From IMG/VR virus record IMGVR_UViG_3300046003_006230, positions 1 to 41,540 of that record: a DNA stretch of 41,540 nucleotides; one strand, written 5' to 3'. The stretch's first letter is position 1, and each line of letters starts with the position of its first letter. Under the pieces are notes generated by a model, which saw only the letters and a program-made list of their open reading frames with translations, did not search any database and had not been told where the DNA came from. The DNA comes from a virus. This document shows positions 1-41,540 of the stretch, one piece after another. Made by a program: the position numbers and the translations under genes.

Positions 1-1
1 C

Positions 2-307
2 TTGGTTATTGAAAGCAAGTTTTACAAAGAGTTTCCTTTTAGCAAACTGTTGAAAAATGAAAAAATACCTCTATTAGACGGCTGGATCAAACAACTGGAA
101 GAAAACATTACCAGCCAAGATTTCAGTGTGGTGGTATTCCGTATTAACAGACAAGGTAGTTTCGCTGTGTTCCATGAAAAGTGGCACGCACAACTGCAAA
201 TAGGCAATTATGCTAGGTATCAACATTATATTGTCACGGATTTCAATGACTTGTTCACTGTTAATCGCGATGTAATACGCAACATAGTGAAAACTCAACC
301 TTCATAA
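2..307 (+). CDS. Unknown protein, probably missing its N-terminus
   Basis: The frame is open from the first bases of the window, and its only near-edge start is a TTG at position 2. The true start is therefore probably outside. The visible 101 residues are a soluble, mixed-charge sequence rich in aromatic residues (FHEKWHAQ, YARYQHY), with no membrane segment and no motif I recognise. It is convergent with gene 46 and overlaps the last 13 bases of that gene, a tight packing typical of phage genomes. I cannot assign a function. Confidence 0.55.
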   Translation: MVIESKFYKEFPFSKLLKNEKIPLLDGWIKQLEENITSQDFSVVVFRINRQGSFAVFHEKWHAQLQIGNYARYQHYIVTDFNDLFTVNRDVIRNIVKTQPS

Positions 308-2067
308 CCCCATTCAAATCTTGAAAAGTTATCCTCTTTGATAACTGTAAGGACGTTACTGACTCGTGACACAAGTTCTTCTCGATGACTGACTAGAAAT
401 ACATTTTTGTTTCTGTCTCGACTATGGGCTTTGAGGATTTCCACACTTTTTTCCAAGCCCTGAGGATCCAGTCCTTGATCAAGTAACTCGTCAACAAAAA
501 TCAAGTTAATGGGTTGGTTGTTGTTTTCCCAAATGTCTCGAAAACTCCAGCTCAAGCTGAGAATTAAACGGGTGCGTTCGCCGCGGCTGAGTTGATCAAA
601 ATCCATTTCTGTTCCCAAGTGAGTAATTTCCACGCCAAGATCATTTTGAAACTTCACTTGGTGAGGTAGGCCCACACGGTTTAGATAATCTTGCAAACGT
701 GTATTGAGATAGGCAAGATTTTGATCAATAATCTTTTTGCGGATGAAACTTTCTTTGTTGGTAAGCAACTTCAACAAAAACTCTTGGTGTTCACGTTGAC
801 TATTGAGTTGATTCAGTATGTTGTGGTTTATAGGTTGCAGTGTGGCTGTCAAACTGTGTTGTTGATCAAGATAGGGATTGGTTTCCTGTTGCAGCCGTGA
901 CATTTCCTGCTGAAGGTTTTCCATGCTGTTGAGATGGCTCAAAGCTTGTTCAAGATTATTGTATAAAGTGTTGGGTATATCAAAACTACGTTCTGCTTGC
1001 GCTAGTTCCTGAATGTATTCTTGATGTTGTTTAACTTCTAGATTTAACGGTTGCAGTTGTTGATCCAACTGCAAAATCTGTTGCTCAAGATTACCCAGAA
1101 TTTCTTTGTGATTGTGATCACTTAGCCCTTGCTGACACATGGGGCATTGTGCGTCTAATACTTGACGATAGTTTGCCATGTTTTTGTCTAGCTGAGTTTG
1201 CAAGTTAGTTACAAGACGATTTTTTCCTGTAAGCAAACGCTGTTGCTCGTTCCGTGCAGACTTGAGCTTGTCAACATCTACTCGATCTCTATGTGCTTGT
1301 ATTTCAACTTCAATATCTAACTGGCTCATGCTGTCAAGAGCTTGTTGAATGTCATTTATTTTGTCTTGATGTTGAACTTGCCATTTTTCACTGCGAGTAT
1401 TGAGATCAGCAAGTGTGCGAGCAATCTTTTCATTGCTGGCTTCAATGGTTTTTATTTTGAAATCTTCTTGATCTTGTTGTATGCGTGTTTCTTTAATGCG
1501 TTCCTTTAGCGTTTCAGCCTTGGTGCTAAGCATGGTAATCATCAAGAGTTCTTCGATGATTTCCCGTTGCTTGCCTGCACCTTGACTTAAAAATGGCAGG
1601 GTGTAAGTGTTCAACGCCACAATGTTGCAGAACATAGTATGCGTCATGCCCAGCACAGCTTCCACTTGCTTTTGAGTCTCGCGGTTTTCACCTTGAGCTT
1701 CATCAGTATCAGGACTGTTGACCATTTGATCGTTAACAATAAATCTAAAGAAAGCTGGTTTACGGCCGCGTTCAATGCGATATGTTTGACCATCGCGACT
1801 GAACTCCAAACAAACGCTCATGTTTTTGCTGTTGATGCGATTGACCAAGTTGTCTTTTTTGATATTGCTTAGAGCTTGGCCGTACAGTGCATAGCTAATG
1901 GCATTTAACAGCGTGGTTTTTCCCACGCCATTACGGTTGCCTTGACCACCCATGTCAAGGTTTTCCCCTAACACCAAAGTAAATCCGCTGCGAGTTAAAT
2001 CCACTGTTTGTGGAACAGTACCAACACTAAGGAAGTTGCGTATTTCTACATTGTGATATTGCAGCAT
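295..2067 (-). CDS. 46: gp46-like recombination endonuclease subunit (Rad50/SbcC family ATPase)
   Basis: This is the ATPase subunit of the phage Mre11/Rad50-type complex, which resects DNA ends for recombination-dependent replication. The 590 residues show the expected order: Walker A around residues 43-52 (GNRNGVGKTT), a long Gln/Leu-rich coiled coil, a zinc-hook CPMC at 308-311, a second coiled-coil arm, the ABC signature LSRGE at about 493-497, Walker B LIFVDE at 522-527 and the H-loop VSH at about 559-561. The length is close to T4 gp46 (about 560). Its ATG overlaps the stop of gene 47 by one base (TAATG), so the two subunits are translationally coupled. All catalytic motifs are intact. 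Confidence 0.96.
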   Translation of the reverse strand: MLQYHNVEIRNFLSVGTVPQTVDLTRSGFTLVLGENLDMGGQGNRNGVGKTTLLNAISYALYGQALSNIKKDNLVNRINSKNMSVCLEFSRDGQTYRIERGRKPAFFRFIVNDQMVNSPDTDEAQGENRETQKQVEAVLGMTHTMFCNIVALNTYTLPFLSQGAGKQREIIEELLMITMLSTKAETLKERIKETRIQQDQEDFKIKTIEASNEKIARTLADLNTRSEKWQVQHQDKINDIQQALDSMSQLDIEVEIQAHRDRVDVDKLKSARNEQQRLLTGKNRLVTNLQTQLDKNMANYRQVLDAQCPMCQQGLSDHNHKEILGNLEQQILQLDQQLQPLNLEVKQHQEYIQELAQAERSFDIPNTLYNNLEQALSHLNSMENLQQEMSRLQQETNPYLDQQHSLTATLQPINHNILNQLNSQREHQEFLLKLLTNKESFIRKKIIDQNLAYLNTRLQDYLNRVGLPHQVKFQNDLGVEITHLGTEMDFDQLSRGERTRLILSLSWSFRDIWENNNQPINLIFVDELLDQGLDPQGLEKSVEILKAHSRDRNKNVFLVSHREELVSRVSNVLTVIKEDNFSRFEWGYEG

Positions 2068-3089
2068 TATAGACTCTGATAAATTTCCACTAGTTTTTTA
2101 CAGTCAATAGTTTTGCTTTCAATACTGTTTAAGTGACTGATAACAATAGTGTCAACACTTTGAAAGTCTATTGCTTCATCTTGAAGTTCTGCAACTTCAT
2201 TACTCACAGCGGTTTGAAACGCCAGTTCATTAACTGGCCAAGCTGCTTGTAATACTTCACGTAGGAAAGTCATGTCAAGATAGTCAGTGTCTTGAGGAAT
2301 TTGCACTCTTACGTGATTTTGTGGTTGCAAATGACGCTGAGGATCATAAAGAAGATCTTGCAGAGTTAACACACGGTATCGTGGAGCTTGTGGCCATGCA
2401 ACATAACGTGGCTCATGATTTTTTTGCCAAAACATCATGCCACGCTCATCATCCCAAACATCACTGTAGTTGTGGGGAAATGCATTACCAATATAATGCA
2501 CATTGCCTTGAACTTGACGTTTGTGAAAGTGACCACTGAAAACGTATTTTTGCTTGGCTAAATGATTGCCATTTAGGTGGCCATGGTCGGGCATTTCCAC
2601 CATGGCATTCATTTTGAACCTTGGCAGTTCAAAATGACCCCAAATATAGGGAACAGAAATATCAACAACCTTTTTCCATTCATCTCCCACCAGCCAGGGA
2701 ACAAAAGCATGGTCGCCCACTGTGGTGATTTTATCAATCAAGTGAATGTTATCAAATTCTTGAATGTAAGGTATGCTGTGTATTTCCAGTTTGTCACGGA
2801 AATATAAATCATGATTGCCAATGATAAAAAATACATCATCAAAAGCGGCACTAAGCAAGCGCAAGCCGGCAACACTGTAGTTCAGCGTGGAAATATTAAT
2901 GGCACTGCGTACATGATGCCAGTCGCCTAGAAACACACATGTTTTACAACCTTGTTTTTGAGCCTGTTCTATAAACCACAACAAAAACTGTTCGCATTGC
3001 ATGTTATGCTCGCGACTGTTGTTTTTCATTCCAAAATGCAGATCGGTGAAAGCTGCGATGTTATCAAGTTGGGGGGTGCGATTTGTCAT
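2067..3089 (-). CDS. 47: gp47-like recombination endonuclease subunit (Mre11/SbcD family)
   Basis: Nuclease partner of gp46; family members are Mn-dependent phosphoesterases that process double-strand ends. The metal-binding motifs are in order: D16-x-H18 (TDLHFG), GDWHH at 55-59, GNHD at 91-94, GHFE at 151-154 and SGHFHK at 185-190. The 340 residues match the family length. The ATG at 3089 has no Shine-Dalgarno sequence; instead a 7-bp hairpin (3090-3106) abuts it directly, which may affect how much is made. The frame is open a little further upstream, but I see no better start. It is followed by gene 46 with a one-base overlap, the same nuclease pairing as in T4. Confidence 0.96.
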   Translation of the reverse strand: MTNRTPQLDNIAAFTDLHFGMKNNSREHNMQCEQFLLWFIEQAQKQGCKTCVFLGDWHHVRSAINISTLNYSVAGLRLLSAAFDDVFFIIGNHDLYFRDKLEIHSIPYIQEFDNIHLIDKITTVGDHAFVPWLVGDEWKKVVDISVPYIWGHFELPRFKMNAMVEMPDHGHLNGNHLAKQKYVFSGHFHKRQVQGNVHYIGNAFPHNYSDVWDDERGMMFWQKNHEPRYVAWPQAPRYRVLTLQDLLYDPQRHLQPQNHVRVQIPQDTDYLDMTFLREVLQAAWPVNELAFQTAVSNEVAELQDEAIDFQSVDTIVISHLNSIESKTIDCKKLVEIYQSL

Positions 3090-3106
3090 AGCTACTGATA
3101 GTAGCT
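3090..3106 (-). other. Hairpin directly abutting the gene 47 start codon
   Basis: AGCTACT and AGTAGCT form perfect 7-bp arms with a 3-base loop. The hairpin ends at the base before the gene 47 ATG, where a ribosome-binding site would normally sit. It has no U-tract, so it does not look like a terminator. A role in translation is inference. Confidence 0.45.
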
Positions 3107-3139
3107 TAGACAGACATGATAATCAAACTTATGTAACAG

Positions 3140-3178
3140 CTATTCCTGAATATGTGAACACCAATCGCCCAAACTCAT
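3140..3178 (-). CDS. Possible 12-codon leader ORF upstream of gene 47
   Basis: An AAGGAG Shine-Dalgarno lies 6 bases before an ATG that opens a 12-residue ORF (MSLGDWCSHIQE) in the gap between genes 55 and 47. It has the best ribosome-binding site in this gap, while gene 47 has none. It could be a leader peptide or a relic of a deleted gene. A second frame over the same bases is also open for about 24 codons but lacks an ATG. Expression is unproven. Confidence 0.2.
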   Translation of the reverse strand: MSLGDWCSHIQE

Positions 3179-3195
3179 ATTTGTCTCCTTGACCG

Positions 3196-4992
3196 TTAAT
3201 CAGTTTTTTGTGCTATTTCGTTTTCTGTTTGTCTTGTGTAGCTGGGAGTAGATCCGTGCATTATTAACAAGTCATCACGAATGTTTTGGTTTCGTTTTTC
3301 AGTATTTAGTATTCGAGTAAATGAATTCTGCACTGCGGACGTATAATATGCAAATGGATTTTCACTGCGACTTTCGTCAAACTGTAGTCCTATCTGACTT
3401 AGCTGCAACAAAGCTTGTCCTTGCATTTCTTCATTATATGTATTGCCAGTTAGATAAACTTTTCCATTACGTCGTGCCACAAAGCAACCATATTCTGTTT
3501 CTGGACACCATACTTGTCCCTGGTAATATGTTGTTGGTTCGTTAGGATGCATGGCTTTACCACGTCCAGGATGACTTCTACCATTCCGTTTGCCGCCATG
3601 TAAGTTTAAACAAGCCCCGGTTGTGTTATTAGCTCGATTACTGAAAACATTTGTGGTAATACATTCTGTTTCTTTACCAAAACTTACATGAGTATGTTTA
3701 TGACTATTTGTTTTCTTACCTAATAAAGTGCAAAGAGCTTGAAACATGTCTGTTCGTCCTTGATCTTTTTGCACCCAGCTAACACTGGTTTTGCGATTCC
3801 ATCCATCACCGGCAATTAATGTTTGCAACAGCAGTTCACGTTGATCATTAGTAAGTTCCAGAATAAAACTCATAGGGATGTTTTTATTAGGGAATAAGTT
3901 TTCCAAAGTTTTACTATCTGACTTCCAAATTCTAAAGCAAATGTTATTTTTGCGCAGGTTTTCAGTGAAAGTAAAGTTTTGAGTTTCCAGGGCTTTACGG
4001 ATTTTATCAGCGTTGGCTCCGGGATTTTGATAGATAGCAATGCTTTTTATATTGCCTTGCCTATCATAATCATAGCAGCCTTCTGTTATTATCCAGCCCG
4101 CTAATTCTACCAAAGAATCTGCATATTGGCTTACATCATTTCCTTTTTCAGCATTGCCCATGACAACTATTTTATCATTTTCACAAATTTGTTCAATAGG
4201 TATTAAGCCACGAGCAGTAACTATTTTATGATTAGGTGTAATCAAACTATCAATGCTCCGACAAGTTACTTTGTGCATCAGACCATCAAAATCACCTCGG
4301 TAAATAGATTTGATTTTGCTCCACTTGAGATCTCCTGTTTCGTAACTTAAAATAATATCCGTTTCGTTAATTTCATTAGTGTTTAACCAACCCCTTTGAG
4401 TTAGAGCTTGAGTCTGATCATCAACGCAATAGCCCCTCCAGTTGCCTTTTTTACTGTATTTTTCCACAAGTTTCATAAACATCATGGCAAGCTTGGGTGT
4501 AATGTAACCATGGTTATTACAAAACTCTCCGTTTTGTAAACCACCACGCCAGTGACTTTTGCCCACACATACCCAACAGTCATTTGTCCAAATAAAATGT
4601 TGGAAAGCTGGAAAGTTTATTTTAATATGGCGTTCTGCAACAGTTTTTCCAATTTCGTGTTTGATGGGATGAGGTGGAATGTGATCGTAAGTCATTAATC
4701 TAACCACAACCTGTTCAATATCCAAGCTGTCAGGATCTACTCGATATACAGGATTTTTTTCACCACGAGCTTGCGCTTCTTTACGTAAACGTTGTGATTG
4801 CAGTTCAGCTTTGCGTATTTTAGCTTGCTCAAGAGTTTCAAGATTTATCAAGTTTAAATCTTGAGTTATTATATCAAAACTGCTGTAAATATTTTCCAAG
4901 TAGCTGCAATAGGTATTTTTGCTAGCGTGGATTTGTTCTAAGAGTTCACGGTTCGTTAAGTATTTGATTTTAATTGCAGCGGTTATAGTCAA
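3196..4992 (-). CDS. 55: gp55-like late-transcription sigma factor interrupted by an intein
   Basis: gp55 binds host RNA polymerase and recognises the phage late promoter TATAAATA. The extein halves are residues 1-188 and 518-598, which would join to a 269-residue protein. The C-terminal half (TYNEEMQGQALLQLSQ..., QFDESRSENPFAYYT, NTEKRNQNIRDDLL) is the conserved sigma region-2-like core of gp55 proteins from cyanophage-type T4-like phages. The N-terminal half has a possible metal site, C139-x2-C142-x15-C158-x2-H161. An intein of 329 residues sits between Y188 and T518, inside that core, so activity should need splicing. The start is a TTG at 4992, chosen because GGAG lies 7 bases upstream. 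A consensus sigma-70 promoter sits just upstream, as expected for a gene needed before late transcription. Confidence 0.93.
   Translation of the reverse strand: MTITAAIKIKYLTNRELLEQIHASKNTYCSYLENIYSSFDIITQDLNLINLETLEQAKIRKAELQSQRLRKEAQARGEKNPVYRVDPDSLDIEQVVVRLMTYDHIPPHPIKHEIGKTVAERHIKINFPAFQHFIWTNDCWVCVGKSHWRGGLQNGEFCNNHGYITPKLAMMFMKLVEKYSKKGNWRGYCVDDQTQALTQRGWLNTNEINETDIILSYETGDLKWSKIKSIYRGDFDGLMHKVTCRSIDSLITPNHKIVTARGLIPIEQICENDKIVVMGNAEKGNDVSQYADSLVELAGWIITEGCYDYDRQGNIKSIAIYQNPGANADKIRKALETQNFTFTENLRKNNICFRIWKSDSKTLENLFPNKNIPMSFILELTNDQRELLLQTLIAGDGWNRKTSVSWVQKDQGRTDMFQALCTLLGKKTNSHKHTHVSFGKETECITTNVFSNRANNTTGACLNLHGGKRNGRSHPGRGKAMHPNEPTTYYQGQVWCPETEYGCFVARRNGKVYLTGNTYNEEMQGQALLQLSQIGLQFDESRSENPFAYYTSAVQNSFTRILNTEKRNQNIRDDLLIMHGSTPSYTRQTENEIAQKTD
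3442..4428 (-). mobile_element. Intein with LAGLIDADG homing endonuclease inside gp55
   Basis: The 329-residue insert begins with Cys (CVDDQTQALTQRGW, block A) and ends VYLTGN, followed by Thr as the +1 nucleophile. Block B is visible as SLITPNHKIVT. The endonuclease core has two dodecapeptide motifs, LAGWIITEG and LLQTLIAGDG, each with its acidic metal ligand, so it looks intact. The residue before the terminal Asn is Gly instead of the usual His; some natural inteins tolerate this. Removing the insert restores a continuous conserved sequence (NWRGY joined to TYNEEM), which fixes both borders. It is in frame with no stop, so protein splicing, not a split gene, explains it. Confidence 0.93.
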
Positions 4993-5015
4993 TATTTGTC
5001 TCCAAAATCATCAAG

Positions 5016-5044
5016 ATTATAAACCCGGTATTTGTCAGTGTCAA
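5016..5044 (-). promoter_or_regulatory. Perfect-consensus sigma-70 promoter for gene 55
   Basis: On the minus strand TTGACA (5039-5044) and TATAAT (5016-5021) are separated by exactly 17 bases. Transcription should begin near 5008, leaving a leader of about 16 bases with GGAG before the TTG start of gene 55. This is an early-type promoter read by unmodified host polymerase. Confidence 0.82.
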
Positions 5045-5062
5045 AATCCCGGTTTTTCGTGC

Positions 5063-5070
5063 TATAAATA
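5063..5070 (+). promoter_or_regulatory. T4-type late promoter for the gp48-gp5 baseplate operon
   Basis: TATAAATA exactly matches the T4 late -10 element recognised by gp55. It lies 24 bases before the gp48 ATG, with GGAG at 5081-5084 between them. It is divergent from, and within about 20 bases of, the gene 55 promoter. Confidence 0.85.
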
Positions 5071-5094
5071 TAACAAACCTGGAGTCTTATATTT

Positions 5095-6003
5095 ATGGGC
5101 CTAAGAAAATCTTCAAATCAAGCATCTCCGGGGCCTACTCAAGCCCCAGATATACAGCCTGCAGATGCTCCTGATACGTTCGAATCAGATGTATTTAAAC
5201 CCTTTAATACTTATAGCGAACTAAGCGGGGCAGTTTTAGGCGCACGATTTGCTGAAAGAAGTGTTGGTCGTGAAACACAACGACAGCTAACAGTAACTCA
5301 AAATGCATTGCAGGGAATAGATCCCACTAAACTAGAGGATACCACAGCCAACAATGCGGTTTCTGGGCCTAGTGCAACTGATTTGCGTGCTCGTTTACGT
5401 GCTAAGCCCAACAGCGTAGCATATAAGTTATTATATGCAGATAATCCTTGGGTTAACTTACAAAACTATGGTGGAATGATTTGGCCATATACACCAAATA
5501 TTACATACAATCAAGATGTACAGTATGATAGTCTTAACGCTGTTCATACCAATCAAGAAATTTTAGCATATAGTAGAACCAGTGCCCCAACTATCACAGT
5601 ATCAGGTAGTTTCAGCAGTCAAACTCAGCTAGAAGCCCGATATAATTTAGCCTGCTTGCATTTTCTGCGCTTGATTACAAAAATGAGTTTTGGTGCTAGT
5701 GTAAATCCACAACGAGGAACTCCTCCACCTGTGTTATACTTTGATGCGCATGGTGGTGGTATGTTTTTAAACATTCCTGTAGTTGTGAAAAATTTCGCTA
5801 TTACACTGCCTAATGATCCTGACTATGTTACTGTGACTGCTAGTCCGCAGTCTAAGGTAACAAGGGTGCCTGCAATATTTGATATATCTGTTTCTTTAAC
5901 AGTGCAACATACCCCGCGCCAACTGAGAGAATGGAGTATTGAAAAGTTCCGCAGTGGTGGATATATAACCAGCGTTTCCATGAAAAAAGCAGGATGGATA
6001 TGA
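5095..6003 (+). CDS. 48: gp48-like baseplate tail-tube cap protein
   Basis: In T4, gp48 sits on the central baseplate hub and starts tail-tube polymerisation. This 302-residue protein has a low-complexity Pro/Gln-rich N-terminus (residues 1-40). A compact domain follows, with WVNLQNYGGMIWPYTPNI and a tube-like beta region containing SAPTITVSGSFSSQTQLEARY. It ends near the FRSGGYITSVSMKKAGW tail. The assignment rests on overall resemblance to cyanophage gp48 and on its place directly before gp53. It is the first gene after a late promoter, and its stop overlaps the start of gp53. gp54, a related hub protein, is the main alternative. Confidence 0.75.
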   Translation: MGLRKSSNQASPGPTQAPDIQPADAPDTFESDVFKPFNTYSELSGAVLGARFAERSVGRETQRQLTVTQNALQGIDPTKLEDTTANNAVSGPSATDLRARLRAKPNSVAYKLLYADNPWVNLQNYGGMIWPYTPNITYNQDVQYDSLNAVHTNQEILAYSRTSAPTITVSGSFSSQTQLEARYNLACLHFLRLITKMSFGASVNPQRGTPPPVLYFDAHGGGMFLNIPVVVKNFAITLPNDPDYVTVTASPQSKVTRVPAIFDISVSLTVQHTPRQLREWSIEKFRSGGYITSVSMKKAGWI

Positions 6004-6308
6004 TTAAATCTTTCTATAATAACAACAGCTATTACAAGCTAACACCACAAGTAAATCAATATGTCACGTATTTAGATTACTGGCAGCCTCCAGTTTTAAC
6101 TACAGGGGCTGACGACGCAGTTATTACTTTGCCTGAAAAATATAAACATCGTCCTGACTTATTAAGTTACGATGCATATGGAACTCCAAGATTGTGGTGG
6201 ATTTTCGCAGTTTACAACAGTGATACTTTACAGGATCCTATATATGACATGATACCTGGCGTACAGATCTATGTTCCCAGTAATCAAACTCTAGCAGGGT
6301 TATTGTAA
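6000..6308 (+). CDS. 53: gp53-like baseplate wedge protein
   Basis: gp53 is a small wedge component that joins neighbouring wedges around the hub. The 102 residues contain the typical core: SFYNNNSYYKLTPQV, then RPDLLSYDAYGTPRLWWIFAVYN, then a LysM-like end GVQIYVPSNQTLAGLL. I chose the ATG at 6000 because AGGA (5991-5994) is 5 bases upstream and the ATG overlaps the gp48 stop as ATGA. An in-frame ATG at 5994 would add two residues. It is followed one base later by the next structural gene, so all are probably on one late transcript. Confidence 0.88.
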   Translation: MIKSFYNNNSYYKLTPQVNQYVTYLDYWQPPVLTTGADDAVITLPEKYKHRPDLLSYDAYGTPRLWWIFAVYNSDTLQDPIYDMIPGVQIYVPSNQTLAGLL

Positions 6309-6309
6309 A

Positions 6310-9066
6310 ATGAATTGGTTTTCTCGCGCTATAGATTATCTCGTGACGCCCAGTACTCCAAATGCACAGCAGCAACGCATCGCTGAACAACAAGAGCGAG
6401 GCGCACAAGCAGCAGACCAAGCCGCAGCAGCACGGCCAGTTGTTGCTCCTGAAAGACCTGATGTAATTGGAGCAGCTATAAAAACAGCTAATCAACGCGG
6501 CGACACTGCCACTATTAAAAATCTTGCAGACTTAGCTGGCCAAGCTAGCAGATCAAACTATGATGCTGTTACCAAAGCTGCCTTGGGTTATATACAACAA
6601 ACTGATGCTCTGCAAGGCGAAGCACCTATACGAACAGCTGGCACAATAAGGCAAGTTTCTCAAAATGTTGAAACTATTGACTTTGATGCCCTAACTCGTG
6701 AGAGCATGCGACCTAATCCACTTGATGAATATGCAAACTATACTTACCATATAAAGTTTTGGATGACTAGTGAAAGTCTATCAGAAACAGTTTCTAGCAG
6801 CAAAGGTGTGGTAGATGCTATACCAAAAGTAGTGATTGCTGAAAGTGGAGCAACAGCAGGATTTAACATAACTGAGTTTACTCTGCGTAACTTGGTGGGA
6901 ACAAACAACGAAACCCGCAACATGCCCAGTGTGAGCTATACTATGAAAATCATAGAGCCCTACGGCTTCAGTTTGCCTGATAGATTGAACTCCACAGCTC
7001 AACAGTTTGGTACTATTAACTGGCAGCGTGCTAAGTTTTTCATAGAAGTTTGGTTTGTGGGATATGATGAAAATGGCGCACCAGTTGACCAAGCATTATT
7101 TCATCAAATCTATCGTGTTGTAATTACCACAATCAACTTCAGCGGCAATGAGGGTGGTGGAAGTTACGAAGTACAAGGTATCATGGATGGACAAATTGGC
7201 TATACTAATCAACTAGATTTGCAAACTAGTACGATATCTGTAAGTGCCACTACAGTAGGAGATTTTTTTGATAAGTTTCAGAAAGCACTGAACTTCAATC
7301 AAGAAACTCTTGCATTGGGCACGGCTCCGTTAGCACAATATGAAATTCGCTTGCCAAATGAAATGCGCTCCTGGCAGATGAATAAAAGCCGTCTTAGTGA
7401 TGATCAGCGCAGCAAGAACATGAACATTAAAGCCGAGGGCAACACAGTTCAGATAACTGCTACGAAGGGCATTGACTTCAGTAGCTTGGTTTACCAAACA
7501 CTTAGCTTGTGTGATGAGTTTAAAAATTGGACACAGGGTGGGCAAAATCAACAAGGCAGCGTAACTACTTTAACACATGGCTTGGTCAAAAATGTTAAAA
7601 TCCACAGCAAGGTAAGCTATGTGGGCTATGATTTTCGTGCTGGCAAATATGTGGAAAAAGTCACCTATACAATTGTTCCCTATTGGGAAACTCGGGTGCG
7701 TGGAGAAGATATTCCCACTATACGGGCTGTGGAAAAGCGCAATGTGCAAATGCAAAAACTCAAGTTTTTGTTAACAAGTGGTAGAATTAAAAAACGATAT
7801 GAATGGATTTACACAGGTTTGAACTTAGATATTATAAAATTTGATTTAAAAGTCAACAACTTTTTTGCCATAGCCACAGTACCTTATGCCGGAACAAACA
7901 ACTACAGCAATCAAACTATTGGCCCCCTAGCTAATGACAAAGCAAGTGCATGGGAACAACGATTAGCTCAATATCGCAAAGCCAAAGAGAGATATAATGC
8001 CTTGCCAAAACAAATTCAAGAAGCTGAACGTCTTGTAGAAGGCTTACAAAATGCCAATCAAAAACTACGTGGACTAACTGCTCAACTACAAGAGAAGGAT
8101 TCTTATGGTGAATTAAGGGTTTTGGGGGCTGAGAGGTTGATTTTATTACGGGAGCGACAGCAGATAGTAGCAAACATTCCAGGACTTAACACTGCTCAAC
8201 AACAAGTTGCTGCCTTGCAACAAGAACGTAACACCTTGGAACAAAATCTCAGACAACAAACACAAGACTTTGTGGATTTTTACGATCGTGAACCCAGTGC
8301 TATTATCCAAGATAACCCACAAGCTTTGGCTCGACGACGTGGTGTAGAACAGTTACGCAGCAGATTTGCCGCGGTGAACCAAGAAAACCAACAGCTTTTT
8401 GTTGAAGATCAAGACATTATTGATCCAGATTTTCCCTACGTTAACACAGTTATTCCTAATGATGCTGCCCGGCAAGCAGATGGCAATCAAGGCGCTGCCA
8501 GTCAGCAAACTCCTACATTTAGCACTAATCAAATAAACTATCCTAAAAGTCGTAGTTTGTTTGGCAGCGTGATTGGCAACTTTGACAGTGCCAATAAAGA
8601 AATGATAAAAATTGATTTGGAAATACGTGGAGATCCTTGGTGGATGGGACATAGCAACATTGATATTGACGCGGCTGTTCCTGATAAGTTAGCAGATCTT
8701 AATAGCAACTTCGCAGAACTGATTGGCGGTGATAACATGTATTATCTTACCTTCCGCAGCGGACAAGCTCCCAATCCTGAAACAGGATTCATGGAGTTTA
8801 CACAAAACAATCAGTTTGTTGATGGATTTTATCTGGTTATTCAAGTGAAAAATATCTTTGCAAATGGTAAGTTCTCGCAGGTATTAACCAGTTGCAAAGA
8901 TACATTTAGTCAACATGGTAATACTGCCATGGACAGTTATATCAAGAAAGCCGATGAGGCTGCTAAAAAAACAGAACAAGCAAGAATAGCACCTGCTAGC
9001 CCTGTACAGCCACAACGAAACTTACAGCCTTTGGGAAATCCTAGTGGCGATGTTTCAGGATATTAA
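6310..9066 (+). CDS. Large virion structural protein, probably baseplate-associated
   Basis: This is a 918-residue protein between gp53 and gp5. Residues 1-55 are Ala/Gln-rich and low in complexity. The central part (about 140-330) is beta-rich, with phrases such as YHIKFWMTSESLSETVSSSKG and NMPSVSYTMKIIEPYG. A Gln/Leu-rich predicted coiled coil spans roughly 550-690 (for example AQQQVAALQQERNTLEQNL). A second globular region follows at about 735-880 (FDSANKEMIKIDLEIRGDPWWMG), and the end is Pro/Gln-rich. Comparable large structural proteins occupy this position in cyanophage-type T4-like genomes. A role as a hub or hub-wedge linker is inferred only from position. I cannot match it to a single T4 protein. 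Confidence 0.7.
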   Translation: MNWFSRAIDYLVTPSTPNAQQQRIAEQQERGAQAADQAAAARPVVAPERPDVIGAAIKTANQRGDTATIKNLADLAGQASRSNYDAVTKAALGYIQQTDALQGEAPIRTAGTIRQVSQNVETIDFDALTRESMRPNPLDEYANYTYHIKFWMTSESLSETVSSSKGVVDAIPKVVIAESGATAGFNITEFTLRNLVGTNNETRNMPSVSYTMKIIEPYGFSLPDRLNSTAQQFGTINWQRAKFFIEVWFVGYDENGAPVDQALFHQIYRVVITTINFSGNEGGGSYEVQGIMDGQIGYTNQLDLQTSTISVSATTVGDFFDKFQKALNFNQETLALGTAPLAQYEIRLPNEMRSWQMNKSRLSDDQRSKNMNIKAEGNTVQITATKGIDFSSLVYQTLSLCDEFKNWTQGGQNQQGSVTTLTHGLVKNVKIHSKVSYVGYDFRAGKYVEKVTYTIVPYWETRVRGEDIPTIRAVEKRNVQMQKLKFLLTSGRIKKRYEWIYTGLNLDIIKFDLKVNNFFAIATVPYAGTNNYSNQTIGPLANDKASAWEQRLAQYRKAKERYNALPKQIQEAERLVEGLQNANQKLRGLTAQLQEKDSYGELRVLGAERLILLRERQQIVANIPGLNTAQQQVAALQQERNTLEQNLRQQTQDFVDFYDREPSAIIQDNPQALARRRGVEQLRSRFAAVNQENQQLFVEDQDIIDPDFPYVNTVIPNDAARQADGNQGAASQQTPTFSTNQINYPKSRSLFGSVIGNFDSANKEMIKIDLEIRGDPWWMGHSNIDIDAAVPDKLADLNSNFAELIGGDNMYYLTFRSGQAPNPETGFMEFTQNNQFVDGFYLVIQVKNIFANGKFSQVLTSCKDTFSQHGNTAMDSYIKKADEAAKKTEQARIAPASPVQPQRNLQPLGNPSGDVSGY

Positions 9067-9069
9067 TAA

Positions 9070-11343
9070 ATGGTATTATTAACTAGAACAAGTGATACTC
9101 CCGATGAGTACGGCTTACAACCACAAGGTAGAACACCTTTACTTGACAAAATGTATGTGGGGTTTGTAAGAGAAACTGATGATGACAGCCGCATGGGTCG
9201 CCTTAGAGTTTGGATTCCAGAAATATCAGGCGGCGATGGTCTAGACCCTAGCTCGTGGTTTATTGTCAGCTATTGCAGTCCGTTTGCTGGGGCTACTAGT
9301 GTCTACAACAACAAACCCAATGATACAAGTTACACAGCCAGTCAACGCAGTTACGGCATGTGGTTTGTGCCACCTGACAAAGACAACGAAGTAATAGTTG
9401 CGTTTATAAACGGCGATAGCAGCAAAGGCATTTGGCTTGGTTGCTTGTATCAGCAAAACATGAACAACATGGTTCCTGGTATTGCAGGCAACGGCGGCAC
9501 AAATGGCGCACCTGTTGTGGAATATAACAAACGCAACCAATATAATGGTGATCCCAGTGAAACTTCTCAAAGGCCCGAGTTTGAACCTCTGCGTGACGCA
9601 CTTTTACGACAAGGCCTGCTAGATGATCCAATTCGTGGGATTACCAACGCCAGCGCCCGGCGTCCTGACCCTATCAATAATGCTTATGGAATTCTAACGC
9701 CGGGTGGTAACCAAGTTGTTTTTGACGACAATCCTGGAAACCGCTTTATAAGATTACGTACGCAGTCAGGTGCACAAGTGCTAGTTAACGACAGCACTGG
9801 TTGTGTTTACATGAACAGTGTGGATGGCAAAAACTGGGTGGAACTCAGCGGTGGCGGTGAAATTGATATATATGCTCAAGCTGACATCAGCATAAGGACT
9901 CAAGGAAGCTTGAACTTACGGGCTGATTTAGATGTGAATATTGAAGCTGGCCGCAGTGTTTTTATAAAAGCACGTGACGAAGCTTTGGGCCCTATACCTG
10001 ACATTGCTATTTTCTTGGACATTACTGATGCTCAAAACTTAATTATTGGTAAAGAACAATATACGTATGTTGGTAACTGGCAAAGTAGTTTGACTAATCA
10101 AATTAGCAACTCCAGTGTGGTTTTTACTGATGGTCTTTTAGTGGAGTTTAGGCGCAATCTTGATACCACTTACAACTTGATTAGCTATGTGGTTTCAGGG
10201 GTTGGTAAAAGTATTGAACTTAACCCCAGTCCTGTAGCAACACGAACTACTGATGGAGGTTTGATCAAACTCGAAGCTGCTAAAGACATGCATTTGATGA
10301 GCCATGATAACATGTACCAGACCAGTTTGAAAGAAACACATCGCAGTGCAGGAACCAATATATATGAAACTAGCTATGGCAATTACGATAGAAAAAGTGG
10401 TGGCTATTTGCGTGACACTGCTAGCGGAGAGTTTGGAGTTTTGTGTGCAGGAAACTATGTGTTAAGTTCTGCCCGTATAGACATGAATGGACGTAATGCG
10501 CCGCAAGCTGCTGTAGCTAAACCAGCCACAAGCACAGTCAGCTTGTTGCAAAAAGACATGCAAATTATAACTGAAGGACAGTTTAGGTATATCTTGATTA
10601 ACACCATCATGCCTAGATTGCCTTATCATGAACCCTATACTGGGCACAGTGGCAGAGTTGATGGTTTGAATGGAAGTGTGGAACAAAACACAAATGGTGG
10701 ATTGAAAACTGGTCAAGTTATAGCAGGGCAAGACAAACCTTTGGATCTTGTAGGTAGTCCCCGAGAAGGCATGCCAGCAGGCAGATACAGTGGGCAAGGA
10801 TATGACGAAAAAGGCAGCCCTATATACAAGTTTGAAGGTAATAGCACTGATCTGGTATCAGTTGCAGGGCTAAAAGCCAGTCCCAGTCTTGCACGTTTTA
10901 TAACAGAATTTGAATCATCAAGAGCCGATGTACATCCAGATCCCAAAGGGAATCTTACTGTAGGAGTTGGGCACAAACTAACTGCTCAAGACATTTCCTC
11001 TAATAGCGTCTTGATAGGAGGGGTGCGTGTGCCATTGAGTCGAAACTTGAGCCAACCAGAAATACAAACGTTGTTGTTGCAAGATATTGCAGCCGAAGGT
11101 GAAACATACGTCCGACGTTTGGTCAAAGTGCCTTTAACCCAAAATCAATTTGATGCCTTATGCAGTTTTACATTTAACATAGGTGGAGGGAGACTTGCCA
11201 GCAGCACTTTATTAAAGGAACTTAACAAAGGAAACTATGCAGATATTCCCAACTTGCTTATGGAATGGACAGGAAAGCCCCTATTACGGGGCTTGGTTAC
11301 ACGACGAGAAAGGGAGGCTTTGCTGTGGCGTGGTAAACTGTAA
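9070..11343 (+). CDS. 5: gp5-like baseplate spike with C-terminal lysozyme domain
   Basis: gp5 forms the cell-puncturing spike and locally digests peptidoglycan during injection. The N-terminal 100 residues fit an OB-fold (GFVRETDDDSRMGRLRVWIPE). A repetitive beta region follows (about 230-480, with VNIEAGRSVFIKARDE), consistent with a trimeric beta-helix. The last ~150 residues are a T4-lysozyme-type (GH24) domain with E615, D624 and T630 at exactly the E11/D20/T26 spacing of T4 lysozyme (ending LTVGVGH), and a conserved tail VTRREREALLW. In T4 gp5 the lysozyme sits between the OB-fold and the helix; here it is C-terminal. Length is 757 against 575 in T4. The spacing of 3 bases after the previous stop indicates one operon. 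Confidence 0.9.
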   Translation: MVLLTRTSDTPDEYGLQPQGRTPLLDKMYVGFVRETDDDSRMGRLRVWIPEISGGDGLDPSSWFIVSYCSPFAGATSVYNNKPNDTSYTASQRSYGMWFVPPDKDNEVIVAFINGDSSKGIWLGCLYQQNMNNMVPGIAGNGGTNGAPVVEYNKRNQYNGDPSETSQRPEFEPLRDALLRQGLLDDPIRGITNASARRPDPINNAYGILTPGGNQVVFDDNPGNRFIRLRTQSGAQVLVNDSTGCVYMNSVDGKNWVELSGGGEIDIYAQADISIRTQGSLNLRADLDVNIEAGRSVFIKARDEALGPIPDIAIFLDITDAQNLIIGKEQYTYVGNWQSSLTNQISNSSVVFTDGLLVEFRRNLDTTYNLISYVVSGVGKSIELNPSPVATRTTDGGLIKLEAAKDMHLMSHDNMYQTSLKETHRSAGTNIYETSYGNYDRKSGGYLRDTASGEFGVLCAGNYVLSSARIDMNGRNAPQAAVAKPATSTVSLLQKDMQIITEGQFRYILINTIMPRLPYHEPYTGHSGRVDGLNGSVEQNTNGGLKTGQVIAGQDKPLDLVGSPREGMPAGRYSGQGYDEKGSPIYKFEGNSTDLVSVAGLKASPSLARFITEFESSRADVHPDPKGNLTVGVGHKLTAQDISSNSVLIGGVRVPLSRNLSQPEIQTLLLQDIAAEGETYVRRLVKVPLTQNQFDALCSFTFNIGGGRLASSTLLKELNKGNYADIPNLLMEWTGKPLLRGLVTRREREALLWRGKL

Positions 11344-11368
11344 CAGCCCCGCCAACCAGCTAGATGTG

Positions 11369-11956
11369 CTACCAACACTTGGCCCAGCTGTTGATGCTGC
11401 GATCTTCGCAAGGTTTAAAACTACTAAACGCATGCGGGTTCTCAGCTAGTTCGCGCCGCCGTTCGTTATAGACCTCGACCATTACACCACGGCAGTTGTT
11501 GAACGATTTGCAGTCTTGGAAAGCACGCCACACACTGGTAGTGCAACCGTTGTTACCGCGACAATCCTCTTGGAACTTCCAAGCTAGACGCCACAGTCGA
11601 TCATGTTCATATTTGCTGATAAAATAAGGGTTTTGATATGTAAAAATACTTACATCACCTCGAGGATTACTGCCATAAAAATTACCTATAATCGCAATAC
11701 CATGTGCAAACATAAAGACTGAAATTGCACCTGCAATGTAAGCAAATGGGCGAAAAACCATCATGAGGTTGTATGTAAACCACAATCCAATACCAGTTGC
11801 AAGGAAAAATGCCCAAGGTGCTTCGTAATAACCCCATTCTTTTCCACTACCTCCATAACGGGTAGCAGCTTGTTTTGCAACATCAGCCCAACTGGGCTCT
11901 GCAGCAAAAATGCAGCCAGCAATAACAACGCCAACAAGGCCAAACAAGTTTTTCAT
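11369..11956 (-). CDS. Cys-rich exported membrane protein, unknown function
   Basis: The 195 residues start with a signal-like segment. It can be read as a lipobox (IAGC, Cys15) or as a signal peptide cleaved near SWA-D. Two hydrophobic segments follow (about 47-68, WAFFLATGIGLWFTYNLMMVF, and 71-93, YIAGAISVFMFAHGIAIIGNF). The polar C-terminal domain carries six cysteines, including two C-x5-C pairs (CRGNNGC and CKSFNNC), suggesting disulphides outside the cytoplasm. It is the last gene of a minus-strand unit after the SNF2 helicase and a 55-residue membrane peptide, with 4 bases between it and the peptide gene. It runs convergent to gp5. A role in the cell envelope, for example superinfection exclusion, is possible but unsupported by any motif. 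Confidence 0.75.
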   Translation of the reverse strand: MKNLFGLVGVVIAGCIFAAEPSWADVAKQAATRYGGSGKEWGYYEAPWAFFLATGIGLWFTYNLMMVFRPFAYIAGAISVFMFAHGIAIIGNFYGSNPRGDVSIFTYQNPYFISKYEHDRLWRLAWKFQEDCRGNNGCTTSVWRAFQDCKSFNNCRGVMVEVYNERRRELAENPHAFSSFKPCEDRSINSWAKCW

Positions 11957-11960
11957 AACA

Positions 11961-12128
11961 TTACGGTCCTATAATGATAAAAGGTCCAAAAAAGTAGTTG
12001 ATTGGGGCAAATAAGATCACAAACCCCAACCAAAGCATAGCAACTACCAGCATGGGCAAGCCCAAAACTCGTGTGACACTGATAGCTAAGGGAATCCAAA
12101 CAAACAGCAGTAGAAATAAAGCGACCAT
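11961..12128 (-). CDS. 55-residue double-membrane-span peptide
   Basis: A very strong Shine-Dalgarno (AAAGGAGG) precedes an ATG at 12128. The 55 residues are almost entirely hydrophobic: span one at about 2-18 (VALFLLLFVWIPLAISV), a short TRVLG turn, span two at about 24-42 (PMLVVAMLWLGFVILFAPI), then an aromatic end FFGPFIIIGP. It starts 10 bases after the SNF2 helicase stop and ends 4 bases before the Cys-rich membrane protein start, so the three are one transcription unit. Holins and exclusion peptides can look like this, but there is no specific match. Confidence 0.72.
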   Translation of the reverse strand: MVALFLLLFVWIPLAISVTRVLGLPMLVVAMLWLGFVILFAPINYFFGPFIIIGP

Positions 12129-12138
12129 TTTTCCTCCT

Positions 12139-13731
12139 TTACTGGCCCAGATTCAAATCAGCCAACTCGCGGTTGGCGCCGCCATCAACAACTGCATTGC
12201 TCACAGCCGCCTTGCTCATGATCAGTTCACCTATGTCCTCTTCCACAGTGCCCTCGGCAACAAGATTGTAAACAGTGACGTTGTCCTGCTGCCCGATGCG
12301 GTGAACACGATCCGCAGCTTGGATGAGATCACCCGGGGTCCAAGGCAGCTGGAGAAACGCACACGCCCGCGCCGCAGTGAGCGTGATGCCAAAGCCTGCA
12401 CTGGCAATGTTCAAGACAATCACCTGCACATCATTGCGAGTTTGGAAGTCCTGCGCTGCCTGGGCACGCTGCTCCAAGCTAACACCGCCGCGAATCACTC
12501 GCACGCCGATATTAGCCGCTGCGAGACGTTCAGCAACTTGATCAACCATGCGCTGGTGATGTGCAAACACCACAAGCTTTTCACCCTGCTCGACAAAGTC
12601 CATGATCCATTCCACGGCATTGTCCAGCTTGGCATATGCAGCAATCTCACGGCACTTGCCCAGCGCCACGATGGCTTCGTCGCTCTTGGCAGCATTGCCG
12701 CCATGCCGAACCAGGGTTTCCATGCCCTGCTTCCAAGCGCCCGAGCCCTCAAAAGCGGCTGCTACAGCATCATACTCAGCGCGATCAAACTCCAGGGGAA
12801 CCGTAACAAAAGTCTTGGGCGGCAAATCCCGGAGCACGTCCTGCTTGAGACGACGCAGCATGCAAGTTTCAGTCAACAGCGTGTTGATCTCGGCTTCGTT
12901 GCTGCTGCCGTTAAAGTCCCAGCCCCAGCGGGTCTTATGGGCATTGCAGAACTTAGAAGCAAAGTTAAAAAAGTTTTCAAACTGCGGCACCCAGCCAGCC
13001 AACGTGTTCACAGTTGTCCACAGCTCAACAGGCCGATTCAACATGGGCGTGCCCGTGCAGAACGTCACATGCGGCACAGCATCATGCACCGGACGAAACT
13101 GGCCACGCTGCCGGGGAATTTCCTCACGTCCTGTCACCAGCCGCAAAAAAGCCTGCGTGCGATGGGCTTTGGGATTTTTGATCTTGTGGCTTTCATCAGC
13201 CACAACATAATCGTAGTTTTGCGCTTCCAGTGCAGCCAGGTTGCGCTCGACAATGTCGTAGTTGATAAGGGTTACATCATAACCCGGCTGCGGTACACGG
13301 CTGAAACTCACATGCGGCCATTGTGCCCTAAGCTGCGCCTGACGCTTTTTGCTGGGCACAAAGCCCACAATCAGCACGCTGAGCTGGCTGCCCAGCATGA
13401 GCGTGATTTCCCGCCGCCAGTTCAAGAGCAAGGTCTTGGGCAGCACCACCAGCATGGGAAAGCGGCGGTTTTGCCAAGCATACACCATGACCTGCGCGGT
13501 CTTGCCCAGTCCGGGCTCATCAGCCAGCAGCACGTTGCCGTCCCAGCGTTCGAGATAAGCCACGCCATGCGCTTGATATTCCTTGAGCTGAAAACTAAAG
13601 CCCGGGATATCGCAAGCCTGCGTGTTGCTGTTAAGCACGCTAACCAACGCATCCGGCACGGGCAAGCGGTGCTTGACGCACAGCTGATACACCTTGCGGG
13701 CGTTGGGCACTGTAGCGGAAACGTGAAGCAT
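12139..13731 (-). CDS. SNF2-family DNA helicase (SMARCAL1-like annealing helicase)
   Basis: This is a superfamily-2 ATPase of the SNF2 group; relatives of the SMARCAL1 type rewind DNA and remodel stalled forks. The 530 residues hold both RecA-like lobes: motif I DEPGLGKT at 71-78, motif II DESH at 179-182, motif III CTGTPMLNRP at about 225-234, a helicase C lobe (VVFAHHQRMVDQ, then VIVLNIASAGFGITLTAA) and motif VI DRVHRIGQ at 474-481. There is no HARP domain in the polypeptide; one is encoded divergently at 14032-14754. The gene is plainly GC-richer than the virion genes (36 of 60 bases at 12301-12360, 27 of 60 at 20701-20760). This suggests separate origin. It has its own promoter and leads into two small membrane-protein genes. 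Confidence 0.93.
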   Translation of the reverse strand: MLHVSATVPNARKVYQLCVKHRLPVPDALVSVLNSNTQACDIPGFSFQLKEYQAHGVAYLERWDGNVLLADEPGLGKTAQVMVYAWQNRRFPMLVVLPKTLLLNWRREITLMLGSQLSVLIVGFVPSKKRQAQLRAQWPHVSFSRVPQPGYDVTLINYDIVERNLAALEAQNYDYVVADESHKIKNPKAHRTQAFLRLVTGREEIPRQRGQFRPVHDAVPHVTFCTGTPMLNRPVELWTTVNTLAGWVPQFENFFNFASKFCNAHKTRWGWDFNGSSNEAEINTLLTETCMLRRLKQDVLRDLPPKTFVTVPLEFDRAEYDAVAAAFEGSGAWKQGMETLVRHGGNAAKSDEAIVALGKCREIAAYAKLDNAVEWIMDFVEQGEKLVVFAHHQRMVDQVAERLAAANIGVRVIRGGVSLEQRAQAAQDFQTRNDVQVIVLNIASAGFGITLTAARACAFLQLPWTPGDLIQAADRVHRIGQQDNVTVYNLVAEGTVEEDIGELIMSKAAVSNAVVDGGANRELADLNLGQ

Positions 13732-13758
13732 TTCAAGCCCCGTGATGCACTGTAGTCA

Positions 13759-13786
13759 TATATAGCACGGTTGCCTAAAACGTCAA
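13759..13786 (-). promoter_or_regulatory. Sigma-70-type promoter for the SNF2 helicase operon
   Basis: On the minus strand TTGACG (13781-13786) and TATATA (13759-13764) are 16 bases apart. The predicted start is about 20 bases before the helicase ATG at 13731. It faces away from the promoter of the HARP-like gene. Confidence 0.6.
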
Positions 13787-13978
13787 CCAAAAAAATGCCT
13801 GCATGGTAGCAGCCTCATGATGAAATCCAGCTTAGGTCAGCAAAAACAACAGCTTACAGTGCAAACTTACGGTTGTAAAAACAATAGCTTAGCGATTTCC
13901 GCGCTCTGTCGTGCGGTTCATGGTTAAATATGCTACGTGGGCACGCTAGCGGGGATCAAAATTAAATCAGGAAAAAGG
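13787..13978. other. Divergent intergenic region between SNF2 and HARP-like genes
   Basis: About 190 bases between two divergent promoters. It contains a 35-codon ORF on the plus strand (13820-13927, from ATG to TAA) without a recognisable ribosome-binding site. I give that ORF little weight. No clear operator palindrome, tRNA or terminator is visible. Confidence 0.4.
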
Positions 13979-14006
13979 TTGACAGCTGGGTCATACGTGC
14001 TAGTAT
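13979..14006 (+). promoter_or_regulatory. Sigma-70-type promoter for the HARP-like gene
   Basis: TTGACA (13979-13984) and TAGTAT (14001-14006) are 16 bases apart. This predicts a transcript beginning near 14013, just ahead of the AGGAG at 14021-14025 that serves the gene starting at 14032. Confidence 0.6.
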
Positions 14007-14031
14007 GGCAAGGTAAAGCAAGGAGCATGCC

Positions 14032-14754
14032 TTGAAACACTGGATGGTGGATCACACAGCAACCCGTACCGTTGAGGGCATGATCATGTCCTTGGCTGGT
14101 GTGTGCGATGGTGCGCACAAGCATGACGCACAGGGCTTTTCGGGTGCAGACACAGAGTTTGGGCACAGCCTGGCTCAGCGTGCCCAGCAAGGGCGTGCCT
14201 ACACTGTCAAGCAAGCGCAGGGCGCACTCAAGCTGGTCAACAAGTACCGGCGGCAGTTGGGCGGCGAGGCTGTGGTGCAGGCTTTCCTGGTTAATCCTGT
14301 GTTTAAGGCCCAGCCCTATGATCCTGCTGCTGCCCCTGCTCCCGAGGCTAGCCCCAACAACAAGCCTGCGGACCGCGAGCTTGTCAGCAAGGACACCCTG
14401 GCAGTTTTCAAGTTTCGCTATGACCCCGAGCTGGTTGCAGCTATGAAAACCATTCGTGGCTCGCACGGCGACAAGCGTTTTTATGCCAGCTGGGACCCGC
14501 AAAACAAAGTGTGGACCGTACCGGTCAATACCACCAGCATCTGGCTGATCATGGATGTAGCGGAGCGGTTTCGCTTTTCCGTGGAAGAACGTTTTAACGA
14601 ATATGTCCGTAAAATACAAACCAAAACCAGCGACAGCCGCATGATGCTGGCACTTAACGGCGGACAGAACATTGTTGTTGACGATGGCATGATTACAGTT
14701 GCCATTGCTGATCCTGATATTCTCAAGGAGTTCCAAGATGCACTCGCTTCCTGA
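14032..14754 (+). CDS. HARP-domain-like protein, probable partner of the SNF2 helicase
   Basis: Residues 124-190 (FKFRYDPELVAAMKTIRG, then YASWDPQNKVWTVPV, then a helix and RFSVEERF) have the pattern of the HARP substrate-binding domain: a Y-x-P-E-L-V segment, a D-x3-K-x-W-T/S segment and an aliphatic helix. In SMARCAL1 this domain sits in the same polypeptide as the SNF2 motor and is needed for annealing activity. Here it is a separate gene transcribed away from the SNF2 gene. Residues 32-80 (GFSGADTEFGHSLA to LKLVNKYRRQLGG) form a second conserved-looking block, joined by an Ala/Pro linker at 95-115. The start is TTG, chosen because AGGAG lies 6 bases upstream; an ATG at 14044 has none. Base composition matches the helicase gene. 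Confidence 0.7.
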   Translation: MKHWMVDHTATRTVEGMIMSLAGVCDGAHKHDAQGFSGADTEFGHSLAQRAQQGRAYTVKQAQGALKLVNKYRRQLGGEAVVQAFLVNPVFKAQPYDPAAAPAPEASPNNKPADRELVSKDTLAVFKFRYDPELVAAMKTIRGSHGDKRFYASWDPQNKVWTVPVNTTSIWLIMDVAERFRFSVEERFNEYVRKIQTKTSDSRMMLALNGGQNIVVDDGMITVAIADPDILKEFQDALAS

Positions 14755-15019
14755 AGGTTTTGACCGTGAGCTTCTCAAAGAAGCTTTTCTCGACATGCCC
14801 ACGCCCCATGGCGCTGTTTTTGATGATCTCCGACGGTGGTGTGGCAAGTGCCTTGTCCCCGTAAGAGGCTGTGAGGCTGTGGTAGGTAATTCCTGGGCTG
14901 ACAAGATTTGTCCCCAATGCACAGCAATTTGGCCTGAGTTTATTGATCTCTATCAAATGTGGATGATGATGGAACATGACGAAGACGAAGAGGGCACAGA
15001 AGTGCTCTATGTGAACTGA
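14738..15019 (+). CDS. Small acidic zinc-ribbon-like protein, unknown
   Basis: The ATG at 14738 is preceded by AAGGAG at a 7-base spacing and lies 17 bases inside the end of the HARP-like gene, so the two are translationally coupled. The 93 residues contain two Cys pairs, WCGKC and CPQC, about 30 residues apart, the arrangement of a four-cysteine zinc ribbon. The C-terminus is very acidic (MEHDEDEEGTE). It could be a nucleic-acid- or protein-binding accessory of the SNF2/HARP cassette. That is inferred from position only. Confidence 0.65.
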   Translation: MHSLPEGFDRELLKEAFLDMPTPHGAVFDDLRRWCGKCLVPVRGCEAVVGNSWADKICPQCTAIWPEFIDLYQMWMMMEHDEDEEGTEVLYVN

Positions 15020-15021
15020 TC

Positions 15022-15213
15022 ATGGAAACTCAACATTTCATGGTGGTCCGCCAGGACGACAACGGTTGTAGGTATGCAGTAGCAGACAAGCTTAGCCAAT
15101 ACGAGGCTGACTTGCTAGCTCTACGACTGTCAGCTCGCGGACACAAACAAACTTTTTTTGTGCAAAATTGGACCACTGCTCAGCAACGTAGGGACTTTTT
15201 GATGTGTGATTAA
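15022..15213 (+). CDS. Small protein of unknown function
   Basis: A 63-residue ORF begins 2 bases after the previous stop and ends ahead of a strong terminator, as expected for the last gene of the small plus-strand unit. The sequence (METQHFMVVRQDDNG, YAVADKLSQYEADLLALRLSARGH) looks like a compact alpha/beta fold with a central helix and has no membrane segment. No clear Shine-Dalgarno is visible, so translation probably depends on the upstream gene. I do not recognise the family. Confidence 0.6.
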   Translation: METQHFMVVRQDDNGCRYAVADKLSQYEADLLALRLSARGHKQTFFVQNWTTAQQRRDFLMCD

Positions 15214-15250
15214 AGCACGTAGCAACAGGCAAGTAAGTATCAAACAGCAA

Positions 15251-15283
15251 GTGCAGTTGGGAAACCAACTGCACTTTTCTTTT
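15251..15283 (+). terminator. Rho-independent terminator
   Basis: A perfect 10-bp stem (GTGCAGTTGG / CCAACTGCAC) with a GAAA loop is followed by TTTTCTTTT. It ends the HARP-like transcription unit and insulates it from the late promoter 25 bases further on. Confidence 0.93.
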
Positions 15284-15307
15284 GCTTGAATCTCCGGCTG
15301 AAACTGT

Positions 15308-15315
15308 TATAAATA
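15308..15315 (+). promoter_or_regulatory. T4-type late promoter for gp25-gp6-gp7
   Basis: An exact TATAAATA element gives a predicted transcript start near 15321. It therefore also decides the gp25 start, which must be downstream (TTG at 15351) and not at the upstream end of the open frame. Confidence 0.83.
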
Positions 15316-15350
15316 TCAAAAACAACATCCAGCACAATAGGACATTAACA

Positions 15351-15725
15351 TTGCAAAGACTGTTTTATGGCTATAGCACAGTGGAAACCAACGTCAAAAA
15401 TCAGCAGTTTGCTGACATTGAGTTGGTAAAACGTGATTTACTTAATGCTTTTTACACCCGTCCCGGTGAACGAGTCATGATGCCAGAATATGGCTGTGCT
15501 ATTTGGAACATGTTATATGATCCTTTTGATGATTTAACACGTCAAAACATAGTAGATGAAGTGCAAAAAGTAATCGATGGTGATCCTCGTGTGCAAGCTA
15601 ACAGTATTGCAGTAAATGCGTTTGATCAAGGTATAAGGTTACAAATGGATTTGTTTTATGTTCCATTTAACGCAATAGGGACATTTAGTTTGGACTTTGA
15701 TCGTCGTACAGCAGAAAGTTATTAA
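15351..15725 (+). CDS. 25: gp25-like baseplate wedge protein
   Basis: gp25 is a lysozyme-like-fold wedge protein that helps nucleate the contractile sheath. The 124 residues (T4: 132) have the family features: LFYGYSTV, an IELVKRDLLNAFYTRPGERVMMPEYGCAIWNMLYDPFD block carrying the conserved RPGER-M-P-YG motif, and a C-terminal strand NAIGTFSLDFDRR. The open frame extends to 15282, but the late promoter at 15308-15315 lies inside that extension. I therefore choose the TTG at 15351, with a weak AGGA-like site before it. It is the first gene of a long late operon leading to gp6. Confidence 0.9.
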   Translation: MQRLFYGYSTVETNVKNQQFADIELVKRDLLNAFYTRPGERVMMPEYGCAIWNMLYDPFDDLTRQNIVDEVQKVIDGDPRVQANSIAVNAFDQGIRLQMDLFYVPFNAIGTFSLDFDRRTAESY

Positions 15726-15736
15726 TAGAGATCCTC

Positions 15737-18700
15737 ATGGCAGTTACTCAACAACAGCGTCAAAGCCAACTTTTTTATGCTCAAGATTGGCGAGTTATAT
15801 ATCAAGCATTCTCCGAAGTTAATTTTGCAGCTTATGATTTTGATACCATACGTGCAGCTATGGTGGATTACATAAGACTGACTTATCCTGAAGATTTCAA
15901 TGACTGGATTGAAAGCAGCGAGTTTGTTGCTATTATTGATCTACTAGCATACCTGGGACAAAGCTTGGCTTTTCGCATGGATCTCAACACACGCGAAAAC
16001 TTTATTGAAACTGCCACACGGCGTGAAAGTATCATACGTCTTGCCAGGATGTTAAGCTATAATGCTCCAAGAGCCATGCCCAGCCAAGGTTTGCTAAAAA
16101 TAACCACAGTTATTACAAACCAAGACTTATATGATGCAACAGGCCAAAATCTCAAAAATGTTCCTATAACTTGGAATGATCAAAACAATGCTGATTGGTT
16201 GGAACAGTTTATCTTAGTCATCAACAGCAGTTTAAACAGCAACAACTATTTTGGAAATCCAGTTAAAAGTGGCATTGTAAACGGTATTGCCACCGAACTT
16301 TACCAAATGAATACCAACAACAATGGTAGTAGTGTGTTTCCCTACACCAGTAACACTGCTGGCAATACCATGGACTTTGAACTGGTCAATCCAGACTTTT
16401 CCATTGCAGATATTACAAGTGTTGCAACATCAACTAGTGGTATATTTTACGAACGGGCTCCCAATCCCACAAACAGTTGGTATTTGATTTACCGCAGCGA
16501 TGGACTGGGTAATACCAGTGCAAATACTGGATTTTTCCTAATGTTTAAACAAGGACAACAGGGGTACACAGATTATCAGTTGGACTATCCTGTTGCCAAT
16601 CGTGTGCTGGATGTAAACGTCAACGGCATCAACAATATTGATGTGTGGGTGCAAAATGTTGACAGTCAAGGCAATGTGTTGAAAGATTGGACTGCTGTAA
16701 GCAGTGTGAATGGATTCAATGTTATCTATAACAGTCTTAACAAAAATGTTCGAGATATATACAGTGTTTACACACGAGACAGCCAGGGCCAAGACCAAAT
16801 TAGCATAAGATTTGCTGATGGAAACTTTGGTAGCGTGCCAACTGGCTTCATACGTGTGACATATCGCCAAAGCAATGGCTTGGCTTATCAAGTACGTCCT
16901 GTTGACATGCAAAATATTAACTTTGCATTTACTTACAATGACAACCTCAACAACTCATTCAACTTGGTATTATCCGCAAGTTTGCAAACAACAGTGGCAA
17001 ATAGCCAACTGCGTGCCAGCAATCAACAAATACAACTTGCAGCTAGCCAAAACTACTATACTCAAGACCGCATGGTCACCGGCGAAGACTATAATGTATT
17101 CCCCTTGACTAACACACAAGCACTGAAAGTCAAAGCTGTAAATCGCACATACAGTGGACAAAGCCGCTTTCTTAACATAAACGATCCCACCGGCACTTAT
17201 CAAAACATAAAGCTTGTCAGCACCGATGGCATCTTGTATGACGAGCCTGGCACCAACAAAGTGGAAGTCAGTGTGGCTAACACTCAAAACAGTCTAGCTC
17301 TTGTAACCAATTACATTCAACCCATGCTGACTGGCAGTCAAGGACAGCAACGTGTAGCTCAAGAAGTCAAAGACTTTTATTATTATTACTATCCGCGAGC
17401 TAACTTGCAAAGTCAAGGCACAACTGTTTGGCAAACTGCAACAAGCAGCAGTCAAATTAGCACTGGTGCATTGTATCAAGGAAATGTTGCCCAAACTGTA
17501 GGTAGCAACGTTTCGGTAAGCAGTGTGTTTCACGTAGTTGCTCCCGGCGCTTTATTTTATGCCAACAACACATGGTGTGAAGTCACTGCTGTCAACCAAC
17601 AAGGTGTAGGAACCAACAATGGCTTGTTAAGCACTGGCCAGGGAGCCATAAGCATTACTCCACCTCTTATAGCCAACACTATTGGGTACCAGCCCACGGA
17701 AATAATTGCCAGTTGGAATCCCTTGTTCAATGCCCAAGAAACCTCAGATATTCAAACTGCTTTGGATAGAAAAAACAAATTTGGGATTCGATATGATTAT
17801 CTAAATGCGCAATGGAAAGTTATTACCAGCGGCAATATCAATCCCGGTGCTTGGAGTTTATCTAACAGCGGTGACACTACCAACACAAATCGTGATAGCA
17901 GTTGGTTGCTGTTGGCTGCGTTTACTGGCAGCACATGGACATTCACAGCTCGCGCACAGCGATATGTTTTTGAAAGTGTGCGAGATGTTAGATTTTTATA
18001 CAACACTCAATACAAAACAATTGACATAAACACCGGTGATGTCAAACAAGACAGTATAACAGTATTAGACATCAACACTGCCCCACAAGATCCCACAACT
18101 ACAACTCCCGCCCCAGCTTTGGGCGCCAACTACATTTGGCGCATACTAGGGCAAGACATTTATCCTGATGGTTATGTGGATAACACCAAGGTCTATGTAA
18201 GTGGTGAAAACAATCCCCTGGGCTTGCCACTAAATCCCAACCAATATGATATAATTGTAGACCCAGAAAACATCGCACAGCGTATGATATTTTGGACTTT
18301 AGTTCCCACAAGTGATGGTTACGAATATTGGCAGCCACGTGTTATTCCCACAAGCCGCATTTATACATATGCCAATCAACTGCCACCTGCAAGTGATCCC
18401 CTTTGGAGTCAAGGTGAAGTTGCATATGTGATGACAACTGGACAATTTTATCAGTGGATACGCCGGGGTCCCAGCGGCGAGTTGCTGCTTGTGACCAATA
18501 GCTGGAAAATGAAAATAGGCCGCCGTGGTTTAAAATGGATTTATGATCATTATGCTCCCAACGAGCAACGTATTGATCCAGCTATAATGAATATTGTTGA
18601 CATATATGTGCTTACAAGCACATACGATACAGATTTGAGAAACTGGATAGCAACAAATGCTCCAGCCAGTGCTGAACCACAAGCGCCTACTAGTGAACAA

Positions 18701-19150
18701 CTGCGCAGTGTTTTTTCAGGCTTGGAAGCATTTAAAACCATGACCGACCAAATAATATGGCATCCAGTGAAATATAAAGTAATATTTGGAAATCAAGCTC
18801 CTCAAGAACTACAAGTGCGTTTCAAAGTCATCAAAGCATCGGGCACCACAGTAACTGACAATGAAATTAAAAGTCTTGTTATAGGAAGTATTAACGAATA
18901 CTTTAGTTTGATTAACTGGGACTTTGGACAAAGCTTTTTCTTTACCGAACTTGCTGCTTACATACATATAAGATTAGCACCGGTTATAGCCAGCGTGGTT
19001 ATAACTCCTTTAAATACTCAAGCACAGTTTGGCGATTTGTTTGAAATCAAATGCCAACCTGATGAAATATTCATTAGCAGTGCTAGAGTAACTAACGTAG
19101 ATATTGTACAAGACTTCACCAACGCAACACTGGGTATAACACATGGCTAA
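15737..19150 (+). CDS. 6: gp6-like baseplate wedge protein
   Basis: In T4, gp6 dimers form the inner ring linking the baseplate wedges. This 1,137-residue protein starts with the conserved N-terminal domain (FDTIRAAMVDYIRLTYPEDFNDWIESSEFVAIIDLLAYLGQ split over residues 35-75, then AFRMDLNTRENFIETATRRESI). The C-terminal end is a gpJ-like baseplate domain (NEIKSLVIGSINEYFSLINWDFGQSFFFTEL). It is about 480 residues longer than T4 gp6 (660). The extra length is beta-rich Asn/Ser/Thr/Gln sequence at roughly 550-950. The last 8 bases overlap the next gene, so coupling is likely. Confidence 0.92.
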   Translation: MAVTQQQRQSQLFYAQDWRVIYQAFSEVNFAAYDFDTIRAAMVDYIRLTYPEDFNDWIESSEFVAIIDLLAYLGQSLAFRMDLNTRENFIETATRRESIIRLARMLSYNAPRAMPSQGLLKITTVITNQDLYDATGQNLKNVPITWNDQNNADWLEQFILVINSSLNSNNYFGNPVKSGIVNGIATELYQMNTNNNGSSVFPYTSNTAGNTMDFELVNPDFSIADITSVATSTSGIFYERAPNPTNSWYLIYRSDGLGNTSANTGFFLMFKQGQQGYTDYQLDYPVANRVLDVNVNGINNIDVWVQNVDSQGNVLKDWTAVSSVNGFNVIYNSLNKNVRDIYSVYTRDSQGQDQISIRFADGNFGSVPTGFIRVTYRQSNGLAYQVRPVDMQNINFAFTYNDNLNNSFNLVLSASLQTTVANSQLRASNQQIQLAASQNYYTQDRMVTGEDYNVFPLTNTQALKVKAVNRTYSGQSRFLNINDPTGTYQNIKLVSTDGILYDEPGTNKVEVSVANTQNSLALVTNYIQPMLTGSQGQQRVAQEVKDFYYYYYPRANLQSQGTTVWQTATSSSQISTGALYQGNVAQTVGSNVSVSSVFHVVAPGALFYANNTWCEVTAVNQQGVGTNNGLLSTGQGAISITPPLIANTIGYQPTEIIASWNPLFNAQETSDIQTALDRKNKFGIRYDYLNAQWKVITSGNINPGAWSLSNSGDTTNTNRDSSWLLLAAFTGSTWTFTARAQRYVFESVRDVRFLYNTQYKTIDINTGDVKQDSITVLDINTAPQDPTTTTPAPALGANYIWRILGQDIYPDGYVDNTKVYVSGENNPLGLPLNPNQYDIIVDPENIAQRMIFWTLVPTSDGYEYWQPRVIPTSRIYTYANQLPPASDPLWSQGEVAYVMTTGQFYQWIRRGPSGELLLVTNSWKMKIGRRGLKWIYDHYAPNEQRIDPAIMNIVDIYVLTSTYDTDLRNWIATNAPASAEPQAPTSEQLRSVFSGLEAFKTMTDQIIWHPVKYKVIFGNQAPQELQVRFKVIKASGTTVTDNEIKSLVIGSINEYFSLINWDFGQSFFFTELAAYIHIRLAPVIASVVITPLNTQAQFGDLFEIKCQPDEIFISSARVTNVDIVQDFTNATLGITHG

Positions 19151-22100
19151 TCGCAAAATAGTAGAGTTACTTCCTCAAGTTAATCAAACAGCAGCATTAA
19201 CGAAGTTTTTCAATGCCACTGTGGACCATTTGTTCCAACCAGAAAACAGTGAGTTTCTAGCTGGGTATGTGGGCAGTCATCCAGTCTATTACAATCCTGT
19301 TACAGATTTTTATGTTCCCGAGCCCACTAGCGATAGAGAAAAATATCAACTTTCACCCACTGTGGTCAGTCGTGATCCACAAAATGGTGCAGTGCAAAAC
19401 ATTTTGTTTTATGATGACTTGTTAAACAAACTGCGGTTGCAAGGTGCAATAACTTCAACTCCCGAGCGTTTGTTTAACAATCGCTACTATAGCTGGAGTC
19501 CTCCAGTAGACATCGACTTGTTTTTAAACTGGAATCAATATCGCTGGGTTCCACAAGGTCCTCGACGTATTGATTTGCTTGATGTAACTGACTTTTATCA
19601 AAATATTCGCGGGCAGTCAAGTTACACTTACACTGGCAGTTATGCAATAGCCAACGCTGATGGCAGCAATGGAACATCACAAACAGGTTCTATTATTTTT
19701 ACAACAGGATTGAAAATAAGATTCCTAGCTGACAGTCGTCCTGAATACAACAACCAGGACTGGATAGTTTGCAATGTTGGTGAAAAAATCCTACTAGTGA
19801 ACGACGATTGGGCAAGTGATGTCACAAATGGTTTGCGAGTGTTTGTGGATCAAGGGCCAATATATCATGTGCAAGAACGTGGAACCTTAAACGGCAACAG
19901 TTATAGTTTAGCCAACAGATGGTTCCATTTAGATGTCTTGAATGTCAGCCAAACACTGGCTGTGGAAAATCCACAAAACAGCCTAACTGAAACTTTTGCC
20001 CTGCCTCCGCAACGGCCTATTTTGCAATATCTACGCAACTTGGAGTTAGGGAACCAAGGCACAACCAGCCGTGGTTATATTAACTTCACAAGCAGTGATC
20101 CCAACTTTATTGCAACTTACACAGGGCTTGCCAATCCCGCAATAAATGGTCGATCTTTGCAAGATGGTGATTTAATCTTGGTTATAAATGATCAGGATTC
20201 TCATGTAAACAACAGAATATACCAAGTAAGTGGTTTATCCACTATTGGACAATGTGTGTTAACCGCACAACCGCGCTCACCCTCGGACAGCAGCACACTA
20301 GCACAACTGGGTGATCAAGTTTTATTGATAGAAACAACAGGTGCTATTGAGACATGGCACTATACAGGTGCGTCTTGGCAATTGGGACAAAGTGTATCGA
20401 CTGGTAGTCGTCCACTTTGGATGCTTTATGATGGTTCCGGCATTGCCTTAAATGATCTAGGTGCATACCCCGGTAGCACATTTACAGGCAGCTTGTTGTT
20501 CAGTTATCAAACAAGCGACTTCCGCACAACAGATGCTTATTTGGGTATAAGTGTGGAACTAAATGAGTTTGGTGATTGGATATTTGAAAACCATCAACAA
20601 ACTGACACGTGGACATATTTGCTTGACAACATTGCCACAGCGATTGGGGGCTGGAAATATTCCCGCATAGCTGCTGATGATTTTGTCCCGGAACAATATG
20701 CCAACGGATGGTATCAAGCTCAAAGTGACAGCCGACAGTATCTTGATTTGCAATACGTCATGGATCAAGGAACACTTTTGGGTGTAGGCGAGCAAAACAA
20801 AGTATTTTCAGGTTTAGCTTATCCCAACAATGCCCTGCTCATGCCCACAGGCGTGGAAATACCTGCTAATGAGGCAAACGATGTCCCCAGTGTAAATGTC
20901 ATTAGAAATCGTCAAGGTGTTCTCTCACAGTTGTTGCAAAACACTGATTATAATGTCGAGAACACCAGTGTTGTCTTGGTCAATAATGCTCAAGAGCAGG
21001 ATAGATATTTTATCAGCGTTTGGAGCAACAACCAAGTGCCCACAACACAACAAGGTGTTTGGCAGACACCCTGGAACCTAGCTAGAAATCCCAACAACCA
21101 AGATATAAGTGCTGTAAGCCGTGGTGAATACCTAGAACATTTGTCCAGCATGATAGCTAATCAAACTGGTTTTACTGGTGATAGTTTGGGATTTAATAAC
21201 TGGCGCGATACTGCCAGAAATCCCAGCCTGGGCACTTATATTTTACAACACAACGCACCCATGCTCAAACTAGGGGTATTAAACTCTACTCCGCAAACAG
21301 ATATTAACAGTATTACAGGCTATACTGATCCACAATTGGTGATTACTTGGGCTGACAAACAATATCAAACTTTTTACAGCCGTTTTATCAATTCCCTATT
21401 CAATCTCAGCGCAAATCAAGGCTACAATCTAAATCAAAATCCGCAAGTTTGGGTGCAAGATGCCCTGCGTCAAGTAAACTTGGGTAAAACTGCTCGAAGT
21501 CCCTGGGCCAACAGTGGGTATGATTTAACTCAACCAGCTGGTGCATATTGTTCACAGCAGGCAACAACCAGCACTTGGATACCTGCAACTGGCACTCGAT
21601 TGGGACTCGCAGGTGCATATTATCCTCGCGTGTTTGTTGATACAACACAGCCAAACAATCCCTTGGTAATCCAAACACACGATGGTGCGGAAATAACCAT
21701 GATTGACAGTGATGGATTGCCCTTAGCTGAGATTACAACAGGCGCAACTGCAACTAGCAATCCTGCATTGTTAAGTTCAGGAATAGCAGCAGCTTGGTTG
21801 CAGTTTGAACTCAACCTTTACAATAACCTGCTGCCAAAATACAGTAATCCTGACAATCAAGTTACATACAACATTACCACTCGCCTGCCCGGTAAATGGC
21901 GCACAAGTGATTACACCCGCGCTGAAATAATCCAAATACAACGTCCCATGTTTGAACGCTGGGCTGTTGCAAACCAAGTTAATGTGTCAGCAAACACAAG
22001 TTTTGATTTGAACGACCAGTTTAGCTTTAACTATCGCACAGTCCCTGATCTAAATGGTCAACCTGTGCCAGGTTATTGGCGTGGTATCTATCAATTGTTT

Positions 22101-25100
22101 TACGATACTGATCGTCCTGACATTCGCCCCTGGGAAATGTTGGGCTTTAGTCAACAACCCACATGGTGGACTGAAGAATATGGTGTATTACCTTACACAA
22201 ACGGCAACACCAAATTATGGCAGGATCTAAGTGAGGGATTGATACGTCAAGGTAGCACTGCTGGCTATTGGCCTGCATGGGCACGTCCGGGACTGTTGCA
22301 GTGTATCCCTGTTGGCACTCAAGGTGAGCTTTTGCCTCCGCTTGCAGCTGGTATAGTTCAATATTTGCCCAGCACACAAGCAGCGGCAAGTGAATGGGAT
22401 TTTGGTGACGGTGCTCCAGTTGAACAAGCATGGAGAAAAAGTCAAAGTCGCACATTTACTCAGGCATTTACAGGATATTTGACAAAACCCGCTGAGTTTG
22501 TTGATATCAACTGGGATGTTGCACGAACAGAAACTCTGTTTGCAGATACTCCCTGGCCGCAGTTTGTTTATACAGACACACAAACAAGAAAAAGCAGCGG
22601 AGAGTTCCTAGCACATAGAGAAAATCCCAGCTTGCTGAACCTACCTGCAAGTTTAAGTGAATATCAAACAACCACTTATTTTGGTAGCTGCGGATTACAG
22701 CATTGGTTCAGTGAATACTTGGTCAGCAAAGGACAAGATGTAACCAACTACCTTGGCAACGTAATACGAGGCACAGACGTCAATCTTGCCCACAAGTTCG
22801 CTGGTTATGTGCAAAGTGACACACTGCGAGTGTTAGTTGATAGTTTTGGTCAAGTGAACTTCAGCAGTCGTATTGTGCCTGCTGAAAATCGCAATGTCTA
22901 CTTGTATAGAAGCGGTAGTATAGGTGAATATTTTTACAGTGGCGTTGTTGTACAGAAAGTAACTGGTGGCTACAAAGTATTTGGTTATGACAACAACAGC
23001 AGTGCCTTCACTGTTATTCCTCCTAACGTTGCTGGGCGTCGACAAGTGGAAACTCTCGGTAACTTGCGAGTGACATTTTGGCAACAGGGCTTGGATACAA
23101 CAGAAACTGTGCTTTATGGAACAGTGCTTGAAACTCCTCAGCAAGTTGTAGACCTAGTAACAGGGTTTGGACGTTGGTTGACTGCCCAGGGTTGGGTTTT
23201 TGATAGAGTAAACGATGACAACGGACGCATAGTTGATTGGCAATATAGTGCCAGAGAGTTTGTTTATTGGTGCCAGGGATCTTGGGGCAACAACAACTTT
23301 ATTGCTTTGAGTCCCGGCAGTAATCAAGTTACACTACGACGTCTAACAGGACAAATACAGTTTGTTCCCGGCACTATTAGTGGTGTTTATCCCATACTTA
23401 ATAAAACAGGCACACCCATAGTTGAACGCAACTTGGAAACGCTACGTGAAGATACAGAAATAACCATTCGCCCCATAAACACTGATACTATTTTTGGAGC
23501 ACGGTTGTTTGTCAACACACTGGAACATGTGATGATTTTAGACAATGTCACACAGTTCAACGACATAGTTTATCAACCTTTATTTTACCAATATCAACCA
23601 CGAGTAAAGGTTTACACGCATAGAACACGAAATTGGACTGGACGTTTGGATGCGCCGGGGTATTTTCTTGTTCCGCAAGCTGGTAACACCTGGGCTTTAA
23701 CCAGCAACTTTGATAAAACAGCCAAGGATTTCACCAGGTTTTTCAACATTGATCAAGCTAAACCCTATACTGTGAAAATAAATGGAACAACAGCACAACA
23801 AGAGTCAATTAACAGTCAAAGTGTAGTAACCAATCCTGTTTTGAATCGCATGGCTAAACATCAGTTTAGTTACCAACAACGCGATTATCTACGTGATTTG
23901 CTGTTGGAAGATGCCACAGAGTTTGAGTTTTTCCAAGGATACATCCGACAAAAAGGCACATTCAACAGCTTGGGCGCTATACTGCGAAACACTGGATTGA
24001 TTCCTCAAGATAGCACATTTGATTACTTTGAAGAATTTGCCCTGCGTTTGGGACAGTTTGGTGGTGTAGCGGTCAACAACCTAGTGGAGTTTTATTTAAA
24101 TCCACAAGATGTAACCAACACCATACAATGGATCAACTTGTTCAGTAGTGTTGATGCCGATATTCCCAGTGATGATGTATTGAGTATTACACCCGGTGAC
24201 AGTCGTATTGTAACTCCTCCCACAAGTTATGTGACCAACCGTTTTCCTCTACGAGACAGTTATCAACCCCAGCCAGCTACTGATGTTCCCACAGCAGGTT
24301 ACGTGCAACTGGGTGAAACATCTTGGCAAGTTTTTGACCAAACTGAGCTTGTGGCACTTTGGGACGACAAACTCGGCAGCACGCGCCCCGTTGCAGTAAA
24401 CGACACAGTTTGGCAGTTCAGCACAGCATCTGGCAGTTGGACAGTTTGGGCGCTGCTAGACACTGGTTTGACAATTAATCGAACACTTAGCAGTCAAACA
24501 ACTGCCAGCCCCACAACTGTGTTTGTAAACCAAAGCCTTACACTTGCCGACAACGATATCATTGTGTTGACATGTGTTCAAAACGTAGCTGCCTTGACTG
24601 GCACATTCACTGTCAGTGCTGTTGATGTCTCTGCACAAAGTTTTCAAATAGATATAAGCACTTTTGAAAACGGGCAAGGTGGTAAAATCTTGAAATACTA
24701 CCCCATAAGATTTACCAACGTTGCTCAGCGCGATGCATTTGCCACAACAGAACCCCTGCCACAAGGGCTGCGTGTGTTTGTGGACCAAGGCGATCAAATA
24801 ACCGGTGCTTGGACTGTATATGCACGCATTGGCACCACATGGTTGCCCATACGTAACCAAACACTCATGGTGGACAGCCAACTCATGCAAAGTTGTGTGC
24901 TGTTTACCAGTGCTTATAATCAACCCAGCACTGTGTTGCAATACTTTGATCCCATTCAAGGTCAAATACCCAGCTTGGCTGAACAAGAACTTGTTTACAA
25001 GCGTGAAAACGATCCTGCTCAATACAACAAAAGCATAAATGATGAAATTGACTTGCAGGATGATCAAGCTTGGGCTGATGAGCATGTGGGTGAAACTTGG

Positions 25101-28100
25101 TGGGACTTGGGCAGTGTGCGTTATGTGGATTATCATCAAGGTGATTTAAAATATCGCATACAGCATTGGGGCCAACTGGCTCCTGGCTCGGAAGTATCAG
25201 TTTATGAATGGATTCGCAGTCCAGTTCTGCCCACAGACTGGGCAAGTTTAGCAGCCGCAGGACAACCAGTTACTTTGGAAGGCGTGACTTTTATACCCAG
25301 CGGTGAAGTATATAACCCCAGCGCACCTAGTTGGTGTGAGCAAACAATCTATACCAGTGTGGGACGAGCACAAATATGGTATTATTTCTGGGTGAAAAAC
25401 AGCACCATGCAACCTGCTGCGGCTTGGCGCCGACTGACCACACAGGAAATCAGCAATGTTATAACCAACACTGGCAATCAACAAATTCCCTGGTGGGCTG
25501 CTATCGATAGCACCAACTTGCTAGTAGCCAATGTGCGTAATAAGCTGGCTGGCAGTGCAAAAATACTGCAAGTTGCTTGGCAGGACGCCAGTGAAGATCC
25601 CACTGTTCACAGTCAATGGCAGTTGTTTAGACCCGGTGACAGTCGCAGTGTAATTCCTCAACAGTTTTGGCAACGTTGCATTGATAGCTTGCTGGGTTTT
25701 GACGGTTTAGGCAACGATGTTCCTGATTACAGACTTGCTGCACCACAACGCTTGGGTAACTTAGTTCGCCCCCGTCAAACATGGTTTCAGGATCCCATAG
25801 CAGCAGGCGCTAACTTTGTCACTGTAGCCAACGCTCTCATAGCAAACTTGGATGACCCTCTTGTAACCGATCCCAACAAGACAACTTGGCGCAACTACTT
25901 TTTCTCACAAGAACCCGTGCCTGACAGCAGCCAGTATGACTTTGTTGTGCCCACTATTGCAGATAGAGACCTATTAATACCTGATTTGTATTTGGGCGCA
26001 CGAGTTTTAGTCACAGCAACGCCCTGGGCAATTTATCAATGGCAAGGTGACAACATTTGGAATTTGTTGCAGTTGCAAGCTTGGAACACTGAGCTTTACT
26101 GGCAATATGTTAACTGGTATGCCCAAGGTTACCTTGCCACAAGCACAATATCACAAACTGTGCCCTTGATACGCGATCTAGATGTTATTGATGGCACTAC
26201 TGTGGAAATAGTTAAAGTGCTTAATGATGGAACTGGCAAATGGCAATGGTATGCCTGGCTGGACCAACAGTGGACTCTTGTTGCACAACAAGATGGCAGC
26301 ATTGAAATCTTGCCCAGTGTTTACGACAACAGCTTGAACAACTGGTGTTGGGACCAAGCTGCTTTTGATAGCACATTATTTGATGCATCACCTGCACCTT
26401 GCTTTCAACAAATCATTCAGGGCTTGTTGGACGTTGTATTTGATGTTTTACAACAAAACACGTTGTTTACCAGCATGTTGAACTATGTGCTAAGTGAACA
26501 GGTGTTTGTGGATTGGTTGACTAAAACACGCTATGTGACTTTGCGTGGGTTTGGTGTGCCCTTGAGCACCAGTGTGTTGTATCAACAAGATGAAGTCAAC
26601 AGTTTGTTGGCTTATGTAAATGAAATCAAACCCTACACTGCCAAAATACGTGAGTTTATCAACAGCAGAACTTTGCTTGATTCAGCATCGTTCCGTGTAA
26701 CAGACTTTGATAAACCGCCCTATCTGTTGGCCAACGGCACAACTGAAATATTAGATGAAAACAACGCTCAACAAGCTGCTTACATGGCCAACTCAACTCG
26801 ATATAAAGATTGGTTGGCTCAATACCAGTATCAAGCTTCAAGACATTTAATAAGACAACCAAATATCCGGGTGTATTTTGATCGTGTTAGCAGTGAAGCT
26901 TATGGTTGGGACTATGTTTGGGAAGATATAACTGGATTCTCTAAAACAGAAGACGGTGAAAACTGGGGGGCGGCGGCTCGCATACGCAATAGCTATCAGC
27001 CTCAACCACAAATGCCGCCTATTAGCGACATAAAAGAACTCCTACAAGCACAATACAAGGGACTAATACTGGACTCACTGCCCTTGAACTGGGGTGAAGG
27101 TTGGAACTCAACTCCTTGGAATCATTACACAGGTTGGGACAGCAACAGCGACAGCATTTATGATTATCTTGATGTAATCATCAGCGGTGGTGAAATACCT
27201 GAATACGATATATTCACTCCTGAAGCTGGCGGTAGCAGCAGTTTTAACTTGAGTTATATTCCACAAGGTCCCAGTCAGACTGTGGTGTGGATTGACAGTG
27301 CAATAGGTGTATATGGTCAAGATTGGATAATACCCAACTGGGTAACTCAAGCGCAACCAGTTGATCCTGGCTTGGGTTATGCTGTGGGTAATAGATTGTG
27401 GGTGACTGGAGGAACAAATCTTGTTCCTGCAGAACTGGAAGTTGCCACAGTAAATGGCACAGGTGGGATTTTAACTTTAACTGTAGTTGACCCTGGAGCA
27501 TGGGACATTTGCCCACTAACTCCTGTTGCGTTAATACCCAAGCCCTATACTGGTGTAACAGGAACAGGTGCAAGTGTGCTTCCACAATGGGGCGGCAGAC
27601 ATTTGGAACTCACTGCACCTACAACCAACAAAGTATATGTGTTGTTCCATGGACAAACATTTAATGCAGCACCACTTGGTGAATATGACACTGTTTACGA
27701 CGGATACAACTTCCTACAGCCAGATGTAAATGACAATCGTCCTCCCGAACTAGCTGTGGTTAGAATACCAGAAAGTCAAAAGTTTAATATATTCCAGCAA
27801 CAGCAGGATGGATTTACTGTTGCCAACAAGATTTACACAACAAACAGTGCTGTAGTTCATTACAACTTGGGCGTAGTTCCCATTAACAACTCATCGGTCA
27901 TTGCTTGGCAAGCTGGTAACTTGTTGACTGTGGAACAGGACTTTTTCGTCAACTATGCAACTGGTAATTTTGTTTTTGTCAATCCTCCAGTTGCAAACGA
28001 ACAACTTGTTACATGGAGTTTTGGGGGAACAGGTGCTGGAATCACTACTCGCAGTGTAAAGATTGATAATCCTGGATCAGGATATTTTTCCGGCAACATA

Positions 28101-30032
28101 ATCTATCTACAAGAGATTGATCCCAATATTGATTGCCGTCTCACAGTTACAGCAGTAGCAGCACAAAATACTCAAATACAAAACTCTGGAAACAACTATG
28201 TAGTTGGTGATTTGATTTGGCATGATGTTTCCACTCCAGCTCCTGCAATATGGCAAGTTACCAATACAACTGTGCAAGGTAATGTTCTTGAGGTAGAGTT
28301 TGTAACCCCGGGATATTATACCAGTATTCCACCAGCCACTACATGGACCACAAATGGCCTGGGCGTCAATGCAACTATTGACACAAGCAACATGTGGGGT
28401 GTAGCAAACGTATCAATATCCAACCCCGGCATTTGGCTGGTGAAACCTTCACTGCCTGTTAAAGACACTGACAGAGAGAATACTCCTCATGTTGGCAATC
28501 TTGCAAGCTTTAATGTGCTTTTTGATACACGACAACATCATGGTATCACAATAGCTGATGGTATTTCTAACAGTTTTGCTACTACTGTGGCTATTGGCAG
28601 CGCCAGCTGGGTTAGAGCCACAGTGGATGGCAATACCTATCCCTCTGCAAACATTACAGTATCTGGAACCAATGTGGTTTTGACACCAACTCCTGCTACT
28701 GGAGCACAAGTGGTTGTTGATGTTTTTCAAACAGCTTATTGGAGTCAACCCCATCAACAAGATATTCCTATAACAGCTAGCACATCTTATACACTTGACA
28801 GACCTCCCGGGGCTAGCAGAAGCCCTTATGCAAGTGTGCAAGTGTTTAACTTGACTTCCCAGCGTGTGATGCCGGCTCCGCCCCGGCAGGTTATTGCCAT
28901 TACTAACACTGCAATCCAAACATATGCACTTACTATACCTTATGTTGATCCGGTGTTTACTGATTATTTTGCTGTGTATCAACAACAAAGGCAATTGGAA
29001 CCTGAAGGTGAATATAGTGTAGACAGTGCAACTAACACTGTAACGATAACATCTACCTTGAACATAAATGATGTTATTGAAATAGTTTATGTAAATGACA
29101 GTTATGGTTATGATTGGAAAATACAAGGCAATGATCTAGTTATATTGAACAATCCTGCACTGCCCTGGAGCACAACTGGACAAGGCAACAGTGCAGGATT
29201 TATCAATAACTCAGATACCTTGCGTGTGTTAACTTGGACTCAAGATCCCAGTTACAACTGGCAGTTAGAACAGTTTACAAGCACAGGTAACACATATCAT
29301 TTGGCGCAAACACCTCTGAATATTGAATCTCTGCAAGTTTACCATGCTGGACAACTGGCAGTAACTGGCAATGACTTTGTGATTTCTGGAAACACCTTGG
29401 TGTTCTCAAGTAATCCAGGAAATCCTGTAGCTGTTTACTATGCGCAGGGCTTGCAAGATCAAACGGAATCCACAACACGAGTGTTGGTAAACGCAGGTGT
29501 GGAAATAACTAAAAATCTCGCCACCGCCACAACAGTGTTGCAAACAGTTTACGCAACAAGTGATTACCTAGACATTGCAGATTACACAGTGCTTACCATG
29601 CCTCAAGGTCCTCAACCCGGGTATGTTTGGATTCAAGATGAGTTAATAGCATGGTGGCAAATAGATTACACACCAACTATCACTTATCCCAATCGCGCAA
29701 TACTACGTAATATTTGGAGAAACTATCGTGCTACAAGTGGTTTGCCAAGACAGACTTACCAAAGTTCGTTTGCAAATGGCACAGGAGTTGCAAATACATT
29801 TGCCCTGAGCAATGGCACAACCCGACTCAGTGTTTGGAACAACGGCAATATACAAGCAGCAGGACAAGATTACACTGTTGTAGGCAGTAATGTTGTATTC
29901 AATGTTGCACCTGTGTTGGGCAGCTTCAATGTTAGATTTACAACCTTGCTACAAGATGCAATAGCAACACAAATCAGTCATGCTCAAGGCACAGCAGTAT
30001 ATGACGGACGCGGACAACAGGAGAGTTTATAA
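19143..30032 (+). CDS. 7: Giant baseplate wedge protein in the gp7 position
   Basis: A single uninterrupted 3,629-residue frame follows gp6 with an 8-base overlap, the place of gene 7 in T4 (1,032 residues). The N-terminus (MANRKIVELLPQVNQT, KFFNATVDHLFQPENSEFL, then PPVDIDLFLNWNQYRWV) resembles giant structural proteins of cyanophage-type T4-like phages. The body is rich in Trp, Gln, Asn and Thr, with repeated 'xQGxRVFVDQG' and 'RVFVDxxxP' phrases suggesting many beta domains. Residues about 2,740-3,080 hold Gly/Pro-rich PGxGYxxGN repeats, and about 2,880-3,607 hold degenerate fibre-like repeats. Assignment to gp7 comes from position and N-terminal resemblance; it may have absorbed the roles of other peripheral baseplate proteins. 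No frameshift was seen. Confidence 0.72.
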   Translation: MANRKIVELLPQVNQTAALTKFFNATVDHLFQPENSEFLAGYVGSHPVYYNPVTDFYVPEPTSDREKYQLSPTVVSRDPQNGAVQNILFYDDLLNKLRLQGAITSTPERLFNNRYYSWSPPVDIDLFLNWNQYRWVPQGPRRIDLLDVTDFYQNIRGQSSYTYTGSYAIANADGSNGTSQTGSIIFTTGLKIRFLADSRPEYNNQDWIVCNVGEKILLVNDDWASDVTNGLRVFVDQGPIYHVQERGTLNGNSYSLANRWFHLDVLNVSQTLAVENPQNSLTETFALPPQRPILQYLRNLELGNQGTTSRGYINFTSSDPNFIATYTGLANPAINGRSLQDGDLILVINDQDSHVNNRIYQVSGLSTIGQCVLTAQPRSPSDSSTLAQLGDQVLLIETTGAIETWHYTGASWQLGQSVSTGSRPLWMLYDGSGIALNDLGAYPGSTFTGSLLFSYQTSDFRTTDAYLGISVELNEFGDWIFENHQQTDTWTYLLDNIATAIGGWKYSRIAADDFVPEQYANGWYQAQSDSRQYLDLQYVMDQGTLLGVGEQNKVFSGLAYPNNALLMPTGVEIPANEANDVPSVNVIRNRQGVLSQLLQNTDYNVENTSVVLVNNAQEQDRYFISVWSNNQVPTTQQGVWQTPWNLARNPNNQDISAVSRGEYLEHLSSMIANQTGFTGDSLGFNNWRDTARNPSLGTYILQHNAPMLKLGVLNSTPQTDINSITGYTDPQLVITWADKQYQTFYSRFINSLFNLSANQGYNLNQNPQVWVQDALRQVNLGKTARSPWANSGYDLTQPAGAYCSQQATTSTWIPATGTRLGLAGAYYPRVFVDTTQPNNPLVIQTHDGAEITMIDSDGLPLAEITTGATATSNPALLSSGIAAAWLQFELNLYNNLLPKYSNPDNQVTYNITTRLPGKWRTSDYTRAEIIQIQRPMFERWAVANQVNVSANTSFDLNDQFSFNYRTVPDLNGQPVPGYWRGIYQLFYDTDRPDIRPWEMLGFSQQPTWWTEEYGVLPYTNGNTKLWQDLSEGLIRQGSTAGYWPAWARPGLLQCIPVGTQGELLPPLAAGIVQYLPSTQAAASEWDFGDGAPVEQAWRKSQSRTFTQAFTGYLTKPAEFVDINWDVARTETLFADTPWPQFVYTDTQTRKSSGEFLAHRENPSLLNLPASLSEYQTTTYFGSCGLQHWFSEYLVSKGQDVTNYLGNVIRGTDVNLAHKFAGYVQSDTLRVLVDSFGQVNFSSRIVPAENRNVYLYRSGSIGEYFYSGVVVQKVTGGYKVFGYDNNSSAFTVIPPNVAGRRQVETLGNLRVTFWQQGLDTTETVLYGTVLETPQQVVDLVTGFGRWLTAQGWVFDRVNDDNGRIVDWQYSAREFVYWCQGSWGNNNFIALSPGSNQVTLRRLTGQIQFVPGTISGVYPILNKTGTPIVERNLETLREDTEITIRPINTDTIFGARLFVNTLEHVMILDNVTQFNDIVYQPLFYQYQPRVKVYTHRTRNWTGRLDAPGYFLVPQAGNTWALTSNFDKTAKDFTRFFNIDQAKPYTVKINGTTAQQESINSQSVVTNPVLNRMAKHQFSYQQRDYLRDLLLEDATEFEFFQGYIRQKGTFNSLGAILRNTGLIPQDSTFDYFEEFALRLGQFGGVAVNNLVEFYLNPQDVTNTIQWINLFSSVDADIPSDDVLSITPGDSRIVTPPTSYVTNRFPLRDSYQPQPATDVPTAGYVQLGETSWQVFDQTELVALWDDKLGSTRPVAVNDTVWQFSTASGSWTVWALLDTGLTINRTLSSQTTASPTTVFVNQSLTLADNDIIVLTCVQNVAALTGTFTVSAVDVSAQSFQIDISTFENGQGGKILKYYPIRFTNVAQRDAFATTEPLPQGLRVFVDQGDQITGAWTVYARIGTTWLPIRNQTLMVDSQLMQSCVLFTSAYNQPSTVLQYFDPIQGQIPSLAEQELVYKRENDPAQYNKSINDEIDLQDDQAWADEHVGETWWDLGSVRYVDYHQGDLKYRIQHWGQLAPGSEVSVYEWIRSPVLPTDWASLAAAGQPVTLEGVTFIPSGEVYNPSAPSWCEQTIYTSVGRAQIWYYFWVKNSTMQPAAAWRRLTTQEISNVITNTGNQQIPWWAAIDSTNLLVANVRNKLAGSAKILQVAWQDASEDPTVHSQWQLFRPGDSRSVIPQQFWQRCIDSLLGFDGLGNDVPDYRLAAPQRLGNLVRPRQTWFQDPIAAGANFVTVANALIANLDDPLVTDPNKTTWRNYFFSQEPVPDSSQYDFVVPTIADRDLLIPDLYLGARVLVTATPWAIYQWQGDNIWNLLQLQAWNTELYWQYVNWYAQGYLATSTISQTVPLIRDLDVIDGTTVEIVKVLNDGTGKWQWYAWLDQQWTLVAQQDGSIEILPSVYDNSLNNWCWDQAAFDSTLFDASPAPCFQQIIQGLLDVVFDVLQQNTLFTSMLNYVLSEQVFVDWLTKTRYVTLRGFGVPLSTSVLYQQDEVNSLLAYVNEIKPYTAKIREFINSRTLLDSASFRVTDFDKPPYLLANGTTEILDENNAQQAAYMANSTRYKDWLAQYQYQASRHLIRQPNIRVYFDRVSSEAYGWDYVWEDITGFSKTEDGENWGAAARIRNSYQPQPQMPPISDIKELLQAQYKGLILDSLPLNWGEGWNSTPWNHYTGWDSNSDSIYDYLDVIISGGEIPEYDIFTPEAGGSSSFNLSYIPQGPSQTVVWIDSAIGVYGQDWIIPNWVTQAQPVDPGLGYAVGNRLWVTGGTNLVPAELEVATVNGTGGILTLTVVDPGAWDICPLTPVALIPKPYTGVTGTGASVLPQWGGRHLELTAPTTNKVYVLFHGQTFNAAPLGEYDTVYDGYNFLQPDVNDNRPPELAVVRIPESQKFNIFQQQQDGFTVANKIYTTNSAVVHYNLGVVPINNSSVIAWQAGNLLTVEQDFFVNYATGNFVFVNPPVANEQLVTWSFGGTGAGITTRSVKIDNPGSGYFSGNIIYLQEIDPNIDCRLTVTAVAAQNTQIQNSGNNYVVGDLIWHDVSTPAPAIWQVTNTTVQGNVLEVEFVTPGYYTSIPPATTWTTNGLGVNATIDTSNMWGVANVSISNPGIWLVKPSLPVKDTDRENTPHVGNLASFNVLFDTRQHHGITIADGISNSFATTVAIGSASWVRATVDGNTYPSANITVSGTNVVLTPTPATGAQVVVDVFQTAYWSQPHQQDIPITASTSYTLDRPPGASRSPYASVQVFNLTSQRVMPAPPRQVIAITNTAIQTYALTIPYVDPVFTDYFAVYQQQRQLEPEGEYSVDSATNTVTITSTLNINDVIEIVYVNDSYGYDWKIQGNDLVILNNPALPWSTTGQGNSAGFINNSDTLRVLTWTQDPSYNWQLEQFTSTGNTYHLAQTPLNIESLQVYHAGQLAVTGNDFVISGNTLVFSSNPGNPVAVYYAQGLQDQTESTTRVLVNAGVEITKNLATATTVLQTVYATSDYLDIADYTVLTMPQGPQPGYVWIQDELIAWWQIDYTPTITYPNRAILRNIWRNYRATSGLPRQTYQSSFANGTGVANTFALSNGTTRLSVWNNGNIQAAGQDYTVVGSNVVFNVAPVLGSFNVRFTTLLQDAIATQISHAQGTAVYDGRGQQESL
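27781..29962 (+). repeat. Five degenerate fibre-like beta repeats at the C-terminus of the giant protein
   Basis: Segments at about residues 2880-2964, 3129-3199, 3228-3320, 3374-3441 and 3539-3607 share one pattern: a hydrophobic strand pair, a 'V...G.......D' turn, a Y/F-x-V step, then N/T-x-VxF or VxL, a P-x-x-G-type turn and a final V-x-V strand (for example QDYTVVGSNVVFNVAP and NDFVISGNTLVFSSNP). Such units are common in phage fibre and adhesin proteins. They are repeats at protein level, not exact DNA repeats. Confidence 0.55.
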
Positions 30033-30036
30033 CAAC

Positions 30037-30195
30037 ATGCCAAACCAACAGCCTGAAATCACACTAAATAACATCATGGAATTAAATAATGATAGCAATA
30101 AATCCAGTGATGAGACCTGCCCCCTGTGGGTGTATGGTAGTATCGTTATACGTGATCCTGAAACTCAAAAACAAATAGCAAAAATTCCAGGTTAA
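30037..30195 (+). CDS. Small protein of unknown function
   Basis: A 52-residue ORF starts at the ATG 5 bases after the giant gene stop, with CAGGAG 13 bases upstream. The open frame reaches back into the giant gene, but the internal starts there are less likely. The sequence has an Asn-rich N-terminus and a strand-like end (CPLWVYGSIVIRDPETQKQIAKIPG). This end resembles the opening of the next protein (VTGHVLIKDCLTGDVL), so both may share a small beta motif. It lies inside the late structural operon. Function unknown. Confidence 0.5.
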   Translation: MPNQQPEITLNNIMELNNDSNKSSDETCPLWVYGSIVIRDPETQKQIAKIPG

Positions 30196-30202
30196 CCCAG
30201 CA

Positions 30203-30793
30203 ATGAATGAAAATATCTCGCCCAGTGTGACTGGTCACGTTTTAATTAAAGATTGTCTAACTGGTGATGTTTTAGCAGACACGCACAATGCCATCAATTG
30301 GGAAAACTTCAGTTTGAGTTTGGCAAATACCCTGGCTAATGAAAGCCGTGGCTGGATACAGGAAATGGTATTTGGCAACGGCGGCGCAACTGTTAGCGGC
30401 ACTGGTGTTATCAGTTATAAACCGCCCAACATTGTGGGCCAAAGTGCCAGTTTATATAATCAAACTTGGTATAAAGTAGTAAACAACAAAAGCAGCTTGG
30501 ATCTTGATCCCAGCAAAAATCTCACAGCCGTTGCTCACGTTACCGGCACATATTACAGCGATGTTGTTGTCACTTGCACCTTGGACTTAGGTGAACCTGC
30601 CGGACAAGATGCATTTGATACCACAAATGACTTTACAACAGACTTTGTGTTTAATGAACTGGGCTTGCGTGCTTACAGTGAAAGCGGTCCCAATACTGGC
30701 TTGTTGATGACACATGCTGTATTCAGCCCCATACAAAAAAGTCTTAACAGACAAATTGAAATCGTCTATACACTGCGCTTGCAAATGGCATAA
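30203..30793 (+). CDS. Conserved T4-like phage structural protein, unknown role
   Basis: A 196-residue protein beginning 7 bases after the preceding stop. It opens with SPSVTGHVLIKDCLTGDVLADTHNAINWENFSLSLANTLAN (residues 6-46). A Gly-rich turn EMVFGNGGATVSGTGVISY and an SLYNQTWYKVV strand follow. It ends with SPIQKSLNRQIEIVYTLRL. This pattern recurs in cyanophage-type T4-like genomes next to baseplate and fibre genes, so a virion role is likely. I cannot say whether it is a baseplate, connector or fibre-attachment protein. There are no membrane or catalytic motifs. Confidence 0.65.
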   Translation: MNENISPSVTGHVLIKDCLTGDVLADTHNAINWENFSLSLANTLANESRGWIQEMVFGNGGATVSGTGVISYKPPNIVGQSASLYNQTWYKVVNNKSSLDLDPSKNLTAVAHVTGTYYSDVVVTCTLDLGEPAGQDAFDTTNDFTTDFVFNELGLRAYSESGPNTGLLMTHAVFSPIQKSLNRQIEIVYTLRLQMA

Positions 30794-30813
30794 GATAGGA
30801 TCAAGTACAACAC

Positions 30814-32226
30814 ATGGCAACGCAAATTAAAAACTTCAATGGAAATGTTTTAGCTACCATTCCCGATAAAAGCATTGACACTACTAGCAGCACTTTGGAA
30901 TTACCTGGAACTGGCTACCAAAACTATGGCAGTCATGTTTTAGATAATCTTGTTTGGATCATGCAGCATTTTGCTAGAGACGCTGCACCAGATCATGCCA
31001 TCAAAGGTCAAATTTGGTTGGATACAACTGGCAATATACTCAAGATGTATAGTGGCACAGGGTGGATTGCAAGTGGTAGCATTGTTGCTGCTGGCAACGC
31101 ACCTGCTAATCCAGTTGTGGGCACATTTTGGTGGGATACAACCAATCTTGTATTAAGCGTTTGGAATGCCCTGTCCTGGACTGTGGTGGCGCCTGTGGAA
31201 AAAACCGCAGCTTGGTTGTCAACAAAAAACAATGCCCCCGACAGCAACAATGTGCGCATGCTGGGCAATGCTACGAATAGATTTAGCACGGTTTACACAG
31301 TAAATCTTGATGCTACGGGTGTTGTAACTGCCAATCAAACAAACACTGGTGGTTTACTAGCCACTGGAACCAGCAACTTGCAAACTGTCACAGCCAATGT
31401 GGTCACAGTTGCCTCAAGTTTATCGGCTGTGAATATCACAGCATCAAGCAACTTACTTGTGCAAGGAAACTTGATTGCTGCTGCTTTAACAGTGTCAGGG
31501 ACCAGTTTGCTAAACGGAGTCACAGTAGCAGCTAGCCAACTGGGTGTTGGTAAATCACCTGCTGGTGGTTTTAACTTGGACGTTGATGGTATTTCGCGAT
31601 TTGGTGCAGCAACTTTCAATCAATATAACGGACCTGTTTATCAGTATCTGAGAAATGATTCAGCATCAGCTAATAACAGAATGTATGGGCGCGGGGTGGA
31701 AACCAACGGTTCATTAACTGAGTTCCTAGCTAATGATGCCAACAACAGTGCAACATATTGGTTACAAGTGTTGAGGACTGCTAACACAGTAAACAACGTA
31801 ACAATATATACAGACAACCAAACTGCTGCACTCAGTGCTGATGCGCAGGGAAATGTCAGCATACCCAGTGGACATTTGGTATTTCAGGACGGAACCAGCC
31901 AAGATACAGCTGGCACAAGTCAAAAATCCGCATCAGGCTACCAAAAACTACCAAGTGGGATTATTATTCAATGGGGAATTGGCACAACTCCAGGTACAGT
32001 TAACCAAACAGTTACGTTACCTACTGCATTTACAACAACTAACTACACTGTAACAGTAACAGAAGCTGCGGCAGCTGGATGGTTGCCCGGTCCTGCTTAC
32101 GGTCCTACTATATATGGCACAAACAATCGCACCACAGCGGCGTTTGACATTTGGGGTGTTAAATGGTCAGGCAGTAGTTGGGTAGCAGGATCTTTGGGGT
32201 ATAGTTGGACAGCAGTGGGGTATTAA
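30814..32226 (+). CDS. Tail fibre protein with gp53-like C-terminal tip
   Basis: This 470-residue protein has three parts. The N-terminal module (about 1-130) has a twice-repeated phrase, GQIWLDTTGNILKMYSGTGW and GTFWWDTTNLVLSVWN, probably for attachment. The middle (150-350) has low-complexity Thr/Ala/Val repeats (VVTVASSLSAVNITASSN) typical of trimeric fibres, then YLRNDSASANNRMYGRGVE and GHLVFQDGTSQ. The C-terminal ~95 residues (GYQKLPSGIIIQWGIG to GYSWTAVGY) match the tip domain found at the end of many phage tail fibres. The next gene is a paralogue with the same N-terminal and middle modules but a different tip. Confidence 0.82.
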   Translation: MATQIKNFNGNVLATIPDKSIDTTSSTLELPGTGYQNYGSHVLDNLVWIMQHFARDAAPDHAIKGQIWLDTTGNILKMYSGTGWIASGSIVAAGNAPANPVVGTFWWDTTNLVLSVWNALSWTVVAPVEKTAAWLSTKNNAPDSNNVRMLGNATNRFSTVYTVNLDATGVVTANQTNTGGLLATGTSNLQTVTANVVTVASSLSAVNITASSNLLVQGNLIAAALTVSGTSLLNGVTVAASQLGVGKSPAGGFNLDVDGISRFGAATFNQYNGPVYQYLRNDSASANNRMYGRGVETNGSLTEFLANDANNSATYWLQVLRTANTVNNVTIYTDNQTAALSADAQGNVSIPSGHLVFQDGTSQDTAGTSQKSASGYQKLPSGIIIQWGIGTTPGTVNQTVTLPTAFTTTNYTVTVTEAAAAGWLPGPAYGPTIYGTNNRTTAAFDIWGVKWSGSSWVAGSLGYSWTAVGY

Positions 32227-32236
32227 GGATAAACTA

Positions 32237-33700
32237 ATGGTTTTAAATATCTCAAACTACGACGGAACACAGTTTGTAACTATTCCCGACAACTATCTAA
32301 ATACCACTAGCAGTAGCTTGGAGCTTCCTGGTCGTGGTTATCAAAGCTATGGCACAGCTATAAACCAAGATCTACTTTGGCTCATGCAGCATTTTGCACG
32401 TTCCACACCCCCGGATGTTCCAGTTGAGGGACAGTTATGGTGGGATACTGGCAGCAGCTTGTTAAAGATTTACAATGGCATTCAGTGGATAAGTGGCAGC
32501 AGCATTCCTATTACAGGACTGCAACCAGCTAATCCAGTAGACGGTAGTTTGTGGTGGGATACAAGTCACAATCCCCCTCAGTTAAACATATATGCCAACG
32601 GAGCATGGCGTTGGATTGGTCCTCCGGGTTATGAATATTGGACCAGCACTCAAAACAACATTCCGTATGCTAATCAAGTATATTCAGTGGGAAGTGCTGC
32701 ATATCAGTTATCACAACTACACACAGCAGATGCCTATGTGTATCAAGATGCCACAGTGGGCAGATACCTTACAGTTGCTAACTCAGCAAGTTTTGGTAGT
32801 TTGATAACCAGCCAAGGAACAAATGCAGTTTATCAGGGATATCAAGTTACATCAGCACCGTTAAATCAAAAATGGTGGTGGCGCGCAGCAGACACCAACA
32901 GTTTAGTTGAGTATATTACTGATGATACAAATACCAATGCTCGTACATGGCTGGAAGTAAATCGTTCAGCAAATGTAATAACTGATATTAATTTTGTAAC
33001 TAATACCAACAATGCTGCTGTGACTATCAACAGCCAAGGCAATGTAAAGCTAAACAATCCTCAAGCTGCTTTGGTATTTGCTGATGGCAGTGTGCAACGA
33101 TACGCTACGTTTACAAGCGCCAATGTTATTTCTGCATCAACCACTTGGAATGTGCCCTTGAATGTGAGCCATGTAAAGGCTCGCGTATGGGGTGCTGGCG
33201 GCGGTGGAGGTGGTAACCACGAGCAAGGTGCAAGCGGCGGCGGCGGTGGAGGTGGCTACGCTGAACAAATAGTTTCCGTTACTCCAGGTAGTTCAATAAC
33301 AATAACTGTGGGTGTAGGCGGCGTGGGCGGCGGAAACAGCAGTGTTAGTGCCAGCACAAACAACGGTGGCAGTGGCGGTAGCAGTAGTTTTGGCGCATAC
33401 GTTAGTGCTACAGGTGGTGTTGGCGGCTTTGGAACTTTATTAGGTGAAAGCAGTGTTGGTGGTGTAGGTGGTCGCGGATATGGCAATGCACTGGTAATAT
33501 TTGGTGGGACTGGGCATGGTGGATTTTGTGTGGGCTTTAGCGGTCTTGGTGGAGCAGGTGGCACAGGAGCCCAAGGTGGTGGTGGCGCTCCTGCAGGTAG
33601 TGGCCATAATGGTAGTAGTCCTGGAGGCGGTGGCAGTGGCGGTGTAAATGATGGCTATGGCGGCACCGGGGCAAACGGTTTGGTAGTGGTGGAGTATTAA
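32237..33700 (+). CDS. Tail fibre protein with glycine-rich tip (paralogue of the preceding gene)
   Basis: The 487 residues repeat the previous protein's N-terminal module (TIPDNYLNTTSSSLELPGRGYQSYG split over about 12-38, then WLMQHFAR and GQLWWDTGSSLLKIYNG) and its middle domain (WLEVNRSANVITDINFVTN, ALVFADGSVQ). The last ~160 residues are instead a Gly-rich domain (RVWGAGGGGGGNHEQGASGG onward) with stacked Gly stretches, like the polyglycine-layer tips of T-even adhesins. A tandem duplication followed by tip replacement explains the pair. The glycine codons make the DNA at about 33190-33690 locally GC-rich. It lies 10 bases after the upstream stop. Confidence 0.82.
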   Translation: MVLNISNYDGTQFVTIPDNYLNTTSSSLELPGRGYQSYGTAINQDLLWLMQHFARSTPPDVPVEGQLWWDTGSSLLKIYNGIQWISGSSIPITGLQPANPVDGSLWWDTSHNPPQLNIYANGAWRWIGPPGYEYWTSTQNNIPYANQVYSVGSAAYQLSQLHTADAYVYQDATVGRYLTVANSASFGSLITSQGTNAVYQGYQVTSAPLNQKWWWRAADTNSLVEYITDDTNTNARTWLEVNRSANVITDINFVTNTNNAAVTINSQGNVKLNNPQAALVFADGSVQRYATFTSANVISASTTWNVPLNVSHVKARVWGAGGGGGGNHEQGASGGGGGGGYAEQIVSVTPGSSITITVGVGGVGGGNSSVSASTNNGGSGGSSSFGAYVSATGGVGGFGTLLGESSVGGVGGRGYGNALVIFGGTGHGGFCVGFSGLGGAGGTGAQGGGGAPAGSGHNGSSPGGGGSGGVNDGYGGTGANGLVVVEY

Positions 33701-33701
33701 C

Positions 33702-34184
33702 ATGAGCAAATGGGCACGTCTTTCTGGTTCCGGCAATGGTGTAGTTCAAGAAACTACTGCTAGCAACCCCACAGGTAAGTTCAATCCCAATATAACTTGG
33801 GTTGAAGTGACTATTGCCAATAGTCCCGGTGGTAATATAAATGTAGTAGTTCCTAGATACACATATGAGCCCAATCTTTTCACTGCGCCTAGCTATCCCA
33901 CATTGCCAGTAACGCTACAAAGCTCAGCTGATTTTATCGAACTAGTTAACTTCACTGGTAGTGGTAGTTGGAATTGGACAACTATTGGCACGGTTAACAT
34001 AGTTGCAACTGCAACTACAAGCCACTTTGTCAGCTTTAGTTCAAACTTGTTCAGCCCAAATCTTGTTGTAGGTGGCGGCAGTGTAACACCTCCAAGTGGC
34101 ACAGGCACCAGCGGGCAAGATTTTTACACTCCAGGTCAAGAGGGTGGCAACCAGGGCGGAGGAGGGGTATCAACCAATGTATAA
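33702..34184 (+). CDS. Probable fibre-associated structural protein
   Basis: A 160-residue ORF starts one base after the Gly-rich fibre stop, with GGAG in the end of that gene as ribosome-binding site. The composition is Thr/Ser/Val/Pro-rich and beta-like (FIELVNFTGSGSWNWTTIGTV). It ends in a Gly/Gln tail (GQEGGNQGGGGV) that echoes the preceding fibre tip. It may be an additional tip or fibre subunit. There is no sign of a chaperone-type alpha-helical sequence, and no family is recognised. Confidence 0.55.
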   Translation: MSKWARLSGSGNGVVQETTASNPTGKFNPNITWVEVTIANSPGGNINVVVPRYTYEPNLFTAPSYPTLPVTLQSSADFIELVNFTGSGSWNWTTIGTVNIVATATTSHFVSFSSNLFSPNLVVGGGSVTPPSGTGTSGQDFYTPGQEGGNQGGGGVSTNV

Positions 34185-34207
34185 TAATCAAAACTTTGAG
34201 GTAAACC

Positions 34208-34423
34208 ATGGCGCTATATCTTAGAATTCGACAATATACACCATTAACAACAAATGTGGTTGCTACAGTAAGCAACATCACAGTTAATGGAAATCAAGCT
34301 GCTACTATTTTAGGTCCGGCAGGCACAGGTGAGTTTCAGTATGAACTGCAAATAGCAGCTGATCCTGGTGAACAGGTAAATGTAGCAGCAACCAGGCTGG
34401 TGGCATTTAGCACCTTAAGGTAA
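34208..34423 (+). CDS. Small beta-rich protein, probably structural
   Basis: The 71 residues begin at an ATG preceded by GAGGT at a good distance. The sequence alternates short strands (LYLRIRQYTPL, VATVSNITVNGN, FQYELQIAADPGEQVNV) with Gly/Pro turns and has no charge clusters or membrane segment. It is the last gene of the late fibre cluster; the next late promoter begins 6 bases after its stop. Function unknown. Confidence 0.55.
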   Translation: MALYLRIRQYTPLTTNVVATVSNITVNGNQAATILGPAGTGEFQYELQIAADPGEQVNVAATRLVAFSTLR

Positions 34424-34428
34424 ACCGC

Positions 34429-34436
34429 TATAAATA
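34429..34436 (+). promoter_or_regulatory. T4-type late promoter
   Basis: Exact TATAAATA. The expected transcript start near 34442 precedes GGAGGG (34458-34463) and the GTG start at 34468. Read-through from it would cross the hairpin in front of thyX. Confidence 0.83.
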
Positions 34437-34467
34437 CACTGCGACAATTGAATCTGTGGAGGGTGAC

Positions 34468-34767
34468 GTGGCTAAAGAAAACAACTCCGTTTGGGACACC
34501 ATTTTTGATAATGTTGTCATGATAGATCAACCACCCGCCAAATACATTGTTGATGCTTTCGTTACAACTAAATCTGGTAATACTTACAAAATAAGCGGCA
34601 AAGATTTTATTGATCTTTGGCGCAGTGAAAACAAAAAGCCAGCTGACGACACCATAATGGTTTACTGTAAAGTCAACTTGGATTTCACTAGAATGAAGCG
34701 CGATGTCAGCCGCTGGGCCAACGCACTTGTCAAGAATATTGAAAACGACCTAAGCAAAACAAGTTGA
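34468..34767 (+). CDS. Conserved small protein of unknown function
   Basis: I choose the GTG at 34468 because GGAGGG ends 4 bases before it; the open frame extends 12 bases further to another GTG that would lie on the ribosome-binding site. The 99 residues run AKENNSVWDTIFDNVVMIDQPP, then an antiparallel-looking pair (YIVDAFVTTKSGNTYKISGKDF), then a helix with KVNLDFTRMKRDVSRWANALV. It is basic overall and soluble. It has its own late promoter and so may be a virion or assembly protein. I do not know the family function. Confidence 0.62.
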   Translation: MAKENNSVWDTIFDNVVMIDQPPAKYIVDAFVTTKSGNTYKISGKDFIDLWRSENKKPADDTIMVYCKVNLDFTRMKRDVSRWANALVKNIENDLSKTS

Positions 34768-34792
34768 CTGTCAGCTAACCTTGAGTTATTAT
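34764..34792 (+). promoter_or_regulatory. Sigma-70-type promoter for thyX
   Basis: TTGACT (34764-34769) and TATTAT (34787-34792) are separated by 17 bases. The predicted transcript start is near 34799, inside the loop or right arm of the hairpin at 34778-34812. The short transcript would therefore lack the left arm. Confidence 0.65.
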
Positions 34793-34812
34793 TAAACAAT
34801 AACCTCAAGGTA
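34778..34812 (+). promoter_or_regulatory. Hairpin covering the thyX ribosome-binding site
   Basis: ACCTTGAGTTATT (34778-34790) pairs with AATAACCTCAAGGT (34799-34812) with a single bulged base. The right arm contains AAGG, the Shine-Dalgarno 6 bases before the thyX ATG. The hairpin can form only in transcripts that start upstream. No U-tract follows, so it is not an ordinary terminator. Confidence 0.65.
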
Positions 34813-34816
34813 GTTT

Positions 34817-35734
34817 ATGACATTACAATCTGCAATCTTAAATGATGCCAACTACATTCCTGTATTAGATTCAGGATTTGTGGGCTTGGTAGACGTCATG
34901 GGTGATGATGCTCTTATTGCCCGTGCAGCTCGCGTAAGTTACGGAACTGGAACAAAAACAGTAAGAGAAGACACTGGATTAATTCGCTATCTCATGAAAA
35001 ATTCTCATACCTCACCTTTTGAAATGGTTGAGTTTTTGTTTCATATCAAAATGCCCATATTTGTTGCCCGACAACATATTAGGCACCGCACTGCCAGTGT
35101 AAATGAATACAGCGGTAGATACAGTGAGATGAGCAGTGAGTTTTATCTTCCCGAGAAGCATCGTTTGCAAGGTCAAGATCACATCAACAAACAAGGCAGT
35201 GCTGATCCACTTGTGAGTTTTGATCAAACTGACATTTGGGAACAAATGCAACGTCATCAAGCTGAAAGTCTCAGACTTTACAAAACACTTCTTGAGCCGC
35301 GTGAGCTAAGTGGTGGTCAATCACTCAGCCGTGAACTAGCTAGATTGGTATTGCCAGTTAGTAACTATACAGAAATGTATTGGAAGATTGATTTAAAGAA
35401 CCTCCTACATTATGTGATGTTGCGCGATGATGCTCATGCTCAGTGGGAAATACAACAATATGGTCAAGCTATTGGACAGTTTGTCCAGCAACGTTGCCCG
35501 ATCGCCTATCAGGCTTTCCAAGACTATGTTCAAAGCAGCCGCAAGCTCAGTCAAGGTGAGACACAACTGCTACGTGATATTGTTGCACAGAGCAATCTTG
35601 ACGAAGTCAGTGCCAAATCTGCATTGCGTGCCATGATTGCATTTCATGGTGATGAAAAAACTCTTTGCAGTCATTATGGCATCAGTGCCAAAGAGCTATT
35701 AGAGTTTTTACGAACTTTAGATTTTAGGCTTTAG
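34817..35734 (+). CDS. thyX: Flavin-dependent thymidylate synthase ThyX
   Basis: ThyX makes dTMP from dUMP using FAD, NADPH and methylene-tetrahydrofolate. The 305 residues contain the ThyX signature at 89-103 (RHRTASVNEYSGRYS), the RLVLPVSNYTEMYW segment that ends the substrate site, and NLLHYVMLRDDAHAQWEI. The last ~65 residues (from about 241) are an extra helical, wHTH-like tail ending CSHYGISAKELLEFLRTLDF, beyond the usual ThyX core of about 220-250. The gene is set apart from the fibre genes by its own promoter and hairpin and is closed by a terminator. T4 itself uses an unrelated ThyA-type enzyme. Confidence 0.96.
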   Translation: MTLQSAILNDANYIPVLDSGFVGLVDVMGDDALIARAARVSYGTGTKTVREDTGLIRYLMKNSHTSPFEMVEFLFHIKMPIFVARQHIRHRTASVNEYSGRYSEMSSEFYLPEKHRLQGQDHINKQGSADPLVSFDQTDIWEQMQRHQAESLRLYKTLLEPRELSGGQSLSRELARLVLPVSNYTEMYWKIDLKNLLHYVMLRDDAHAQWEIQQYGQAIGQFVQQRCPIAYQAFQDYVQSSRKLSQGETQLLRDIVAQSNLDEVSAKSALRAMIAFHGDEKTLCSHYGISAKELLEFLRTLDFRL

Positions 35735-35741
35735 GTGGAAA

Positions 35742-35767
35742 AGCCGAGCTTGCGCTCGGCTTTTTTA
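35742..35767. terminator. Rho-independent terminator after thyX, probably bidirectional
   Basis: AGCCGAGC / GCTCGGCT form an 8-bp GC-rich stem with a TTGC loop, followed by TTTTTT on the plus strand. On the minus strand the stem is followed by TTTT, and it lies beside the end of the convergent gene at 35765, so it can stop both transcripts. Confidence 0.9.
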
Positions 35768-36418
35768 TTGTTCCACTGCAACAGCAGGCGGCGCTGTGGG
35801 TAATCCAGGGTTTTTACTTTTGGCTTTGTTTTTAGGCGCCAGTTCCGGGGCAAGTTGATAAGCTCGTGAACGGCGTTGTGCTGCATCAGCTTCCAGCATT
35901 TCAGCCATGCGTATCAAATCTTGTGCTTGGGACATAGTGCCTTCACTTGCAGTGGCTTCAATGTTGTTGGCAAATGCATTGAACTTCACAAGTTCTTCTT
36001 GTGCAATCTCTGCTTGATCAGGATCCAAATCTGTATCAATAACTTTTGGATTTTGGCTTGCTTTCATGGCAGCCAACACATCACGTAGTGGCCAAGTGAC
36101 TCCGCGGCGCGGCACTAGACTAATCAACTCCACTGGCAGCTTTTGCAAACGACCTGCTTGGTGCAACTTTACCAACACTGTGCTATTACTACCATCAGGA
36201 CTCATTCTGCGTCCCAAAATATCGCCTAGGTTTTCTGTTTGCTGTGCTTCGTTGCTTTCGATAATCTTTTTCACACTTTGTTGGAAGATTTCTGGAAGTG
36301 CATCCATGTCCACCACCAAGCAGTTTTGATCATCGTCAGGTAAAGTCATGAATACCACAGCAACATTTTTACCTGTATTGTTAATTACGCCCACATGGCG
36401 TAACATGCCTTCAAACAT
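35765..36418 (-). CDS. Conserved T4-like phage protein of unknown function
   Basis: A 217-residue soluble protein preceded by AAGGAG. The N-terminal part (FEGMLRHVGVINNTGKNVAVVFMTLPDDD, residues 2-30, then NCLVVDMDALPEIF) looks like a beta-barrel start. The middle has GRRMSPDGSNSTVLVKLH and LPVELISLVPRRGVTWPLRDVLAAM. The C-terminal third is an Ala/Glu-rich helix followed by a Lys/Pro-rich tail. Proteins with this opening are widespread in cyanophage-type T4-like genomes; I know of no assigned role. Its start overlaps the preceding small ORF by 8 bases, so the two are coupled. Confidence 0.65.
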   Translation of the reverse strand: MFEGMLRHVGVINNTGKNVAVVFMTLPDDDQNCLVVDMDALPEIFQQSVKKIIESNEAQQTENLGDILGRRMSPDGSNSTVLVKLHQAGRLQKLPVELISLVPRRGVTWPLRDVLAAMKASQNPKVIDTDLDPDQAEIAQEELVKFNAFANNIEATASEGTMSQAQDLIRMAEMLEADAAQRRSRAYQLAPELAPKNKAKSKNPGLPTAPPAVAVEQ

Positions 36419-36608
36419 TTGTTTCTCCTTGATTTGTAATGAGATGTGCTTGAGTTAAGAAACTTTGCAACTTGTCAAAACAAGCACCAACTTGGCTGTA
36501 TTCACCCACGCGAAAAGCGCCGCGCTCACTGGCCAGCTTGATTATATCACATATTTCCTGCAAGTCAGGCAAAGTAATAATAGGTTGATTATCGCCTGTG
36601 TTGTCCAT
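36411..36608 (-). CDS. Conserved small protein of unknown function
   Basis: The frame opens further upstream, but the ATG at 36608, with AAGGA about 9 bases before it, gives the likely 65-residue product. The sequence (ITLPDLQEICDIIKLASERGAFRVGEYSQVGACFDKLQSFL, residues 11-51) reads as a three-helix domain with an invariant-looking RGAF turn. It overlaps the start of the next gene by 8 bases. Small proteins of this type sit at the same place in related phages, and the pairing suggests they work together. Function unknown. Confidence 0.65.
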   Translation of the reverse strand: MDNTGDNQPIITLPDLQEICDIIKLASERGAFRVGEYSQVGACFDKLQSFLTQAHLITNQGETNV

Positions 36609-36665
36609 GCTAACATCCTTTTCTCGGGAGTTTAACAGACAACACAAGCCAAAGTCTAATCTCTG

Positions 36666-37217
36666 TTACGTGTAAGTTTCTTTTACAGTGATTAAATCCG
36701 GGGACCAAGGCAAATAAGGTATCCAGCTTCTATGTGGAATAGTAATAGGCCGCTGGCAGGCAATAGCAACTAGTTGAAAGTAGTCGGGTTTTATGGGTCT
36801 TACACGTGGCTTTAAATGGGTTTTATGCCCTTTGACACTGTTGCAATGTCCGCACGCACTGACGACGTTTTCCCATCGTGTGATACCGCCTTTTACACGT
36901 GGTAAAACATGGTCCACTGTAACTGACTGCAAATCCAATGCACATCCGCAATACTGGCACTGGTGTCGATCACGCATGAGCAAGTTGCTGCGACTGTATC
37001 TAACTCCGGGTTTCTTGCGAATGTATTTGTTGCATGCCATGACACTGGGAACTGGCCAGCTTTGCCTAGTGCTGTGTATTCTCCAGTCTTGGTAAAACTC
37101 CACGGGACGAGTTTCGTCACCAAACCACGAACGCATGGCATCTTGCCAGTTACGTGTGCTTAAAGGAATCACGCTTAAAGGCGTGAAATCCTGATTCAAG
37201 ATCAGAGTATGTGCCAT
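36666..37217 (-). CDS. HNH endonuclease
   Basis: The 183 residues contain a classical HNH/zinc core: C87-x2-C90, the D102-H103 pair in VDHVLPRVKGG, N117 in RWENVVSACGHCN, and C122-x2-C125. The flanking N-terminal 75 residues (LILNQDFTPLSVIPLSTRNW) are typical of free-standing HNH proteins found in many bacteria and phages. It may act in DNA packaging, host DNA cutting or homing; nothing here decides which. No broken host gene flanks it, which weighs against recent homing. A promoter (37248-37276) lies upstream, but no clear ribosome-binding site. Confidence 0.9.
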   Translation of the reverse strand: MAHTLILNQDFTPLSVIPLSTRNWQDAMRSWFGDETRPVEFYQDWRIHSTRQSWPVPSVMACNKYIRKKPGVRYSRSNLLMRDRHQCQYCGCALDLQSVTVDHVLPRVKGGITRWENVVSACGHCNSVKGHKTHLKPRVRPIKPDYFQLVAIACQRPITIPHRSWIPYLPWSPDLITVKETYT

Positions 37218-37231
37218 GACTGTTCGTTAAT

Positions 37232-37420
37232 CTAGGAGTTCTTGGGCATTATAAAACAAGTTGCCCAATAAAACAACACAACAAGTGTCCAAAACACCAC
37301 ATGGAATGTAGCAAAACTCATGAGACTATCGTTGTGAACATCAAAGCACCACTGTCCGCATAATCCTGCAGATATAAAGCTAGTGCCAAAACAAAAGGCC
37401 ATCCACAACCATAGTTTCAT
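37232..37420 (-). CDS. 62-residue membrane peptide, possibly leaderless
   Basis: Two hydrophobic segments are visible: about 2-22 (KLWLWMAFCFGTSFISAGLCG) and about 36-57 (SFATFHVVFWTLVVLFYWATCF). They are separated by a short polar loop (QWCFDVHNDSL) and followed by a basic end. No Shine-Dalgarno precedes the ATG. A near-consensus promoter lies so close that its predicted start falls at the start codon, so the transcript may be leaderless. An internal ATG at residue 7 is the alternative start. The gene stands between the HNH and nucleotidyltransferase genes. Function unknown. Confidence 0.6.
   Translation of the reverse strand: MKLWLWMAFCFGTSFISAGLCGQWCFDVHNDSLMSFATFHVVFWTLVVLFYWATCFIMPKNS
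37248..37276 (-). promoter_or_regulatory. Probable sigma-70-type promoter for the HNH gene
   Basis: TATAAT (37248-37253) preceded by TTGTTT (37271-37276) at a 17-base spacing on the minus strand. The -10 element is perfect and the -35 weak. It lies inside the 3' part of the small membrane-peptide gene. Confidence 0.5.
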
Positions 37421-37425
37421 TTTAG

Positions 37426-37454
37426 ATTATAAATCTCACAAGGTTCACTGTCTA
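37426..37454 (-). promoter_or_regulatory. Near-consensus sigma-70 promoter before the membrane peptide
   Basis: TAGACA (37449-37454) and TATAAT (37426-37431) are 17 bases apart; 11 of 12 hexamer bases match consensus. The TAG of the -35 element is also the stop codon of the nucleotidyltransferase gene. Confidence 0.68.
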
Positions 37455-38141
37455 ATTAAGACTTAACTTTTGATCCACGGTGCGCTGTAGCTTTTTCCAC
37501 AAGCGATCCATGCTGCCGTCTCTACGTAGTAGTTTGAAAACCAAGTTTTCAGTTCCAAACTCGCCATGCTTTTCCAAACCCTGCTTGCGCATGACCCGCA
37601 GCTTTTCCTGCATTTTTTGCATTTCTTCTTGATCGCCATTTTTAATAACTTTTTGCAGTTGGCGTTTTACATCACGGTATTTGTCTAGGACATTTGTGCG
37701 ATCAATCTTAGCTGAAATAGCTTGGGGTTTTTTGATCCATTTGTTGTTCAATACACTGAAAATACCATTGCTAAAGTGTGGCTGTTGACTGTCCTGCACA
37801 TAAACTTCCACAGGCTGTCCTTGAATGGTTATATCGTGATTGTCGTTGAATAGACTTTTTTTGGCCATGTAAAGTTCTTGTAAATGCGGCCAACAGCGAC
37901 TGGAACTGTCTACTACCAAGTGTAAATCAATATCACTTTGAGGAGTGTAGTTGAAACTGCAATTACTACCACTTATGGTAATGTCTTCAAGATCAAGATC
38001 ATCAATGTTGATGTATTGGATAAACGCCTGAGCAATTTGCAACAGCTTGTATCGCACTTCACGATCAAGTTGATTGTTTTTCCAAAGCTCGGGATTAAGT
38101 TCTTTGTGAAAGTTTGTTAGGGCGTTAAGTTTGGAGCTCAT
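37452..38141 (-). CDS. Nucleotidyltransferase-fold protein (Pol beta superfamily)
   Basis: The motif G58-S59 followed by D70-I-D72 (SGSNCSFNYTPQSDIDLHLVV) is the nucleotide- and metal-binding signature of the Pol beta-type nucleotidyltransferase superfamily. A candidate third carboxylate is in QPVEVYVQD. The C-terminal half is basic and helical (KYRDVKRQLQKVIKNGDQ onward), possibly nucleic-acid binding. The substrate is unknown; family members transfer NMP groups to RNA ends, proteins or small molecules. The closest neighbours upstream are the glycosyltransferase-like gene and the Pnk-type kinase, so RNA-end or nucleotide modification is a reasonable guess. A GCAATA/TATTGC palindrome sits just before the start. 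Confidence 0.78.
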   Translation of the reverse strand: MSSKLNALTNFHKELNPELWKNNQLDREVRYKLLQIAQAFIQYINIDDLDLEDITISGSNCSFNYTPQSDIDLHLVVDSSSRCWPHLQELYMAKKSLFNDNHDITIQGQPVEVYVQDSQQPHFSNGIFSVLNNKWIKKPQAISAKIDRTNVLDKYRDVKRQLQKVIKNGDQEEMQKMQEKLRVMRKQGLEKHGEFGTENLVFKLLRRDGSMDRLWKKLQRTVDQKLSLN

Positions 38142-38154
38142 GCAATATTTATTG

Positions 38155-38913
38155 CTAGCCCTGCCAACGAGCTCCGGTGCGGCTGTTATAATCTAAACGA
38201 GGATCAATATATTGGAAACTTTCCCATCCCGGTTCACCGGGTTTCACTCTCTGCCCACGACTATATTCACCAAAATGGTTGACCATAATGCCACCGCTGT
38301 GTGTCTTAAGCAATCCAGTTTGGCTGTTATTTTTGTTCAGCATGAAGTTGGCAACTGTAGCTTCGCTGGGATAGCCTTGATGTTTGACATGATCATATTC
38401 ACGGGCAATCCCAGCGGAATAAAAACTTGCCATCATCCAAAAATAAGGATTGCCTGGCTCAATTCGATAGTTTTTAAAAACTGTATCTTGTGGCAGGGCT
38501 GTTACAGGCTGAGTTTCATGAGCATACCAGTTGTTGCGTTTCAGTTGTACTTGACTGAGCTGAGGATTTGTCTGCAAGATCTCAATGAGATCTTGAAACT
38601 TCACATCATGCAAAATTTCAGCATCATCTTCTTGATGCCAAATGTAATCAAAATCACCCTGCTTGACAATGTCAAAAAGATGTTGCCAAGTGCCTGTTAT
38701 GCCTTGATTTTGTTCATGTAGTTTGATTTGATAACCATGACTTTTGGCCAAGGCTGTGATAGTATCGTTGCACCTGCCTTGTGGAAAATCATCAAACAGG
38801 ATTTTGGTTACTTGACAGCCTTGACTATCCAGCAGCTTTTGACTTTTTAAAGTTTTAGCAAGATATTCCAAGCGATTGGTGCTAAACACCACTTGGCAGA
38901 TTTTATAAGTCAT
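38155..38913 (-). CDS. Glycosyltransferase-like protein (GT-A fold)
   Basis: Family-2-type glycosyltransferases move a sugar from a nucleotide-sugar donor. This protein opens with a strand-helix (YKICQVVFSTNRLEYLAKTL). The expected second strand VTKILFDD, a helix, and a metal-binding acidic motif E95-D96-D97 in YIWHQEDDAEIL follow, all in the order of the GT-A fold. The C-terminal half has HSGGIMVNHFGEYSRGQR, a likely acceptor region. I chose the ATG at 38913 (253 residues, 5 bases after the upstream stop); a TTG at 38937 would add eight residues and overlap the upstream gene. The acceptor could be DNA, a virion protein or host surface sugar. The nearby oxygenase is notable. Confidence 0.72.
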   Translation of the reverse strand: MTYKICQVVFSTNRLEYLAKTLKSQKLLDSQGCQVTKILFDDFPQGRCNDTITALAKSHGYQIKLHEQNQGITGTWQHLFDIVKQGDFDYIWHQEDDAEILHDVKFQDLIEILQTNPQLSQVQLKRNNWYAHETQPVTALPQDTVFKNYRIEPGNPYFWMMASFYSAGIAREYDHVKHQGYPSEATVANFMLNKNNSQTGLLKTHSGGIMVNHFGEYSRGQRVKPGEPGWESFQYIDPRLDYNSRTGARWQG

Positions 38914-38918
38914 GCCGG

Positions 38919-39482
38919 TTAGAAGTTTTCCGTGCAAAAGAAAAAAGTTTGAAACAAACGCCCGTTATGCAAGTTGTTACCAAAGTAATCCAAGCTGGCA
39001 TGATACAAATCGCCGCGATAGATAATCAAGCGATTATATCGATTGCCAATCTTGTCCACTAAGTCCCATTTGGTCATGTCATAGCCGTCATATTGATTGC
39101 TGAAATCCACATCATGACAGGCGCCAGTTTCACGCCAGCGATAAAGACCTGTGCCAGCTGAACAAGGAGCATCAGGTGTTAGATAACACACCGCAGCCCA
39201 ACTTTTCAAGCCGTCGCTGTGAATCCAAGTTCGGTCTTGGCTTGTGGCAATCTGAAAAGACCCGCAGTAACCTTCACCCTGTTCGGCTCCAAATGTATTA
39301 TTGATTTTGCCAGCCCAGGGCATCCAGTATTCAATAGCTTGTTTGACGTCTTCTGTCCAAAAGCTACGAGTGCGGCGCCCGGGAAAGTTACCAGTTACAG
39401 AAAAATCCTGACTCAGTGCAAAGTTCCGTACCGAGTCAGGATTGTTGTAGAAATCATCAATTACGATTGATGTCAGTTGCAT
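38919..39482 (-). CDS. 2-oxoglutarate/Fe(II) oxygenase-like protein
   Basis: The 187 residues have the double-stranded beta-helix ligand set: H88-x-D90 (WIHSDG), a distal H161 (GDLYHASLDYF) and R175 (GRLFQTFF) for 2-oxoglutarate. The opening (VIDDFYNNPDSVRNFAL) is typical of a small oxygenase group common in aquatic T4-like phages. Such enzymes hydroxylate protein side chains, small molecules or nucleobases; the substrate here is unknown. The start is the ATG at 39482, with GGAAC upstream; an ATG at 39497 is the alternative. Either overlaps the end of the kinase gene, indicating coupled translation, and the glycosyltransferase-like gene follows 5 bases later. Confidence 0.8.
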   Translation of the reverse strand: MQLTSIVIDDFYNNPDSVRNFALSQDFSVTGNFPGRRTRSFWTEDVKQAIEYWMPWAGKINNTFGAEQGEGYCGSFQIATSQDRTWIHSDGLKSWAAVCYLTPDAPCSAGTGLYRWRETGACHDVDFSNQYDGYDMTKWDLVDKIGNRYNRLIIYRGDLYHASLDYFGNNLHNGRLFQTFFFCTENF

Positions 39483-39957
39483 GCAGTTGAGTTCCATCAA
39501 TGATTTTGTCAAAGCCTTCGGCTTGGCTGGGCATGGTAAAGCCCTGGCCCATGGACACTAGGACGTGTTGTGGAATGATTTTGCCAGGACGGCTGTTCAG
39601 CCTACGTTGCCATTCCCGGGTATTAGGCACTGGAAAGTAAACAGCAACCTTTTGATAAGTTGCGGGAATTTTCTCCAACTTGCTTTTACGACTGTCAGGC
39701 GTGAGATTGGTTTGGTCCCAGACAATATCGCGATTGTCAGCAATAGCCTGCTGCAAACGCTGATTCATTTCCCTAGTAGCTTGCTTGATGACTTTCTTAA
39801 ACACGTCGTTGTAGGTTTTTCCCAATGCAGCAGCTTCGCGTTCGATAATGTTATCGGTGCTGAGCAGGGTGGTGCGATTCCAATCGATATCACTGTCACG
39901 CAACCAAGTGGTTTTGCCACTTGCAGGAACACCAACCAACATCCAAAGAGTGGGCAT
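39457..39957 (-). CDS. Polynucleotide-kinase-type P-loop kinase
   Basis: The 166 residues match the kinase half of T4 Pnk: P-loop G9-V-P-A-S-G-K-T-T, a catalytic-type D35 at the same residue number as in T4 Pnk (LLSTDNI), DQTNLT at about 100-105, and an Arg-rich lid (WQRRLNSRPGK). The 3'-phosphatase half of T4 Pnk (301 residues) is absent. Substrates could be 5'-OH ends of RNA or DNA, or modified bases as in 5-hydroxymethyldeoxyuridine DNA kinases. It has its own promoter (39992-40019) and an AGGTGA ribosome-binding site, and leads into the overlapping oxygenase gene. Confidence 0.87.
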   Translation of the reverse strand: MPTLWMLVGVPASGKTTWLRDSDIDWNRTTLLSTDNIIEREAAALGKTYNDVFKKVIKQATREMNQRLQQAIADNRDIVWDQTNLTPDSRKSKLEKIPATYQKVAVYFPVPNTREWQRRLNSRPGKIIPQHVLVSMGQGFTMPSQAEGFDKIIDGTQLHATDINRN

Positions 39958-39991
39958 GAAATCACCTCATATGCCAAAGACTTACATTTGC

Positions 39992-40019
39992 ATTATAACT
40001 GCCAAATGCAATTTTGCAA
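39992..40019 (-). promoter_or_regulatory. Sigma-70-type promoter for the kinase-oxygenase-glycosyltransferase genes
   Basis: TATAAT (39992-39997) with TTGCAA (40014-40019) 16 bases upstream on the minus strand. The predicted leader is about 28 bases and includes AGGTGA before the kinase ATG. Confidence 0.65.
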
Positions 40020-40046
40020 GCTTGATTTTGCCGGTAGGACCAGCTG

Positions 40047-40781
40047 TTAGGTCCAAAGATGTTTGCGAACTTTTACCAACCTGATCAGGTAGTCCTGATC
40101 CTGTTGATCGTATTGCATTTCAATATCATGCAACCGTTTCAGGGCAATGTCAGCCTGTTCGCTGTCGTGTTCATCTAATGGATCGCGTTGCTTGTTCTCG
40201 TAGTTTTCTCGATAGTAATCGTTCCATCCGCTAGCTGCATAGGGCTCCACACGTAGGGGACGTTCTTGTGTCCACCATATGTAAAGGTCGTAAATTTCAC
40301 GAGCTGCCTGCGCTTGGCTGATGTTCACATAAGCTTCATCAACATGCTCATCGAGGCTCATTTCCCATTTGAGATATTCCAACCCGGCTTCGGGAACCCT
40401 GTGGCTGAAAAATCTAAACGGGCGGCGAGCATACCAAGGTCTAGGATCAGTATTTTCGCTAAACACATATTGCATGTGGGCTTTTTCAATTTCCACAAAA
40501 TCAACCAAAATGGCAAACATGCCATGCAGCATGCGAGTGTCGCCATCGTGGTAAGTTCGAGGAAGCCCTGTGCGAATAACATCGTAACGATTGATCCAGC
40601 GCATGCGCAGGTTGTAGGGCATGCCTGTGAACCGCTGTTTTACAGGTGCTAGCATGTCAGGTAGTGTTTCACAAAACCAGTAGGCAATAGGACGCTGGGC
40701 ACGCTGCTGGGCATGCCATGCTCGCCATTCTGCACTGGTTAAAGCATACGGCACTTGCCAGTCTAGAAGTTTGTTAAACAT
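40047..40781 (-). CDS. Unknown protein, rich in aromatic and charged residues
   Basis: A 244-residue soluble protein with many Trp, Tyr and Arg residues. It opens with FNKLLDWQVPYALTSAEWRAWHAQQRAQRP and has a central helical region (HGMFAILVDFVEIEKAHMQYVF). An acidic C-terminal helix follows (DPLDEHDSEQADIALKRLHDIEM), ending in a basic tail. There is no P-loop, metal site or membrane segment. It starts 3 bases after the stop of the metallophosphoesterase gene, so the two are one unit. Similar proteins occur in large phages, but I know of no assigned role. Confidence 0.6.
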   Translation of the reverse strand: MFNKLLDWQVPYALTSAEWRAWHAQQRAQRPIAYWFCETLPDMLAPVKQRFTGMPYNLRMRWINRYDVIRTGLPRTYHDGDTRMLHGMFAILVDFVEIEKAHMQYVFSENTDPRPWYARRPFRFFSHRVPEAGLEYLKWEMSLDEHVDEAYVNISQAQAAREIYDLYIWWTQERPLRVEPYAASGWNDYYRENYENKQRDPLDEHDSEQADIALKRLHDIEMQYDQQDQDYLIRLVKVRKHLWT

Positions 40782-40784
40782 ACC

Positions 40785-41540
40785 TTACTTATCCAATGTT
40801 ATAATCTCAGGCCGCCAGTTGTTGTTTTCACGGGGATAGCCACGGGCGTTGTTGATATATCTGCATCCGTCAATAACTTGATCCTGACGATCATGCGTGT
40901 GTCCAAAACACCACGCCCGCACGCGATCTTTGTTGATTTCCTGCATGCGAGTGTTGGCAAAGCTGCCGTTGAGCTGAGTCCAAAGTGGATTTTGCGGCTG
41001 TTGCCTTAGCAAAAGAGCGTGCGGTGCATGATGCGTAACAACTACGACAGGTTCCCGGGCAGCAGCAAGCTGATTTTCAATGTAAATTGCATCACCCAAG
41101 GCCGACATTTCCACCTCTCGGGCTTTGTCAGTTTTGTCCCAAGGTATGTAACGGGCATCACTCATGTTTTCCAGATAAGCTGCCACCTGTTGCTGCTTGC
41201 TGTAAGGCACGCCAGCTTGAAAATCATGCCATCCTGTAGCCCCGACAAATGTCATGCCATCCAAAGTCACAGTGTTCTTGTCGAGGAAATGCGCACCCAG
41301 TGACAGGCTCCAACGGCGATAGTGTTCTGCTATTTCCTGTGTTGTGCGAGGATAAGGAAACTGAGTTTCCAGTTCACGATCCCACAAGCGTGTGCTATGG
41401 AATCCCGTGTTATAGAAATCATGATTTCCCGCCACCCAGATCAGTTTGGGAAAACGTTTATGACATTCAGCAATCCAGCGACTGGTAGCACGAACGTCGT
41501 TGTCAATATCACCAGCAACAACCATGACCATGTCGCTGGG
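40785..41540 (-). CDS. Metallophosphoesterase, N-terminus outside the window
   Basis: Calcineurin-type phosphoesterase. Visible motifs are GDID (VVAGDIDND), GNHDFY, VVVTHHAPH and CFGHTHDRQDQ, the second to last metal-binding blocks of the family. The frame is open to the edge of the window (reading PSDMVMVVAGD), and the first D-x-H block, normally some 30-40 residues before GD, is missing. The gene therefore continues beyond 41540 and the internal ATG at 41531 is not its start. It is distinct from gp47. The substrate could be a cyclic nucleotide, a nucleic-acid end or a phosphoprotein. The next gene follows after 3 bases. Confidence 0.88.
   Translation of the reverse strand, partial: PSDMVMVVAGDIDNDVRATSRWIAECHKRFPKLIWVAGNHDFYNTGFHSTRLWDRELETQFPYPRTTQEIAEHYRRWSLSLGAHFLDKNTVTLDGMTFVGATGWHDFQAGVPYSKQQQVAAYLENMSDARYIPWDKTDKAREVEMSALGDAIYIENQLAAAREPVVVVTHHAPHALLLRQQPQNPLWTQLNGSFANTRMQEINKDRVRAWCFGHTHDRQDQVIDGCRYINNARGYPRENNNWRPEIITLDK

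Follow-up and report, generated by a model that had tools for sequence, protein, structure and literature searches.

A mobile intein, probably spread by its own endonuclease, in the late sigma factor gene gp55 of a phage

The late sigma factor gene gp55 of the phage analysed here most probably carries a mobile and mainly selfish intein, which is spliced out of the protein and spread by an endonuclease that it encodes itself, a reading to which we assign a probability of about 0.9. The gene lies on IMG/VR virus record IMGVR_UViG_3300046003_006230, whose 41,540 nucleotides form the window referred to throughout; the window provides a single copy of the element and the ends of the 41540-base record are not closed. 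According to the proposed mechanism, gp55 would be made as a 598-residue precursor that is not expected to dock on RNA polymerase. Cys1 of the intein would attack the bond that joins it to Tyr188 of the N-extein, Thr+1 would receive the N-extein and Asn329 would cyclise, giving a 269-residue gp55 and a free endonuclease of 329 residues. During co-infection, the free endonuclease would then cut the intact site in gp55 genes of phages without the intein, and repair of the cut site would copy the intein across.

An insert with intein motifs interrupts gp55

The open reading frame at 3196–4992 (minus strand) encodes 598 residues and reads through with 0 stops. Its N-terminal part matches phrog_12791, ‘sigma factor for late transcription’ (E 8e-76), its C-terminal part matches phrog_234, ‘late sigma transcription factor’ (E 2e-15), and a profile of gp55 relatives matches T4 gp55 (PDB 7d7c, 7d7c_F; E 1e-18). 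Judged by these matches, the host gene of the insert is a gp55-type late sigma factor. The next genes, at 2067–3089 and 295–2067, match SbcD- and SbcC-like families. RaK2 and MIJ3 also have gp47- and gp46-type genes after gp55, as does B23, there with small ORFs in between, and in Atu_ph07 a recombination endonuclease gene follows gp55.

Positions 3442–4428 of the minus strand translate, free of stops, into exactly 329 residues, CVDDQTQALTQRGW...VYLTGN. These constitute residues 189–517 of the precursor, from Cys1 to Asn329, with NWRGY upstream and TYNEEM downstream (Table 1). The lengths are thus 188 residues for the N-extein, 329 for the intein and 81 for the C-extein, with a computed length of 269 residues for spliced gp55. 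Block F contains VWC and the intein ends in LTGN. A preliminary description of the window had reported an insert of 329 residues with Cys1, block B, two LAGLIDADG motifs and a terminal Asn, all of which, coordinates included, translation confirmed exactly. Its interpretation, an intein with a LAGLIDADG endonuclease inside gp55, is supported by the motifs, the structure model and solved inteins.

The first 15 residues of the intein, CVDDQTQALTQRGWL (4384–4428, minus strand), are identical in the window copy and in the mini-inteins of L010 and L013, despite the whole inteins being only about 46% alike. Either strong constraint on block A or a recombination joint could account for this identical start.

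Table 1. Positions of the gp55 exteins, the intein and its motifs in the window
Feature	Positions	Strand	Basis or remarks
N-extein of gp55, 188 aa	4429..4992	-	TTG start, GGAG before start; phrog_12791 match
Intein, 329 aa, Cys1–Asn329	3442..4428	-	Translation, alignment, structure model, solved relatives
C-extein of gp55, 81 aa, +1 residue Thr	3199..3441	-	phrog_234 match; stop codon 3196–3198
Block B of the splicing domain, TPNH (intein residues 64–67), His67; B:12 is Ile69, not Trp	4216..4251	-	
Putative LAGLIDADG homing endonuclease domain, intein residues 100–267	3628..4131	-	VIA-align to I-DmoI, Z ~15; PF14528, E 2e-4
First LAGLIDADG motif, LAGWIITEG, residues 109–117, acidic Glu116	4078..4104	-	Aligned column
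Second LAGLIDADG motif, LLQTLIAGDG, residues 200–209, acidic Asp208	3802..3831	-	Aligned column
Block F, VWCPETEYGCFVARR, conserved Cys308 (F:4)	3469..3513	-	Cys in 57/57 representatives
Block G, VYLTGN: Thr327 (G:5), penultimate Gly328, Asn329	3442..3459	-	Thr 56/57, Gly 55/57, Asn 57/57

Several other features of the window were recorded. The sequence TATAAATA, which we take to be the core of the T4 late promoter, occurs three times, always on the plus strand (5063, 15308 and 34429). It lies 24 bases before an ATG at 5095 and 19 bases before a GTG at 34456; the occurrence at 15308 is just within an ORF listed from 15282, the true start of which may be further down. Three occurrences are not above chance, as 16 of 100 shuffles of the window reach this number. 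A 585-codon open frame at 11998–13755 (plus strand) runs antisense over a helicase gene (12139–13731, minus strand) and is probably an effect of composition, and an unusually large single ORF of 3629 residues occupies 19143–30032 (plus strand). A separate HNH endonuclease ORF at 36666–37217 (minus strand; phrog_16726, E 5e-27) is possibly a second mobile element of the same phage.

The insert is modelled as an intein with an endonuclease domain

An AlphaFold2 model of the intein, built on 13 aligned relatives, reached a pLDDT of 90.6 and a pTM of 0.89. Its best solved matches by VIA-align are inteins along the whole model, led by TliVMA (7qss; Z 24.6, 292 residues, rmsd 3.5) and including the endonuclease-bearing PI-PfuI (1dq3; Z 21.9) and PI-SceI (Z about 18–19). 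Residues 100–267 align with I-DmoI (VIA-align Z about 15) and, with the two motifs and their acidic residues, identify this part as a probable LAGLIDADG endonuclease. Among the matches that cover the splicing domain alone, AceL NrdHF ranked first (6zgq_B; Z 17.5, rmsd 2.0, 139 residues); other mini-inteins align with this domain too, and Ssp DnaB, gp41-1 and hedgehog align to the model with VIA-align Z of about 14–15. The insert is accordingly modelled with the Hint (hedgehog/intein) fold.

In the PDB, a sequence profile of the 13 relatives matched the mini-intein of Spl DnaX (E 6e-5) and, more weakly, AceL NrdHF (E 0.0015). In Pfam, the window copy alone matched LAGLIDADG_3 (PF14528) at E 2e-4, just below the gathering score, and gave no splicing-domain match at E up to 1; Intein_splicing was matched by seven of the 13 family members at E up to 0.1, the best at 7e-7. 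A phmmer search of the PDB with the window intein alone returned no convincing relative, the matches being two antibody fragments (E 0.014 and 0.027) and one weak intein match (E 0.51).

Conservation was assessed on 57 representatives, the window allele among them, which were drawn from 101 complete locus entries (the same contig is often repeated) by way of 62 distinct inteins. Four gp55 loci with incomplete flanks (L223, L239, L269 and L270) were dropped before this count, and L280–L282, which concern another intein in another gene, were excluded from the gp55 counts. All 57 have a nucleophile at position 1, a TxxH block B, a terminal Asn and Thr or Ser at +1. More precisely, Cys1, Thr64, His67, Cys308, the terminal Asn and the Tyr at -1 are each found in 57/57, and the +1 residue is Thr in 49 and Ser in eight. 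The insert is in frame, and some homologues lack it, with a precisely empty junction. The preliminary description had also named a transcript-level intron as a possible explanation of the insert. This is unlikely because the window gave 0 Rfam matches at the gathering threshold and the frame stays open through the insert, whose intein catalytic residues are conserved across relatives; an RNA intron was therefore rejected.

The endonuclease acids were counted from aligned columns of the 54 full-length representatives. The Glu116 column holds Glu in 52, Asp in one and Asn in one; the Asp208 column holds Asp in 52, Asn in one and Ala in one. A few relatives thus have altered acids, and some copies may not be mobile. 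The second motif is altered in some relatives (IDSDRW in L111), which, together with the dependence on a single window copy from a record with unclosed ends, would suit a dead element, either a pseudogene or an intein with decaying splicing and endonuclease functions. We regard this as very improbable, given that the window copy keeps the conserved splicing residues and both acids, and that six near-identical contigs (L001–L006) show 0–4 differences in the intein out of 4–11 over the whole gene, with no stops. In T4 gp55 is essential, so a failure of splicing should be lethal.

Splicing class and the penultimate glycine

A nucleophilic Cys, Ser or Thr at position 1 is the mark of class 1 inteins, and the invariant Cys1 points there; class 1 seems the better filing for the window intein. 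The penultimate His that is usual, though not obligatory, in class 1 is replaced by Gly in 55 and Ser in two of the 57 representatives. This residue was not treated as defining, because class 1 phage inteins that lack it are described in PMC5050341.

An alternative route is that of class 3, in which Cys308 (F:4) would attack first and Cys1 would act secondarily. Two of the three WCT residues are indeed in place (Cys at F:4 in 57/57 and Thr at G:5 in 56/57), and AceL NrdHF, the top structural match among those covering the splicing domain alone, is a class 3 split intein in which MCT replaces WCT. However, Trp occupies B:12 in 0/57, and class 3 inteins as presented in PMC5050341 and PMC3196547 have no nucleophile at position 1, where Cys is invariant here. 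Class 1, moreover, also includes inteins with Cys at F:4, which are polyphyletic according to PMC3196547. The class 3 route is thus considered unlikely.

It had been suggested from the window alone that Gly at the penultimate position might slow Asn cyclisation. This finds no support, as Gly is the normal residue in this family and the Bethlehem RDF intein, a class 1 phage intein with the same penultimate residue, is reported in PMC5050341 to be fully spliced at time zero, whereas its Gly-to-His mutant required more than 5 h for about 50% splicing. Penultimate Gly as damage or a brake was therefore rejected. The Bethlehem RDF intein is one precedent and not a rule, because other inteins with unusual penultimate residues respond variously to the introduction of His, as the same source describes.

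The insertion site lies in the core-binding part of gp55

Alignment of 11 gp55 proteins, five with the insert and six without, placed all inserts between the same two residues, equivalent to Tyr63 and Thr64 of T4 gp55 as counted on the profile alignment to that protein. The sigma-2-equivalent domain of T4 gp55 spans residues about 42–122, and the β′ coiled coil is named as the gp55 docking site (PMC2988020). With the sigma-2-equivalent domain split by the insert, late transcription is expected to require splicing, in keeping with the dependence proposed in the preliminary description, and the position of the site makes it likely that the precursor is unable to act. An AlphaFold2 model of the whole precursor (pTM 0.61) was too loose to place the intein on gp55.

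Full-length, mini and empty states of one site

A scan of IMG/VR keyed on the intein found 189 relatives, and the best 80 of these 189 all lie in gp55 (80/80). A scan keyed on the 81 residues of the C-extein found five occupied and 75 empty sites among the best 80 of at least 589 confirmed relatives. The other scans overstate prevalence, because the intein served as their key or entered their ranking. Within one locus set of 180 gp55 ORFs, 30 have the insert, 121 have an intact junction and 29 show neither pattern; among the latter, L009 and L014 start inside the intein and 27 are proteins of 179–204 residues without an insert of such size. A search for gp55 inserts at the same site, as proposed on first inspection, thus showed the junction to be occupied in 57 representatives, the window included, and precisely empty in others, which argues against a chance insert.

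Where the site is occupied, a full-length state of 322–346 residues (54/57) exists alongside an endonuclease-free mini state of 151–180 residues (3/57; L276 and L277, on the contigs of L011 and L013, and L120). The insert of the L010 type has 152 residues. In the empty state, L119 reads straight through the junction as NWRGYTYNDEM. Compared with the occupied L109, its gp55 DNA is 84% identical upstream (564 nt) and 80% identical downstream (243 nt) with no gaps, rising to 94–96% in the 50 bases nearest the site.

Of 102 annotated phage records with matches to the complete precursor, 60 were listed, and B23 alone of these 60 has one match spanning both gp55 junctions; among 671 records matching the B23 precursor only B23 itself is covered by at least 80% in one place. 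A scan of genomes from bacteria and archaea (A2) produced 64 pattern matches, none of them a relative.

The earlier idea that the rate of splicing acts as a timer of late transcription could hold but is unsupported, and the frequency of empty sites suggests that gp55 does not need such a timer. In a fuller form of this idea, the intein would have been co-opted into a post-translational gate, where precursor builds up early and either the spontaneous rate or the redox state of Cys1 and Cys308 sets the start of late gene expression. The precursor should be inactive with the site in the core-binding domain, the three mini-intein representatives still keep the conserved splicing residues without an endonuclease, and both cysteines are invariant; in a mycobacterial DnaB intein, redox control of a catalytic Cys is described (PMC6195587). 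However, mini-inteins can come from simple decay of the endonuclease, 75 of the best 80 loci in the C-extein scan lack the intein, the tested phage intein with penultimate Gly is fast rather than slow (PMC5050341), and the partner of the catalytic Cys in DnaB is, according to PMC6195587, Cys48 and not Cys1. A gate is thus quite unlikely. It is very unlikely, too, that in some lineages the gp55 intein has become more than a parasite and the mini-inteins persist through conditional splicing, for example if oxidation of Cys1 and Cys308 governed the release of late transcription in a suitable cell state. If true, conditional splicing of gp55 would mean that a developmental sigma factor of a virus is under a protein-splicing checkpoint.

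The intein is both transferred and inherited

Our preferred reading, a mainly selfish mobile intein, draws on pairs of loci in which intein and host gene differ in their likeness. Extein identity and dS in these comparisons refer to the final 150 residues of the N-extein together with the initial 90 of the C-extein. In four pairs from six loci (L274/L275, L218/L224, L225/L229 and L218/L225), inteins that are 91–93% alike reside in gp55 proteins that are 63–66% alike, with an intein dS of 0.13–0.44 and an extein dS of 1.79 or saturated. Three of the four pairs are not independent, because they share the cluster L218/L224/L225/L229. The reverse is seen in L237/L243, whose exteins are 96.7% alike (dS 0.44) and whose inteins are 58.7% alike with saturated dS. 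Like inteins in unlike gp55s, together with the reverse case, imply that the element moves independently of its host gene, and the pattern fits homing by the encoded endonuclease.

The contigs of L274 and L275, L116 and L117, come from the same metagenome. Between them the endonuclease has an omega of 0.13, similar to the 0.10–0.14 of the splicing parts, which indicates that the endonuclease part evolves under constraint in this pair. The phages of L116 and L117 have another intein-like segment in a different gene (L280, contig IMGVR_UViG_3300019487_000018, and L281), and the C-terminal part of the L280 ORF matches a nucleotidyltransferase family (phrog_388).

The extein tree groups the window gp55 with the mini-bearing L010 and L013 (support 100/99), whereas the intein tree splits the mini-inteins of L010 and L013 from the window and all others (100/100). 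Among the 13 rows of the intein tree, only this split and the L116/L117 pair form well-supported branches. B23, L116 and L117 sit on very long branches in the extein tree, whose bootstrap was unsettled. On the best version of this tree, with 76 rows, presence and absence require six changes, four of them forced by well-supported branches. Over 1596 pairs, intein identity correlates with extein identity (Pearson 0.59, Spearman 0.49), and N-extein with C-extein identity (Pearson 0.72, Spearman 0.56). The correlation of intein and extein identities implies that much of the descent is vertical, and the element is therefore inherited as well as transferred.

Comparison with known inteins

An annotated counterpart is found in Synechococcus phage B23 (MN695335, b23_0289), an isolated cyanophage that is among the 57 representatives and whose gp55 has a 340-residue intein at the same gp55 residue, 37.7% identical to the window intein over its whole length; the gp55 proteins themselves are only about 25–30% alike. 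The host of B23 is given as a Synechococcus-Cyanobium cyanobacterium, and the B23 genome announcement presents phage B3 as a 99.1%-identical sister. The B23 record names the gene a ‘hypothetical protein’ and annotates it with ‘phage T4-like gp55’, and the word ‘intein’ has 0 occurrences in the announcement. Phage inteins of portal, TerL, PolI, methylase and ThyX proteins (Belphegor, GMA3, DP SC_2, Bobi, P1201 and others) lie in different host genes and at different sites; a further 30 records of this kind cover the whole intein at 21–30% identity. Seven of these phage inteins were inspected and all seven have Cys1, the block F Cys and the penultimate Gly, although they were picked by similarity and are not an independent count.

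In the open-licence literature, to which the search was directed, no description of an intein in gp55 or another phage late sigma factor was found. The Bethlehem RDF gp51 intein is likewise class 1, phage-borne and endonuclease-bearing with a penultimate Gly, as described in PMC5050341. It differs in its host gene, and its splicing was tested experimentally. Class 3 inteins such as MP-Bethlehem DnaB and AceL NrdHF share Cys F:4 and Thr G:5 with the window intein, which differs from them in keeping Cys1 and in having Ile rather than Trp at B:12. Elements of this kind are well known, and what appears to be new is the host gene, the site and the coexistence of three states. The site allows its alleles to be compared against similar backgrounds, full-length against mini in gp55s that are 88–96% alike in protein (the window and L010) and full-length against empty in gp55s that are 80–84% alike in DNA (L109 and L119).
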